The position numbers and the translations under genes were made by a program. The notes under the pieces were generated by a model. That model was not told the origin of the DNA and did not search any database. It saw nothing but the letters and a program-made list of their open reading frames with translations. Positions 1-64,000 of a stretch of 64,000 nt of DNA are shown here, piece after piece. How positions within the stretch are numbered: the stretch's first letter is position 1; each line of letters opens with the position of its first letter. Origin of the DNA: Botryococcus braunii (lineage: Eukaryota; Chlorophyta; Trebouxiophyceae); the NCBI GenBank assembly GCA_002005505.1, contig MVGU01001480.1, forward strand, positions 1 through 64,000. Direction: 5' to 3'.

Positions 1-1676
1 CTGCAATCAATCAAATTGTCTCAACTAACGTGCAGTACAGACGATGATGTGCTATAAACTGAACTTTCCAAAAGTATGGTTTCGCTTCAAACGGTTGATG
101 CTGATGCTTCTGCTGTCAACTCCTGCGACAAACGGAATGTATTCAAGCCCCTCCTAAAGGGGTATACCCAGCCCTATATGCAGACAAAGCTCAACTGATT
201 CAAGTTACGGTACAACTTTGTACAAGAAACACGGCAAACTTCTGCGCAGAAGGACCAGATTCGGAGAGCCTAGGGTTAACAAAGTTAACGCGCTAAAACT
301 CCCTGGACGGTGCAGCCATACAGGGTCCGTGCCAACGGTACCCACAAAATTTTTCGGTTAGTTAGCGAGATTCAGTCGGGCTGCGGGGTTATAAATGTAG
401 GTTCGAATCGATTGGTCGGATCGCCACCCGGGTTTGTGAGGCCCCGGGACCTAGCACTTAGGAGGGACTTACCGGATTACTCACGGTCTTGCGACCGGTC
501 TTTCGGACGATATCCGGAGGATGGCTTCGATCACGGTTAGGCTAGCACGGCTCTGACTGGTGGGGCTGGACTCATTCGGTGCCTAGTAATCGTGAGGTTT
601 TCTTTGTACTATACGTATTCTTAAAGGTGTTTCGATCTCTGGGGTGTGGATTTTCTTCCTGTTGTAATTCCTTTAGTGTCTACGTGGGTGTGGGATCGGT
701 AGTCCGGCGGCGTCGTTCTGGCTCCTTACTTACTTTTCAGATATTGCTCATTTCGTACGGGTGCCTAGAATGTGAGTTGCTTAAAGTTCTTGGTTAATTT
801 CAAGGGGTGCGCGGGTTGTTTCCGAAGTGTTATGAAGAAGTTTTACGGACAGGGTAGTTTCTCGGCCTAAACTACTTTGCTATTTTATTGTTCACGCAGG
901 TCTATCACTATGGCAGGTCAATTATATCAATATCCTTTCACAATTAATACAAATTCACGTGTTACCTTGCAAATCAAGTACTGTTACTCGTACGATCGTC
1001 CGGCCTAACCCGGCAAGTTAGTAGTGTCACAAAACACAATAACACTGCAAGTAAAGTGTCTCAAATACAGTTCAAATAACAGGTCAAACAATCAACATCC
1101 CTAAATCGCCGGGGGCCGCGGACAGACACGGAGTTGGGGCGCTATGCTTTACACGCAACTTTCCGAATTATACTGTTACTTGTGGGCCGGAGGCTGAGCC
1201 CCTAATATACACTCCCCTCTAGTAATACGTACAGCTTCCCAAGCCGTATTAACACATGCCCTCACATGATCAAGGGCGGCTAAAACACTGCCAACACATC
1301 GATCAGCGGACGGCTAAAAGTCAAAGTTCTTCGTGCCGAGCTGCATGGCACCTACCGAGTACCAAAGTCTCCGCGAACATTCAATTCCAACCGTTGCTTC
1401 GAATGAAAGCACCGGAATACACAATTTTGCCCTTAGGACCTAAATCAGGGACAAATACCCCAGTCCAGGTACAAAAGGGTAAAGACAAGCGCCATTTTTC
1501 CACGACTTTATGAAACGTCAAATAAGAGCCATAATAAAAGCTGTACAAGTCCGATTGAGGGTCGTTTACTAATCACTTTTATGGCTACGCCAAATACACA
1601 CATTGTCAGTTTAAATCAATCGGATGGTCACCAATGTACACGGTCACACTCCAGTTCACGACAGAGGGGAAGAGAC
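1..1676. other. Unassigned spacer left of the gypsy fragment
   Basis: No gene is recognised here. The open frames are short (longest 113 codons), overlap one another on both strands and show no family motif. One spot resembles a 3' splice site followed by a start codon (CAG near 900, ATG at 910, open for about 32 codons), but nothing supports it further. The stretch may be the non-coding flank of the gypsy fragment to its right, or host spacer. Confidence 0.4.
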
Positions 1677-2640
1677 AAGATCCTTCAGTGCAGTGAAAGC
1701 TTGGATTTGAGGTCCCTCCCAAGTCCAAGGCATATCCTTTTTCAACAACTCAGTAAGGGGAAAAGCAACATCTGCAAAATGATCCATGAATGTGTCATAG
1801 TATTGTGTCAAGCCCAGGAACCCTCTCAACTGTTACACATTCAGGGGAGTGGGCTATTCCTGGATGGCTGCAACCTTCCTTGGATCCACCATAATCCCTT
1901 GGGGTGTCAACAAGTGTCCTAAGTATTCCACTTGCTTAGTCACAAACTCACATTTAGATCTTTTACAATAGAATTTGTTTTCCCGTAACACTGACAGGAT
2001 AATTCTTAAGTGCTCCATGTGTTCTTCCAGAGACTTAGAATATATTAGGATATCATCCAGGTACACCAACACAAACCTATCCAGAAAGGGAGCCAGGATA
2101 GTATTCATGACAGATTGGAACGTTGCAGGAGCATTAGTCAATCCAAAACGCATCACTGTAAACTCATAATGGCCATATCTGGTATTAAAAGCAGTTTTTT
2201 CCACACTGTCTTCATGCATCCTAATTTGATGATAACCTGATGCAAGGTCAAGCTTAGAAAATTCACAACTGCCATGCAACTGCTCAAACATTTCATCAAT
2301 CCGAGGGAGTGGGTGTTGGTTTCTCACGGTAATCCTGTTCAGGGCTCTATAGACAATACATAAACGCCAATCACCATCCTTCTTTGGGACAAAGAGAATG
2401 GGTGCACCGAAAGGAGAAGTTGATGGGCGGATGAATCCCCTTTCATCCGCACGTAGCTCAGCAAGCTGGGCTCCGGACAACGGGTAGATGCGGGAGGCTG
2501 GTGGAGTTGCGTCCGGCTCCAATCTGATTTGGTGGTCACTAGCACGAGAAGGAGGCAGGCCTTGAGGTAGTCCTGACAGAACGTCTTTAAACTCCTGTAA
2601 AAGCTGCTCCAGCTCTGGCACATCATATGCATTAGTATCT
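1677..2640 (-). pseudogene. Ty3/gypsy reverse transcriptase-RNase H fragment (K), decayed
   Basis: On the minus strand this encodes a gypsy-type reverse transcriptase: the entry motif GFIRPSTSPFGAPILFVPKK, the palm region KLDLASGYHQIRMH, the catalytic box VYLDDILIYS, and the thumb/connection piece YLGHLLTPQGI. Past about 1856 the reading continues into the connection region (RGFLGLTQYYDTF) but is broken by in-frame stops at 1854-1856 and shortly after. The usual IDYRALN motif reads CIVYRALN, so an aspartate has been lost. Protease, gag and integrase are absent. The open frame appears to continue to 2717, but its first roughly 25 codons lie in the LTR of copia element A, so that extension is a chance fusion. 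The fragment is probably the site into which A inserted. Dead copy; family assignment is secure. Confidence 0.85.
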
Positions 2641-3360
2641 TGGGACAGAACATTTTGGTGCCTTTCCCTCAGAAGAGTAATAGTGGCCAGATCAGCTCCA
2701 ATTACCAGTGAGAACATTTATTAGAATGAGTAATAGGTGGCAGAACCTAGGAGTTCTGCCATAACCAATCTAGACCAATTGTACGTTGATAAGGGAGGAT
2801 GAGGTAATCAGACACGGTTTGCTCGAAAGGCGATATGCTCCTGGCTCGAAGGAATGAGGCACTTGATTGGGACATCAAAAGCACTTCGGGTGTTTGCTAC
2901 TTAACTGTTGCCAATCAAGTCATCTCATTCACAGTCGCCACTGCTTGTTACTCGACATACAACAAGAGTGTCGCCGGGCTAAACACCCTCGTGCCGGGTC
3001 ATACAGGTAAACTGTTGTCAGGACATCACATGCACAAGAACAATGGATTAGGAAAGGGTCTAGATAATGTGTAATAGAAAGGTGCTACTGCTTAGCTCAT
3101 CGGACATCGGTAATGCAGACTATCAGTAACTTCGTAGATAGAGTAGTTTGAATTGCTGAGTGATGAGAGAGAGAAATAAGCATTGTAACACTTGATTGGG
3201 ACATCAAAAGCACTTCGGGTGTTTGCTACTTAACTGTTGCCAATCAAGTCATCTCATTCACAGTCGCCACTGCTTGTTACTCGACATACAACAAGAGTGT
3301 CGCCGGGCTAAACACCCTCGTGCCGGGTCATACAGGGAAAGCCAAACTCAGAAGTTTACA
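2641..3360 (+). repeat. 5' LTR of copia element A
   Basis: From ACAGAACATTTTGG to the 3' end TTTACA this matches the reverse complement of the LTRs of element B. The first bases differ from B's TGTTATAATAG start, so the exact left edge is uncertain by about 10 bp. The 3' end is fixed by the primer-binding site that follows. It contains a roughly 150-bp segment twice: one copy from about 2859 (CACTTGATTGGG) ending CATACAG followed by GTAAAC, the second from about 3189 ending CATACAG followed by GGAAAG. This is the one-exon form of the duplicated leader described under findings. Confidence 0.8.
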
Positions 3361-3373
3361 GGTTATGGGCCCA
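3361..3373 (+). promoter_or_regulatory. Primer-binding site of A (half initiator tRNA-Met)
   Basis: GGTTATGGGCCCA directly follows the LTR. It is complementary to the eukaryotic initiator tRNA-Met anticodon arm (UGGGCCCAUAACC, with the CAU anticodon), not to a tRNA 3' end. This type of primer is known from Drosophila copia and yeast Ty5, where a cleaved half-tRNA starts minus-strand synthesis. Confidence 0.85.
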
Positions 3374-3426
3374 CAACTCTTCCACTGGGGCATGTAAAAT
3401 GTATGACTTGGGCAAAGTATTCTGCT

Positions 3427-3951
3427 ATGGCGCGAAAGAGACCAACCGGACGCATGAGCACGGGCGGACGTAGACCTCCTCCACCTCCACCTCCTCCTCC
3501 AACATATAACGAGCGAAGAAAGGCAGGAGGAGAGAAAGGACCACGGACGATAGAAGAACGAGCATTCCTGGTGAAGGACTTCGTCCACGAAGCTCACGGA
3601 CGGGGAGCACTCACGCCTCCTCGGTGGTTCCGAGAACGCTTTCCGATATATCCAGCTTATAAATTCACTGTTTGGGAAATCTCATTCATAAACGGAGAGC
3701 CTGGATATCTAACACGAGCAATTTTTGAGAGGTGCCTACAGCAAACGGGCGGTCCGTCACACGAAACTTATTGGACAGAGAAGGCAGCCTACGCAGCTAT
3801 TGAGCTAGCTTTGAGCAGCCTGGGAGACGACTTCATTGATAATCTAATTCTCTGCGGCGAGGGCGAATTCCACGTGGACGAGTGGGTCACAGAGGACGAC
3901 AGTGAGGACGAGGACGGAGACTCCAGACTGTCAGAAAGGAGCGACGACTGA
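3427..3951 (+). CDS. Copia A ORF1, unrecognised protein upstream of gag
   Basis: 174 codons. The start ATG lies 53 bases after the primer-binding site, and the homologous ORF in element B begins at the equivalent ATG. I recognise no domain. The N-terminus is basic with a polyproline run (about residues 19-27). The middle holds a segment conserved with B (ERAFLVKDFV, YPAYK, FERxLQQ, GGPS), and the C-terminus is strongly acidic (EDDSEDEDGD). There is no signal peptide or membrane segment. It ends in TGA 15 bases before the gag ATG, in the same frame. Conservation between A and B argues that it is translated and selected. Possibilities include a nucleoprotein or a translation leader; function unknown. 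Confidence 0.7.
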   Translation: MARKRPTGRMSTGGRRPPPPPPPPPTYNERRKAGGEKGPRTIEERAFLVKDFVHEAHGRGALTPPRWFRERFPIYPAYKFTVWEISFINGEPGYLTRAIFERCLQQTGGPSHETYWTEKAAYAAIELALSSLGDDFIDNLILCGEGEFHVDEWVTEDDSEDEDGDSRLSERSDD

Positions 3952-3966
3952 CCAGTTCCAAACAGC

Positions 3967-6900
3967 ATGAAGAAGAAGGGTACCAGCACCAGCTCTGAAT
4001 CTAAGTCAGCAGGAGAGGAGTCCACATCAACTCCTACCAGGGAACCTTGCACTCCCAGTACCTCAAGGGGGAAGGAGACACCCTTCCCAAGGTCATCGCC
4101 ACACAGGTCAAGGTACATATAAAACTGCAACGTAAAGGCCAGAACTTTGTGGTGTGGGACAATGCTTTCACTGCAGCAAACGATGCCAAGGGTTCTTTGC
4201 CAGCCATCCAACAAGCTACGCCTGGGACCACCCACAATGCCGCAGCATTGTTGTTGCTGTATGAATCAGTTCCAGAAGACTGGTTGGGGGAGCTATCAAG
4301 TAGGCCATCGGCATATGATGCATATGTGTATATTTGTAGGAAGTTTGTGGGAGGCTACAATACTCAGGCCAATGCTGACTGGCTAAAGGAGATGTCCCGT
4401 GGGATGAAACAAGGTGAAACCATTTCCCAGTACGTCAATAGGATGATCAATCTGAAAGGTTGCTTGAAGAGAAACGGCCATGATCTCCTGGATGGGCACG
4501 TGGCCACACAGATTGTGCAGGGCCTGCCAGCAGCTGCCAACCCCCCTGGACTACTGCCTACAGCCGTGGCTTATCCCTTGGACCAGCTGGCAGACCTCAT
4601 CTCCACCACAGCAGAAGCAACGGGCTACGATGATGACCCAGATCTGCCTCCAGTGGTCATGACTGCACAACCAATGCTGGCTGCAGCAGTCCCTGCCCCT
4701 ACTGCATGTGCTTTGACTCAGACCAGACAGCCGGCAGACACAGAGACCAAGGTGGAGGTACGTGGTACGTGCAACTACTGCCACAAAAAGGGGCACTTCT
4801 GGAGAGACTGCCGCAAGAGACAGAGGGACGCAGAAACCCAGAGGAATGTGGTAGCAGCAGTGCAGCAACTGGCAGGCATGTGGCCCCAAGGTCAGTTTCC
4901 TGGAGGACCCCAGCCTCCACCAGCAGTCCAGCATGTCTTCCCTGCAGCAGGAGCATTCCCACTGCTGCATCCACCACCTGGTCCACCTTCTCCCCCACCT
5001 GAAGGTATGCCACACGTGGTATCCTATAATGTTCTCAAACCATGCAAGGGGAGAATTTCCAAACAGTCTTGGTTGGTAGACAGTGGAGCGTCAGTCCATC
5101 TTGTCAATGATCTGTCACTGCTACATGCTCCCACACTACATGCTGCTCCCATCCCTCTGCAGCTGGCCACGTCTGATGCAACAGGAGGAATTACTGCCAC
5201 TGGATCAATCTGCCTATTGAACCAGCAATCTATCCCACTGTGGCTGCATCATGTCCAGTGTGTTCCCTCTGCAACGATGAACATCTTGTCTGTCTCTGCT
5301 GCCCTTCGTGATGGAGCTTGCTTTACCACAGACAGCATGGGTGCCTTTACCATAGTCTCTGGCCCGAATGGCTGGAAGATGCCCATTAAAGCAGAGAAAG
5401 GTCTTTATTATGTACATGACTGCTTATCTGTTCCCCCAGTGCAACGGGTGTTACCACTGGCAGCTGCAGTGAAGAGAAAATCCATGAAGAACCTGCAGCA
5501 TGATTGTGCAAAAAGATTTCTGTGGCACAGCAGAATGGGACATCCGGGTGAACCATGGATGCAGCGCCTGAGCAATGAACAGCTGGTCACAGGCATTGAT
5601 ACCTCCCTGTCATCCTGTGAGAACTGTCCAAAATATTGTGAAGCATGTATTGAGGGGAAGCACACCCGTCCCCCCTTTGGTGAAAGTTCCAGGCCTGCAA
5701 TAAATCCTCTTAACAGAATCCATATTGACACTGTGGGCCCCATTTCACCAGCAGCCATTTCTCGGGAACGCTTTTGGGTGACTGTAGCTGATGAGGCATC
5801 TGGATGGAAGGCTGTCCTACCAGTAAAGTCAAAGGATGTAATTGCCTCAGTTGTCAGGGACCTGATTCTATTTTGGCAAACAGAAAGAGGGACCACTGTC
5901 AAATGCATTCGGTGTGACAGAGGCACAGAATTTATTAATTCCAGATTCAAGGAGTTCTGTGCGTCTCAGGGCACTAAGCTGGAGATGTCTGCACCCTACA
6001 CTCCCCAGCAGAACGGGATAGCAAAGCGAGCCAACAGGACCTTGAAGGAACGAACTCGAACCCTCCTCAATTTTGCAGGTGCCAGTCCAGTCATGTGGAA
6101 AGAGGCCCTAGAAACAGCCTGCATCCTCCTGAATATGGGACCCAGTACAGGCAGGCCTCTCACTCCTTGTGAATTATTCATGGGATACAAGCCAGATGTA
6201 TCACTTCTTCATACGTGGGGATGCCTGGCATTTGTGCATGTGCCCGATCAGCAGAGGGGGGTATTTGCACCAAAGGCTGTGTCTGGCATGTTCACTGGTT
6301 ATTCCCCAGTGTCCAAGGCATATCGTATCTATCTGGGAGGGGGGGTCTGGAGAGAGAGCAGAGATGTCCAATTTGTGGAACACATCCGAGGAGCCTCTCG
6401 GGTGGGAATGTCCACCCTCCTTGACCAGCCACTGCAGTTCTCGTATCCGGAAGGTTGCCAGCTCAGCAGCACCTCAGCAACCCGACAGTCTCCTCACCTC
6501 CGTGCAGCACTCAGAATCAGGCTATCAGCGCTCCCTGCCCCAGCAACAGACCTGACAGCACCCTCCCAGGACCCCTGACCAAGCTGCAACCGAGCCTGCA
6601 TGTCGGGGAAGCCTTCCCAAGAGGAGGGCACTCCAGAAATTGTTCATGGACCAAGTGAGAAACCACCTCAGCTGGATCTGGACCAGTCCGGGGTACTGGA
6701 TACACTTCAGCGACTGGCGCGAGGAGGCTCTGACAGTGGGCAGCATCAACGGACCTTGGAGCGAGCACAGCAGTCCCTCCGGAATACTCCTCCTGCTACT
6801 GCAACTCCGCCTTTGAATGGACCATCTCGGGCCCAACGTTATGAGCAACGAGCTGCTGCTCGAGAAATCCTGCTGGCACAGGATAAGGGAGAGAGTTGTG

Positions 6901-8091
6901 AGAGAGAGGGGCTGACTGATGGTGACACAAAGTCACAGGGACCAGGGGAAGCGCAGGATTTGAGTCAGGTGCAAGAGAGACCTGTTTCAACTGTGAGTGA
7001 AGAGAGGGGGACAGTCTCTGATCAGACTGAAAATGGTCCAAGCGAGTTGAGATGCATGGGTGGGACCTGTTCAGTGCCTGAGGGAATTGTTAGAGATGTG
7101 AGTTCTGTCTGTAATGCCCAAAGACAATGTGGTGCCAGCCACACAAGTGTGGGCTATGCTTGTGAGTGTGCTGCTTGGCCCGCGCCCCAGCGCTCATGTT
7201 TGGTGGGGAGCAGACAGAGAGAGAGAGAGACATGGGCACAACACCAATACAGACCAAGTGTCCAAGCTGTGCAGAGTGGTTCAATTGCCTGTGAGGGCTC
7301 TGACAAGGCTGAAGCACGTCAGACATGTAAGAGTGTGGATGAGGAGGTGAATCGGAAGCTTGGACAGTGTGAGAATTTGCCCAATTACAAGAGCTTTCCG
7401 AGAGATACCTGTGTCTGGGAGGATGATGTGAGAGTGCGAAGCAGTAAGCTCGAAAGGGCAAACTGTGAGTCGAAAAGAGAGAGAGAGCAGCAAGGAAAGT
7501 CAGAATCCTCACAACCTGCACCCAGGTGCAGTGCGGCGACATTCAGCGAAAGAGTAGTGGGTGAAAGAGAGAGTGAGAGCAAGCCAGATCAGGGGAAGCA
7601 CACAGGGGTACGGTTTGGGAAGATTAGTGTGCCTTCCAGCTTGAGGGAGGCACAGAAGTCCCCTCAGTGGGAATATTGGAAGGCTGCTATGCAAGAAGAG
7701 CAGAATTCTTTGGATGCCCACGAGGTCATGGAGTATGTCCCTAGACCTCGTGGCCATAAAGTGATTCCAGTTCATTGGATCTTTTCCGTGAAAATGGATG
7801 CCCATGGCAATGTGCTGAGGTTCAAGGCTAGGCTGGTAGCTCAAGGATGCAGGCAAATTCCTGGAGTAGATGTCATGGAAGTCTTTGCCCCAACTAGCAG
7901 TTATGGATCCAGGAGAGCCTTACTGTCAGTGGCTGCACAAGAGGGTCTTGAAATTCACCAGGTGGATGTCAAGACTGCTTTCCTGAATGGGGAATTAGAG
8001 GAGGAGGTGTATGTCACTCAACCTCCTGGGTTTGAAAATGGGGATGGTAACACAGTGTGTCGCTTGAAGAAGGCATTGTCTGGCCTGAAGC
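3967..8091 (+). pseudogene. Copia A gag-pol, frameshifted and truncated
   Basis: Compared with intact B, the order is Gag, CCHC knuckle (CNYCHKKGHFWRDC, near 4770-4811), protease (LVDSGASVHLVND, near 5074), GAG-pre-integrase (LWHSRMGHPG), integrase core, a long Ser/Glu-rich spacer and the start of reverse transcriptase (VHWIFSVKMDAHG, VDVKTAFLNGELEEEVYV). The frame shifts near 4063 (loss of one A in a TCAAAGGGGG context), near 6450 and near 6600. The integrase reads NGIAKRANRT where B has NGVAERANRT, so the third acidic residue of the DDE triad is replaced by lysine. Coding ends at 8091 before YVDD. Non-functional. Confidence 0.85.
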
Positions 8092-8663
8092 CCAACAACT
8101 GTTATGTTATGTTATGTTATGTTATATGCCCAACAACTGTTATGTTCAATTCTACAATATTCTGGCTGAACTTTGCAACACGTTCAAACCGCTATCCTCG
8201 ACTCAACCCCGCTTTTGCACTCTGTGTTTCTATCACACCTGACACACATGACCACACACAGTACCACGTTGACCACATCGGCAGACAAGGTTCAACAATG
8301 CTGGTTCAAGATTCCAGATTCAAGCTTCTAATGCCATCATGTTTTATGTGACGTGCTGCCGCTACTGACATGCTCAACTTCGCCATATACATGCTGAACT
8401 CGCAATATGTTCAAAACCTCCATCCTTGCAGATATCCTGCCTTTGTCCTCTCTTAACAACTCACAACTTAATTTAGGTCATGATACCACAGTGTACATCG
8501 CACTCCTCATACATCTTGCACTTTTTACATGTGTGTTTTGCTACTGTTTCTGCAAGCTCCCACACAGTCTTGCATCTAATCAGGCTGTGGTTTTACCTGC
8601 ATGCTCTGCAGTGCTTTTGTTAACGCACCATCCTTCGATCTGCATCTGCAACCTCCCCACTTA
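8092..8663. other. Spacer after the break in element A
   Basis: It begins with a short TTATG repeat (8101-8125) and a second copy of the sequence at the A breakpoint. No coding motif is visible in the rest. If the minus-strand exon at 8664-8823 is real, this stretch is the start of its intron. A plus-strand open frame at 8407-8883 runs antisense to that exon and has no recognisable features. Confidence 0.35.
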
Positions 8664-8823
8664 CATTCAAATCTGTATAGATTTCTGTCACATCGACTTC
8701 TACGAAGCTGTGCTGTGGCTTTGCCAGCATGGTGCCTTCCAGCTCGTCCAAAAAAGCCTTCCTAGCGGGATCAGCGGCGAGTCCAAGAGTACTGTTGTTT
8801 TGCCGCTGTACATCAAAGACATG
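8664..8823 (-). CDS. Candidate first exon of a host gene (partial)
   Basis: Minus strand, ATG at 8823, about 53 codons (MHVFDVQRQNN at the start, VEVDVTEIYTDLN at the end) running into the consensus 5' splice site AAT|GTAAGT at 8663-8658. The composition (balanced charged and hydrophobic residues, no repeats) looks like ordinary protein. I do not recognise the protein. Downstream exons would lie further left, where element A and the gypsy fragment sit, so the gene may have been broken or have a very long intron. Weakly supported: one exon only, no homology evidence. Confidence 0.35.
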
Positions 8824-9080
8824 CATCGAATGGATCACGAAAAGAAGTCAACAAACCCGTGTGAAATAGGATCCGCAGCTTAGGTTGCGTGCGTTGCGAT
8901 CCACGATTGCATAACGGTCACTCTTGAGAAGTGCATAACAGCAAAACAGATAAATTTGAAATTCGCAAAGTACGGAAGTGGAGCACGAGGCCAGACTCGG
9001 AAGCAGGGAAAGACACTGTCGGGATGTCAAGCCACGGACGCCACGGCTTCCCATCCCGCTAGTTTTTTACGTACCAACAC

Positions 9081-9340
9081 GCTAGATGCTTCCGAGTCAT
9101 TTTTGGTTGGTCACGTTATGTTTTGTAAGCACCGCAAGGTCGCATCGTCCCCCCGGTACATGGCCGGCTTTTCCACCTTGCTCATTCCTCTCCCCAACCT
9201 CGTCTTATCTGCTGCTAGATGCTTCCCAGTCATTTGTGGTTGGTCACGTTATGTTCTGTAAGCACCGCAAGGTCGCATCGTCCCCCCGGTACATGGCCGG
9301 CTTTTCCACCTTGCTCATTCCTCTCCCCAACCTCGTCTTA
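9081..9340. repeat. Tandem duplication, 133-bp period
   Basis: The segment starting GCTAGATGCTTCC at 9081 is repeated at 9214 with only a few differences and runs to 9340, so the second copy is slightly incomplete. It lies about 260 bp upstream of the candidate minus-strand start codon at 8823, where a promoter would be expected. No coding function is evident. Confidence 0.85.
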
Positions 9341-10389
9341 CCAGCTGCAACGCAACCGGTTTCCCCAAGTAGACTGGATTGAATTTCTAGATCTGGCTAG
9401 GTCTGCACGTCAGTTTACCGTCATGTCAGGCTGTCAGCAACAGTGCACATGACAGATTCACATGAATCAGTGGCACTATGGCACGCCGTGCAGCGCCCCT
9501 CGACAGCGCAGCAATACCAGCACATGGCAGGGTCACGTGGCGCGAATTGGCCTCTGCGGCGCCTCGACAGCGCGGCGTCACCCAGCAATACACCGCAATA
9601 CAAAGCTGTACAAAGGCTGTACAAAAGCCTCCGCTCAGGCTGCCACGCCGCCTCTTCCCATCTTCCCACACTAGATTTGCGATTTAGAGGGCTTACGGAT
9701 GGCTTCCGGACCTCGGAGCTACACCGCATCTCGGCGGAGCTGAGGCCTCCTTATTTCAAAGACAGTTGGCAACCGAATTTTTTCCGAAATTATTTGTCTC
9801 CCCTACCAAAACGCGTAGATTCTTGCGCGGCCGAGGCGTTACCTCCGCGTCCCCATTATCAGCCTCCCCAGCGGGCATCCAAGGCAACCGCCCCCCGGCT
9901 GCGGAAAGCCTGCACTCCAGAGGGGGCAGGTTAATGACAACATGTGTCATTTGGTGTTGCTAAACAACAAGACTTTGGGTTTATCTTATTAGGGCCGCGA
10001 AGGCCTGATACGACATCCCAAAGTCTTCATGTGTAGAAACACCTAACAATACAAATTGTCACTATCTAAATCATACTGCAGCTACATATGTCATCTATTT
10101 GAGGACGTCGAAACATCTTCGGGGGTGATATCGAACTCAGTACTCGGGCTTGGTGCATGATTGTCTATACCTTGCACGGGTGCACCTGTCTTGCATGTCA
10201 GGGAGCGTAATTTGTCACTCATCTACTTCTGTATAGCCTCCTGGGTTTATTTTCATCTTGGATTTGTACGATGTAGTCACTGCACATGCTACTTGGTGGG
10301 GCCTCAGCATTTTCAGAGTTGTGACAGCTGAAGAAAAGCCAATTATTTTTTCTGCATGTAGGCTTTTGATCCAGGGTGCATATGCGCAT
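9341..10389. other. Spacer, no gene seen
   Basis: GC-rich up to about 9950, then AT-richer. Overlapping open frames occur on both strands (longest 163 codons at 9443-9934) without motifs or family resemblance. I support no feature here. Confidence 0.3.
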
Positions 10390-10395
10390 GCGTGT

Positions 10396-10454
<59 letters not shown>

Positions 10455-10479
10455 TGTGTGTGTGTCTGTGTGTGTGTCT

Positions 10480-10534
<55 letters not shown>

Positions 10535-10578
10535 CCTGTATGTGTGTGCGCGCGTGCGTGCGTGTCTTGTTGTGTGTC

Positions 10579-10616
<38 letters not shown>

Positions 10617-10684
10617 TGTGTGCGCGCGCGTGCATGTGTGTGTGTGTGTGTGTGCGCGTGCATGTGTGTGTGTGTGTGCGCGTG

Positions 10685-10743
<59 letters not shown>

Positions 10744-10800
10744 GTGCGTGTGTGTGTGCGCCTGTGTGTGTGCGCACGTGCATGCGTGCGTGTATTGTTG
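10390..10800. repeat. Compound (TG)n microsatellite
   Basis: About 410 bp of TG dinucleotides interrupted by TCTG, CGCG and CATG variants. Long Cys-Val or His-Thr open frames across it are translation artefacts of the repeat. Confidence 0.95.
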
Positions 10801-11240
10801 TGTGTCTGTTTGTCTTGTTGCGTGTCATGGACCGGGGAGGGAGGGGGGGTCTCCCCTCAGGACGCAAAAGATATGCGTCTGGTTTTAGAAGTATTGTTAT
10901 TTTCTTCCATCTTAGGTACTTGTTACGGGACCGAGGAGAGGCGGTCTGGGGGGGGGGGGGGGGGGGTCTGCAGGATATGCAGAAGACATGTGTCAGGCCC
11001 TGGAAGTAATATTCTTGCCTTCCATCGCTGGTACTTTTTATGGGACCGAGGACAAGGGGGTGTGCTGGGCACTATTCAAAACACTGGGCTTCTGCTGTAA
11101 CTGTATGCTGCACAGCTTATTCCAGGTGCTGATGTACTGGCAGATCAGGAGGGCAAGGGCTGAGAATAAGCCAATTTCTTTATTCTCCATGCGGGCATTG
11201 CTCCAGGGCCGACCAATAAGAAGGAACTGCAAGGATGGAG
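10801..11240. repeat. Dispersed repeat copy next to (TG)n and poly-G
   Basis: After the (TG)n tract come two similar segments around 10860-10935 and 10985-11050 (TTCCATCNTNGGTACTTNTTANGGGACCGAGGA), a run of G at about 10949-10967, and a block at about 11070-11150. That block resembles 50750-50845: both contain CTGCTGYAACTGTAT, CTGCACA and TTATTC followed by AGTGCTGA or GGTGCTGA. The order TG tract, poly-G, unique block is the same at both places, so the microsatellite seems to be part of a dispersed repeat. Confidence 0.6.
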
Positions 11241-11298
11241 AGACTGAATACTAGCAACTTGCCCACGGGGGGCTGGCGCTGAGCAGCACTACGCATCG

Positions 11299-11808
<510 letters not shown>

Positions 11809-11811
<3 letters not shown>

Positions 11812-12222
11812 GGGGGGTAAGTGAGTAATAAACAATGATGGACATTCATCGAGTATAATTGCCTTCGCACTGGGCCAAGTAGGAAGGAAGGAAGGAAGGA
11901 AGATTACATCCAAAGACCAGCCACTAGGGCTGAAGAGGACGGCAGTACAATGAATGACCCATATCTTAGCCAACTAAGGTCGCACAGCACCTGGGAGAGT
12001 GAGGTAGCTCTCCAATGCTCTAGTCACAAATTTGGCAACCCCTTCAAGGTCTTCTTGCCACATAAACGTCTGTACAGATCGACTCCTTTGTTGAGTACTG
12101 TGGCTTCTTTGGCAGGTCGCTGAAAGGGAGATGGCAGGGGCTGCACCGATTGGGCAAGCAACCTGCAGTGAGAAAGCGGAAGACTCTCAACTGGGAAAGC
12201 AGAGGGCTGAAGCGGCGCGCGC

Positions 12223-12226
<4 letters not shown>
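11809..12226. other. Short spacer with a GGAA repeat
   Basis: It contains about five GGAA units near 11881-11900 and otherwise unique sequence. No coding evidence. Confidence 0.3.

Positions 12227-12295
<69 letters not shown>
12227..12295. repeat. (TG)n microsatellite
   Basis: About 34 uninterrupted TG units following GCGCGCGCGTGTGAG. Polymorphic-type repeat with no gene. Confidence 0.95.
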
Positions 12296-12298
<3 letters not shown>

Positions 12299-12809
12299 TG
12301 AACTAAAGTTACATTTGATCTTGTTTTTGCAAACAAGAAGTAGATTGTACGGCACTTGTACTGCATCTATTTGCAAGTACAACTATGGTACCATATAATG
12401 TCTGCTTTGTAGTACACTGAGTCCTGACTTGTGATATGTCACCTTACTTAAGACAAATAAGCCAATCATACCACTAGACCATGTTGGACTCCTGAGCTGA
12501 ATTGTTCAATTCTTGCTTAACCGCAATCAATAAGTAGTAGGCAGGTTCTGGCTAAACATGTCTTGACCACCAGCTCCCAAACAAATAGCAAATGCTACTG
12601 GGATAGCTAATCCCAATTGAATTGTCAGTAATGCGTGAAGGTTAAAAAACCAGCAGATTTTGATGCATAGCAATAACTGGTGCTGCTGCCTGGTTCTGGC
12701 AGTACAACTTGCTCCATTTACTTCTCAAAAGTGCAGTCTCTCTTCCCTCACAGCAAGGCATATGTGCTTCTGCACAAAACAAAGGACTTCTGAACCACAC
12801 ACAAGTTTC

Positions 12810-13676
12810 TCAAATAGCTGTGGTAGCTGTATCATCAACTTCACTCAGCATGGCTGCCTCGGGATCACAAACAACATCTTCCATGACTTCTGCCATCTTC
12901 CTGGCCTTGGCTGTCTTGCGAGCCGCACGAATTCTTCCTCTGCTCTTCCTTTTCTTTTTCTTGGTGGTGGCATCTTCCATCTGCCCTTCTCCCTCACTAT
13001 CTGTTGAGCGTCAAGCAGATCTTGCCCCTGGACCATCCCCTTTTCTTCACAAGTAGTTCTTCCCACAGCAGTATTCTCACAACACTCAGCTCTTGCTGCC
13101 ACCCAGCATGAATCCATAATTATAAGTGTTAGAGTCAAAGTTTAAAGTTAAATCCCAGTATTATCAACACGAGGGATCTTTTGTGGCAGGCGAGCTTATC
13201 TATGCCCGCGAGACTGCTGCCCCACGTGATTGCCGTACCATGCAGTCACGTGGATTACCAATACATTATATGTCACAACTAAGGCTATGACATATATGTC
13301 ATGAACTAAAGGGGTGGCCCACCTCCAGGTCACCTATGCCAGCTGTCTCAAGTGAGACATTGACATTCTGATAGATGTGGTCAAATGTCTTCATAAGTAT
13401 CCTCATATACTTCTGCACGTCCTTCACATGCGTCCTGGCCATTTGGTAGCGGCCTGGCTGTTGCAGGAAGTCTTGCACAATCACCCTATTGCTGTGGCCA
13501 TTTAACTGAGCCAGCAAAGTAGCAACATACTGAGCTTTCTCTGCTATCTGACACTGTCTTAAGGTGATGTCAAGAGTTCTTTTCTCTTCTGAAACCACTA
13601 CGGGAGGTGTTTCTACCGCAGCCGGGACGACTTCGGACGGCACATCCGTCGTCGGTTCGGTTACGTGCATACGTAA
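12810..13676 (-). CDS. Candidate last two exons of a host nuclear-type protein gene
   Basis: Minus strand. Exon 13334-13676 encodes about 114 residues (includes TLRQCQIAEKAQYVATLLAQ and RVIVQDFLQQPGRYQMARTH). It is followed by a GT-AG intron 13333-13001 (ATAG|GTGACC; CTCAACAG|ATAGTG). Exon 13000-12810 encodes about 63 residues ending in TGA, including KKKKRKSRGRIRAARKTAKA, like a nuclear localisation or nucleic-acid-binding tail. Splicing is in phase (the split codon gives Asp). Upstream, CTGCATCAG before 13676 could be an acceptor, or ATG at 13670 could be the start. The intron contains the 122-bp repeat at 13171-13292. The family is unrecognised. The first exon could instead be an accessory ORF of element C if the 122-bp repeats were its LTRs. 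Confidence 0.4.
13171..13292. repeat. 122-bp direct repeat, left copy
   Basis: GAGGGATCTTTTGTGGC to AAGGCTATGACA. The copy at 50459-50580 has the same length and orientation and differs at one base that I see. It contains an inverted repeat CCACGTGA/TCACGTGG and is followed here by a palindromic TATATGTCAT. The pair brackets the whole C-R-D nest. It could be short LTRs of C or an unrelated dispersed repeat; I see no target duplication to decide. Confidence 0.85.
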
Positions 13677-13796
13677 CTGATGCAGCTAATCGCAATGATA
13701 AAACAAACAAAACAAATGAATGACCAGTCTCTCACTCTCTCAATCCCAGCCCCCATCCCAGATCACGACCTAGATCCTGTCGAATCTTCTGGAATA

Positions 13797-14055
13797 TTGG
13801 CGCAAGTGCCAAAAAGGACGAAAGATGAAAGAATGGCGCAAGTGCCAAAAATATATTTAAGATAAAGACTTGGCGCAAGTGCCAATAATAGTCTCAAATA
13901 CATCTGTGGCGCAAATGCCAAAAGAAAGACAAAAAGCCAAGGGGGAAGCCCCTTGAAGGAAAATAAGGTACAAATAAGGTACAGGTCTGTCTGCAAGGCA
14001 AGGGGGAAGCCCCAAAGTGCTGCAGCAACCTGAAAAGCATGGGGGAAGCCCCAAA
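13797..14055. repeat. Cluster of short hairpin motifs
   Basis: Four copies of TGGCGCAAGTGCCA (one with AAATG) between about 13798 and 13921, then three copies of GGGGGAAGCCCC between about 13941 and 14053, each a self-complementary short hairpin. They lie downstream of the integrase end of element C, where its 3' LTR or 3' untranslated region should be. Confidence 0.85.
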
Positions 14056-14174
14056 AACATGACCTGTGGGTATTGCAAACTTGTAGCTGTCTGCCATCCC
14101 AAGATCCAGTTGCATAAAACAAAATTGGAGTCCAGGTACCTGCACTGAGAGAGTACTACTACTGCCCCCACATG

Positions 14175-17100
14175 TCAGTGTTCCAGCTCCACCAAATGTC
14201 CCAACTCCACCTGGTCAAATATTTCATACTGCATGATGGCTGCTTGGTGATTGTTTTCAGGAAAATACTCAGGGGAAAATGTAAATTTGTAATCCCTGGA
14301 AGTATGCACTCTCCCCCCCCCCCCCCAATCACGAAGCGGTTCGTGGTATTTGACAAGGTGTGAGGTATGTCTTTTGAAATACTTCCTTTCCTTGAAACGT
14401 GTTTGGCCAGTTTCAAGGACTGCTATGGTTTTGGTGTCATTCATGCTAACTATTTTGAAGGGACCTTTGAGCCCAGTTTGTAGTGGACCAGCAATGTTTG
14501 TGACTTCCAACACCAAGTCCCCAACCTCCAAATCAGTGCACTTTCTTTTGCCACGCAGTTTATGGGCTTGACCCACAATGTTTTTGTGCATTGCATTGTC
14601 CAATGCACGTGCCACTCTGTTATACTGCTCTTGCAATTTGTCTTGTAACTTGCACACGTGATGTTCAGGAGAAAGGGCCTCTGCAACATTTACAAGCACA
14701 TCTCTCACAGCCAAAGGCAATTTAGGACTATACCCATACAACATTTCAGCTGGAGAGAGATTACATATCGACGTGTGTTTGCGTGACATGTATGCTTGAT
14801 GCACAGTGGGCAAAGACGAAGTCCAGTCAGTGGGAAAGTCATTGTAATGCTTGGTCAACATTCCCTTCACTGTTCTAACCAAACGTTCAACCACACCGTT
14901 AGCGGATGGGTGGTTGGGCGAGATCTGGATGTGATAGATTCCCAGTCTCAAAAGCATGTGAACAAATTCAGCAGAAAACTCATGACCATTATCAGACGTG
15001 ACTACAGCAGGTACACCATATCTACAAATCCATGCATTGTAAAAGGCTTTAGACACTGACAAGGGAGTTTTATCTTCAACAGTAGCAAACTCCGCAACTT
15101 TGGTAAAGTAATCAATCATGAGCACAACCCAAAGCTTTTGCTTGTCGTGTCTGCCATTTTTATCCTTCGCGAGCATGCGAGGAATCGGACCAAATAAGTC
15201 AATGTGAATATGATCCATTGGTCCGAACAGGGCAGGTTTTTGTAGCCGTGGTGGCTCAGGCATTGAAGCTCTAAGCTTCTGACATGGTTCACAAGTACGG
15301 ACAAACAAGTCAACATCAGCCTTTATGCCAGGCCAATGAAAATGCATATGCAAAACAACAAGAGTTTGCGAGACACCAGGATGAGCAAGGACATCATGAA
15401 TCATGGCAATAATGTCCCATCTGTACATAACAGGAGGGCAGACCAGCCAACGTGAGGGCTTACCGCGAATTTTCTTGTATACCATAAGCCAGTTACTGAT
15501 GGACGGGTGCTGCGCAAAGAAGGACCCTCTCCTTCTGTATTTTGCTGCAAGTTGGGGAGGAAGATTGACCAAAAGGTCTAAGTTATGCTCACTTTGAATG
15601 TAATCCAAAAATCCCTGGTCTCTGTAAGGATCAAATCTGTGGCATACTAAAGGTGTCTCTGCATTTCTGAGCTCGGCAATCTTCAGTTCACCCCCCTTGC
15701 CTAAGTACGGGTCACAGGCTGGACAAAACCAGCAGCCTCCTGGAACTACAGATCGAGGTGGAAACAAGCATCTCAAGTGAAAGCAACGATTACAGCCATC
15801 GCACAGGACAATGTTGTCGTCCCCCTGTGGGAACCCGCAAATAACACACGGAATCCAAATCCTTTTGCTTGGCAGGGTTGGTTTCCCACACAGGTGCAGT
15901 GGCATAAACGTGAACAGCTTCAGAATGCACGCAACAAGACAAACAATCAGCAACAAGATTCTCCTCCCCGTTCTTGTATTTAATTTCAATGTCGAAGTCT
16001 TGCAGACGTAACGCCCACCGCTCCAACTTAGAATTTGTGTGTCTTTTGGAATTCAAATACACAAGGGGTGAGTGATCAGTGTATGCAATGAACCGTCTGC
16101 CATGCAGAAAAGGACGAAACTTCTCACAGGCCCATACTAAGGCAAGACATTCACCTTCAGTGGGGGAGTAATTCCGCTCTGCATCTTTTAACAACTTAGA
16201 AGCAAACGCGACAGGATGATCAAAGTGCGTGTCAGGATCAGGTTGACTCAACACAGCACCAATAGCAGTTTTAGACCAATCTGTCGTTAAAACAAAAGGA
16301 AGCTTGAAATTAGGAGCACGTAAAACAGGTTCAGAAGCAAGGCGATGTTTAACTTCATCAAAGGCAAGTTGGCACTCAGGGCTCCAGGCAAAGAAAGATG
16401 TCGTTTTCAAAGGCGGGACAAGGGTTCAGTGATCCCGGCAAAGTTTTCAACATAAGTACGATAATAACCAGCAGCCCCCAATACTGACCTAGTGCCGGAT
16501 ACATCTCTCGGCTCTGGCAGATTTAGTATGGCTGCAACGTTGTCAGGATCTGGACGTAAGCAACCATCCCCAACCACGTGTCCCAATGTCTTAAGATACT
16601 TAGCACCAAAAATGCACTTGGGCCGCTTGAGTTTGATTTTATGCAAGGCAAGCTTCTCAAATGTGTCTCTAATATGTTTTACGTGTTGTTCCCAAGTTTC
16701 AGAAAACACGTGTACATCATCTAAGTAAGCATGAGAAAATAAGGAGGAGCCTAACACATTATCCATCAACCTTTGGAATGTACTGGATGCATTTTTAAGT
16801 CCAAAAGGCATTCTCAACCACTCAAACTTGCCTTCATGAGACATAAATGCAGTGTACTTGGAATGTTCCGGGTGCATAGACACTTACCAAAAAGCAGAAG
16901 CGATATCCATGGCAGAAAAGTATTTTGCAGGGGCCATTTTACGCAACATTGCTTCAATGAGAGGCAAAGGGTAAGGGTCTGACACAGTACAAGCATTCAA
17001 GGGTCTGAAGTCAATACAAAGTCTGAGTGTGCCATCTTGTTTCTTTACGATAACTGGCGCGGACACCCAAGGCGACATAGAAGGACGAATAATGCCTAAC

Positions 17101-17771
17101 TCCAACAACATCTTCACTTCACCAGACAGGAACTCTTTTTCCTTTTCTGAGTAAGTGGACATGTTACGAAATTTGGACGGTGGATAAGACTCAGGTCTAA
17201 GGTTGATTTGGTGACAAATGTTGGATCCGAGATGCACCCCAAGTCATCCTTGCCTGAACTAAACATGTCAGAAAACTCTTCAAGCAACATTTCAATATCC
17301 CTCCTCTTACTGTCATCCAGTTCCGACAGCTGAGGCATCACTTTCACTTCACAGAGGAGGGGACAAGAATCAAGCAAAGTGTCGTCCGGCTCTATCTCAT
17401 GCATGGCAGCAAGTGTGGAGGAAAGAGGGGCTTCAATGGGATCACCCTCAAAAACGGTTGAGTTTCTCAGCTGCAATGAGAATGGCAGAATGGCACTATC
17501 CACCTTGCAGGATCTCATCAAATCAGAAATTTCATCAAAGTCAATGAGCGTGTCCGGGACGCGGTGCTCATAAGTACGGTCGTTGAAAATACACTCGAAA
17601 AACATATCCATGGTCAAGATAAAAGACGTAAAACGTAGAAAAAGTCCTACAGGATCCCAGCACACTACGGGGCGACTACCAATGTCATCTTTTTAGTCTT
17701 GAATGACAAGTCAAGCAATTGGTAAGTCATATTGGGATCGTGTGTGTCAGGCCGCATAAGTTGGTTGCTTG
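14175..17771 (-). pseudogene. C pol: reverse transcriptase, RNase H, PHD finger, integrase
   Basis: In order on the minus strand: linker, reverse transcriptase (SPWVSAPVIVKKQDG, CIDFRPLNACTV, AYLDDVHVF), RNase H (TTDWSKTAIGAVLSQ, YTDHSPLVYLNSK), PHD finger (about 15830-15690), integrase zinc region (H...H...CEPCQ), integrase core (DLFGPIP, VTSDNGHEF, NGVVERLVR). The PHD finger has the C4HC3 pattern: CVIC, CDGC, FHLRC and GCWFCPAC. Breaks: a frameshift near 17680, one near 17235, TAA at 16884-16886 in SAFW*V where Gln is expected, a frameshift at 16410, and one near 15860. The terminal residues after the integrase run through the poly-G tract into presumed LTR. Dead, but domain order is clear. 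Confidence 0.85.
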
Positions 17772-17788
17772 CACTGGCAGAACGAAAT

Positions 17789-18190
17789 CGATCCCACTTC
17801 GATCCCATTATTGCATTTGGTCCCACTTCGATCCCCCAAGTGCGAAAATTCCCGGGATCAATGTGGGATCGGAGGTGATCAATGTGGGATCAATCTAGGA
17901 TCTCAGTTGTGGGATCAAAGTGGGATCAAAATGTCCGTTTTGAAACGTTTTGGGATCGATTTTCTTGATCCCACTTTGATCCGGGATCAATCTTGGATCA
18001 AAGTGGGAACTGTTTTACTTGATCCCAAGTTGATCCCACATGTTTGCTGGGATCAAAGTGGGATTCAGGTGGGATCAAAGTGGGAACTGCTTTACTTGAT
18101 CCCAAGTTGATCCCACATGTTTGCTGGGATCAAAGTGGGATTCAGGTGGGATCAAACTGGGATTCATTTGGGATGATCCAACTGACCATG
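17789..18190. repeat. Left subterminal repeat array of R
   Basis: At least twenty variants of GGGATCAAAGTGGGA and its complement. A 77-bp unit (CAAAGTGGGAACTGTTTTACTTGATCCC... to ...GGGATTCAGGTGGGAT) is repeated in tandem around 17998-18150. Such arrays are transposase-binding regions in known CACTA elements; binding here is inference. Confidence 0.85.
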
Positions 18191-19073
18191 GGATGGACAT
18201 GGGAAGTCCCAGAGAGATCCAGAATATTACAGAATATCCAGAACATTACAGAAAATTACTAGATTTGGAGCTAATACGTATTACCTTGCTTGGTATAACA
18301 AGCTAGCTACTACTGGTATATATACTGTTCCTGAATCGTCTGAGCAGTTCATCGTTCACATTAGTGTTCACTGTAGCAATGAACACTAATACCCACAACC
18401 TTGGCCTGGCCAGGGATACTGCCGAATGATGAAATAAGTGTCAAGACCCAAAGCAATTGTGAGCACTAATACCCACAACCTTGTCCTGGCCAGGGAGTCC
18501 CAATTCTCACAATAGTGTGCATATATGTTTATATAAACATACTAAATCTGACCCCTGCGACGAGAGGGTGGCACAGAACATTGTCTGTGGTACTCATGTG
18601 CCTACAACACCCTGCAGGGTATGCCCTAATTTGGCTGACGCAGTCCTCAGTCGACGGCACAGCGGAATCCAGATGGCTTGTTCACAGTACCCATATGGAG
18701 TACCAATGCAGTACTCTTCAGAATCCAGAAGCACTGTGAGTGCATTGTTACTGCAAATCCGCCCCATCCCCAATCCATGTTAACCTTAACCGCTTCACAA
18801 TCGTATGCATACCCTTCCCAAGATCAGGAACTTTGTGTATTTATGAAGATAAGGTGAGTTCTATTGTCACATGTTATGCTGGGCCATTGTACAAGACTTG
18901 ATAACAGAGATCAGCTCAGAAGCTGAATTCTATCATCGTGTCTTGTAATATTACTATAAAACATTAATGACCTCTCACGCACACAGGCGTGTGCGCGTGA
19001 GGGTCAGTGTGCAGAGTACTGTTCAGGGTCAGTGTCTGTGTGTGTGTGTGTGTGTGTGTGGGGGGGGTGTTTG
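18191..19073. other. Interior of R, left arm
   Basis: No gene is visible. A roughly 42-bp segment (CACTAATACCCACAACCTTG and CTGGCCAGGGA) occurs at about 18383-18417 and 18465-18497. A (TG)n tract with poly-G lies at 19032-19067, immediately before element D. Confidence 0.5.
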
Positions 19074-19537
19074 TGTAGTGAGGTGACGCGTGCGGCTCGC
19101 CTTTCGAATTATGTGCAGGTCTTTCGAATTACGTGCACGCCTGCATGTGTGCGCATGTGTCTTCACGCACGTCGTACTACGAGAAGCTTCACAATATAGG
19201 ATGTTCAGGAAATGTCCAAAAGGATGCCCTCTCGTCATCCTTCTCGTGGTGCTCGCGAGAGCATCACATAGAAGGGCGATGTAGCCGGGTTCACCACAAG
19301 TTGGACACACACTTCGAGAGACACACTTATCTTTGGGGCCTGGATATATCTGTTGCATATTATATTGTATTGGCGTTGGCCATATTGTTTCTTGGAGACT
19401 CGGAATCGCCTGCGTGAGGAGGAGCTGCGTATTGTAAGAGGAATCGGCGTCAGGTTTACTGTCTCGCGGTGTCACCCCTTCCTTAAACCCTAGTATCTCT
19501 TATTATTAAACTTGCATACACGTCTCCCTTTGTTTCA
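19074..19537 (+). repeat. 5' LTR of D
   Basis: 464 bp, TG...CA. It lacks a 25-bp piece present in the 3' LTR (a deletion between two TGCGG motifs near 19094). Apart from this I found one substitution (CAGG versus CACG near 19451). Confidence 0.9.
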
Positions 19538-19538
19538 T

Positions 19539-19551
19539 TGGTATTGGCGAG
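19539..19551 (+). promoter_or_regulatory. Primer-binding site of D
   Basis: TGGTATTGGCGAG, one base after the LTR. Its complement ends in CCA like a tRNA 3' end. It is nearly identical to the site of element E (TGGTATCGGCGAG), so both gypsy elements use the same tRNA. I could not identify which. Confidence 0.7.
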
Positions 19552-19616
19552 GCGGTTAGAGCCTCGGTTCGAAGGGAGACGTAAGGAAGGTTGCCATCGG
19601 ATTGTCCCTTGCGAGT

Positions 19617-20816
19617 ATGGCGTCCGTCAGGAAAGGAAGCAAGTACGCTGGTATCCCTTTGTTGGAAAAGGAATTGTTGGAAGGGCTTGAAAAGGAGGGT
19701 GTCGAAGTGGACGATCTCATGCAAGAGGAGTTTGAAACGGAACCAGCTCCACCGCCTAAACCCACACCCAAACGGAAAACCAAGCTTGCACCAATGAAGA
19801 AACCCTTGAAGTAAGACAGAACCCAAATTTTGATTGCTAAGCTACTCAAAAGGATCGAGGCCTTGGAGGGTCAACGAGCTTCCCAGCGGACGCCATCCTC
19901 AAATCACGTAGTGCGTGTGCCTACACCCGCAATGTTCACGGGCAAACGGGGGAGTTTCCAGTTCTTTGCTAGCAAACTAGAATCTTATGCTGACATCTCG
20001 AATGTGGCACGTGACAAGTGGGTGGCAGTCGCACTCCAGTGCATGGAGGAGCGACCTACAAAGGTGTGGGGAACTCACTTAAAAAGGAAGGAACGGGAAG
20101 GGGATCAAATGGAAGCAACTTGGGAGGAGTTCAAGACTTTTATGGGGAACCGCTATGACTCAACCGACCTTGTTATGGCCGCACGCCAAAAGCTTGATCA
20201 TGTCTATCAAGGCCATGAAAGTGTTGAAAAATATATCGAAAGGTTCATAACGCTCTTGAGTGACGTTGAAACTGAGTATGAGATATGCGAAAATGATAAA
20301 ATATACATGTTTCTCAAAGGCTTGAATGCTCATATCAGAGTTGCTTGCACGATAAACCCACAAACTGGTGTTAGATTCTCAGACCTCGACGTATTGTGCA
20401 CTTATGTGGTGCAATATGAAAGTAACTTAAAGTCAGGGGGGATGCTGAGGGGACAGGAAGGAAGGAAGGTTCTCAACGCTGTGAAGAGGACTCCCATAAG
20501 CACGCCGGCACACTTTCCGGGATTCACCTAGGGGCCTGTGCTTGGAGCCGTCGGCCACAGCGTTGGTGGGAAGTTAGATTCTCGGACTAGCGTCCCCTCC
20601 GAGCGCCAGTGTTACTTCTGCAAAAACTTTGGTCACGAGCAATGGCAATGTCAGGCCAAGCGGGACTACTTGCAAAGGAAGAGCAGGCGCGACAGTCAAT
20701 TGCCCCCACCTCCTCCTTTTCCCTCTAATCAAGCTCGAGGTGGGCAGTGGAAGGGCCGTGGTGGCCGGGGAGGACATTGGAAGGGAAAAGGGCCGGGGCA
20801 TAATCCTCAAAAGTAG
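19617..20816 (+). pseudogene. D gag with two in-frame stops
   Basis: ATG at 19617. One frame continues to TAG at 20814-20816 but is interrupted by TAA at 19812-19814 and TAG at 20529-20531. The first part is acidic then lysine-rich (PKPTPKRKTKLAP). The central part is a gypsy Gag capsid-like region (TPAMFTGKRGSF, YQGHESVEKYIERF, FLKGLNAHIR). The end has a CCHC knuckle (CYFCKNFGHEQWQC) and an RG-rich tail. Element E Gag has the same layout without stops. Structural particle protein; probably dead. Confidence 0.8.
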
Positions 20817-22140
20817 ATTCTGAAGCCATGGATGCCACTTGCTTGCATGAATTGCACTCTCTTGTGGCCTCCAAATTGGGAAAGGAAGGGGTGAACCTTG
20901 TGGTGCCAAATGTTAGGAAGGCTGAATCTGAGATTTCCAAGTTTTTAGGGGAACAAAGGTGCAACCCGTCCCTCACTTGTTGTTTCACTGTGGGAAGGAA
21001 AGCTTGGAAAAGTAAGAGTCTCTATGCTCACCGTATGCAAGGAAGGATTGTGGAAGTGTGTTCAGGAAGGAAGGGACAGGCGGTAGACATGAATGGTCAA
21101 ACTAGTGTCTACCCATTCTCTTTTATATGTTGTGTGGTTCCCCCAAGACCCACACTCACCATGGGAAGTGTTACTACTGACTCTCCGCTCGCTATGACCT
21201 TTCCTGCGAATGTTAAGGGGAAAATCCTTTCAGTGTTGTTTGACAGTGGGGCGTCTCATTCCTTTATTAAAAGTGATACTTTGCAAGGACTTGGGGTGCG
21301 CTATAAACCCTCGAGTATCTCACTGACTCTTGCGGATGGAAGTGTGTCTGATACGAAAGGAACGGTCGATGTGTCATTTACGCTTAAGCCCGGTGTAAGC
21401 TCCCGTCATAACTTCATTGTAAGCCCTGCCATGATTGATGGGGTAGACATGATTTTGGGGCAGGATTGGATGGAAGCAAGGGGAGCCTCCATTGATTTTC
21501 GTGTGAAAGCTGCTCACTTTAGACATCATGGGAAGTGGGTTACCTTAACACGAGCAGATTCACCCTTGCCGGTTGGGCCAAAACTTGTTTGGGGTCTTCA
21601 AGCAAAAGAAAGGAAGGAGGGAAGGAAGGACAGGAATGGAAGGGGATGGAAGGGGCAAGATGTATGGAAAGTTTGCTTGTATACTGTGCTTGTGAATGAC
21701 CAGGCTGAGTTGATGGACATCACCGGGGAGGACGCCTCAAGTGGGGTCGACCTGGCGGATACCGACCAATCTGTGGACGACACGCCCGTCGTCACAAAAC
21801 CCACCAGTGGTACCGGTATGACTTTCACTCAACAAATAAATGATATGTTGGAAGGAAAACCGCAGGCATTGAAGGAGTTGTTACGTGTTAATGAGGATTT
21901 GTTTGCCAAGCAACTCCCGGGGCTACCTCCGGAAAGGGAAGTATTTCACACAATAAATTTGGAGGAAGGACATCGGCCTCCCAATAGGCCGCGTACCGGC
22001 TAGCTCCAAGTGAGCTTGCGGAGTGCGAGAAAACAGTGGATGAGATGTTGAAATTGGGATTGATCAGGCAAGTTGCTCCCTTTTGCTTCACATGTTTTGT
22101 TCGTTAGGAAGAAGGATGGAAGTTTACGGATGGTTATAGA

Positions 22141-22845
22141 TGTACAATTCTGGGCGTAATGTTCCCTGTATGACCCGGGCACGAAGGGTGATTAGCTCGT
22201 CGGTACTCTTGTTGTGTGTCGGAGAACAAGCAGTGACCGAATGTGAATGAGGACTTGATAGGCAACAGTCAAGAGATAAGCACCCGAAGTGCCTTTAATG
22301 TCCCAATCAAGTGATTACAATGCTACTTGCTTTCTCTCATCGCTCTGTAATTCAAACTACTTAATCTACGTAACTACCGATAGTCTGCATTATCCGTGTT
22401 CAACGAGGAAAACATTAGCATCAACTTAACAATATTACCTAGACCTTTCCTAACCCATTGTCAATGAGGCTTCAGTCTCTTAACGTCAGTTTCCCTGTAT
22501 GACCCGGGCACGAAGGGTGATTAGCTCGTCGGTACTCTTGTTGTGTGTCGGAGAACAAGCAGTGACCGAATGTGAATGAGGACTTGATAGGCAACAGTCA
22601 AGAGATAAGCACCCGAAGTGCCTTTAATGTCCCAATCAAGTGCCTCGTCCTTGCACGCCGGCGTCATAAATCCTTTCTAGCAAACCGTGTCTAATTACCT
22701 CATCCTTCCTAATCAGTGTACAATTGGTCTAGATGGGATCCGGCAAAACTCCCAGGTTCTGCCACCTATTAATCATTGAAGCTGATCTGGCCACAATTAC
22801 TCTTCTGAGGGAAAGGCACCAAAATGTTCTGTCACTATTATAACA
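22141..22845 (-). repeat. 3' LTR of B
   Basis: On the minus strand it runs TGTTATAATAG to GAATTGTACA. It contains a 152-bp segment twice, at 22491-22642 and 22162-22313. Read on the minus strand, the copies end CATACAG and are followed by GGAAAC (first copy) or GGAACATTACG (second copy, adjoining the LTR end). Confidence 0.95.
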
Positions 22846-22863
22846 CTTCCCCTTGCCTTTTCC

Positions 22864-25800
22864 TCACAAAAACTTGGCCAATCCCAGAGCCTCACGATGA
22901 CTCTGAAACACCTGCCTTGTCAGAGGCTTGGTAAATATATCTGCCACATTCCTAGCAGAAGGAACGTATTTCACATCAACCTGCCCCAATGCAATGGCTT
23001 CCCGAGCAAAATGAAAGCTGATTGCAATGTGTTTGGTATGCTTAGAGAATACTGGATTTCTGAGATGATTGATGCATCCCTGATTATCACAGTGGATCTT
23101 CACAATCCATGGAGAAATACCAATTTCTTCCAGAAATCCCTTCATCCAATTTGCCTCTTTGACAGCTGCACTTGCCGCCATAAACTCAGCCTCCACAGTA
23201 GATGTAGCCACTGCAGACTGCTTTTTGCTTCCCCAAACTACTGCTCCTCCAAACACACGAATTACGTAACCAGTAGTGGAAAACCTGTGATCCTGATCAC
23301 CACCATAATCTGCATCCACAAAGCCCTCCAGCTCTGTGTCCTTCCCTCCAAGTACTAACACAAGATCCCTGGTAGCCATCAGATATTTCAGCACTCTGAT
23401 GGCTTCATTCCAGTGAGCAGTGGTGGGAGTAATCCTATACCTGGAAAGCACTCCCACAGCCTGGGAAATATCAGGCCTTGTGGTGTTGGCAATGTACAAC
23501 AGTGACCCTACCAGTTCACAATATCTGTGACCTGGTGGTAAGGGACTCCCAGCTCCAATGCTGGCACTGTTGTCCTTAGACATAGGTTGCTGTGTGGCCA
23601 CAAAATCCTTAGTCATAGGGGTGTCTGGCCCCACAGATTCCAGATCCAGCCCAAATTTCTCAACTAAGGCATCAATCTTTGGGATGCAACTCAAAGAAAT
23701 CAACCCTTTCTCTCTATCCCTCATCACTTGGCAGCCCAAGAAATCTTTCACCTCTCCTAGATCATGAATGGTGAACTCCTGCTTCAACAACCCTTTCACT
23801 CTCTCAATCTCACTCATGCCCTTCGAAACTATCAATAAATCATCAACATAAATCAGCACAAAGGATTTCCCTCCATCCACAGAACATTTCACATAGACCC
23901 CAGCATCACTCTTGCACACCTCATACCCCATGGTATGTAGCTTCTCATTAAGGGTCTTGTGCCATGCCCTTGGAGCTTGCTTCAGGCCATACAATGCCTT
24001 CTTCAAGCGACACACAGTGTTCCCATCCCCATTCTCAAACCCAGGAGGTTGTGTGACATAAACCTCCTCCTCTAATTCACCATTTAAAAATGCAGTCTTG
24101 ACATCCACCTGGTGGATTTCAAGACCCTCCTGTGCAGCCACTGACAGTAACGCTCTTCTAGACCCATAACTGCTGGTGGGAGCAAATACCTCCATCACAT
24201 CCACTCCTGGAATTTGCCTACACCCTTGAGCCACCAGCCTGGCCTTGAACCTAAGAACATTGCCATGAGCATCCATTTTCACTGAGAAAATCCAGTGAAC
24301 TGGGATTACTTTGTGCCCACGAGGTCTAGGAACAAACTCCATCACCTCATGAGCATCTAAGGAGTTTTGCTCCTCCTGCATTGCAGCCTTCCAGTATTCC
24401 CACTGTGGGGACTGCTGGGCCTCCTTTAGGCTTGAAGGCACACTAATCTTCCCAAAACGCACCCCAGTGTGCTTCCCCTGATCTTGCTTACTCTTACTCT
24501 CACTCTCATCCACTACTCTTTCGCTGAATGTCGCCGCACTGCATGTGGGGACTGTGGGTAAAGATCCAGATCTCTCCCTCTGCTCTTTCTCTCTCTTAGA
24601 CTCACAGCTTGCCCTCTCAAGCTTGCTGCCAGCCACTCTCACATCATCCTCCCAAACACAGGTACCTCTCGGAAAGCTCTTGTAATTGGGGGAGTTCTCA
24701 CACTGTCTTGGCTTCCGATTCACCTCCTCAGACACACTCTCACATGGCTGACGGTTTGCAGTCCCGTCAGGACTCTCACAGACATGTGAACCACTCTGCA
24801 TTCCATGAGCTCTTGGTCTATCTTGCTGCTGTGCCCATGTCTCTCTCTCTCTCTGTCTGTTCCCTACTAGACATGAGCGCTGGGGCGCAGGCCCAGCAGC
24901 ACACTCCCATGCATGGCCCACACTTGCGTGGCTGGCACCACATTGTCCTTGGGCATCACTGATAGAGTTCTCATCGCTAACATTTCTCTCAGGCACTGAG
25001 CAGGTCCCACCCATACAGCTCAGCTCACTTGGACCATCTGCAGTCTGATCAGAGACTGCCCCCCTCTCATCTCTTACAAGTGAAGCAGGTCTCTCGGTGT
25101 CCTGCCCCAATTCCTGCACTTCCCCTGGTCCCTGTGACTCTGTGTCACCTTCAGTCATCCCCTCTCGCTCACAGCTCTCTCCCTTATCCTGTGCCAGCAG
25201 GATATCTCGAGCCGCAGTTCGTTGCTCATAGCGTTGAGCCCGCGACAGTCCGTCCGGAGGCGGGATGGTAGTAGCCGGATGCGTGTTACGCAGTGATTGC
25301 TGTGCTCGCTCTAATATCTGATGGTGTTGTCCTTTGTCCGCACTTCCTCGCGCCAGTCGTTGAATAGCGTCCAGAGCCCCGGACTGATCCAGGTCCGGCT
25401 GCTGCTCTCCCGTGCTTGCTTCAGGAGCCATGATGAGAATGCCCTCCTCCTTAGAAGGCTTCCCCTGACTATTAGGCTCAGTTGCAGCCTGGTCAGGGGG
25501 TACTGGGAAGGAGCTGTCAGGTCTACTGCTGGAGCATGGGCTGCTGACAGTCTGATTCTGCATACTGCGCTGTGACACTGGCACCACTGGGTTGCTGCTG
25601 TGCAAGGGCTCTGATAAGTCTTCAGGGTATGAGAACTGCTGGGGCTGGTCAGGGAGAACAGCCATTCCCACCCGAGTAGCTCCTCGAATGTGTTCCACAA
25701 ATTGAACATCTCTGCTCTCTCTCCAGATCCCCCCTCCCATATAGATACGAAATGCCTTTGATACTGGAGAGTAACCAGTGAACATCCCAGCCACAGCCTT

Positions 25801-28116
25801 TGGTGCGAAGGCTCCCCTCTGCTGGTCAGGAACGTGCACAAATGCAAGGCATCCCCATGTGCGCAGCAAGGATACATCTGGCTTATATCCCATGAACATT
25901 TCGCAGGGAGATAGGGGCCTGCCTGTGCTGGGTCCCATGTTTAGGAGAGTGCAGGCTGTCTCCAGGGCTTCCTTCCACATAACAGGGCTTGCTGCAGCAA
26001 AATTGAGGAGGGTCCTGGTACGCTCCTTGAGGGTTCTGTTGGCTCTCTCAGCAACTCCATTCTGCTGAGGGGTATATGGGGCAGATGTCTCCAGCTTAGT
26101 GCCCTGGGATGCACAAAATTCTTTGAACTTGGCATTTAAAAACTCTGTCCCTCTGTCACTGCGGATGCACTTCACTGTAGTTTCCTTCTCAGTTTGCCAA
26201 TTCAGAATTAGGTCTCTGACAACAGCTCCAATTACATCTTTTGACTTCACTGGCAGCACTGCCTTCCACCCAGATGCCTCATCAGTTACAGTTACCCAAA
26301 AGCGTTCCCCAGTAATGGCTGCTGGTGATATGGGGCCCACAGTGTCAATGTGGATTCTGTCAAGGGGTTTCTCAGCAGGTCTAGAGCTTTCTCCAAATGG
26401 GGGACGTGCGTGCTTCCCCTCAATGCATGCTTCACAGTACTTAGGACACTTTTCACAGGGGGACATCAAGGTGTCTAGGCCAGTAACCAGTTGCTCACTG
26501 CTCAGGCGTTTCATCCAGGGGTCTCCTGGGTGTCCCAATCTGCTGTGCCACAGGAAACGTTTGGCACAGTCGTGGCTTAGACCTTTGGAGCATTTCTTCT
26601 GCAGGGCAGCTGTCACTGAATACTGAACCTTCACTGGTGCTACTGGGATGCAGTTGTGGATATAATAGAGACCATTCTCTGGTTTCACAGGCATCTGCCA
26701 ACCACTCGGTCCTGAGACAGCAGTGAAGGCTCCCAGTTTATCTGTACTGAACCTGATTCCATCACGCAGAGCAGCAGATACTGAGAGAATATTCGTGGTG
26801 GCTGAGGGAACACACTGGACATGATGCAGCCACACTGGAATATGCTGAGAGGACATGAGACACACTGACCCAGTAGCAACAATACCCCCAGTGGCATCAG
26901 ATGTAGCGAGCAGCAGTGGAATAGGATGGTCATGTACTGTAGGGGCATGCAGCAAGGAAAGGTTGTTCACAAGATGTACAGACGCTCCACTGTCCACAAG
27001 CCACGACTGTTTGGACAGTTGGTGTTTACTGCCATCCAGCACATTATAAGATACCACGTATGGCATACCTTCTGAGGGAGGAGAAGGTGGGCCTGGAGGA
27101 GGGTGCAGCAGTGGGAACGCTCCAGTGCCTGGGAATGCATGCTGCACGCTTGGAGGTGGCTGGGGTGCACTAGGAAACTGTCCTTGGGGCCACATGGCAG
27201 CAAGTTGCTGTACAGCTGCCACCACATTGCGTTGTGTCTCTGCATCCCTTTGACGTTTGCGGCAGTCTCTCCAAAAATGGCCTTTCCTGTGGCAGTAGTT
27301 GCACGTGCCTCTCACTTCTCCCCTTGATTCTGTGTCTGCTGGCTGTTTGGAGTGATTGGCCCCGCTAGTGGAAGGGACTGGAGCAGTCTCTCGTTGAGCA
27401 GGCATTGCTTGCATCACCATGGCAGGCTGTTCTCCATCATCGTTGTAGCCAGAAGCCTCTGCAGTGGTGGAAATGAGAGCTGCCAGATCATCCAGGGGGT
27501 AAGCTACTGCAGTGGGCAACAGCCCAGGAGGATTAGCTGCTGCTGGCAGTCCCTGCACGATCTGGGTGGCCACATGACCATCCAAGAGGTCATGTCCATT
27601 GCGTTTCAGGCAGCTTTTGAGATTTATCATTCTAGACACATACTGAGAGATCGTTTCTCCACGTCTCATCCCTTTTGACATTTCCTTCAGCCAGTCTGCA
27701 TTCGCTTGAGTGTTGTAACCACCAACAAATTTCTTGCAAATAAACAGATATGCATCATATGCTGACGGCTTACTTGACACTTCTCCTAACCATTCCTCTG
27801 GAACTGACTCATACAGCAGAAGCATTGCAGCCGCATTATGGATAGTTCCAGGCATGGCTGACTGAATGGCAGGAAAAGAACCCTTGGCACTATTGGCAGC
27901 AGTGAAAGCATTGTCCCATACCACAAAATTTGTGCCATGACGGTCCAGTTTAATATGCACTTTGACTTGAGTGGCTATGACCTTGGGAAGTACATTTCCC
28001 TCGCCCTTTGATGTGCTGGGTGTACACGGCTGTCGTGTGGGAGACGATGTAGATGCTTCCTCTGTGGTGGGCTCCTCCTCAGATGGCTCCCTTGATTTAG
28101 ATCTCTTTCTCGCCAT
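22864..28116 (-). CDS. Copia B Gag-Pol polyprotein, intact
   Basis: 1750 residues in one frame. Gag occupies the N-terminal third, with a CCHC knuckle at about 272-285 (CNYCHRKGHFWRDC). Protease active site LVDSGA is near 373-378, GAG-pre-integrase LWHSRLGHPG near 545, and the integrase DDE core includes HIDTVGP, CIRSDRGTEF and NGVAERANRT. A roughly 400-residue Ser/Glu-rich spacer (about 880-1270) leads to reverse transcriptase (VHWIFSVKM, DVKTAFLNGELEEEVYV, IYVDDLLI) and RNase H (DADYGG, STVEAEF, HCDNQG), ending with a usual copia C-terminus (NVADIFTKPL). Start ATG at 28116 lies 11 bases after the ORF1 stop. Gag and Pol share one frame, as in Drosophila copia, so the Gag ratio must be set by another means such as splicing or proteolysis. 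Confidence 0.95.
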   Translation of the reverse strand: MARKRSKSREPSEEEPTTEEASTSSPTRQPCTPSTSKGEGNVLPKVIATQVKVHIKLDRHGTNFVVWDNAFTAANSAKGSFPAIQSAMPGTIHNAAAMLLLYESVPEEWLGEVSSKPSAYDAYLFICKKFVGGYNTQANADWLKEMSKGMRRGETISQYVSRMINLKSCLKRNGHDLLDGHVATQIVQGLPAAANPPGLLPTAVAYPLDDLAALISTTAEASGYNDDGEQPAMVMQAMPAQRETAPVPSTSGANHSKQPADTESRGEVRGTCNYCHRKGHFWRDCRKRQRDAETQRNVVAAVQQLAAMWPQGQFPSAPQPPPSVQHAFPGTGAFPLLHPPPGPPSPPSEGMPYVVSYNVLDGSKHQLSKQSWLVDSGASVHLVNNLSLLHAPTVHDHPIPLLLATSDATGGIVATGSVCLMSSQHIPVWLHHVQCVPSATTNILSVSAALRDGIRFSTDKLGAFTAVSGPSGWQMPVKPENGLYYIHNCIPVAPVKVQYSVTAALQKKCSKGLSHDCAKRFLWHSRLGHPGDPWMKRLSSEQLVTGLDTLMSPCEKCPKYCEACIEGKHARPPFGESSRPAEKPLDRIHIDTVGPISPAAITGERFWVTVTDEASGWKAVLPVKSKDVIGAVVRDLILNWQTEKETTVKCIRSDRGTEFLNAKFKEFCASQGTKLETSAPYTPQQNGVAERANRTLKERTRTLLNFAAASPVMWKEALETACTLLNMGPSTGRPLSPCEMFMGYKPDVSLLRTWGCLAFVHVPDQQRGAFAPKAVAGMFTGYSPVSKAFRIYMGGGIWRESRDVQFVEHIRGATRVGMAVLPDQPQQFSYPEDLSEPLHSSNPVVPVSQRSMQNQTVSSPCSSSRPDSSFPVPPDQAATEPNSQGKPSKEEGILIMAPEASTGEQQPDLDQSGALDAIQRLARGSADKGQHHQILERAQQSLRNTHPATTIPPPDGLSRAQRYEQRTAARDILLAQDKGESCEREGMTEGDTESQGPGEVQELGQDTERPASLVRDERGAVSDQTADGPSELSCMGGTCSVPERNVSDENSISDAQGQCGASHASVGHAWECAAGPAPQRSCLVGNRQRERETWAQQQDRPRAHGMQSGSHVCESPDGTANRQPCESVSEEVNRKPRQCENSPNYKSFPRGTCVWEDDVRVAGSKLERASCESKREKEQRERSGSLPTVPTCSAATFSERVVDESESKSKQDQGKHTGVRFGKISVPSSLKEAQQSPQWEYWKAAMQEEQNSLDAHEVMEFVPRPRGHKVIPVHWIFSVKMDAHGNVLRFKARLVAQGCRQIPGVDVMEVFAPTSSYGSRRALLSVAAQEGLEIHQVDVKTAFLNGELEEEVYVTQPPGFENGDGNTVCRLKKALYGLKQAPRAWHKTLNEKLHTMGYEVCKSDAGVYVKCSVDGGKSFVLIYVDDLLIVSKGMSEIERVKGLLKQEFTIHDLGEVKDFLGCQVMRDREKGLISLSCIPKIDALVEKFGLDLESVGPDTPMTKDFVATQQPMSKDNSASIGAGSPLPPGHRYCELVGSLLYIANTTRPDISQAVGVLSRYRITPTTAHWNEAIRVLKYLMATRDLVLVLGGKDTELEGFVDADYGGDQDHRFSTTGYVIRVFGGAVVWGSKKQSAVATSTVEAEFMAASAAVKEANWMKGFLEEIGISPWIVKIHCDNQGCINHLRNPVFSKHTKHIAISFHFAREAIALGQVDVKYVPSARNVADIFTKPLTRQVFQSHREALGLAKFL

Positions 28117-28127
28117 GCTGATGTTAC

Positions 28128-28652
28128 TCAGTCTGCGTTAGGTTCTGACCGCTGCGAGTCCCTGTCCTCGTCTCCGTTGTCTGTGTCCGTGCACCACTCC
28201 TCTGGGCTGAATCCTTTTCTGCTGCCCAGAAAGGAAAGTAGGAAGTCCTCGTCAAGAGTGGCGAGAGCACACTCCACTGCTGTGTAGGCTGCCCTTTCTT
28301 CCCAATACTCGGGTTTGCTGGGTCCTCCGAGCTGTTGTAGGTGTCGTTCAAATAATGCTCGCGTGACGAAGCCTGGGTCCGCGTTGATGAATGAACACTC
28401 CCACGCAGTTACTTTGTAGGCTGGGTAAACCGAGAATCGTCGTCTGAACCACAGAGGCTGTTCGACTTTGCCCAGTCCGTACGCGCGGCTGACAAAATCC
28501 TTCACTAGAAATGCTCGTTCTTCTGGTGTTCTTGGTCCCGTATCTCCTCCAGCTCTCCTCAGGCTATCATATGTAGGTGGTGAAGGAGTTGGGGGAATAA
28601 AAGGTCTTTTACTGCCGGTCGCCATCCTCCCGCTCTGCTTCGTTCGTCCCAT
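28128..28652 (-). CDS. Copia B ORF1, unrecognised protein upstream of gag
   Basis: 174 codons, start ATG at 28652, 44 bases after the primer-binding site. Homologous along its length to ORF1 of element A (shared ERAFLVKDFV, YPAYK, FERHLQQ, GGPS). Basic Pro-rich N-terminus, mixed centre, acidic C-terminus. No known domain, signal peptide or membrane segment. It ends in TGA 11 bases before the gag-pol ATG and in a different frame. Because it is the first ORF on the genomic RNA, gag-pol needs reinitiation, leaky scanning or splicing to be translated. Function unknown. Confidence 0.8.
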   Translation of the reverse strand: MGRTKQSGRMATGSKRPFIPPTPSPPTYDSLRRAGGDTGPRTPEERAFLVKDFVSRAYGLGKVEQPLWFRRRFSVYPAYKVTAWECSFINADPGFVTRALFERHLQQLGGPSKPEYWEERAAYTAVECALATLDEDFLLSFLGSRKGFSPEEWCTDTDNGDEDRDSQRSEPNAD

Positions 28653-28696
28653 CGTAGGCTCGGAACATACTTTCAGATGCCCAGCTCAAGAGTTGG

Positions 28697-28709
28697 TGGG
28701 CCCATAACC
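28697..28709 (-). promoter_or_regulatory. Primer-binding site of B (half initiator tRNA-Met)
   Basis: Minus strand GGTTATGGGCCCA, immediately after the LTR end TGTACA. Complementary to the initiator tRNA-Met anticodon arm. Confidence 0.9.
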
Positions 28710-29414
28710 TGTACAATTCTGGGCGTAATGTTCCCTGTATGACCCGGGCACGAAGGGTGATTAGCTCGTCGGTACTCTTGTTGTGTGTCGGAGAACAAGC
28801 AGTGACCGAATGTGAATGAGGACTTGATAGGCAACAGTCAAGAGATAAGCACCCGAAGTGCCTTTAATGTCCCAATCAAGTGATTACAATGCTACTTGCT
28901 TTCTCTCATCGCTCTGTAATTCAAACTACTTAATCTACGTAACTACCGATAGTCTGCATTATCCGTGTTCAACGAGGAAAACATTAGCATCAACTTAACA
29001 ATATTACCTAGACCTTTCCTAACCCATTGTCAATGAGGCTTCAGTCTCTTAACGTCAGTTTCCCTGTATGACCCGGGCACGAAGGGTGATTAGCTCGTCG
29101 GTACTCTTGTTGTGTGTCGGAGAACAAGCAGTGACCGAATGTGAATGAGGACTTGATAGGCAACAGTCAAGAGATAAGCACCCGAAGTGCCTTTAATGTC
29201 CCAATCAAGTGCCTCGTCCTTGCACGCCGGCGTCATAAATCCTTTCTAGCAAACCGTGTCTAATTACCTCATCCTTCCTAATCAGTGTACAATTGGTCTA
29301 GATGGGATCCGGCAAAACTCCCAGGTTCTGCCACCTATTAATCATTGAAGCTGATCTGGCCACTATTACTCTTCTGAGGGAAAGGCACCAAAATGTTCTG
29401 TCACTATTATAACA
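28710..29414 (-). repeat. 5' LTR of B
   Basis: 705 bp, same internal 152-bp duplication as the 3' LTR. It carries T where the 3' LTR has A near 29363. Confidence 0.95.
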
Positions 29415-32270
29415 ATAGATTACCGTCCCCTCAACAAAATCACCATCTCTGATAGATACCCTCTACCCAGAATTGATGACCTGTTAGATAAACTTAAGGG
29501 AGCAAAAGTGTTTTCAAGCTTGGACTTACTGTCTGGATACCATCAAGTGCGACTTCGCAAGGAGGATGTGCCTAAAACTGCCTTCAGGACCCCTTTTGGC
29601 TTGTACGAATTTCTTGTACTTCCCTTTGGTTTGACCAACGCGCCCGCGACTTTTCAACGGCTTATGAATGAGGTTTTTCACGACTTTATAAGGGAAGGAT
29701 TTGTGGTGGTGTATTTAGATGATGTGCTCATTTACAGCAAAACGGAAGATGAACACTTGGGGCAGTTGGAGAGAGTTTTCACCCGTCTGCGTGAACATCA
29801 ACTCTTGGCAAAACTTGTTAAATGTTCTTTCTTTGAGAACCAATTGAAGTACTTGGGACACATTATTGGTGCAAGTGGATTGGAAGTGGATATGGATAAA
29901 GTCAAGGTGGTGCAAGAGTGGCCTTCACCCACAAACGTAACGGAAGTTAGAAGGTTTTTGGGGTTGTCTAACTATTTTCGCAAATTCATCCAAAACTATA
30001 GTATCCTAGCAACCCCATTGACCGCTCTCTCTGGAGCAAAGGCACCTTGGAAGTGGGGACAGGAGCAACAGGAAGCATTCACCAAAATCAAGGAAACATT
30101 GGTAAGAGCCCCTATCCTGACACTCCCGGATGTACGTCGGCCATTCAAGGTGGTGTGCGACGCATGCGATTACGGCGTGGGAGCTGTGTTGTTTCAAGAT
30201 GGGAAGGTTTGTGCTTATTTTAGCAAGAAGTTGGGAGCAAGCGAGAGGAACTACAGTGCCACGGAACGGGAATTATTGGCTGTGGTGTATGCTCTCACGG
30301 AATGAAGATGTTATCTTTTGGGGAAGCCAGTGACAGTGGTAACGGATCACAAGTGTAATACCTTCTTGGGTCAACAGGTTGGGCTTAGTCCTCGGAGGGC
30401 TCGGTGGGCCGAGCGCCTGCAGGAGTTTGAGATTGAATGGGTATGGGAACCGGGAAAGACCAACATTGCGGACCCGCTCTCCAGGTGTTTCACTCAACAT
30501 GGTCACCCTGGATCTGGGGGGAGGGACAATGGAGTAGTGGCCGGGGTTGCCCTCCGGCGCAAGCGTACGCGCCCCTCTCCGGACTGCCTCACCCCCTCCA
30601 GCTTGGATGCAGCTCGGTCCCGCAAGGTTCGAAAAGTCACGGAGCCCGCTCAGGATGTCCAAGACCCCCTCGGCACGATGGAGCAAATTGGGTTGGCCAG
30701 CCCAAGTGAGCTCACCCCCGATACCGATGGGTACGAAACCTTACTTGGAAAACTTGGGAAGGCTTACACAGATGATCCTTGGTTGGCAGTGCGCGCGAAT
30801 CGTCGGAAGGTTAGTCTTAAGGGAGGCTTTTGGGAAAGGAATGGACGGAAGTATGTTCCTGCATTGTTTGAGGAAAGGAAGAATGGGGAACTTGTTGTTG
30901 AGAATCTGCGACGTGGAATTTTGGAAGCATTGCATGACCCGCCTCATGTTGGCCACCCTGGAGTAACTCGCATGTATGAACTTCTCACAAGGGAATGGTA
31001 TTGGCCTGGAATGTATGAGGATGTCAAAGCCTATGTTGCTCATTGTGACTCTTGTCAGCGGGTCAAGGCTCGGAATACTTTGCCTGCTGGTCTTCTTCAC
31101 CCTTTACAAATACCAGTCAGGAAGTGGCAAAGTTTGTCCATGGATTTCATTACTAATTTGCCAAAGACTCCCAATGGAAATGACGCTATTTGGGTTGTCG
31201 TGGATAGGCTTAGCAAGTGTGCTCATTTTGCAGCTACAACCATGAATGCGGATGCTTATACGGTGGCACAATTGCTAAGGACACGGGTATGGATGTATCA
31301 TGGATATCCGGAGGAAATTGTTTCTGATCGGGACCCCCGCTTTGTGAGTAAGTTTATGAAGGCGTTACATGAACTTACGGGATGTCGGCCTGCCCTTTCA
31401 ACTGCCTTCCATCCTCAAACAGATGGGCAAACTGAAAGGACAAACCGCATTTTGGGAGACTATCTGAAACATTATGTTGCAGATCATGGAAGGGATTGGG
31501 ATAGTTATTTGCCCGAAGCCGAATTTGCGTACAATAACTCTTGGCAAACTTCTATCAACACAACACCCTTCAGGCTTACATATGGTCAAGAGCCGAACGT
31601 CCCGTTTGCAAATGGGCACTTGGGAAAAACTGGAGTTGGGAGTGCGGATGAGTTTGTGAGGAAGATGGGTTTGGACATCCGACGGGCACAAAAGTTTTTG
31701 GCTGCAGCCCAGGACCGGCAAACTGCCTATGCAAATAGGCGTCGCAGCGATGTGTCGTTTGCGCCGGGTGACTACGTGCTTGTGGATCGGGACTTCTTTG
31801 CAGTTCACAGGAAACTTCCACAGAAGTTTGCGCCTCGGCGTGTGGGACCCTTCAAGGTCCTTAGCTCGCCTGGCCCCAACGCGTACCGCTTGGAGTTTCC
31901 AGACGGCTACGACCGGTATCATCCGACCGTGAATGTCAACTTCCTCACCCCCTACCGTACCGCTGATGTCGCACGTGTGCGTCCGCCGCCGCCGCCCCCG
32001 CACCTCGTCAACGACCATATCGAATACGAGATTGGTGGCATTGTGGACCACAAGCCACTCATGGACGACCGCGGCCGCACTCTCTACGACCCGGATGGGA
32101 CCCCGCATATGCAATACCTTGTGCGATGGAAAGGTTACACGCCCGACGACGATACGTGGGAACCACTCACGAATTTTACGCGCTGCCGCCAGCAAGTGGA
32201 GCAGTACAGAGGGAGTCACGGGTTGCCTCCATTGCCTCCCAGGGGCACAATCCCTCGGATTCGCCCTTAG

Positions 32271-32794
32271 GCCCCGTCGACCGGTTGGCCCTCCTTGGAG
32301 GGGTCTCTCTGTATGGCCATATGGACTGTGGATAGGCTAGGGTAAGGCTGCCTTACCCGGTAGGGTGGACCATGGGTCCCTTACCTGGATAGATCATTGT
32401 GCACATTAGGCTCGACATGGCCGCTTCACTTCATTGCCACTGGACACGGAACTTTGGACTCTGGAACTTTGGACTCGAACTTGGTTTGAACCTCACTTGA
32501 ACTTTGCCTTATGGACTTGTGGACTTCTCGACTTATGAACTTCTGGACTTTTGGCTCTACGTGGACTTAGCTGTTTCCTCCGTTTCGTCTTTTGTCATGT
32601 TTGTCATGAATGATACTTATTCTTATTTCTATATGGTGGGGACCCCGATACGCAGCGATCGGCTGGGGTCTGGCAACACGGGAGGCGGGTTGCCCGTAGG
32701 TAGTGTTCTGAGTCTCCGCATGTTGGAAGGTCTTTTGTTGTTTTGTTGCGCTCTGCCTTCTGCGCGGGGACGCACAGGAATAGGGGGGGGAGTA
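32271..32794 (+). other. D 3' untranslated region and polypurine tract
   Basis: Non-coding, with repeated GGACTT/GAACTT motifs around 32450-32570. It ends in a purine-rich run (GGAATAGGGGGGGGAGTA, about 32777-32794) directly before the 3' LTR, the plus-strand primer of reverse transcription. Confidence 0.75.
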
Positions 32795-33213
32795 TGTAGT
32801 GAGGTGACGCGTGCGGTGCCGCGTCTGCGTACCTCATGCGGCTCGCCTTTCGAATTATGTGCAGGTCTTTCGAATTACGTGCACGCCTGCATGTGTGCGC
32901 ATGTGTCTTCACGCACGTCGTACTACGAGAAGCTTCACAATATAGGATGTTCAGGAAATGTCCAAAAGGATGCCCTCTCGTCATCCTTCTCGTGGTGCTC
33001 GCGAGAGCATCACATAGAAGGGCGATGTAGCCGGGTTCACCACAAGTTGGACACACACTTCGAGAGACACACTTATCTTTGGGGCCTGGATATATCTGTT
33101 GCATATTATATTGTATTGGCGTTGGCCATATTGTTTCTTGGAGACTCGGAATCGCCTGCGTGAGGAGGAGCTGCGTATTGTAAGAGGAATCGGCGTCACG
33201 TTTACTGTCTCGC
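32795..33213 (+). repeat. 3' LTR of D, first part
   Basis: 419 bp; the LTR resumes at 40101-40170 after element E. Total 489 bp equals the 5' LTR plus the 25-bp indel. The apparent 219-codon ORF running through it (32504-33163) is LTR sequence. Confidence 0.9.
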
Positions 33214-33512
33214 TGATACAGTAGAAACGGCCAAAGGATGCGAAAACAATGGTTACAAGTTGTTTGGGCTCCACCTCAGTACCCGTCCAGTCCGGCCCGG
33301 TCCTTCCTCTGCCAAAGCCTTATTCTATCCTGTTCTAAGTGTGTCCCTGTCTCCATCGCCAATGCGCCTTGTCAAGTAAGGGGTCACTCCCTTGGCGCGT
33401 GAAGTAGCCACTTCTTGGCGTGGAGGAACATAACTCACGAAGGGACCTTTATGGAGGTCCAAATCCTCGTGGTCCGGTCATTTTCCTATAACACGCGACT
33501 ATTCCTGTTACA
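33214..33512 (-). repeat. 3' LTR of E
   Basis: Minus strand TGTAACAGGAATAG to CTACTGTATCA. The adjacent polypurine tract lies at 33513-33530 (minus strand AAGGGGGGGGAGGG). Confidence 0.95.
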
Positions 33513-34101
33513 CCCTCCCCCCCTTAGATTGGACGTCACGGCCAAGAGGGAGACTCACTCTAAACAACTACACTACGCACCTAACACACTTGGCAGAGGT
33601 ACGGTCCTGTCACGTCCTGTCCGCGGGTACTAGTCTGGCGTCCCCAGCCCAAGCCAGACCCCTGTCCTGTCCTGTCTTGTCCAGCCCTGTCCGTATAACA
33701 ATGTAAAATCTGTCCCGTCCATACATAAATTCGCCCGTCCTGTCCAATAGGAATTCTACCCAACGGCAGTGGGGCCACCCATCTGCGTCGGGCGTTACGC
33801 TACAGCGCGAGCTAGCACGGATGTCGCGACATTACATGATTGACGTCCGAAACCTGACAAGGGTGAGCAGTCAGCACCGCACGCACCCGAGGTAGACGAC
33901 ACCCTACCTCGACGAGTCCTGTCCAGGGTGAGCGGTCATCACCGCACGCACCCGAGGTAGACATTCTACCCCGCTTACGTCCTATTCATCCGAGTGCGCT
34001 CTAGTACCGGGATACCCCCAGGGTACACTCTAAGGGCCAAGCTTAGAGCTTCCAAGGTGGCCCAAGGACGCACCGAGGGGCCGACCCGACCTGCCAGAGC
34101 A
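33513..34101 (-). repeat. E 3' untranslated region with CCTGTCC repeats and a tandem duplication
   Basis: About twelve CCTGTCC/CTTGTCC units lie between 33605 and 33745. A segment of about 53 bp (GGGTGAGCNGTCANCACCGC to CCCGAGGTAGAC) occurs at about 33861-33897 and 33927-33963. No coding sequence. These repeats lie between the pol stop and the polypurine tract. Confidence 0.7.
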
Positions 34102-37100
34102 CTAAGCGCGCCTAGCGCGCTTCCGCTGCTTCTCAGCATTTTTACCACGTCCTTTACGTTTCTTGTCCACCTTTTCTTTTTGTTCCGGCCTGTGCTCCGT
34201 GGTTAAATCCCAGTACCGCTGTAACGCCTCCCTGGCGTGTTCTAAGTTATCCTCTGGCTCCCAAGTATTATGAATATCCTGATACCCGGTCCACTTTACA
34301 AGATATTCTCGCGCAGTTTTTCGACCTCGTAACTTTCGTTCCCTATGAGCTAGCACAGCCTCGACCTCATACTCCTCTTCTCCATCAATAATCTCAGGTA
34401 GAGGAGGAGGTTGTACCGTCCCACCTTCCTTATAAGGCTTAAGCATAGAAACATGGAAGACATCATGAACCCTCAGAGTTTTTGGAAGGCTAATTCTGAA
34501 AGCTACCGATGATACCTCCTGGACGATGGGAAAAGGCCCAATAAACCGAGGTAAGAGTTTTCTTGTCCGAGTATGCTTGAATTTCAGATTCTTTGTTGAG
34601 AGGAGGACAGGTTGGCCTATTTTTAAAATAGGAGCATCTTTTCTCCTCGCGTCCGCATATGCCTTCATGCGGTCCTGCGCAGCTTTGAGACATGTCCGCG
34701 CTCTTTCTAGATCCCATCTCATCCTTCGTACAAACTCTGCTGCTGCCGGTACATACTCACGTGCAGCAGATGTCACACCTTCATAGACTTCCTGGAAGGG
34801 AATCGTGGGATCCTGACCGAAAGTCAACCTAAATGGAGTAGTGTTGATTGATTGCTGAAAAGTGTTGTTGTAAGAAAATTCAGCTTCACACAAATGTTTA
34901 TCCCAGTCGTTGTGTCTTCCAGTGACGTAATGACGCAAATAATCCTCCAAGATCCTATTAATTCGTTCCGTTTGACCGTCGGTCTGCGGATGAAACGCTG
35001 TAGATAGCGCAGAGCGACAACCGGTCAACCGAAAGAGCTCTTGACAGAAGCGACCCACCCACCTAGGATCTCTGTCTGATACAATGTGAGTGGGAAACCC
35101 ATGCAAGGTGAAAACCCGGGTCCGTAACAGTTGAGCTATCACTTCTGCACTTGCGTCAGTGGTCGTCGGAGCGAAGTGCGCATACTTTGACAACCTATCA
35201 ACAGCAACCCAGATAGCGTCATATCCTTCCTTAGTTCTTGGCAGTCCAGTGATTAGGTCCATAGACATTGATTGCCACTTTCTGTCAGGTATTTCTAGAG
35301 GGTGTAGTAACCCTACAGGTAAGTGTGCTGGGGCTTTGACACGCTGACACGAGTCACATTGGGCCACAAAGTCAGCCACATCTGAGGCCATCCCTGGCCA
35401 CCACCAGGAACGTTGAACTAATTCGAGGGTCCTGTCCCTGCCTGGATGACCAACTATAGGTGGTCCATGCAAATTTTCCAGGATTTCTCTACGAAGGTTA
35501 CGTTCGACACCGTCAGAACTCATATGGTGGGAGGGAACGTAAATGCGCGCACCGCGCTTCCACAAGCCACTATGGAAGCTTAACTTGCGGCGATTTTGTT
35601 TACGATGGAGCCAATCATCTATCTCATATGCCTCACTTAAAACCCTTCCCCATCCCCTCAACCCATCCATCGGCGTGGGTAGGGTGGTGGAGTCTGCAGC
35701 CTCGCCAACCCCCATCGCTCCTACTCCGACAGGGGGAGAGTGCTCCCCCAGGGGCCCTGCCCAAGCCTGAACCGACGCCTGAACCCCAGCCTGGGCCCGA
35801 GCTAGGGCTCGGACGTGGGCCCCGGCTAGGTGAGGACTCCTAGACAATGGGTCAGCAGGGTTAGTGGATCCCGGCGCATATTCCCATTGGATGTCGAATA
35901 ACTGTAGAAACTCCGCCCAGCGCGCCCGTCTGGGTGAGAGTAGGGTTTGGGTTTGCAAAAAACTATTCGCGCGATGGTCCGTAACAACTGTGAAAGTTTG
36001 CCCTAATAAGTAACACCTCCACTCCTTGAGGGCATACAACACACCTGCAAGCTCTTTCTCAGTTGTGGAATAATTGCGTTCGGCATTACTAAGCTTTTTA
36101 CTGAAGTATGCTACAGGTCTACCTTCTTGCAATAGTACTGCACCCACCCCATAGTCACTGGCATCTGAGATCACTTTGAAAGGCTTGCTACTGTCTGGGA
36201 GTGCTAGTACAGGAGCATTGGACAAAGTTTCTTTTAAACTTTGAAACGCGTGCTCTTCAGCTTCTCCCCACGTCCAAGGAACTTTGCCAGTGAGCCGGGT
36301 TAAGGGGGCCGCAAGCGTACTGTAACCCGGGACGAACTTGCGGAAGTAGTTGGCTAGTCCCAAGAATTGTCGTACGTGCGTGCTCCCCGTGGGTGTTGGC
36401 CAGTCCACAATAGTCCGAACTTTGGCAGGGTCAACTTTGATGCCGTCGCGCCCCACGACATGTCCCAAATACCGCAACTCGTCAGCAAAAAACTCACACT
36501 TGGATAATTTTGCATAAAGTTTTTCCTCTCTCAGCCGAGTAAGGATGCGAGTTAAGTGCTCTAAGTGCTGTTCCCTGGACTTGCTGTATACCAACAAATC
36601 ATCTAGGTAAACCACAACAAAACCCTCTCGAATAAAATCATGGAACACACTGTTCATCAGTCTCTGAAACGTGGAGGGAGCATTCGTGAGACCAAAAGGA
36701 AGCACCAAAAATTCAAATGAACCTAAGGGTGTTCTAAAGGCGGTTTTGGGAACATCGGATTCATGTAATCGCACTTGATGGTAACCTGACAAGAGATCAA
36801 AAGAGGTAAAGAACTTTGAACCCTGCAGCTTGTCCAGAAGATCGTCTATCCGTGGCAACGGATATTTGTCCTTCCTTGTTAAGTTATTAACTGCCCTGTA
36901 ATCTATAACCATTCGGAATGTTCCGTCTTTCTTTCTCACAAACAATATGGGGCTACCATACGGTGATGCACTCGGCCTGATGAAACCCTGTGCTAGTAAT
37001 TCCTCAACCTGCCTCCGACACTCCGCCACTTCTGGTTCAGCCAACCTATAAGTGGGGCGACAGGGCGGCGTATGGCCGGGTGTCATAGGTATAGTGTGCA

Positions 37101-38247
37101 AGATGCCCCTGTCTGGAGGTAAATCTGGCAATTTCTCTGGAAAAACATCCAAAAACTCTAACAACAATTGCTTCAAGTCTTGTGGCTTGTCAGTCATACC
37201 CTCAATAACACGCCGGGAGTTTTCGTTTAAATCTAGGCCGGTGGCTCCGCTGTCTTCGTCCCAAGGATTATCCCCCTCTGTAGTTGCCACTGCAACCCTA
37301 TGGAGATAGTGTGTTGCACAAACTGAGTCCTGTCCACTCCTTGCCTCTCGCACAACCCCCCAAAACCCTGGACAACCCTTTCGCATAGCCCGCCTAGCTT
37401 GACCCTCACTTATAACATTCACTTTTTGCGCCGGTAAGGTACCTCTTTCACTAGGGGGCAGCGGGTTGAGGAGTGTAATGTAGTGTGAGGAATGAGGCGG
37501 TTTAAGATGAACTGCGCCATGATTGTAGTCAATTAAAGCTTTTCTTTCTTTCAAAAAATCCTCCCCAAGGATTAAGTCCACCCCATCCAACAGAGTTTCG
37601 CAGACAATGAAATCCCTCTGTTCCACATATGTTTGAGATAAGTGCACCCTGAGCTTAGCTGTCCCCGCCGAGCGCATGGTCTGTCCATCTGCCAGCTGGA
37701 CATCCACACACTTCTTTGACAGCCTCACTCCGAGAGTAGCTAGGAAGTCTTGTCTGACGAACGAGTGCGTCGCCCCGGTATCGACTAAAGCGACGCCCTT
37801 CACACCAGTACAGTTAACATGAAAAAGCATTGCTAAATGCCTATTTGAAAAAGCTTGAGCAAAAGATACGCTAAATTTGGGTCCGGCATGGTAAACTACA
37901 TAGGAGTAGGGGACATCAGGTCCCTTGGTACCTTGCAGGATAACTCTCATGCCTTTTAGCCATGGGTACACTGCCTTGGATTTCGCCACTTTACCACCCA
38001 TTAGAAAACAAGCACTTAAATGTTTATTTGCTTGTTGCTCACGAGCGAAAGTGGATAAGGTGTCCTCCGCTTTACCTATAGGTACTGCAACAAATGTCGG
38101 TTTAGACGTTCCATCGGGTAGGGTATTGTCAAAGGGGCCTCTAGAAAAAGAACAATGCAAAAACTCAGAACAACGTTGCTCGATAGAAGAATGAAAAGAT
38201 TCCCAAGGAACAAAAGTGTGGAGGTTTCCTTCTCTAACTCCACTCAT
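34102..38247 (-). CDS. Chromovirus E Pol polyprotein, intact
   Basis: 1381 residues. Protease (LVDTGATHSFV, about 154-164); reverse transcriptase (GFIRPSASPYGSPILFVRKK, YLDDLLVYS near 555); RNase H (SDASDYGVGAVLL, VTDHRANSFL); integrase zinc (HPGRDR...CDSCQRVKA); catalytic core (SMDLITGLP, VSDRDPRWVG, TDGQTERINRIL); GPF/Y-like region (LLPRFIGPFPI); C-terminal chromodomain (EYEVEAVLAHRERK, YLVKWTGYQDIHNTWEP). The basic tail (KKRKGRGKNAEKQRKRARRA) looks like a nuclear import signal. The start codon overlaps the gag stop as ATGA at 38247-38244, which suggests termination-reinitiation or a -1 shift for Pol expression. No breaks. Confidence 0.95.
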   Translation of the reverse strand: MSGVREGNLHTFVPWESFHSSIEQRCSEFLHCSFSRGPFDNTLPDGTSKPTFVAVPIGKAEDTLSTFAREQQANKHLSACFLMGGKVAKSKAVYPWLKGMRVILQGTKGPDVPYSYVVYHAGPKFSVSFAQAFSNRHLAMLFHVNCTGVKGVALVDTGATHSFVRQDFLATLGVRLSKKCVDVQLADGQTMRSAGTAKLRVHLSQTYVEQRDFIVCETLLDGVDLILGEDFLKERKALIDYNHGAVHLKPPHSSHYITLLNPLPPSERGTLPAQKVNVISEGQARRAMRKGCPGFWGVVREARSGQDSVCATHYLHRVAVATTEGDNPWDEDSGATGLDLNENSRRVIEGMTDKPQDLKQLLLEFLDVFPEKLPDLPPDRGILHTIPMTPGHTPPCRPTYRLAEPEVAECRRQVEELLAQGFIRPSASPYGSPILFVRKKDGTFRMVIDYRAVNNLTRKDKYPLPRIDDLLDKLQGSKFFTSFDLLSGYHQVRLHESDVPKTAFRTPLGSFEFLVLPFGLTNAPSTFQRLMNSVFHDFIREGFVVVYLDDLLVYSKSREQHLEHLTRILTRLREEKLYAKLSKCEFFADELRYLGHVVGRDGIKVDPAKVRTIVDWPTPTGSTHVRQFLGLANYFRKFVPGYSTLAAPLTRLTGKVPWTWGEAEEHAFQSLKETLSNAPVLALPDSSKPFKVISDASDYGVGAVLLQEGRPVAYFSKKLSNAERNYSTTEKELAGVLYALKEWRCYLLGQTFTVVTDHRANSFLQTQTLLSPRRARWAEFLQLFDIQWEYAPGSTNPADPLSRSPHLAGAHVRALARAQAGVQASVQAWAGPLGEHSPPVGVGAMGVGEAADSTTLPTPMDGLRGWGRVLSEAYEIDDWLHRKQNRRKLSFHSGLWKRGARIYVPSHHMSSDGVERNLRREILENLHGPPIVGHPGRDRTLELVQRSWWWPGMASDVADFVAQCDSCQRVKAPAHLPVGLLHPLEIPDRKWQSMSMDLITGLPRTKEGYDAIWVAVDRLSKYAHFAPTTTDASAEVIAQLLRTRVFTLHGFPTHIVSDRDPRWVGRFCQELFRLTGCRSALSTAFHPQTDGQTERINRILEDYLRHYVTGRHNDWDKHLCEAEFSYNNTFQQSINTTPFRLTFGQDPTIPFQEVYEGVTSAAREYVPAAAEFVRRMRWDLERARTCLKAAQDRMKAYADARRKDAPILKIGQPVLLSTKNLKFKHTRTRKLLPRFIGPFPIVQEVSSVAFRISLPKTLRVHDVFHVSMLKPYKEGGTVQPPPLPEIIDGEEEYEVEAVLAHRERKLRGRKTAREYLVKWTGYQDIHNTWEPEDNLEHAREALQRYWDLTTEHRPEQKEKVDKKRKGRGKNAEKQRKRARRA

Positions 38248-39692
38248 GGCCTACCGCGTCCCCTTGCCCGGCCCCGTCCACGGCCCCGTCCTCTGATTCT
38301 CCGTCCCCGTCCGGCCCCACCCTGTGCTGTCCACCCTTGCATAGGGGCTGCTCCCACACCGAGGGACCTAAAGTTGTTGTGGCCCCCTCCTACCCGTCGC
38401 CGCAGCAAATCACCAGCCAGACCTGGAGTTGGTGGAGCAGGCTGGTTTACCTCCTGTCTGGCCTTCACAATGTGTTGCAAGATGTCCCACTGTTGTTGAT
38501 TAAGATAGGCGTTAGGGTCCTCTCTAAGTTTTTTGAGTGGGCAAAACCAAGATTCATGGCCAGGGGTATTGCACGCGTAACAGCTTCTGTTGAGGGGAAA
38601 GGCAACTCTAGTGTCCCTCCGATACTCGGGAGGTAAACCATCCCTGCGGGGATAAGGAGTCGCGCCTTGGATCGCGGCGACCGTGGCGAGCGGCGCAGGG
38701 TAACCATGGGCCATCTGGATTGGCGCTGCCACCATCGGTGCAGCTGCCATCATCCCAAATTCATGACTGTAGTAGGGGATTGTCCAGTCCTGTCCGACGC
38801 CAGCAACGTGCGGTGCTGGGCCAACGGTGGCGGTTGCAATGCTTGAGTTAGGGCCCCCGGGGCCGGGGCCGGTTCTCAGTCTCTTTGCCTGTAAGGGCCC
38901 GCCCACCGCGGCATCGTACCGAGTGAGTAAACTTATCAAGGCATCCAAATCATCAAAACCTTTGCCTGTTGTAGGGTTAATTGCTGAATATTTCTTTAAA
39001 TCCTCACGTAGGCCTTTACGAAACCTATGGATTTTCTCCCCCATGGATAGGTCCCCACTGACTTCTACCTCTGCTAGCAAGGTTGTAAAGCGCTCAACAT
39101 ACTTCTCAACTGATTCGTTGCCCTGATATACGGAATCAAGTTTATCCCTTGCCTTTGCAACCTTATCAGTGTTATCATAGACAGAAGACAACAGATCCCC
39201 AAAGAGAGCTAAATCCACGACAGCACCTGGATTTTGCCTCATGTAAGCTGCTTTTTTGGTAAACCACACCTTTTTCACGCTCTTTCCTAAACAGCGCACT
39301 GCGTAATCAACCCTGAGGTTCGCGGGCACACCGGTGAGTTCACAATATGACCTCACATCGTCTAGGAATTGTTCGAGATCGTCCCTGCGTCCCTCGAATT
39401 TTTCCGGTAAATGCGTTCGAACTGTCGGGATTCTTGCCTGTGGGTTCGCGGGGTTTTGAGCCGCGACTTCAGCGTTTTCTGCCTGTTGTCGTAACTCAGC
39501 CAGTTCGGCAGCCATTGCCGCTTCACGCCCCTCGGCCTCGGCCAAAGCAGCCTGCAGCTCTTCGACTTGTCGTCTAGCCATTTCTGAGCTGTCAGTGCTG
39601 GCGAGGCTCGGTGACACAGGAAATCGAGAAAGTCCGGGTGGGGGCCCTAAACTCGGTGACCCGAGTCGTAGGCCCCTAAAAGCGCCACACAC
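38244..39692 (-). CDS. Chromovirus E Gag, intact
   Basis: 482 codons from 39692. The N-terminus has a heptad-like Ala/Glu helix (about 40-75, VEELQAALAEAEG). The capsid-like region holds VYQGNESVEKYVERF and GFDDLDALISLLTRYD, as in D. The CCHC knuckle is CYACNTPGHESWFC. The C-terminus is Arg-Gly rich (GRGRRIRGRGRGRGRARGRG) for RNA binding. ATG at 39635 is an alternative start, after the Ser-rich leader and just before the coiled-coil region. Ends in TGA within the ATGA overlap with pol. Confidence 0.9.
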   Translation of the reverse strand: MCGAFRGLRLGSPSLGPPPGLSRFPVSPSLASTDSSEMARRQVEELQAALAEAEGREAAMAAELAELRQQAENAEVAAQNPANPQARIPTVRTHLPEKFEGRRDDLEQFLDDVRSYCELTGVPANLRVDYAVRCLGKSVKKVWFTKKAAYMRQNPGAVVDLALFGDLLSSVYDNTDKVAKARDKLDSVYQGNESVEKYVERFTTLLAEVEVSGDLSMGEKIHRFRKGLREDLKKYSAINPTTGKGFDDLDALISLLTRYDAAVGGPLQAKRLRTGPGPGGPNSSIATATVGPAPHVAGVGQDWTIPYYSHEFGMMAAAPMVAAPIQMAHGYPAPLATVAAIQGATPYPRRDGLPPEYRRDTRVAFPLNRSCYACNTPGHESWFCPLKKLREDPNAYLNQQQWDILQHIVKARQEVNQPAPPTPGLAGDLLRRRVGGGHNNFRSLGVGAAPMQGWTAQGGAGRGRRIRGRGRGRGRARGRGRP

Positions 39693-39782
39693 ACCACAAC
39701 TAACCCAATCCGAATCTGTAGAATTCTCTGAAAACTTCTTTGGGAAATCTTTTCAACGAGAGGAGCTCAAAATTTGGCCCCT

Positions 39783-39795
39783 CTCGCCGATACCA
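39783..39795 (-). promoter_or_regulatory. Primer-binding site of E
   Basis: Minus strand TGGTATCGGCGAG, one base after the 5' LTR. Same type as in D; tRNA identity not determined. Confidence 0.7.
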
Positions 39796-39796
39796 G

Positions 39797-40095
39797 TGAT
39801 ACAGTAGAAACGGCCAAAGGATGCGAAAACAATGGTTACAAGTTGTTTGGGCTCCACCTCAGTACCCGTCCAGTCCGGCCCGGTCCTTCCTCTGCCAAAG
39901 CCTTATTCTATCCTGTTCTAAGTGTGTCCCTGTCTCCATCGCCAATGCGCCTTGTCAAGTAAGGGGTCACTCCCTTGGCGCGTGAAGTAGCCACTTCTTG
40001 GCGTGGAGGAACATAACTCACGAAGGGACCTTTATGGAGGTCCAAATCCTCGTGGTCCGGTCATTTTCCTATAACACGCGACTATTCCTGTTACA
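39797..40095 (-). repeat. 5' LTR of E
   Basis: 299 bp, no difference seen from the 3' LTR. Confidence 0.95.
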
Positions 40096-40100
40096 CTCGC

Positions 40101-40170
40101 GGTGTCACCCCTTCCTTAAACCCTAGTATCTCTTATTATTAAACTTGCATACACGTCTCCCTTTGTTTCA
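40101..40170 (+). repeat. 3' LTR of D, last part
   Basis: 70 bp (GGTGTCACCCC to TTTGTTTCA) that complete the D 3' LTR after the E insertion; followed by the target copy GTTTG. Confidence 0.9.
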
Positions 40171-40175
40171 GTTTG

Positions 40176-41300
<1,125 letters not shown>

Positions 41301-41871
41301 GAAGGGAACACTGTAATAATGGTTTCACTCACACTACCACCGATGTCCCAACCCTTTCAAGCCAATGCTTGTAACCCGTAACTCAAATTCCATTTCAAAT
41401 TACCTTGAGGAAGACGTTGATAAACATCGGAAAAGAGGAGGCTAAGGTACATGCCGAAAAGATCAACTCCTAGACAGGATGGAGGCACCAATGGGAAAAA
41501 GGGGAAATATCGTAACAGAAAGAAAGATAGGGGGCGAGGGAAGGGAGGTAGAAGGGCGCAAGAGGGAGAGAGTGAAAAAGGGGGAAAGGGAGAGATGATA
41601 GGGGAGAGAGCAGGTGGGGGGGGGGCAAACTGTGACAAACAGACATGCAATCGCACGCATGCACCCCCCCTCCCCAACACACACAGACACAGACACAGAC
41701 ACATACACACACACACACATACACTCACTCTCTCTGCACATATCAAGTACAGGCAAAAATGCCTCAGGGCTTGTTACACCCTGACACTGATGGCGCAGCA
41801 TAGATCGATTGGACCCCAACTCAAGGAAACAATACAATCTAAATAGGTCATTGAAGAAGGCACAGTAGAAA
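41301..41871. other. R interior, purine-rich spacer
   Basis: A GGGA/GAAA-rich stretch at about 41480-41640, then (CA)n-like sequence at about 41671-41735. No coding evidence on either strand. Ends with the 8-bp target copy AGTAGAAA of the hAT-like element. Confidence 0.5.
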
Positions 41872-42494
41872 TAGAGTTGGGCAACTACGCGTTCCGTACC
41901 TACGCGTACGTACAAAAACCGTAGAAAAATCGTACGTAGATGGGATCCAACTACGGATGCCTACGCATGTTGTTTTCATGTTTTTGGGGGATTTTGCGCG
42001 ATTTATGCCATTGAAAACATAGTCTATAATAAAATCTTTATTCAGTAGCTGCGTTCGTGTGTACATGGACTCTTTTCGGTACTTATGGTGTCCGATCATG
42101 CTTATCCGACCTGGCAGAAGTACACCGGACTTCTGCCGTACTGCAGTACAAATGTACTGTGTTGTATAAAATGCGGTTTTTTGTTTTCTTTGACAAGTTT
42201 TTTATTTTTTATAGGGATGAAAGGCATTAACTTTGATAGAAACAACCTCTACAGTGTCTGACTGGACATGCAAAGCGAAACATACTTGAGTTTTTCCATG
42301 TGCCAACAGGCCACATTTTGCTACAAAAGTGGATGAAGATGGAAGAATTTCCATGAACTACGCCGGGCAATATTAACCACTAGGATGTCCTTGATCGAAT
42401 GGTGCACTCTGCCGCGACCTACGCGACCTACTTACGCCTACGCGTAGCAAATACGTACGTAGATCGGCAAAAATCGTAGAAAATGCCAACTCTA
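41872..42494. mobile_element. hAT-like non-autonomous element, 623 bp
   Basis: Terminal inverted repeats TAGAGTTGG (41872-41880) and CCAACTCTA (42486-42494), continued by imperfect TACGCGTACG-rich inverted sequence. It is flanked by a perfect 8-bp duplication AGTAGAAA (41864-41871, 42495-42502). The 8-bp duplication and terminal sequence fit the hAT superfamily. No transposase, so it would depend on one supplied in trans. Confidence 0.88.
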
Positions 42495-42502
42495 AGTAGA
42501 AA

Positions 42503-45217
<2,715 letters not shown>

Positions 45218-45227
45218 AGTGGGGGGG

Positions 45228-45401
45228 GTGATCAATCTGGGATCAATGTGAGATCGATGTGAAGAGGTGGGTTCGAACTGGGATTCGACCACAGAATCCC
45301 ACCGCCAAGTGGGAACGAAGTGGGATCTCCCGACAGCTGCCAGGGATCGAAGTGGGATCGAAGTGGGACCTAGGGACCGAACTGGGATCGAAGTGGGACC
45401 A
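45228..45401. repeat. Right subterminal repeat array of R
   Basis: About ten copies of GGGATCGAAGTGGGA-like motifs, matching the left array in sequence type; adjoins the right terminal inverted repeat at 45402-45418. Confidence 0.85.
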
Positions 45402-45418
45402 ATTTCGTTCTGCCAGTG

Positions 45419-48011
45419 TTGGAAGGCCTATAGCATACTTGGAACGCATGGGTTTTAATTGAACATCGTACTGCAACATGAAAGCCCATGCTATCAGGTA
45501 ATCAATGGCCAAGTTGTCAATTACAAGAAAAGTAGCAACATAGTATGCTTTGTCCATGCAAAATATAACATTATCTAATGCACGGACAGTCATAGTGTGC
45601 GACCTTCCATCAGCCATGTTCACCCTAAATGGTTTGATTTTCTTGATGGTATGGGTGAAGAGATGTTGATCAGCAGCAAACGCTTTAGCACTCATAAGAT
45701 TTACATTGCAGCCAGTATCAAAGTGCCCCATCCTAAGGGCCATGGGCGAGAATTGTGAGGGTACCTTAGCACCATTTTCTGCAGGCTTCAGAAAAGCGAA
45801 CTTGAATGCAGGCATGCTAGCTGTTGGAATAAATATTGTGGGTACCTGATTTGTCGCTACTTGTGCAAAGTCTTCCTGCATTGACTGTGGGACTGATTCT
45901 GCAATCTGCATTGCTGGAGTCAACAGTGAGATAATTGGTATTTCCTCAAAATTAATGCTTCTACATGGAATGTACAAGGAAGGTTCCCTGTACAAAGGTG
46001 TCTCAAATGTGGTGTGTGGAGTAGCTGTCCCTGCATCCTGCATAAACATCTCCCCCCCTTGCAGGGGAAGCTCTCTGCCATTAAGGGAACAACTGAATGC
46101 AATCTGCTCCTGCTCAGCCATATGGTTTAGCGCGACCCCCATTTCAACTATGACTTTTTCAGCATCAACAGGGCTGGGCTGGAACAAGGCTTCACAAGCA
46201 TCTGCAAACTTGGGGTATGCAGGGTTTTTAGTGATCCTGACCAGACCAGATAAGGTGGTTGTAATTACGGCTGAAGCAATGCGATTCTCTGGTTGATGGA
46301 AGTATTGCGGCGGATGCTGCGCGGGGCGCGGGTCTGCGCGGTCCGCGGGCCTAAAGTTTTCCGCCCTATACGGCCTCCTACTATTCAAGGCAAAAACATT
46401 AGCAGGTGGATTTTCATGAGACGTTCCTGACATGGAACCTAGTCCCTGCATCATTCCGCACATTACATTACGCAAATCATCAAAGTCATGCACGACTGTG
46501 CTTGGCTGCGAGACAGGGGGTGTTTCAGGCATGGAGGAAGGACCAGCATATCTGTCTGGTTGAAACCCTGTAATCTCTCGTGCCTGCTGCAGCAAATCAG
46601 AAGCATGATTATGTCTGAGCGCAAGTGCTCGGAGTGCAATGTCTTTCTTGGTCTCAATTGGGGTCATCTGTGCCCCAACATGCTGTGCCGGTGGAGGATT
46701 CATGGCTTTCTGCTGCAGCAGATCATGAATGTCCACTGACCAATTCATAAAACGTGGATTTAAATCATGTGAGTCCTGCACAAGTGCTAAAATATCCAGG
46801 TGTTGATTAGTCAGCTGGATCTGCGGACTCACAGTGGTTACGACAATACGATTATGTTGTACTGTCCTCGTAGTGATCATCCTATGGGTGGGCAAAACAC
46901 TCGCATTAACAGCAATATATTCATCAGTGTTGGGAGTCCTCTGCCAAATTGGTTCTAAGGTGTTCATGTATTCTGCATTAAAACGAGCCATATGTGTTTC
47001 GTTCAATGTGTTTGGAGGGTGTTGCAATGCAGGCACAAAGTCAATGAAGGGTTTGACCATTCCATTATCATAATACACTTGTGCTGGCTCTATGTTAGGG
47101 CCACTCGGCCAACCTGTATGCTGGGCAGGCTTGGGCAAGTGAGCAGGCCAGTACGGCGGTTTTTCAAAACAGTGAAGTGTGGGGTCAAACAAAGCAGCCT
47201 TCATTGGCCAACATAAGTCTTTCTGCCTTTCAGCAACACGTGTAGAGTCAGGCAATGGCAGCTTCCAGCAGTCATCAGTGTAAAGTGGCACGTTACGGAA
47301 CGCAGTGGCATGGGGAGGAGGCTCAACTCTAGGAAGGAACGTAACTTCCTGCATCTCCATGGGCACTGGCAATTGTGGCAGTTGTGGCTTACCCGAATTT
47401 TTCTGACTGCTCTCAAAGGCTGCGCATTCTGCTGGAGTCATGGGGCGCTTACCCTTATCAATACCTTTGCTCGCTGCTGCCGTATCGATAAACTCATAAG
47501 CACCGGCCAAGAGCTCCATGCCCTCTTTAATCATGGCCTGCACCTGCTTGGTATGCTTGGGCTTTCTGCCCCTGGTTATCAAAGGCGGCAACCCTGCAGG
47601 TGTCTTAACGGCTGGACCTGTTTTCTTTGCTGCCCTGGGTTTGCGGATGACTTTCCGCACTAGGGGACTCTAGGGCGCAGACTTGTTAGTACGTAAATTG
47701 TTCATGCAGGCAGGATCCAACTTGGGAAACTGCTCCCCCACAGGTGTGGGACGACAAGGCAGGACATCACTGACAGCGACCTGAGCTTGCTGTGGGGTCA
47801 ATGCAGTCACCGTTCTCTTTCTTTTTCAAGCTGGTTCTTGACTTGGAACATACACAGCAGGCTTACGGTTCTCAATTTTGACAGGCACAAAGTCAGGATC
47901 CCTTGCACTTACCTTACATTCTTTCTCAGTGTCGGTCTCCTCATCAGGAGTCAAATCACAGATATTCACATCAAGGTCTGAATCTTCTTCAGACAGGTCG
48001 AGTTGTAACAT
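45419..48011 (-). pseudogene. C ORF2 with protease, interrupted by stops and by R
   Basis: Minus strand from ATG 48011, three bases after the gag stop. In-frame TGA at 47826-47828 and TAG near 47670, then open to the R insertion at 45418. The first part is acidic (SEEDSDLD); the middle is Pro-rich without known domain. Near the end is a retropepsin-like site GHFDTGCNVNLMSAKAF (about 45735-45685). The last codons before R (GLP) join in frame to SNQLMRPD on the far side at 17768. The large region between Gag and protease is unusual for gypsy and of unknown role. Confidence 0.7.
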
Positions 48012-48014
48012 GAA

Positions 48015-49163
48015 TTAAAATGGAGACTTCTCTTCAAACGGTTGGTTGTAATTCGCGTAACCCCTGCCATTGCCTCTGCCTCTGCCCCTATAATTGCTGG
48101 ACCTGTTGTCTTGGAAGTTCCTCTTATCATTTGAGTCCCCCTGCGAGTTGTTGACTTTGGCTCCCTGTGCACTGTTAGTCCGTTTCTGGCGCAAAAGGTT
48201 TGCCGCAAACTCGGCATCAGAATCCAGAGCCCATGTAAGCAAGTTGGCTAAGGTAACAGGCTTGGGATTATCTTGTGCTTGCATAGCAACATGCATAGTT
48301 TCGAGTTTTAAACGCATGAAAGGCCTGTGGTGCTTATCTGACATGGCTGAGATAATCATCTCGAATACCTCTTCTTTGTCTGGTAAACCGATCCAATGCT
48401 TGTAGCCAAGATCATTGATCTCATTCATGAAGTCTGCAGCTGACTGATTCTCTCGCTGCAACTTTGAACGAAGGGCTGCCAAATATCCATGTTGATCCGG
48501 CTTGAAAAGCTTGGTTAGTACCAAAAACAGCTCACTGACATCAGTTAGTAACTTGCCAGCTATGTTAGAGTCAATATTCAAAGCAACCTCGCTGTTAGCA
48601 CAAGCAGCTTTCTTGACAGCATCCAAAATTTCAGATGGGGTCAGACCTGTTCCATCCTGTCGGATGATCAACGTCACTGTTTCAATCCAGTGAGCAACCG
48701 ACGTACCTTTTACGAGCGTTGGAAGGCGCTCGTTTAACATTTTACGTCTCGTTGCCCTCTCCTGAGGCGTTGGACCACTGACACTTGGAACTGGTCTTGG
48801 CTGACTTAGTGCTGCTGTCACTGCTGAACGGATTTGAGCTGACATCTCAGAATCCTTAATGTTGAGGGCCTTATTGAACGCTCTAACTAGACCTTGGATA
48901 ATGTGAACTGCCTCATTACCAACATCAGCACCTTCTCTCAATGAATCTGCAAACTTCTGAGCCTCATAAGGACCACAACCTCTCTCTATGCTCAGGATCA
49001 TGGCTGGCACGAATGCCGCCAATTCAGGTTGTTCTTGTATTATTTGTAACGACTGTGCCACAGCACGAGGTGTATCAGGAATATGAATAGGGTTTCGTCT
49101 AGTACCTCTTGGAGGTGTCACTACCTCTTCTTCTACAGGTACCTCCATGCCAAAGTCTGTCAT
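48015..49163 (-). CDS. C Gag-like protein
   Basis: 382 codons, start ATG 49163, TAA stop three bases before ORF2. It has no CCHC knuckle; the C-terminus is Arg-Gly-Asn rich (NYRGRGRGNGRGYANYNQ) and could replace it for RNA binding. The centre (SAADFMNEINDLGY, LRSKLQRENQ) resembles capsid regions of gypsy Gag in general layout, but I identify it mainly by position upstream of the protease. Uninterrupted, unlike the rest of C. Confidence 0.65.
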   Translation of the reverse strand: MTDFGMEVPVEEEVVTPPRGTRRNPIHIPDTPRAVAQSLQIIQEQPELAAFVPAMILSIERGCGPYEAQKFADSLREGADVGNEAVHIIQGLVRAFNKALNIKDSEMSAQIRSAVTAALSQPRPVPSVSGPTPQERATRRKMLNERLPTLVKGTSVAHWIETVTLIIRQDGTGLTPSEILDAVKKAACANSEVALNIDSNIAGKLLTDVSELFLVLTKLFKPDQHGYLAALRSKLQRENQSAADFMNEINDLGYKHWIGLPDKEEVFEMIISAMSDKHHRPFMRLKLETMHVAMQAQDNPKPVTLANLLTWALDSDAEFAANLLRQKRTNSAQGAKVNNSQGDSNDKRNFQDNRSSNYRGRGRGNGRGYANYNQPFEEKSPF

Positions 49164-50458
49164 GCTTCAAACACTGACACAAATCTCAAGCAACACGAGT
49201 TACACTATCCCTGCACAGTTCCTATCACTCTTGCAAGTGTGATCAGAGGCTGTGCGTTCTCGGTTGTCCAACATGTGCTCCACCGTCAGACAATTATCAT
49301 GTATATGGGGTGTGAATTTCTCTCAGACTACCCCTCAAAATTTTAAAATGTTCCGTTTTACAACTCCTGCCTGACACTTCAACGATCACTGCTGCCTTAC
49401 GCTTACCGGCGTCGGGCCGTTCTTCGAGGTTCTACCTGCTCGCAATCCAGTTACCTGTCTTCCTGGTTTCAGCAGAAAGTTTGAGCCTTCAAACTCAAAC
49501 ACAAGTGTTAGTGTACACCACCGACCTGGGAGAGAGGTCCAAGCGCGGGCGGCTATGCCCAAAAACACGACACAGAGGCAAATATGCCAATTGAATCACT
49601 GATTTTACTTCTAAATCAAAGCTTTAACCTCGCATCTCCCAGTCTAGCAGGCCACTTAACAAATTAAAACAGATACGTGCCGGATTCTGATCCGCACAAA
49701 AGCTTACTCTCGCAAGGAGGACGGACTGGACCCAAAAGCAGACGCAGAGCAGATAAAACCTCAGAATCTACAGACCTTGCACCAATAGACGCTGCTAGGC
49801 ACACACAGTATCTCAATCAAAGTGCTGATCAAACTCAAGCGACGGACCTTGGAAACTCCGAGAGGGAGTTCCGCCAGGTATAATTTCAAAGTGAAAACTC
49901 ACAAAATACACTTAATTGCTCGTGGGTATAGTACACAGCCACAGCCATCAACTTACTTGAGTTAAGGAATAGCGTCGGGATGTTGCGCGCCACCTACCGA
50001 CTTGCGATGGTGCCCGAAACTACGACGATCTTAGCAGAGGAAGTAGAGATTTTAATATATGAGTTTTACAATAGGGATGATATGTGATTACAATAACTTT
50101 GGGGCGTAGGATTCCCTGTATACACCTGCTGTAAATATGTGATGCTCCCATCGGTGGGCGTCCCCTACCGGGATCTTTGTCACCACAAGGTGCGCACAAC
50201 AAACGTGAGGTCTGATGACTCTCACTTCCTAAAACCTCTTGAATATGTAAAGACTGGTGTGCGCCACCGACTGTCGGTGGTGGATAGACCGAAGTACCTC
50301 TCACACTACCTAGCCTCAAGCAAAGGACATTTAAACGTAAGATTGTCCACACGGCCCCTATACACAGTAACAAAGACTGCTTTAGCGCATAGCATCACAA
50401 TCGAATGTCCACGGTTTTTCGGAAACTTCACATAAAAAGTATCCCAGGCTATCAATCT
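49164..50458. other. Leader of C or host spacer, no LTR resolved
   Basis: This is where the 5' LTR and primer-binding site of C should lie. I found no stretch matching the region beyond the C integrase (13.7-14.3 kb) and no convincing primer-binding site. On the minus strand there are possible 5' splice sites (ACAG|GTAACTGG near 49457). No gene is supported. Confidence 0.35.
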
Positions 50459-50577
50459 GAGGGATCTTTTGTGGCAGGCGAGCTTATCTATGCCCGCGAG
50501 ACTGCTGCCCCACGTGATTGCCGTACCATGCAGTCACGTGGATCACCAATACATTATATGTCACAACTAAGGCTATG

Positions 50578-50580
<3 letters not shown>
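50459..50580. repeat. 122-bp direct repeat, right copy
   Basis: Same length and orientation as 13171-13292, one base different. It runs straight into a (TG)n tract at 50580, where the left copy has TATATGTCAT. Confidence 0.85.
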
Positions 50581-50660
<80 letters not shown>

Positions 50661-50941
50661 TGTGTCTGTGTTTGTGTCTGTATGTGTTGGGGGGGGGGGG
50701 CGGCGGGCGAGTGTATTGGTCCGTGTGCACCTGTTTGAATGTTCCAGACTTTCAATTATGCAAAACAATGGACTTCCGCTGCAACTGTATTCTGCACACT
50801 TTATTCTTAGTGCTGAAGTACTGACACATCAGAGTGACGGATTCTTTTGTCAAAGGAAAGATCTTGGTTTGGTAGACGAGCATATGCTGCAGCGATCTCC
50901 TCCCAAACTTTTGTGCGCAAATGGTCCTGTAATTGCCATTG
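50581..50941. repeat. (TG)n, poly-G and dispersed repeat block
   Basis: (TG)n at 50581-50660, TCTG variants, poly-G at 50689-50700, then a block at about 50750-50845 resembling 11070-11150. Same order as at 10.4-11.2 kb. Confidence 0.6.
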
Positions 50942-52566
50942 TGTTGAGTTGTGAACATACATTATAGAATGCCTTGTGCTTTAAGGTGATCTTCAAATGT
51001 ACATTATTAGGATACGGGTCCACTATCCACATAAGGTACCTCCAGACACGTTCGGATGAGGTCTATTTTCGAACATAAGGTACAATCTGATCTAGAATAC
51101 GCGTTAGTGTGAAAGGACTATTAAAGCTGCGATCACCGCATAGTCGAGCAACTGGTTTGGAAAGATACTGGGCACATAAGGATGCCAGTCTTGTTCATGC
51201 AGTTGCATGTGTCTAAAGAGCAGACAGTCGTCAAGGACTGTAGCTGGAGAGGCACGAACTTACGACCTGTCTGCTTGCTTACAGGTGCGGTGACGCAGGG
51301 TGTGTATTGGTAATGTGTTCATGTTTGATTGCTTGTTTGTAAGTGAATCATCTTAGTGTACAATCAAGTCTCTAAAACAGCTAAGGGACGGAGTCTTGAT
51401 TGAGTATAGGAAGGCACTTGCTTTCAGCCGTCAGGAGCTTATCCGTGTGTAGATGCTCATTGACAGATCAACATGTAACGGAACTGGTTTGGAAAGATAC
51501 TGGGCACATAAGGATGCCAGTCTTGTTCATGCAGTTGCATGTGTCTAAAGAGCAGACAGTCGTCAAGGACTGTAGCTGGAGAGGCACGAACTTATGACCT
51601 GTCTGCTTGCTTGCAGGAGACGCCACCAGTGAACGACAACCCGTACGGGAACCGTACGGGTTGGCGAATTTCGGTAGGGGTCCCGTACGGGTCGCCTAGG
51701 GGGGATACGGCTTACCCGTTAGAATTCATCAGATTCTGGTAGCGAAATACGGGTCATACCCAACGGGCTAAGCGGAAGTCTTACGGCTTACCCGGGAAAT
51801 ATTCTATTCTATCGGGACAACTCTAGGGGTCGACTTTACATGACTGATGACATTAATGCCGTGATTATGCCGTGATTATGTAGGCCTCTGCGGTTCCTAT
51901 TGGGGCGATTTGTGGCCTTATTTGCCCGATGTAGCATGAAAACCGTGTCGAGGAATCCCAAGGTCCAGAAGGGACTCAGCCGAAAGTTTCGGCCCGAAAC
52001 CCCTTTGGTTCCAAAGTCAAGGCACGTGAGACCCATGTGACAGTATTGACAGTTAATGTCGCGCACCGCATTTGCTGGCGAAACATTGATGCAACAAGTT
52101 CCACGATAGGATATATCATTCATGTTTACTGATTAGTGCATTGGCAAAAGATTGGGGCATCCGGAGTTGATTTTTCTACGTTCGCAGACGCGCCATCCGG
52201 AAAAGATTGTCGACGAAAGCAATATGAGGAGATGGAAACGAAGCAAGCATATGTCGGGTGTAATAAAGTTCAAATGTGCTGATATTGCTGAAAAATGTGC
52301 TTTGGATGCATACGGAATCACTGCTAGTCCTTCGAGGAACCCTGAGCGGCCTCAAGATAATCGCGGCCTAATTTTGCGCAAATTTCGCAAATTTAGCGAC
52401 CCATGCAGCTTTGACTTCGACATACGGGTAACCCGTATGTTTTCCCACTTCCCTTCAGAGGCGTAGGGGTACGTCCCAGGCGGTGTTCCAGACCCACAGG
52501 GGTTTAGCCGTACGGGTTTTCAAGAGGCTGTCGAACACTGGACGCCACTGCCCATAACCTTTTACA
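50942..52566 (+). repeat. 5' LTR of copia element F, with hAT-like insertion
   Basis: The likely start is TGTTGAGTTGTG at 50942; the end TTTTACA at 52566 directly precedes the primer-binding site. Without the 914-bp insertion and its 8-bp target copy the LTR is about 703 bp, close to the 705 bp of B. It contains a 135-bp segment twice: 51150-51284 followed by GTGCGG (a possible 5' splice site) and 51482-51616 followed by GAGACGCC and the LTR end. Confidence 0.75.
51627..52540. mobile_element. hAT-like non-autonomous element, 914 bp
   Basis: Ends CAGTGAACGACA (51627-51638) and TGTCGAACACTG (52529-52540) are inverted repeats with two mismatches, with subterminal AACCCGTACGG inverted motifs. 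It is flanked by the perfect 8-bp duplication GACGCCAC (51619-51626, 52541-52548). CAGTG ends and 8-bp duplication indicate the hAT superfamily. No transposase; it contains CCCGTACGGG palindromes. Confidence 0.88.
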
Positions 52567-52579
52567 GGTTATGGGCCCA
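52567..52579 (+). promoter_or_regulatory. Primer-binding site of F (half initiator tRNA-Met)
   Basis: GGTTATGGGCCCA immediately after the LTR. The LTR end carries CCATAACCTTTTACA, so CCATAACC and GGTTATGG can form a small hairpin over the LTR/PBS junction. Confidence 0.85.
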
Positions 52580-52998
52580 CGCCCTTCCAGCTGAGCCAAG
52601 GGCAGACAGGAGTGCATGGCATCATCGGATGCATCTGTACTGGGTTTTCCACGGACTCGCCTGACGGCAAGAAGAAGTAAAAAAGGAACAACTGGATATT
52701 CACTCAGAAGGCCTACCGACAGAGTCTTCAATCTCTTGGGAAGTTTTTTTTTTTATTATTATTTTTTTTTCCGTGAAGTGACCTGAGATTATCACCCGTC
52801 CTCGTTGTTGTGAGACCGTCAGTAGGTCCGGGTGGTCAGGCAATTGAATTGCTGAAGAATATTTTGCATATCTTGCATATTAAGGTTACGTGCTAGACCT
52901 CGAAAGGGTGGAATACTTGAAAGTGCTGTGGTGTACGCCGGAAGGGTATGCTTAAACCAGCTGTGTCAGGCTGAACGCTGTGAGAGCAAGTGAAGTGT
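52580..52998 (+). other. F leader between primer-binding site and gag
   Basis: About 420 bp without a convincing ORF1 homologue. Contains a T-rich run (52745-52770). F seems to lack the upstream ORF seen in A, B, G and H. Confidence 0.5.
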
Positions 52999-54089
52999 AT
53001 GACCAGACCTCAAACTCGTTCACAAAGCAAGGTTTCTGAAAGTAATCCCAGCAGTACAGAGACTATGGCAACACCAGCAGGAGGCAGCACGGCCTCCTCA
53101 GGAGCTGGACAGTCAGGACAGACCACTGGTGGCACTGCAGCCAGCTCGTATGCATACACGATGAACTCCTCCAATCCCAAGATGTCTACGCAGCTGAAGG
53201 CTGATCGCACTAATTTCAGGGCCTGGCGTGAAGAGCTGAAGTCCTGCGCAATGCAAAAAGGAGCAATGGGAGCGTTGGAGACAGCTATGCCTAAGACCGC
53301 AGAGAACGCAGCAGTAAAACATTTCATTTTGCAGTCTGTCCCGTCCATGTGGCACGACGAAGTCAAACAGCGGGGGAGCGCTTTTGACTTCATTCAGTGG
53401 ATGGCAGACCGCTGCACTGGAGGGAAGGACAGGGAAATCAACGAGAAGTGGATCAAGGGGCTCAAACAAGGCATGGTAAAGGGAGAGACAGTGCAAGAAT
53501 GGTGCCACCGAGTCATCAGTATTGCCGCCTCCCTGGAGGCCAATAACCATCAGCTGAGCGACCGCCAGATCTGCAGGTATATGTATAAGGGGCTACCTGC
53601 AATCTTGTAGAACGACGCTTGGGCAATTACCTCCGCCAAGTCAGACCCCTACAACATGCTGGAGACGATCCTCACTGCCATTGAGAACTTGGAGTACCAG
53701 GATATCCCGCTGGCAGAGTCAGTGCAAGTCACAGCATCAGCTGCAGCAGTTACGGCAGCAGCAGCAGCAGCCGTGCCAGCTCAGGGTGGAATCCCTGAGC
53801 CTCCCCAAGGCGCTGGAGCTGCACCTGGCGCTGGAGCAGCACCAGGAGTGGGAGTTGGAGCACCTGCTGATGGTCAGGCCCCCTATTGCCCTTCTGGTCA
53901 CAACGCTGGAGGCAGGGGGCGAGGGTCTGGACGTGGCAGGAGGCCAAAGGAGGAACTGGCATGTCGCTTCTGCAACAGGACGGGACATTTCTGGAGGGAG
54001 TGCCTGGAACTGAAGAGGCTGCAAGCTCTACATGGCACAATGCAAGCTGCAAGTGCGGGCCCAGCTGCGTGGTGGGGCACTGGAGCTCC
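52999..54089 (+). pseudogene. Copia F Gag, in-frame stop and truncated
   Basis: ATG at 52999; copia Gag region (FRAWREELKSCAMQKG, DREINEKWIKGLKQGM) then TAG at 53608-53610 within YKGLPAIL*N. The same frame continues with an Ala/Gly/Pro-rich stretch and a CCHC knuckle (CRFCNRTGHFWREC, near 53960) until the sequence is cut by the inverted LTR G2 at 54090. Protease onward is not in the window; it would lie beyond the right edge if G2-G-H-I are insertions into F. Confidence 0.8.
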
Positions 54090-54737
54090 TGTGGATCCTG
54101 CAAGATCCAGTTTGTATTTAATATTATAGATCACAGAAGATGAGACATACACATGTGTCATCCAAGTAAGTGAATACTTTCAATATCAACACCATTGTAT
54201 GATGGAAGCAGTTTAACAGGTCAGTCTGATCTCCTCTTGATCTGAAACAATGCATTCACGATGCCAACACAGATGAGAGTTAATTGAGGTCAGGCTGAGA
54301 GTCAGTGTTTGAGACAACAAAGACGTTTCACAAACACTACGGATTGACTTACACCGGGCAGTATACGACACTGGCCTATCTAACGATTACCTGCAAGATC
54401 CAGTTTGTATTTAATATTATAGATCACAGAAGATGAGACATACACATGTGTCATCCTGTGCATGTTACACACTTAGTATCTTGCTGGTAATTCACACACG
54501 ATCACTTGTTTGCAAACCAACGTGCAGCGTAAACTGCTTACCAAGTAAGTGAATACTTTCAATATCAACACCATTGTATGATGGAAGCAGTTTAACAGGT
54601 CTGCACATTAGCAAGAATATTTCTTAGTTAAAGTCACCAAACAGCACTTATGGCTGCTGGAATAACGTAAGCGACGAACATGCGCCTCACCAGTCTGATC
54701 TCCTCTTGATCTGAAACAATGCATTCACGATGCCAAC
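54090..54737 (-). repeat. Partial LTR G2 (inverted), unspliced plus spliced leader copies
   Basis: Minus strand. Related to the LTR of G but opposite in direction. Spliced copy: 54347-54222, 54221-54163, 54162-54098 joined without gaps (126, 59, 65 bp). Unspliced copy: exon 1 part 54737-54691, intron 54690-54601, exon 54600-54542, intron 54541-54456, exon 54455-54391. A 43-bp GT...AG spacer (54390-54348) separates the copies. LTR end GGATCCACA at 54090, next to F coding sequence. Cut at 54737 by the start of the G LTR. Confidence 0.85.
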
Positions 54738-55838
54738 TGTTGGAATTTGTGTACTGTCAGGACAATCCAAGGATGACAAATTTTAACCTGAATAAATTAG
54801 CTGTATAGTTGACCATGTGTTCAACTCAAGGGAAACTCTTTGATAAACAGCCAGTGACATTTATGGCCACAAGTAGTAATGGATAAAGTATATAAGAACA
54901 TGGTAGAGAAGGACTTTCCTGTTGTTTGTGGCTATTAAAAATGAGTTTATCCAAATTGTTAATAACGTGATAAACTCAATTGGGTTAAGGGCCAATTTCC
55001 AAGGCTCTGAACCTGAACTCTGATACGAATTCATGAAAAAGGGCCAGAACAGCGCAAGTCAACGCGCTGGTCTGATAATACTAGGAGCGACTGACCGAAG
55101 TCTCAAGCAGTCAATCCGTTGTGTTTGTGAAACGTCTTTGTTGTCTCAAACACTGACTCTCAGCCTGATCTCAATTAACTCTCATCTGTGTTGGCATCGT
55201 GGATGCATTGTGTCAGATCAAGAGGAGATCAGACTGGTGAGGCGCACGTTTGTCGCTTACGTTATTCTAGCAGCCATAAGTGCTGCTTTACTGAATTTAA
55301 CTAAGAAAGTATTCTTGGTAATGTGCAGGCCTGTTAAACTGCTTCCATCATACAATGTTGTTGATGTTGAAAGTATTTACTTACTTGGTAAGCAGTTTAC
55401 GCTACACGTTGGTTTGCAGACAAGTAACCGCATTTGAATTACCAGCAAGATACTGATTGTGTAACATGCACAGGATGACACATGCATATGTCTCATCATC
55501 TGTGATTTATAATATTAAATACAAACTGGATCTTGCAGGTAATCGTTAGATAGACCAGTGTCGTATACTACCCGGTGTAAGTCAATCCGTTGTGTTTGTG
55601 AAACGTTATGTTGTCTCAAACACTGACTCTCAGCCTGATCTCAATTAATTCTCATCTGTGTTGGCATCGTGGATGGATTGTGTCAGATCAAGAGGAGATC
55701 AGACTGGCCTGTTAAACTGCTTCCATCATACAATGTTGTTGATGTTGAAAGTATTTACTTACTTGGATGACACATGCATATGTCTCATCATCTGTGATTT
55801 ATAATATTAAATACAAACTGGATCTTGCAGGATCCACA
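54738..55838 (+). repeat. 5' LTR of copia element G, unspliced plus spliced leader copies
   Basis: Starts TGTTGGAATTTG, ends GATCCACA. Unspliced copy: exon 55111-55236, intron 55237-55328 (GTGAGG...TGCAG), exon 55329-55387, intron 55388-55473 (GTAAGC...CACAG), exon 55474-55538. A 43-bp GT...AG spacer (55539-55581) follows. Spliced copy: 55582-55706, 55707-55765, 55766-55830 directly joined; then an 8-base tail and the primer-binding site. Region 54738-55110 would be U3, with the promoter. Confidence 0.85.
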
Positions 55839-55840
55839 AT

Positions 55841-55853
55841 GGTTATGGGCCCA
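55841..55853 (+). promoter_or_regulatory. Primer-binding site of G (half initiator tRNA-Met)
   Basis: GGTTATGGGCCCA, two bases after the presumed LTR end. Confidence 0.85.
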
Positions 55854-55858
55854 CGCCC

Positions 55859-56479
55859 ATGGAGCGACGACCATCTCTGTTGACGGACGACGAACTTAAT
55901 CTGCTCCGCGAAGGGCACTTCCACTGTGGTCTATGCAATAAGTGGGTGTCAGGAAAGGTTCCCATTGAAAACGTGAATCGTGCTATTGAACGTGGAATTG
56001 TTGTGTTCGAAGACTTTTGCCGAGAAGGTATTGAGCAAGAACGTCACTATCAAGCAAAGTTTAATCATCACAAGATTAAGCTAGTTCAATCACTTGAAAA
56101 CTCGAAGTATCCATTTCCTAAGGGTTCACGTCGAACCTTTTCTCTTGACACTTGGGAAGCTAGACTGATCGATAGAGAAGTTTACTCTCAAAGGTTTCAA
56201 GAACAATATACCACATTAGCTAGATACGAGATCCCGTTGGACTTCTCACATCACTGTTTATTGATTGAGTATGCCACCCTCCTTGCATTGAGTAAAGGAG
56301 CAGGTGTATCGTTGAGTCCTTGGCTTGCACGAGACGAATCACCCTACGAAACTCTGAAAGACAAGCTTGCTGAGACGAACGCCTCAATTGTGAATGATTT
56401 AGAAGACGGTACAGAGCAAAGGTGCAGGTGTTACATTCCCAGGCATGGCAACATTGGCTACGAACCCTACCCCAGGTAA
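55859..56479 (+). CDS. Copia G ORF1, unrecognised protein upstream of gag
   Basis: 206 codons; ATG only five bases after the primer-binding site. It contains a Cys pair CGLC near residue 23, a Lys-rich middle (NHHKIKLVQSLENSKYPFPK) and an acidic end. I see no convincing similarity to ORF1 of A/B or H. It ends in TAA at 56477-56479 and overlaps gag (ATG 56445) by 35 bases in another frame, which fits coupled or leaky translation. Function unknown; uninterrupted in an otherwise damaged element. Confidence 0.65.
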   Translation: MERRPSLLTDDELNLLREGHFHCGLCNKWVSGKVPIENVNRAIERGIVVFEDFCREGIEQERHYQAKFNHHKIKLVQSLENSKYPFPKGSRRTFSLDTWEARLIDREVYSQRFQEQYTTLARYEIPLDFSHHCLLIEYATLLALSKGAGVSLSPWLARDESPYETLKDKLAETNASIVNDLEDGTEQRCRCYIPRHGNIGYEPYPR

Positions 56480-58307
56480 TCCATCTAATCCACAAGTAAA
56501 TCAACCCTCAGCTGGTAATACTAGTCAGTCTGCCCAGTCAGGTAATAGCATAGATCAGACAAACCCTGTTTATACCAATCTAAAATTGGTTCAGGCGTTA
56601 GACCTGGATTGTGAAAACGGCTTTAGATGGCATAAAGATGTTCTGAATGTTGCTAATAGCAAACGTATTAAGATGTGTCTAGACGAAGAGCATCCTAATA
56701 CAGCAGGAGACTCTCTTGCTGTGAGTCTTCTAACTGAGAAAATTCCTGACGTTTGGGTGGACAGGGCATTGGACATGCCAAACGCAAAGCAGGCCTATGA
56801 CTGGCTGCTGCGCAAGTTCACTGGTGGCCACAATGAGGAGTTAATGAGGAAATGGTCCAAGGTCTTGGACTATGGGCGTATCGATGAGGGTCAGGAGTAC
56901 CATTCATATGTTGCTAGGAAGTTCAGGATTGCAAGAGGTCTACAAGCCAATAATCACCCATGCTCTGATGGTAGGCTAAAAATGGGGATTGTAGAGGGTT
57001 TGCCCAAGCATTTTGACCATGCCAAATCAAATCTCTACACCTCCTGCCTTGGTGAGGATGAGGACAAGGTCACACTCAATATTTAGGCATGTTCAAGGTT
57101 GCTTGGAATTGATGAATTTAAGGCCCCCTCACCATCAGTCAATCTTATCAATCCAGTCAGAGGTCCCCCTCGTCCCAGGAACGCTCCAGGATCCAGGCCA
57201 CCGGGGATGCCAGAAGATCTGCCTGACAACTTCAGGGGCTGCTGGCACTGCTTGGAAGATGGACATACCAGAAACGTGTGTCCAAAACTTACAGCTGAGA
57301 AAGAAAAAAGGGCTGCCCTCATTTCAGCACGCAAGAACCAAGCCAATCCAGTTGGAGGTATTGCATTGGGGGACTCTTCTGACTCAGGTAATCCATTCTC
57401 TAGATGGGTGGTAGACTCAGGAGCCTCAACACACATATGCAATGATGTTAGACTAATGCAAAACATTCACTGGTATACACAGCCAAAGGGTCTAAATTTG
57501 GCAACTGGTGAACATGTTGCACAACGCAAGGCATGTGGTTCTGTGTGCTTAGTAGATGAAATGGGGAACATGTGTAAAGTTAAAAACGTAGAATATGTAC
57601 CTACTGCAATTGAAAATTTGTTGTCGGTCTCTAGTGCAGTAACAGATGGCATCATGTTTACAAACAATTCACATGGAGAGATTATTAGTATGTACAGTAA
57701 TGCCTCAAAATTCATCTCTGAAGTCAGAAAAGTAAGAGGACTGTACTTTGTTTACTGCTTGTGCTGCAAAATTCAGCTCTCACATAGTGTTGGATATGCT
57801 CACAAATGCTCTGAATATGATTTGTGGCATCAACGCTTAGGACATCCAGGAAGTAAAAACCTGGAACGACTGCAGATTGAGGATATGGTGAAGGGAATAG
57901 CTACATCTTTGTCTCCTTGCTTACATGGTCATTCACTGTGTGATGTGTGTGTGATGGGCAAGCAGACTAAAGAGAGCTACCAAAGATCCCCAGTATCAGC
58001 AACTGAACGTCTTCAGCTGTTGCACTTGGATGTAATTGGTGAGCTACCAATTCCAGGAGCTGAGGGTGAACGCTACATGCTCACATTTCTAGACGATTAC
58101 TCTAGAGCTGGTGAATTGTTAGCATTGACTTCCAAGTCCCAGGTGGGTGGTGCTGTTAAGTCAATCATCCTGTACTTGGAAAATCAGACTAATCACAATG
58201 TTAAGGTGGTTAGGTCTGATAGGGGAAGTGAGTTTGTAAATGCTGACTTGCTTGACTTTTTTCAGTCTAAAGGGATCAGACATGAAACGTCTGCTCCTTA
58301 TACCCCT
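56445..58307 (+). pseudogene. Copia G gag-pol, stop in gag and truncated in integrase
   Basis: Gag from ATG 56445 (VLNVANSKRIKMCL, EELMRKWSKVLDYG), TAG at 57084-57086, then same-frame continuation with a CCHC knuckle (CWHCLEDGHTRNVC), protease (WVVDSGASTHICND), GAG-pre-integrase (LWHQRLGHPGS) and integrase (HLDVIGELPIP, VRSDRGSEFVN). It ends at APYTP where the LTR of element H begins (58308), before the third catalytic acid. If H is an insertion, the rest lies beyond the window. Confidence 0.85.
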
Positions 58308-59810
58308 TGTTGTATAAACTGATAGGTACGTATAGATACGTGATGGCAAACGTACAAGTTACAGGGGCGCTATCAGTTTATCAAGTGGTTTTAGGAAACA
58401 TTGTATATCTGAATTTCTCCACGTGTGGAGTACAAGTAAAAAGATGCGCCTGATTGCGTGTCAAAGGGTATTGTATTATGTTCAGTTAGGTTGATCATAT
58501 AAGTGACCTCCATGCAGTACAGGTCTTGTACTAGTGACGGTAAGGTCACAAGGTAAAGACTCCATTGAGTGTGTACGCGTGTATAAGTATGAGATCCCTG
58601 GTGCAGCTATAGAGCTACACGTTGGCATAGGGCCAAGTCAGGGTTGTTTATGTGACCATGCAGTACGGTACAGCCTCTCGAAAGGAACTGTACCGTTACC
58701 GCCGGTTACGATCAGAAGGCATAGAAACGCCAGATCGCGAGCAAGCTTGGCAGTCGATGGGGTGTGGAATGCATCTGGGCTTCGAGCTCCAAGCTGAATA
58801 GTGTTTGCTCTGTATTGAAGGACTGCTTGATATACTGCTGTCACATTCATTTCAATACAGGTAAGCTTGCGATCGCTGGCAAGGGTAACGGTCGCAGTCG
58901 TGTGGCTGCGATCGTAGGCGTTAAGCACATGCATACTGATGTTTCTGCTGATTATGAAACATTACATGTGTCTTGTGTTGCAGGAGCTGCATTGCTTGTA
59001 TGTTACTGTTGTGCGAACAGTAAGGCTATTTGTGTGTGACGAGTTGCACACTGGTTATAGCAGTGAGTACAGATACGTATAACAAGCATGCTCCTGCTGG
59101 TTAAATAACTGTTTTGTTTTGATCTCTGATGATCCACATATTGTGCAGATTGGTTGGGAGTAGCCATTAAACTCCTGGGACTGCTGAAGGGCCAAGGGTG
59201 TCCTGATCGGAGAGCAGTCGGTACGTACACATATGTGGATAGGTTGCGTGTGTGTTTTATGTGGTTTAGATATATTTTATGGACACTGATGAACCCACAA
59301 GTAAATCGTAACGCTCGGATGCAGGCAGATATAGACGGCAGTGCGAGCACTGGTCTATATAGACATTGAGATTACTTGGTGGTGTTCACAGGTAAATATA
59401 CGTAAACCATTTGTAATCAGTCGATGGGGTGTGGAATGCATCTGGGCTTCGAGCTCCAAGCTGAATAGTGTTTGCTCTGTATTGAAGGACTGCTTGATAT
59501 ACTGCTGTCACATTCATTTCAATACAGGAGCTGCATTGCTTGTATGTTACTGTTGTGCGAACAGTAAGGCTATTTGTGTGTGACGAGTTGCACACTGGTT
59601 ATAGCGATTGGTTGGGAGTAGCCATTAAACTCCTGGGACTGCTGAAGGGCCAAGGGTGTCCTGATCGGAGAGCAGTCGGCAGACATAGACGGCAGTGCGA
59701 GCACTGGTCTATATAGACATTGAGATTACTTGGTGGTGTTCACAGGAAGTGATTCTCCTACGGCATACGCACCGCTTACAGTTACGGCATCCTCCAACTA
59801 ATACACAACA
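58308..59810 (+). repeat. 5' LTR of copia element H, unspliced plus spliced leader copies
   Basis: Starts TGTTGTATAAACTG, ends ACACAACA. Unspliced copy: exons 58754-58860, 58984-59062, 59149-59220, 59325-59391 (107, 79, 72, 67 bp) separated by introns 58861-58983 (GTAAGC...TTGCAG), 59063-59148 (GTGAGT...GTGCAG), 59221-59324 (GTACGT...ATGCAG). A 29-bp GT...AG spacer (59392-59420) follows. Spliced copy 59421-59745: the same four exons, same lengths, no introns. Tail 59746-59810. The first 446 bp would be U3. Confidence 0.9.
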
Positions 59811-59812
59811 AA

Positions 59813-59825
59813 GGTGCTGGGCCCA
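59813..59825 (+). promoter_or_regulatory. Primer-binding site of H, variant
   Basis: GGTGCTGGGCCCA, differing from the common GGTTATGGGCCCA at two bases (TA replaced by GC), two bases after the LTR end. Confidence 0.65.
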
Positions 59826-59836
59826 CAACTTGCTGC

Positions 59837-60817
59837 ATGCCAGAGGAGGAAGTCATTGTGATCGAAGATACACCGGAACCTGAAGAGCAACGGACGCCGA
59901 GACCTTTCCCAACAACGAGAGGAAGAGGACTGCGACCTGCAGTACGTCAACAGCATCCAAGAAGACCGGAATACTCAGAGTATCCCATTCCTTTTGTCAG
60001 GACTCACTTTAAAGTTCCTGACTATTTTGGAGACCCGGGTCTGTATATTCATATTGAGAGGCCTGGTGTTCCAAAGGGTCAATTTCAAAGGCCAATTGTG
60101 CATCACCAAGACATTGTGCTGAACAATCTTCCTGATCCTGTTGAACGAGCAAACTACATCTTTGTTAAGACTTGTGAAAGTGAAGAAGGGTCCGCTCTGT
60201 GTGAAGGAATCATATCAACGGCATTCTTGGCTGGTCTGACACAGCCACGAGAGGAGCCCATTTTGGTCAAGTGGGAGGAATTGATTGTGTTCAGTGATCC
60301 CCTTGCTGATAGCCTGGTGCATGAGGTAGCAGAGCTATACGGGAAGAGCCTTCCAAAAGAAGACTGGGAGGTGCACTATTTTCTGAAAGTGTGGAACCGT
60401 TTGCAGGAGTTATTTAAGCTAACTGCAGACGGGCCACTGGAAGGTTTTCCTTCGTTCTTTCTCGACAGAGCTATTGTTGAGGGAAGAGAGGGAACAGGAC
60501 AGGTACTCAGGTGGTACAGAGAATACCACGTGTATATCGAGCTGGTACAGTTCCAGTTCCGTTTACACCAAGGGCAGAGTAAGGCAGTATTTGACCGACT
60601 GCCATCATGGAGGGAGGTGGAGGAGCTGGGACTCAATCCGTTGCGGCTCCATCCGGATTACTTCCAGACCTACGAGGGGATCTCACGGGGGTGGCTGGAA
60701 CCAGTGATGGGGTTACAGCGACTGACATGGGAAGAGATTCAGGAGTTGGAACAGCAGTGGCTAGGGGATCTGAACCGGCCAGTACATCTGGCCGGGAAGA
60801 TCCGACGAGTCCAGTGA
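59837..60817 (+). CDS. Copia H ORF1, unrecognised 326-residue protein
   Basis: ATG at 59837, 11 bases after the primer-binding site; TGA at 60815. N-terminus acidic then Arg/Pro-rich (about 1-50), followed by a mixed globular-looking region (YFGDPGLYIHIERPGVPKGQ, WEELIVFSDPLADSLVHEVA, WNRLQELFKL) and a Trp/Glu-rich end. No known domain. Its last 211 bases overlap gag in another frame. It is longer than the ORF1 of A, B and G and not clearly related in sequence, though at the same position. Uninterrupted over 326 codons, which supports a real protein. Confidence 0.7.
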   Translation: MPEEEVIVIEDTPEPEEQRTPRPFPTTRGRGLRPAVRQQHPRRPEYSEYPIPFVRTHFKVPDYFGDPGLYIHIERPGVPKGQFQRPIVHHQDIVLNNLPDPVERANYIFVKTCESEEGSALCEGIISTAFLAGLTQPREEPILVKWEELIVFSDPLADSLVHEVAELYGKSLPKEDWEVHYFLKVWNRLQELFKLTADGPLEGFPSFFLDRAIVEGREGTGQVLRWYREYHVYIELVQFQFRLHQGQSKAVFDRLPSWREVEELGLNPLRLHPDYFQTYEGISRGWLEPVMGLQRLTWEEIQELEQQWLGDLNRPVHLAGKIRRVQ

Positions 60818-61763
60818 ACTCCAGTCTGCAGGTCACCACCTCCTTAGATAGACTGGGTTTTTCGTTGGACATCTGGAAACAAAATGTGTTCCATTGTGCC
60901 GTGAGCAGGAATGTGCTGGAATGCCTAAAAACGTCCATGCCGGGGACTAAAGGGGATGCAGTGGCACTGCATTTGTTGCTGCAAAAGGTTCCAGAAGTGT
61001 GGGCTCAGAAGGTGGCATTTGCTGAATCTGCAGCAGTGGCATTTAAATGGATTATGAGCCAGTTCCAAGGGGGAGCAAACTTGGAAATCAATGACCAATG
61101 GCTGGAGCTGTTGGACAGTGAAATAATGGGGAATGAGGGCACGTTGGAAGAATATGTGGCTAGGAAAGAGCTGCTGGCAAAAAGACTGAACGATAACAAC
61201 ATGCCAGTAACGCAAACAAAACTCAAGAAGTCAATCCTGAAGTGCCTTCCGTACCAGTTTGATGCTCATAAACCAAGTTTATCTTCTTCCACTGCTACAT
61301 GCAATATTAACCAAACCTTGGCTGCTATAAGGGTGGTTGCAGAAACCATTGGTTTCAATGATCAGCAACCAAGGGCTCCAAGGGCGGCTGTTGTCCGCAA
61401 GCCGGGTCCGGCTGTCAGGAACGATAATCGGACATGCTATGAGTGTGGTGAGAGGGGGCACATTAAAGTGAACTGCCCAAGACTTGTGCACCCTCCTAAC
61501 CGAGGTAACCCACCCACTGGAGAAGAGGTAAATCCAAGGGCAGGGATGGCATCCTCAAAGTTACAAAACACTGGGGAAGGGCAGTGGATTGTTGACACGG
61601 GTGCTACTAACCATATATGCAATGATTTGCATTTAATGTCCAATGTCATTGTTTATGATGAAGCCAAACCACTGGGACTAGCAGCGAGTGATGGTCAAGG
61701 ATTGCGAAAGGCACAGGGAAATGTGTGTCTATCTGTGCAAGGTGGGGGAAGTGTGTTGCTTAC
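60607..61763 (+). pseudogene. Copia H gag-pol, truncated in protease
   Basis: ATG at 60607 inside ORF1 (211-base overlap, different frame). Gag region (LGFSLDIWKQNVFHCAVS, NLEINDQWLELLDSEI), CCHC knuckle (CYECGERGHIKVNC near 61435-61476), protease (WIVDTGATNHICND near 61590). Open without stops until the LTR of I begins at 61764. The first roughly 75 codons are low-complexity Gly/Ser/Thr and constrained by ORF1, so an internal later start is possible. Confidence 0.8.
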
Positions 61764-62642
61764 TGTTGAATGAATTGGTCAATACTGTACTTAGTGACAT
61801 CCCCTGTCACATGCCATCAACAGCAGTGTAAACTATAGCCGTTATAGCCCTTTATGAACGGTATAGATCATACTCGTACCTCAATGACATAACACGTGAC
61901 TTGTACGATATGCGTTCTCAATAGACATTACGTATGGTAGTACTTTAGGATCCCTGCAGTCCGAGCCATCCCTGGGCAGCCCAGGAACGGCTCGGTACTT
62001 GTCCGAAGCATGTTGGTATCCTTGACCAACCTCTACTGTTGGAGAGTGCTGTGTGCTGTTCCTGGAAACGTTGTAGCGTGGACGGTTTTTCCCACAGGCT
62101 ACGAAGTGACGCTGCCGTCGTGCCATCACTGCAGGTGTGTTTAGGATTCTCAAAGCCGTTCCAGATATGATTGTGCTCAAACATTCAGACCAGTTAGATA
62201 TTACTGCTGTGTGCATTGATGAGAGTGCATGACGAGAGCGCACTGAATGTTTGACCTCATTGAGACTTATGTTGACGTCCACCGTTGTGGCGGTAAGATA
62301 GTTTCACTGTACAAACATCACAAAGAGACCTTGCTGAGTTACTGATGAACTATTATTGTATTCTAGTGACGTAAAGTAGACATCGCAAGGCCTCTTTGGT
62401 GCTGAACTCTGCTATCAGGCAAGGCGTAGTGTTACGTGGTCTTTAGCAAGAGTGAGAGCAGTTAAGATCATTTGTAAGACTTGTCCGAAGCATGTTGGTA
62501 TCCTTGACCAACCTCTACTGTTGGAGAGTGCTGTGTGCTGTTCCTGGAAACGTTGTAGCGTGGACGGTTTTTCCCACAGGCTACGAAGTGACGCTGCCGT
62601 CGTGCCATCACTGCAGGTGACGCCGCAAGCAGAAATGCTTGA
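61764..62642 (+). repeat. 5' LTR of copia element I
   Basis: Starts TGTTGAATGAATTGG. A 138-bp segment occurs twice, 61997-62134 and 62479-62616, separated by a 344-bp interval that begins GTGTGT and ends TTGTAAG, so it has GT...AG limits. The second copy is followed by a 26-base tail (GTGACGCCGC...) and the primer-binding site. The 3' end does not show a CA, so the exact LTR end is approximate. Confidence 0.75.
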
Positions 62643-62655
62643 GGTTATGGGCCCA
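62643..62655 (+). promoter_or_regulatory. Primer-binding site of I (half initiator tRNA-Met)
   Basis: GGTTATGGGCCCA at 62643-62655. Confidence 0.85.
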
Positions 62656-62950
62656 CGCTTTCCAAGCTGAGCTTGCAGTGACGCACGACAGATTTCCAGG
62701 GAGAAAAGGGGTTTCGGACCCCGCTTCGAGACTGCGAGCTTCACTGACGAGTGAGGTCTGGCCGTTCAAACATATCGAGCTAGTCACGTAAAATTATTCC
62801 TTCTGTAGTGCTGGAAGGAATTGTTGTACAGTAGCAACTGGGCTGGGAAAGCAGAAGTACTTCTGGGACTGATCAACTCAGTGTCAGAGCTAGGAAGAAG
62901 TGCTTCCAGGGGAAGTCATTTAAGGCTTGGAGTGAAGAACTGGCTTGATC

Positions 62951-64000
62951 ATGAAAACTAGAAGCAGACAAGTGATCATGAAAACGAGAAGTAAGCGCAC
63001 TGCAACGGAGTCTGGATCAGCTGGGTCTGGCTCCTCCATCAGTGCATCACCCAGCCAGCCAGCAAACTCCACTGCGCAGAGTGGAGAGATGTGCATCGCA
63101 ATGACGAAAACCGGTGGCGTCGTCACCACGAATGTCAAATGTCCAGTGACTCTGGACAGAGAGGGAGTGGAATTTCCACTCTGGGATCTGGCATATGTGG
63201 CAGCCTGTGGCCTCAAAAGGTGCAAGGCAGCCATTGAAGCTCCAATGCCAGACACAGAGGAGAATGCAGCAGCGCTCCTAATGCTGATTGAGAGCGTCCC
63301 CAAGGCGTGGGGTGCCAAGCTGGCTGCAATGCAAGTGGCAGCCAATGCCTACCAGTGGGTTCGAGAGCGTTTTACTGGAGGGGCAGACCAGGAGGTAACA
63401 GCACGCTGGCTGGAGCTCCTACACACCAGCATGGGAGAGACAGAAACGTTGGAGGACTACTACAACAGGAAGGTGGCACTCTTCCATGCACTCAAGCGAA
63501 ATGGGCACTCCATCATGGAGAGAGAAGCCAAGCTGGCAATCATCAAGGGCCTGCCAGAGGAAGCGAAGGAGACTGGGATGTTCTCCTCATCTGCTGGGAA
63601 GGATCTGGAGGGACTGTGGGAGATCATCTCCACCACAGCCAAGGGACTGGGCTTCAACGACCAGGTCCCCAGAGTCACCCCTGTGGCCAGGGCAGCCATC
63701 ACACCAGCCTACTCCACCACACCAGGGACTGCAAGCCCACAGGAGACCCAAGCTGGAGGCCAGGGGGGCCAAGCTTCATCGACCAAGGTGGAGGGACGGG
63801 ACCGGCGTGACAACAGGCGCTGCCGCTACTGCAACAAGCTAGGCCATTTTGAGAGGAACTGCCTCAAGAAGGAGGCGGACGAGAAGATGCAACAGAACCT
63901 GCAGCAAGTCATGGCTGCAATGGCCAATCTGCTTCCGCAATTCCAAAATCAAGCGTCGGCTGCAGTGGCTCGACCTCCGGAGGGCAGCGGGAACGGCAAC
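62951..64000 (+). CDS. Copia I Gag (partial, runs off the window)
   Basis: Open from ATG 62951 to the window end (350 codons). The N-terminus repeats MKTRS at residues 1 and 10, so ATG 62978 is an alternative start. Gag region (FPLWDLAYVAACGLKRCK, DQEVTARWLELLHTSMG, YYNRKVALFHALKRNGHS), CCHC knuckle (CRYCNKLGHFERNC near 63811-63852), then a Gln-rich stretch. No ORF1 is visible between the primer-binding site and this start. No breaks, so I may be the youngest element of the right-hand stack; the rest lies outside. Confidence 0.85.
   Translation, partial: MKTRSRQVIMKTRSKRTATESGSAGSGSSISASPSQPANSTAQSGEMCIAMTKTGGVVTTNVKCPVTLDREGVEFPLWDLAYVAACGLKRCKAAIEAPMPDTEENAAALLMLIESVPKAWGAKLAAMQVAANAYQWVRERFTGGADQEVTARWLELLHTSMGETETLEDYYNRKVALFHALKRNGHSIMEREAKLAIIKGLPEEAKETGMFSSSAGKDLEGLWEIISTTAKGLGFNDQVPRVTPVARAAITPAYSTTPGTASPQETQAGGQGGQASSTKVEGRDRRDNRRCRYCNKLGHFERNCLKKEADEKMQQNLQQVMAAMANLLPQFQNQASAAVARPPEGSGNGN

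Follow-up and report, generated by a model that had tools for sequence, protein, structure and literature searches.

How can a retrotransposon that is copied through RNA keep introns in its own long terminal repeat (LTR)? Introns in retroviral transcripts are normally removed before packaging (PMC2266726), and RNA-based copying should therefore erase them. The question is raised by the LTR of an element, here called H, in the green alga Botryococcus braunii. H lies in bases 1–64,000 of contig C477 of a 176-Mb assembly; this whole stretch is referred to as the window, and all counts below come from this one genome. The original prediction held that the LTR carries an intron-containing leader followed by a precisely spliced copy of it. 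This finding is real, and it is broader than first described.

The 5' LTR of H is 1503 bp long (58308–59810; plus strand, like all H features below), beginning with TGTTGT and ending with ACAACA. Its limits were set from paired LTRs and their flanks. The 3' LTR lies on the same contig beyond the window (C477:71826–73330), and both members of this TG...CA pair are flanked by the 5-bp target-site duplication CCCCT, seen at 58303–58307 and again immediately 3' of the 3' LTR (L010). Judging by the flanking sequence, H appears to have inserted into the pol region of another copia-like element.

Four blocks within this LTR (58754–58860, 58984–59062, 59149–59220 and 59325–59391; 107 + 79 + 72 + 67 = 325 nt) recur joined together at 59421–59745, as predicted, with 323 of 325 bases matching. 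A matching A and G upstream of each copy extends the repeat, which begins at 58752 and 59419. We refer to the interrupted copy as R and to the joined copy, 59419–59745, as R'. The region 5' of the repeat is U3 (58308–58751), presumed to contain the promoter, and A58752 is the presumed start of transcription; the base preceding it is C in 40 of 40 H LTRs. Exon 1 of R (58752–58860) is repeated at 59419–59527 and is followed by exons 2 (58984–59062), 3 (59149–59220) and 4 (59325–59391). The three intervals between the blocks, predicted as GT...AG introns, have canonical borders: intron 1 at 58861–58983 (GTAAGC...TTGCAG), intron 2 at 59063–59148 (GTGAGT...GTGCAG) and intron 3 at 59221–59324 (GTACGT...ATGCAG). 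All three are missing from R'. Both mismatches between R and R' are private to the window copy among the 40 LTRs. One is at 59062, the last base of exon 2, where this LTR has A and 39 of the 40 have G; the other concerns 59330, whose counterpart in R' is T in 39 of 40. A non-canonical intron 2, considered on account of the A at 59062, was dropped, this A being private.

A donor (GTAAAT) also follows exon 4, and an acceptor (TTCACAG) closes the joined copy, so that the stretch 59392–59745 is intron-shaped as well. This putative intron 4 would enclose TGTAA (59412–59416), the presumed poly(A) signal, a variable 2-nt seam (59417–59418), presumed to be a scar of strand transfer, and the whole of R'. 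Relatives of H with a single exon fit this reading: their R ends at GT, their R' ends at AG, and the interval between these borders is the only intron they have. The copy stands upstream of the primer-binding site (59813–59826), as had been stated, but not directly before it, since the 65 nt of the U5 tail (59746–59810) lie between. As far as can be read from the DNA, duplication at the DNA level cannot yield an R' that lacks three GT–AG introns exactly. A simple tandem duplication, incapable of removing three introns, was accordingly dropped, and the proposal that the second copy came from spliced RNA is upheld.

Was the spliced copy made long ago, or does it continue to follow R? We analysed 40 H LTRs, the best 40 of 193 candidates obtained with the intron-bearing stretch as query. 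The presence of R in all of them is due to this selection; that of R', in 40 of 40, is not. Five sites distinguish subfamilies; comparison of R with R' within each LTR shows agreement at them in 40, 39, 39, 40 and 40 of the 40 LTRs, and a 2-nt insertion (TC) near the start of R, carried by 18 H LTRs, shows R/R' agreement in 40 of 40. Over 13,000 compared positions, R and R' differ at 43, and 21 of the 40 LTRs have no difference at all. A similar pattern was found in 17 single-exon LTRs, whose own R and R' are 95–100% alike, while R is mostly 79–94% alike between families (copies of one family reach 97–100%). Because R and R' of one LTR resemble each other more than R does between families, R' appears to have been renewed since the families split. 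One R/R' difference is common to both LTRs in 3 of 12 H LTR pairs. Such sharing is expected under the cycle proposed below, in which the 3' LTR of the parent would supply R and the 5' LTR would supply R'.

H is not alone in having this design. The primer-binding motif GGTTATGGGCCCA has 1906 matches in the genome, compared with one for the reversed control. The first 40 of 100 listed matches, with C1:1876 and C1:82345 left out, gave a sample of 38 LTRs, in which only those repeat blocks were counted whose copy ended within 900 nt of the primer site. In 35 of these 38 tRNAiMet-type LTRs, R is followed by the GT of an intron containing TGTAA, then by an R' ending at AG, and then by U5; they have both R and R' instead of the conventional U3-R-U5 order, in which R occurs once and lies contiguous between start and poly(A) site. 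This recurrence, together with a position of the copy inside a fourth intron that also holds the poly(A) signal, goes beyond the original prediction and is supported by the sequences compared. The LTRs form 12 clusters (80% identity over 200 nt), each of which holds at least one LTR with the R/R' design. Most clusters have one exon, three clusters have three and H has four. R is related across many of the single-exon clusters, and the 12 clusters therefore do not represent 12 independent inventions. When one LTR was taken to represent each of the 12 clusters, 17 of 18 borders fitted GT–AG and only the first intron of L067 did not; with the slip allowed for terminal-type borders, random positions fit in 2.6% of cases.

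Eight LTRs within the 64-kb window carry the design. Besides that of H, these are a three-exon LTR at 55109–55830 (plus strand; R' at about 55580–55830), one with three blocks at 54097–54737 (minus strand; putative borders), and single-exon LTRs on the plus strand at 61997–62616 (R 61997–62134, R' 62479–62616), 51150–51617 and 2861–3335, the last more diverged, with 8 mismatches in a 164-nt block. The remaining two, at 22155–22642 and 28724–29211 (both minus strand), are the LTRs of an open-frame copia element at 22864–28116. The three-exon LTRs at 54090–54622 and 55307–55838 are oppositely oriented, with arms 93–94% complementary and about 0.7 kb between them. Elsewhere in the genome, H LTRs form an array at C41:398000–419000 with a spacing of about 6.7–7.0 kb, in which adjacent LTRs belong to different subfamilies.

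The position of TGTAA suggests where the RNA would end. UGUAA is described as the poly(A) signal of late-branching chlorophytes, with a peak around 17 nt before cleavage (PMC1868727). In each of 35 LTRs sampled from other families, TGTAA starts 4–14 nt upstream of R', and in none of the 35 does it stand ahead of R; it occurs in 2.4% of random 18-nt windows from the same stretches. Given this placement and the distance of about 17 nt, the RNA would reach about 10 nt into R' of the 3' LTR, and these first ~10 nt of R' would make up the terminal R. Just before R' lies the seam, the most variable spot of the region, with 8 forms among the 40 H LTRs. It reaches 0.98 bit per column, compared with 0.01–0.07 in the end of U3, the exons, the introns, the linker and R', and 0.32 in U5, which is of two types. 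The form of the seam is identical in both LTRs of 12 out of 12 H pairs, which indicates that the change was probably made no later than the copying itself, as the first strand transfer would give. Matching 5-nt target duplications are found in 11 of the 12 pairs; L027/L032, situated in a three-LTR array with unmatched flanks, is a presumed pair.

The architecture, its frequency in the sample, the R/R' covariation, the seam and the primer complementarity are all seen directly in the DNA. We consider it highly probable that they reflect a cycle in which the leader is spliced and spliced strong-stop cDNA rewrites R' in the 3' LTR, while promoter and introns are kept. The LTR would be ordered as U3, R with its exons and introns, the last intron with TGTAA and R', and U5. 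Transcription would begin at the A of R. Splicing of the 5' leader would include a step that uses the donor behind R and the acceptor that closes R'. The product would be R-U5-primer-binding site, and with the last intron the 5' end of the RNA would lose its poly(A) signal and R'. In the 3' LTR, the transcript would be cut about 10 nt into R', upstream of the last acceptor; because cleavage would precede this acceptor, the last intron could not be removed at the 3' end. A half-tRNAiMet would prime strong-stop cDNA on the spliced leader, and the end of this cDNA would anneal to the short stretch of R' with which the RNA ends in the 3' LTR. Spliced RNA would thus serve to rewrite U5 and most of R', whereas the linker, the introns, R and U3 would be taken from the 3' LTR. 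The start site, the splicing, the cleavage inside R', the transfer to R' and the order of the steps are what we infer from the features above. The covariation and the seam agree with the earlier view that the leader is spliced and that the copy serves in first-strand transfer, except that only its first ~10 nt, not all of it, would act as terminal R; they likewise support the idea that the intron-bearing LTR is renewed with the help of its spliced copy.

Some features count against the cycle, among them the misfit border of L067 and two mismatches in the primer site of H. In addition, introns 1–3 of H carry complete splice sites within the 3' LTR, where splicing should be able to remove them, and the retention of these introns, or of introns 1–2 in the three-exon families, is not explained by the cycle. 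Possible ways out would be an unspliced partner RNA or a splicing that depends on nearness to the cap. The former leads to a version, compatible with the main model, in which two different co-packaged RNAs contribute, one the spliced 5' end and the other the unspliced 3' end. Retroviral particles contain two RNAs, and such a transfer between molecules would account for the survival of the internal introns in the 3' LTR. Single-exon families would have no need of it, since cleavage ahead of the last acceptor would by itself protect their intron, and we regard it as conceivable but doubtful.

Not all LTRs have kept the complete design. The exceptions among the 38, L057, L082 and L087, are all U3-R-U5. 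In L087, R and U5 are joined exactly at the splice border, as its intron-bearing kin reveal; L057 and L082 have a different U5, and intron-bearing kin of theirs are absent from the sample. With L087 as query, the best 40 of 1622 candidates were all intron-less, and the form is numerous. A search with the joined sequence as query yielded five H LTRs made of U3, exons 1–4 and U5, with all four introns missing at their exact borders. They belong to a presumed three elements, namely two presumed pairs (C48, C598) and one 5' LTR (C365), and their placement on the tree requires three label changes, two of them forced by well-supported branches. Intron-less LTRs are the product that a spliced strong-stop cDNA would give on landing on R and not on R'. 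They are not clean proof of such an event, because a deletion between R and R' yields the same product. The idea that each intron-less LTR proves a spliced template was dropped in view of the mixed elements of the 51150 family and of the H LTRs L122 and L124.

In this last case, L122 lacks the linker and R' only, and nothing is missing from its mate, L124; in L123 the same parts are lost. Where one LTR alone has lost parts, deletion between repeats is likelier than strand transfer, and the losses of R' in L122 and L123 look like later ones. With regard to the check proposed on other H copies, the spliced block is thus found in 40 of 40 sampled LTRs and missing from these two, a minority of those read. 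In the family of the LTR at 51150, we compared, among the matches listed on C1–C63, 93 of 473 junctions with 100 of 533 donors, and 28 of the 93 listed junctions had no exact donor copy upstream. The coordinates suggest mixed elements, five of them spaced 6.0–6.4 kb and two at 10.7 and 12.4 kb; the last two may not be single elements. Intron-bearing and intron-less copies of this family are intermixed on the tree, where support is weak, and the intron-less LTRs are numerous and may be spreading by themselves.

Other H copies have incomplete or additional parts. Where the exon-1 donor lacks an exact downstream junction (L113–L117), four of the five sequences break off within the leader and one is complete; where a junction lacks an exact donor (L118–L121), four of four keep the linker ahead of R' together with exon 4 or a part of it. 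Two LTRs contain tandem units: L125 has linker and R' twice, and L126 has R and intron twice ahead of R'. Both would fit a failure to splice the last intron as well as unequal recombination. Further tandem LTR units are present at C48:418128 and 418460, going by coordinates only.

Repeat-mediated change of this kind bears on a rival account of the design, namely that the spliced leader was copied once or a few times in the past and that R and R' have since been homogenised by gene conversion or recombination. The mixed elements, L122 with its complete mate and the tandem copies show that changes between R and R' that look repeat-mediated do exist. Conversion, however, would have to homogenise four short exons separately while leaving the introns between them untouched. 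The seam, variable among elements and the same in both LTRs of 12 of 12 pairs, points instead to a copying step, and the adjacency of TGTAA to R' in 35 of 35 LTRs would be left without a reason. We therefore rate a purely historic origin as improbable.

Even less credence is given to the alternative that the joined copy serves as a separate leader and has a start site of its own, the upstream part being an alternative promoter and conventional transfer using another R. The start sites are putative, which gives this reading some room. R' is preceded by TGTAA and a variable seam, unlike the sequence ahead of R, and two independent leaders would drift apart, yet R and R' agree. An artefact, whether from chance borders or from the assembly errors that the original prediction had named as a danger to the block borders, can practically be set aside: the design is present on many contigs and in members of 12 clusters, far above the random level, and assembly error was dropped on this ground. 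A cycle that continually rewrites R' from spliced RNA is thus the explanation we retain.

Which primer and which class of element are involved? The primer-binding site of H reads GGTGCTGGGCCCAC, a variant form of GGTTATGGGCCCAC; the latter is complementary to an internal part of tRNA-Met. The site of H has two mismatches to the common form. Two tRNA-Met genes hold the complement of the primer sites internally, away from the tRNA 3' end, over 20 nt in the case of L058; by its sequence, the matching tRNA was judged to be the initiator. The anticodon arm deduced from the primer sites has three matches in the genome, two of them called tRNA-Met, and the land-plant form of the tRNAiMet anticodon arm has none in this genome. 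Searches of the window for tRNAs and for Rfam matches at gathering level were negative, as was a comparison of six peptide patterns with viral contigs. GGTGCTGGGCCCAC is common among H copies; L043 has GGTTATGGGCCCAC and another subfamily has GGTCATGGGCCCAC. The last ~35 nt of U5 (in L053, L056, L058 and others) often contain GCCCATAACC, which is the tRNA-sense counterpart of GGTTATGGGC, the primer site next to it. The end of the LTR and the primer site could form a hairpin here, or U5 may have captured tRNA sequence.

H has a purine tract ahead of its 3' LTR, in addition to the primer site complementary to an internal part of tRNAiMet. Its gag-like ORF with a zinc knuckle (60607–61773), after which the LTR of the next element comes, matches PF00098 at 23.2 bits (cut-off 20.8); PF14223 reached 20.7 bits (cut-off 27) and PF22936 also stayed below its cut-off. 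In the copia element at 22864–28116 (minus strand), an unbroken polyprotein frame of 1750 amino acids with R/R'-type LTRs on either side, the integrase lies upstream of an RVT_2-type reverse transcriptase, as in copia. The SH3-like and RVT_2 domains exceed their cut-offs, and rve scores 31.0 bits (cut-off 32.6). H and its relatives fit the Ty1/copia type, with the domain order taken from 22864–28116 only, H itself being interrupted. A protein search with the copia polymerase of the window found named relatives in the green algae Micractinium, Tetradesmus and Haematococcus, and also in land plants and fungi; taken with the TGTAA pattern, this is in keeping with a green-algal host. The window further contains Gypsy-like gag-pol frames, recognised by eye, at 34102–39692 (minus strand) and at 19830–22003 plus 29508–32270 (plus strand), the latter interrupted by the copia element 22155–29211, and long tracts of simple repeats (GT, CT and related) at 10294–12300 and 40200–45000.

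Taken as a whole, the sequences suggest a self-renewing processed LTR: R' would be rewritten in every generation, introns and promoter would persist, and the poly(A) signal would be spliced out in the 5' LTR and obeyed in the 3' LTR. It seems likely to us that tRNAiMet-primed copia elements generally replicate in this way here, and perhaps in further green algae as well. If true, one device would solve both the loss of introns and the problem of the 5' poly(A) signal. The spliced copy and the seam would then form a DNA record of splicing, start site, poly(A) site and strand transfer that is readable without RNA, and a spliced copy of an LTR leader behind a poly(A) signal is a signature to seek in other genomes. 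In openly licensed PubMed Central papers, mostly represented by titles and the starts of abstracts, we found no description of an LTR with a stored spliced copy of its leader.

Among known systems, the elements resemble Ty1/copia, and Drosophila copia in particular, in having integrase before reverse transcriptase (22864–28116), TG...CA LTRs, a 5-bp duplication (H) and a primer site internal to tRNA-Met. Priming by a half-tRNAiMet is known from Drosophila copia. A standard LTR has R once and no intron, whereas the LTRs described here have R twice, in intron-bearing and in spliced form, and their presumed poly(A) signal is intronic. According to a 2025 review, LTR elements of plants are generally intron-less, Ogre and EVADE being exceptions whose introns make subgenomic RNAs through alternative splicing (PMC12786077). 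On that description, they share with the algal elements the presence of functional introns, deduced in our case, in an LTR retrotransposon; they differ in that here it is the leader in the LTR that contains the introns, with a spliced copy kept alongside. Split-intron retroviral vectors pass a splice donor from the 3' to the 5' LTR (Ismail 2000, as described in PMC3182074). In that account, these vectors are engineered, have their acceptor outside the LTR and come with no mention of a renewed spliced copy.

Retroviruses share the problem that both LTRs are identical and yet only the 3' one may end the RNA. They silence the poly(A) site at the 5' end, HIV-1 by means of its major splice donor and HTLV-1 by folding of R. 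In the algal elements, unlike HIV-1 and HTLV-1, the 5' signal would be spliced out of the RNA, and the 3' signal would take effect ahead of the last acceptor.
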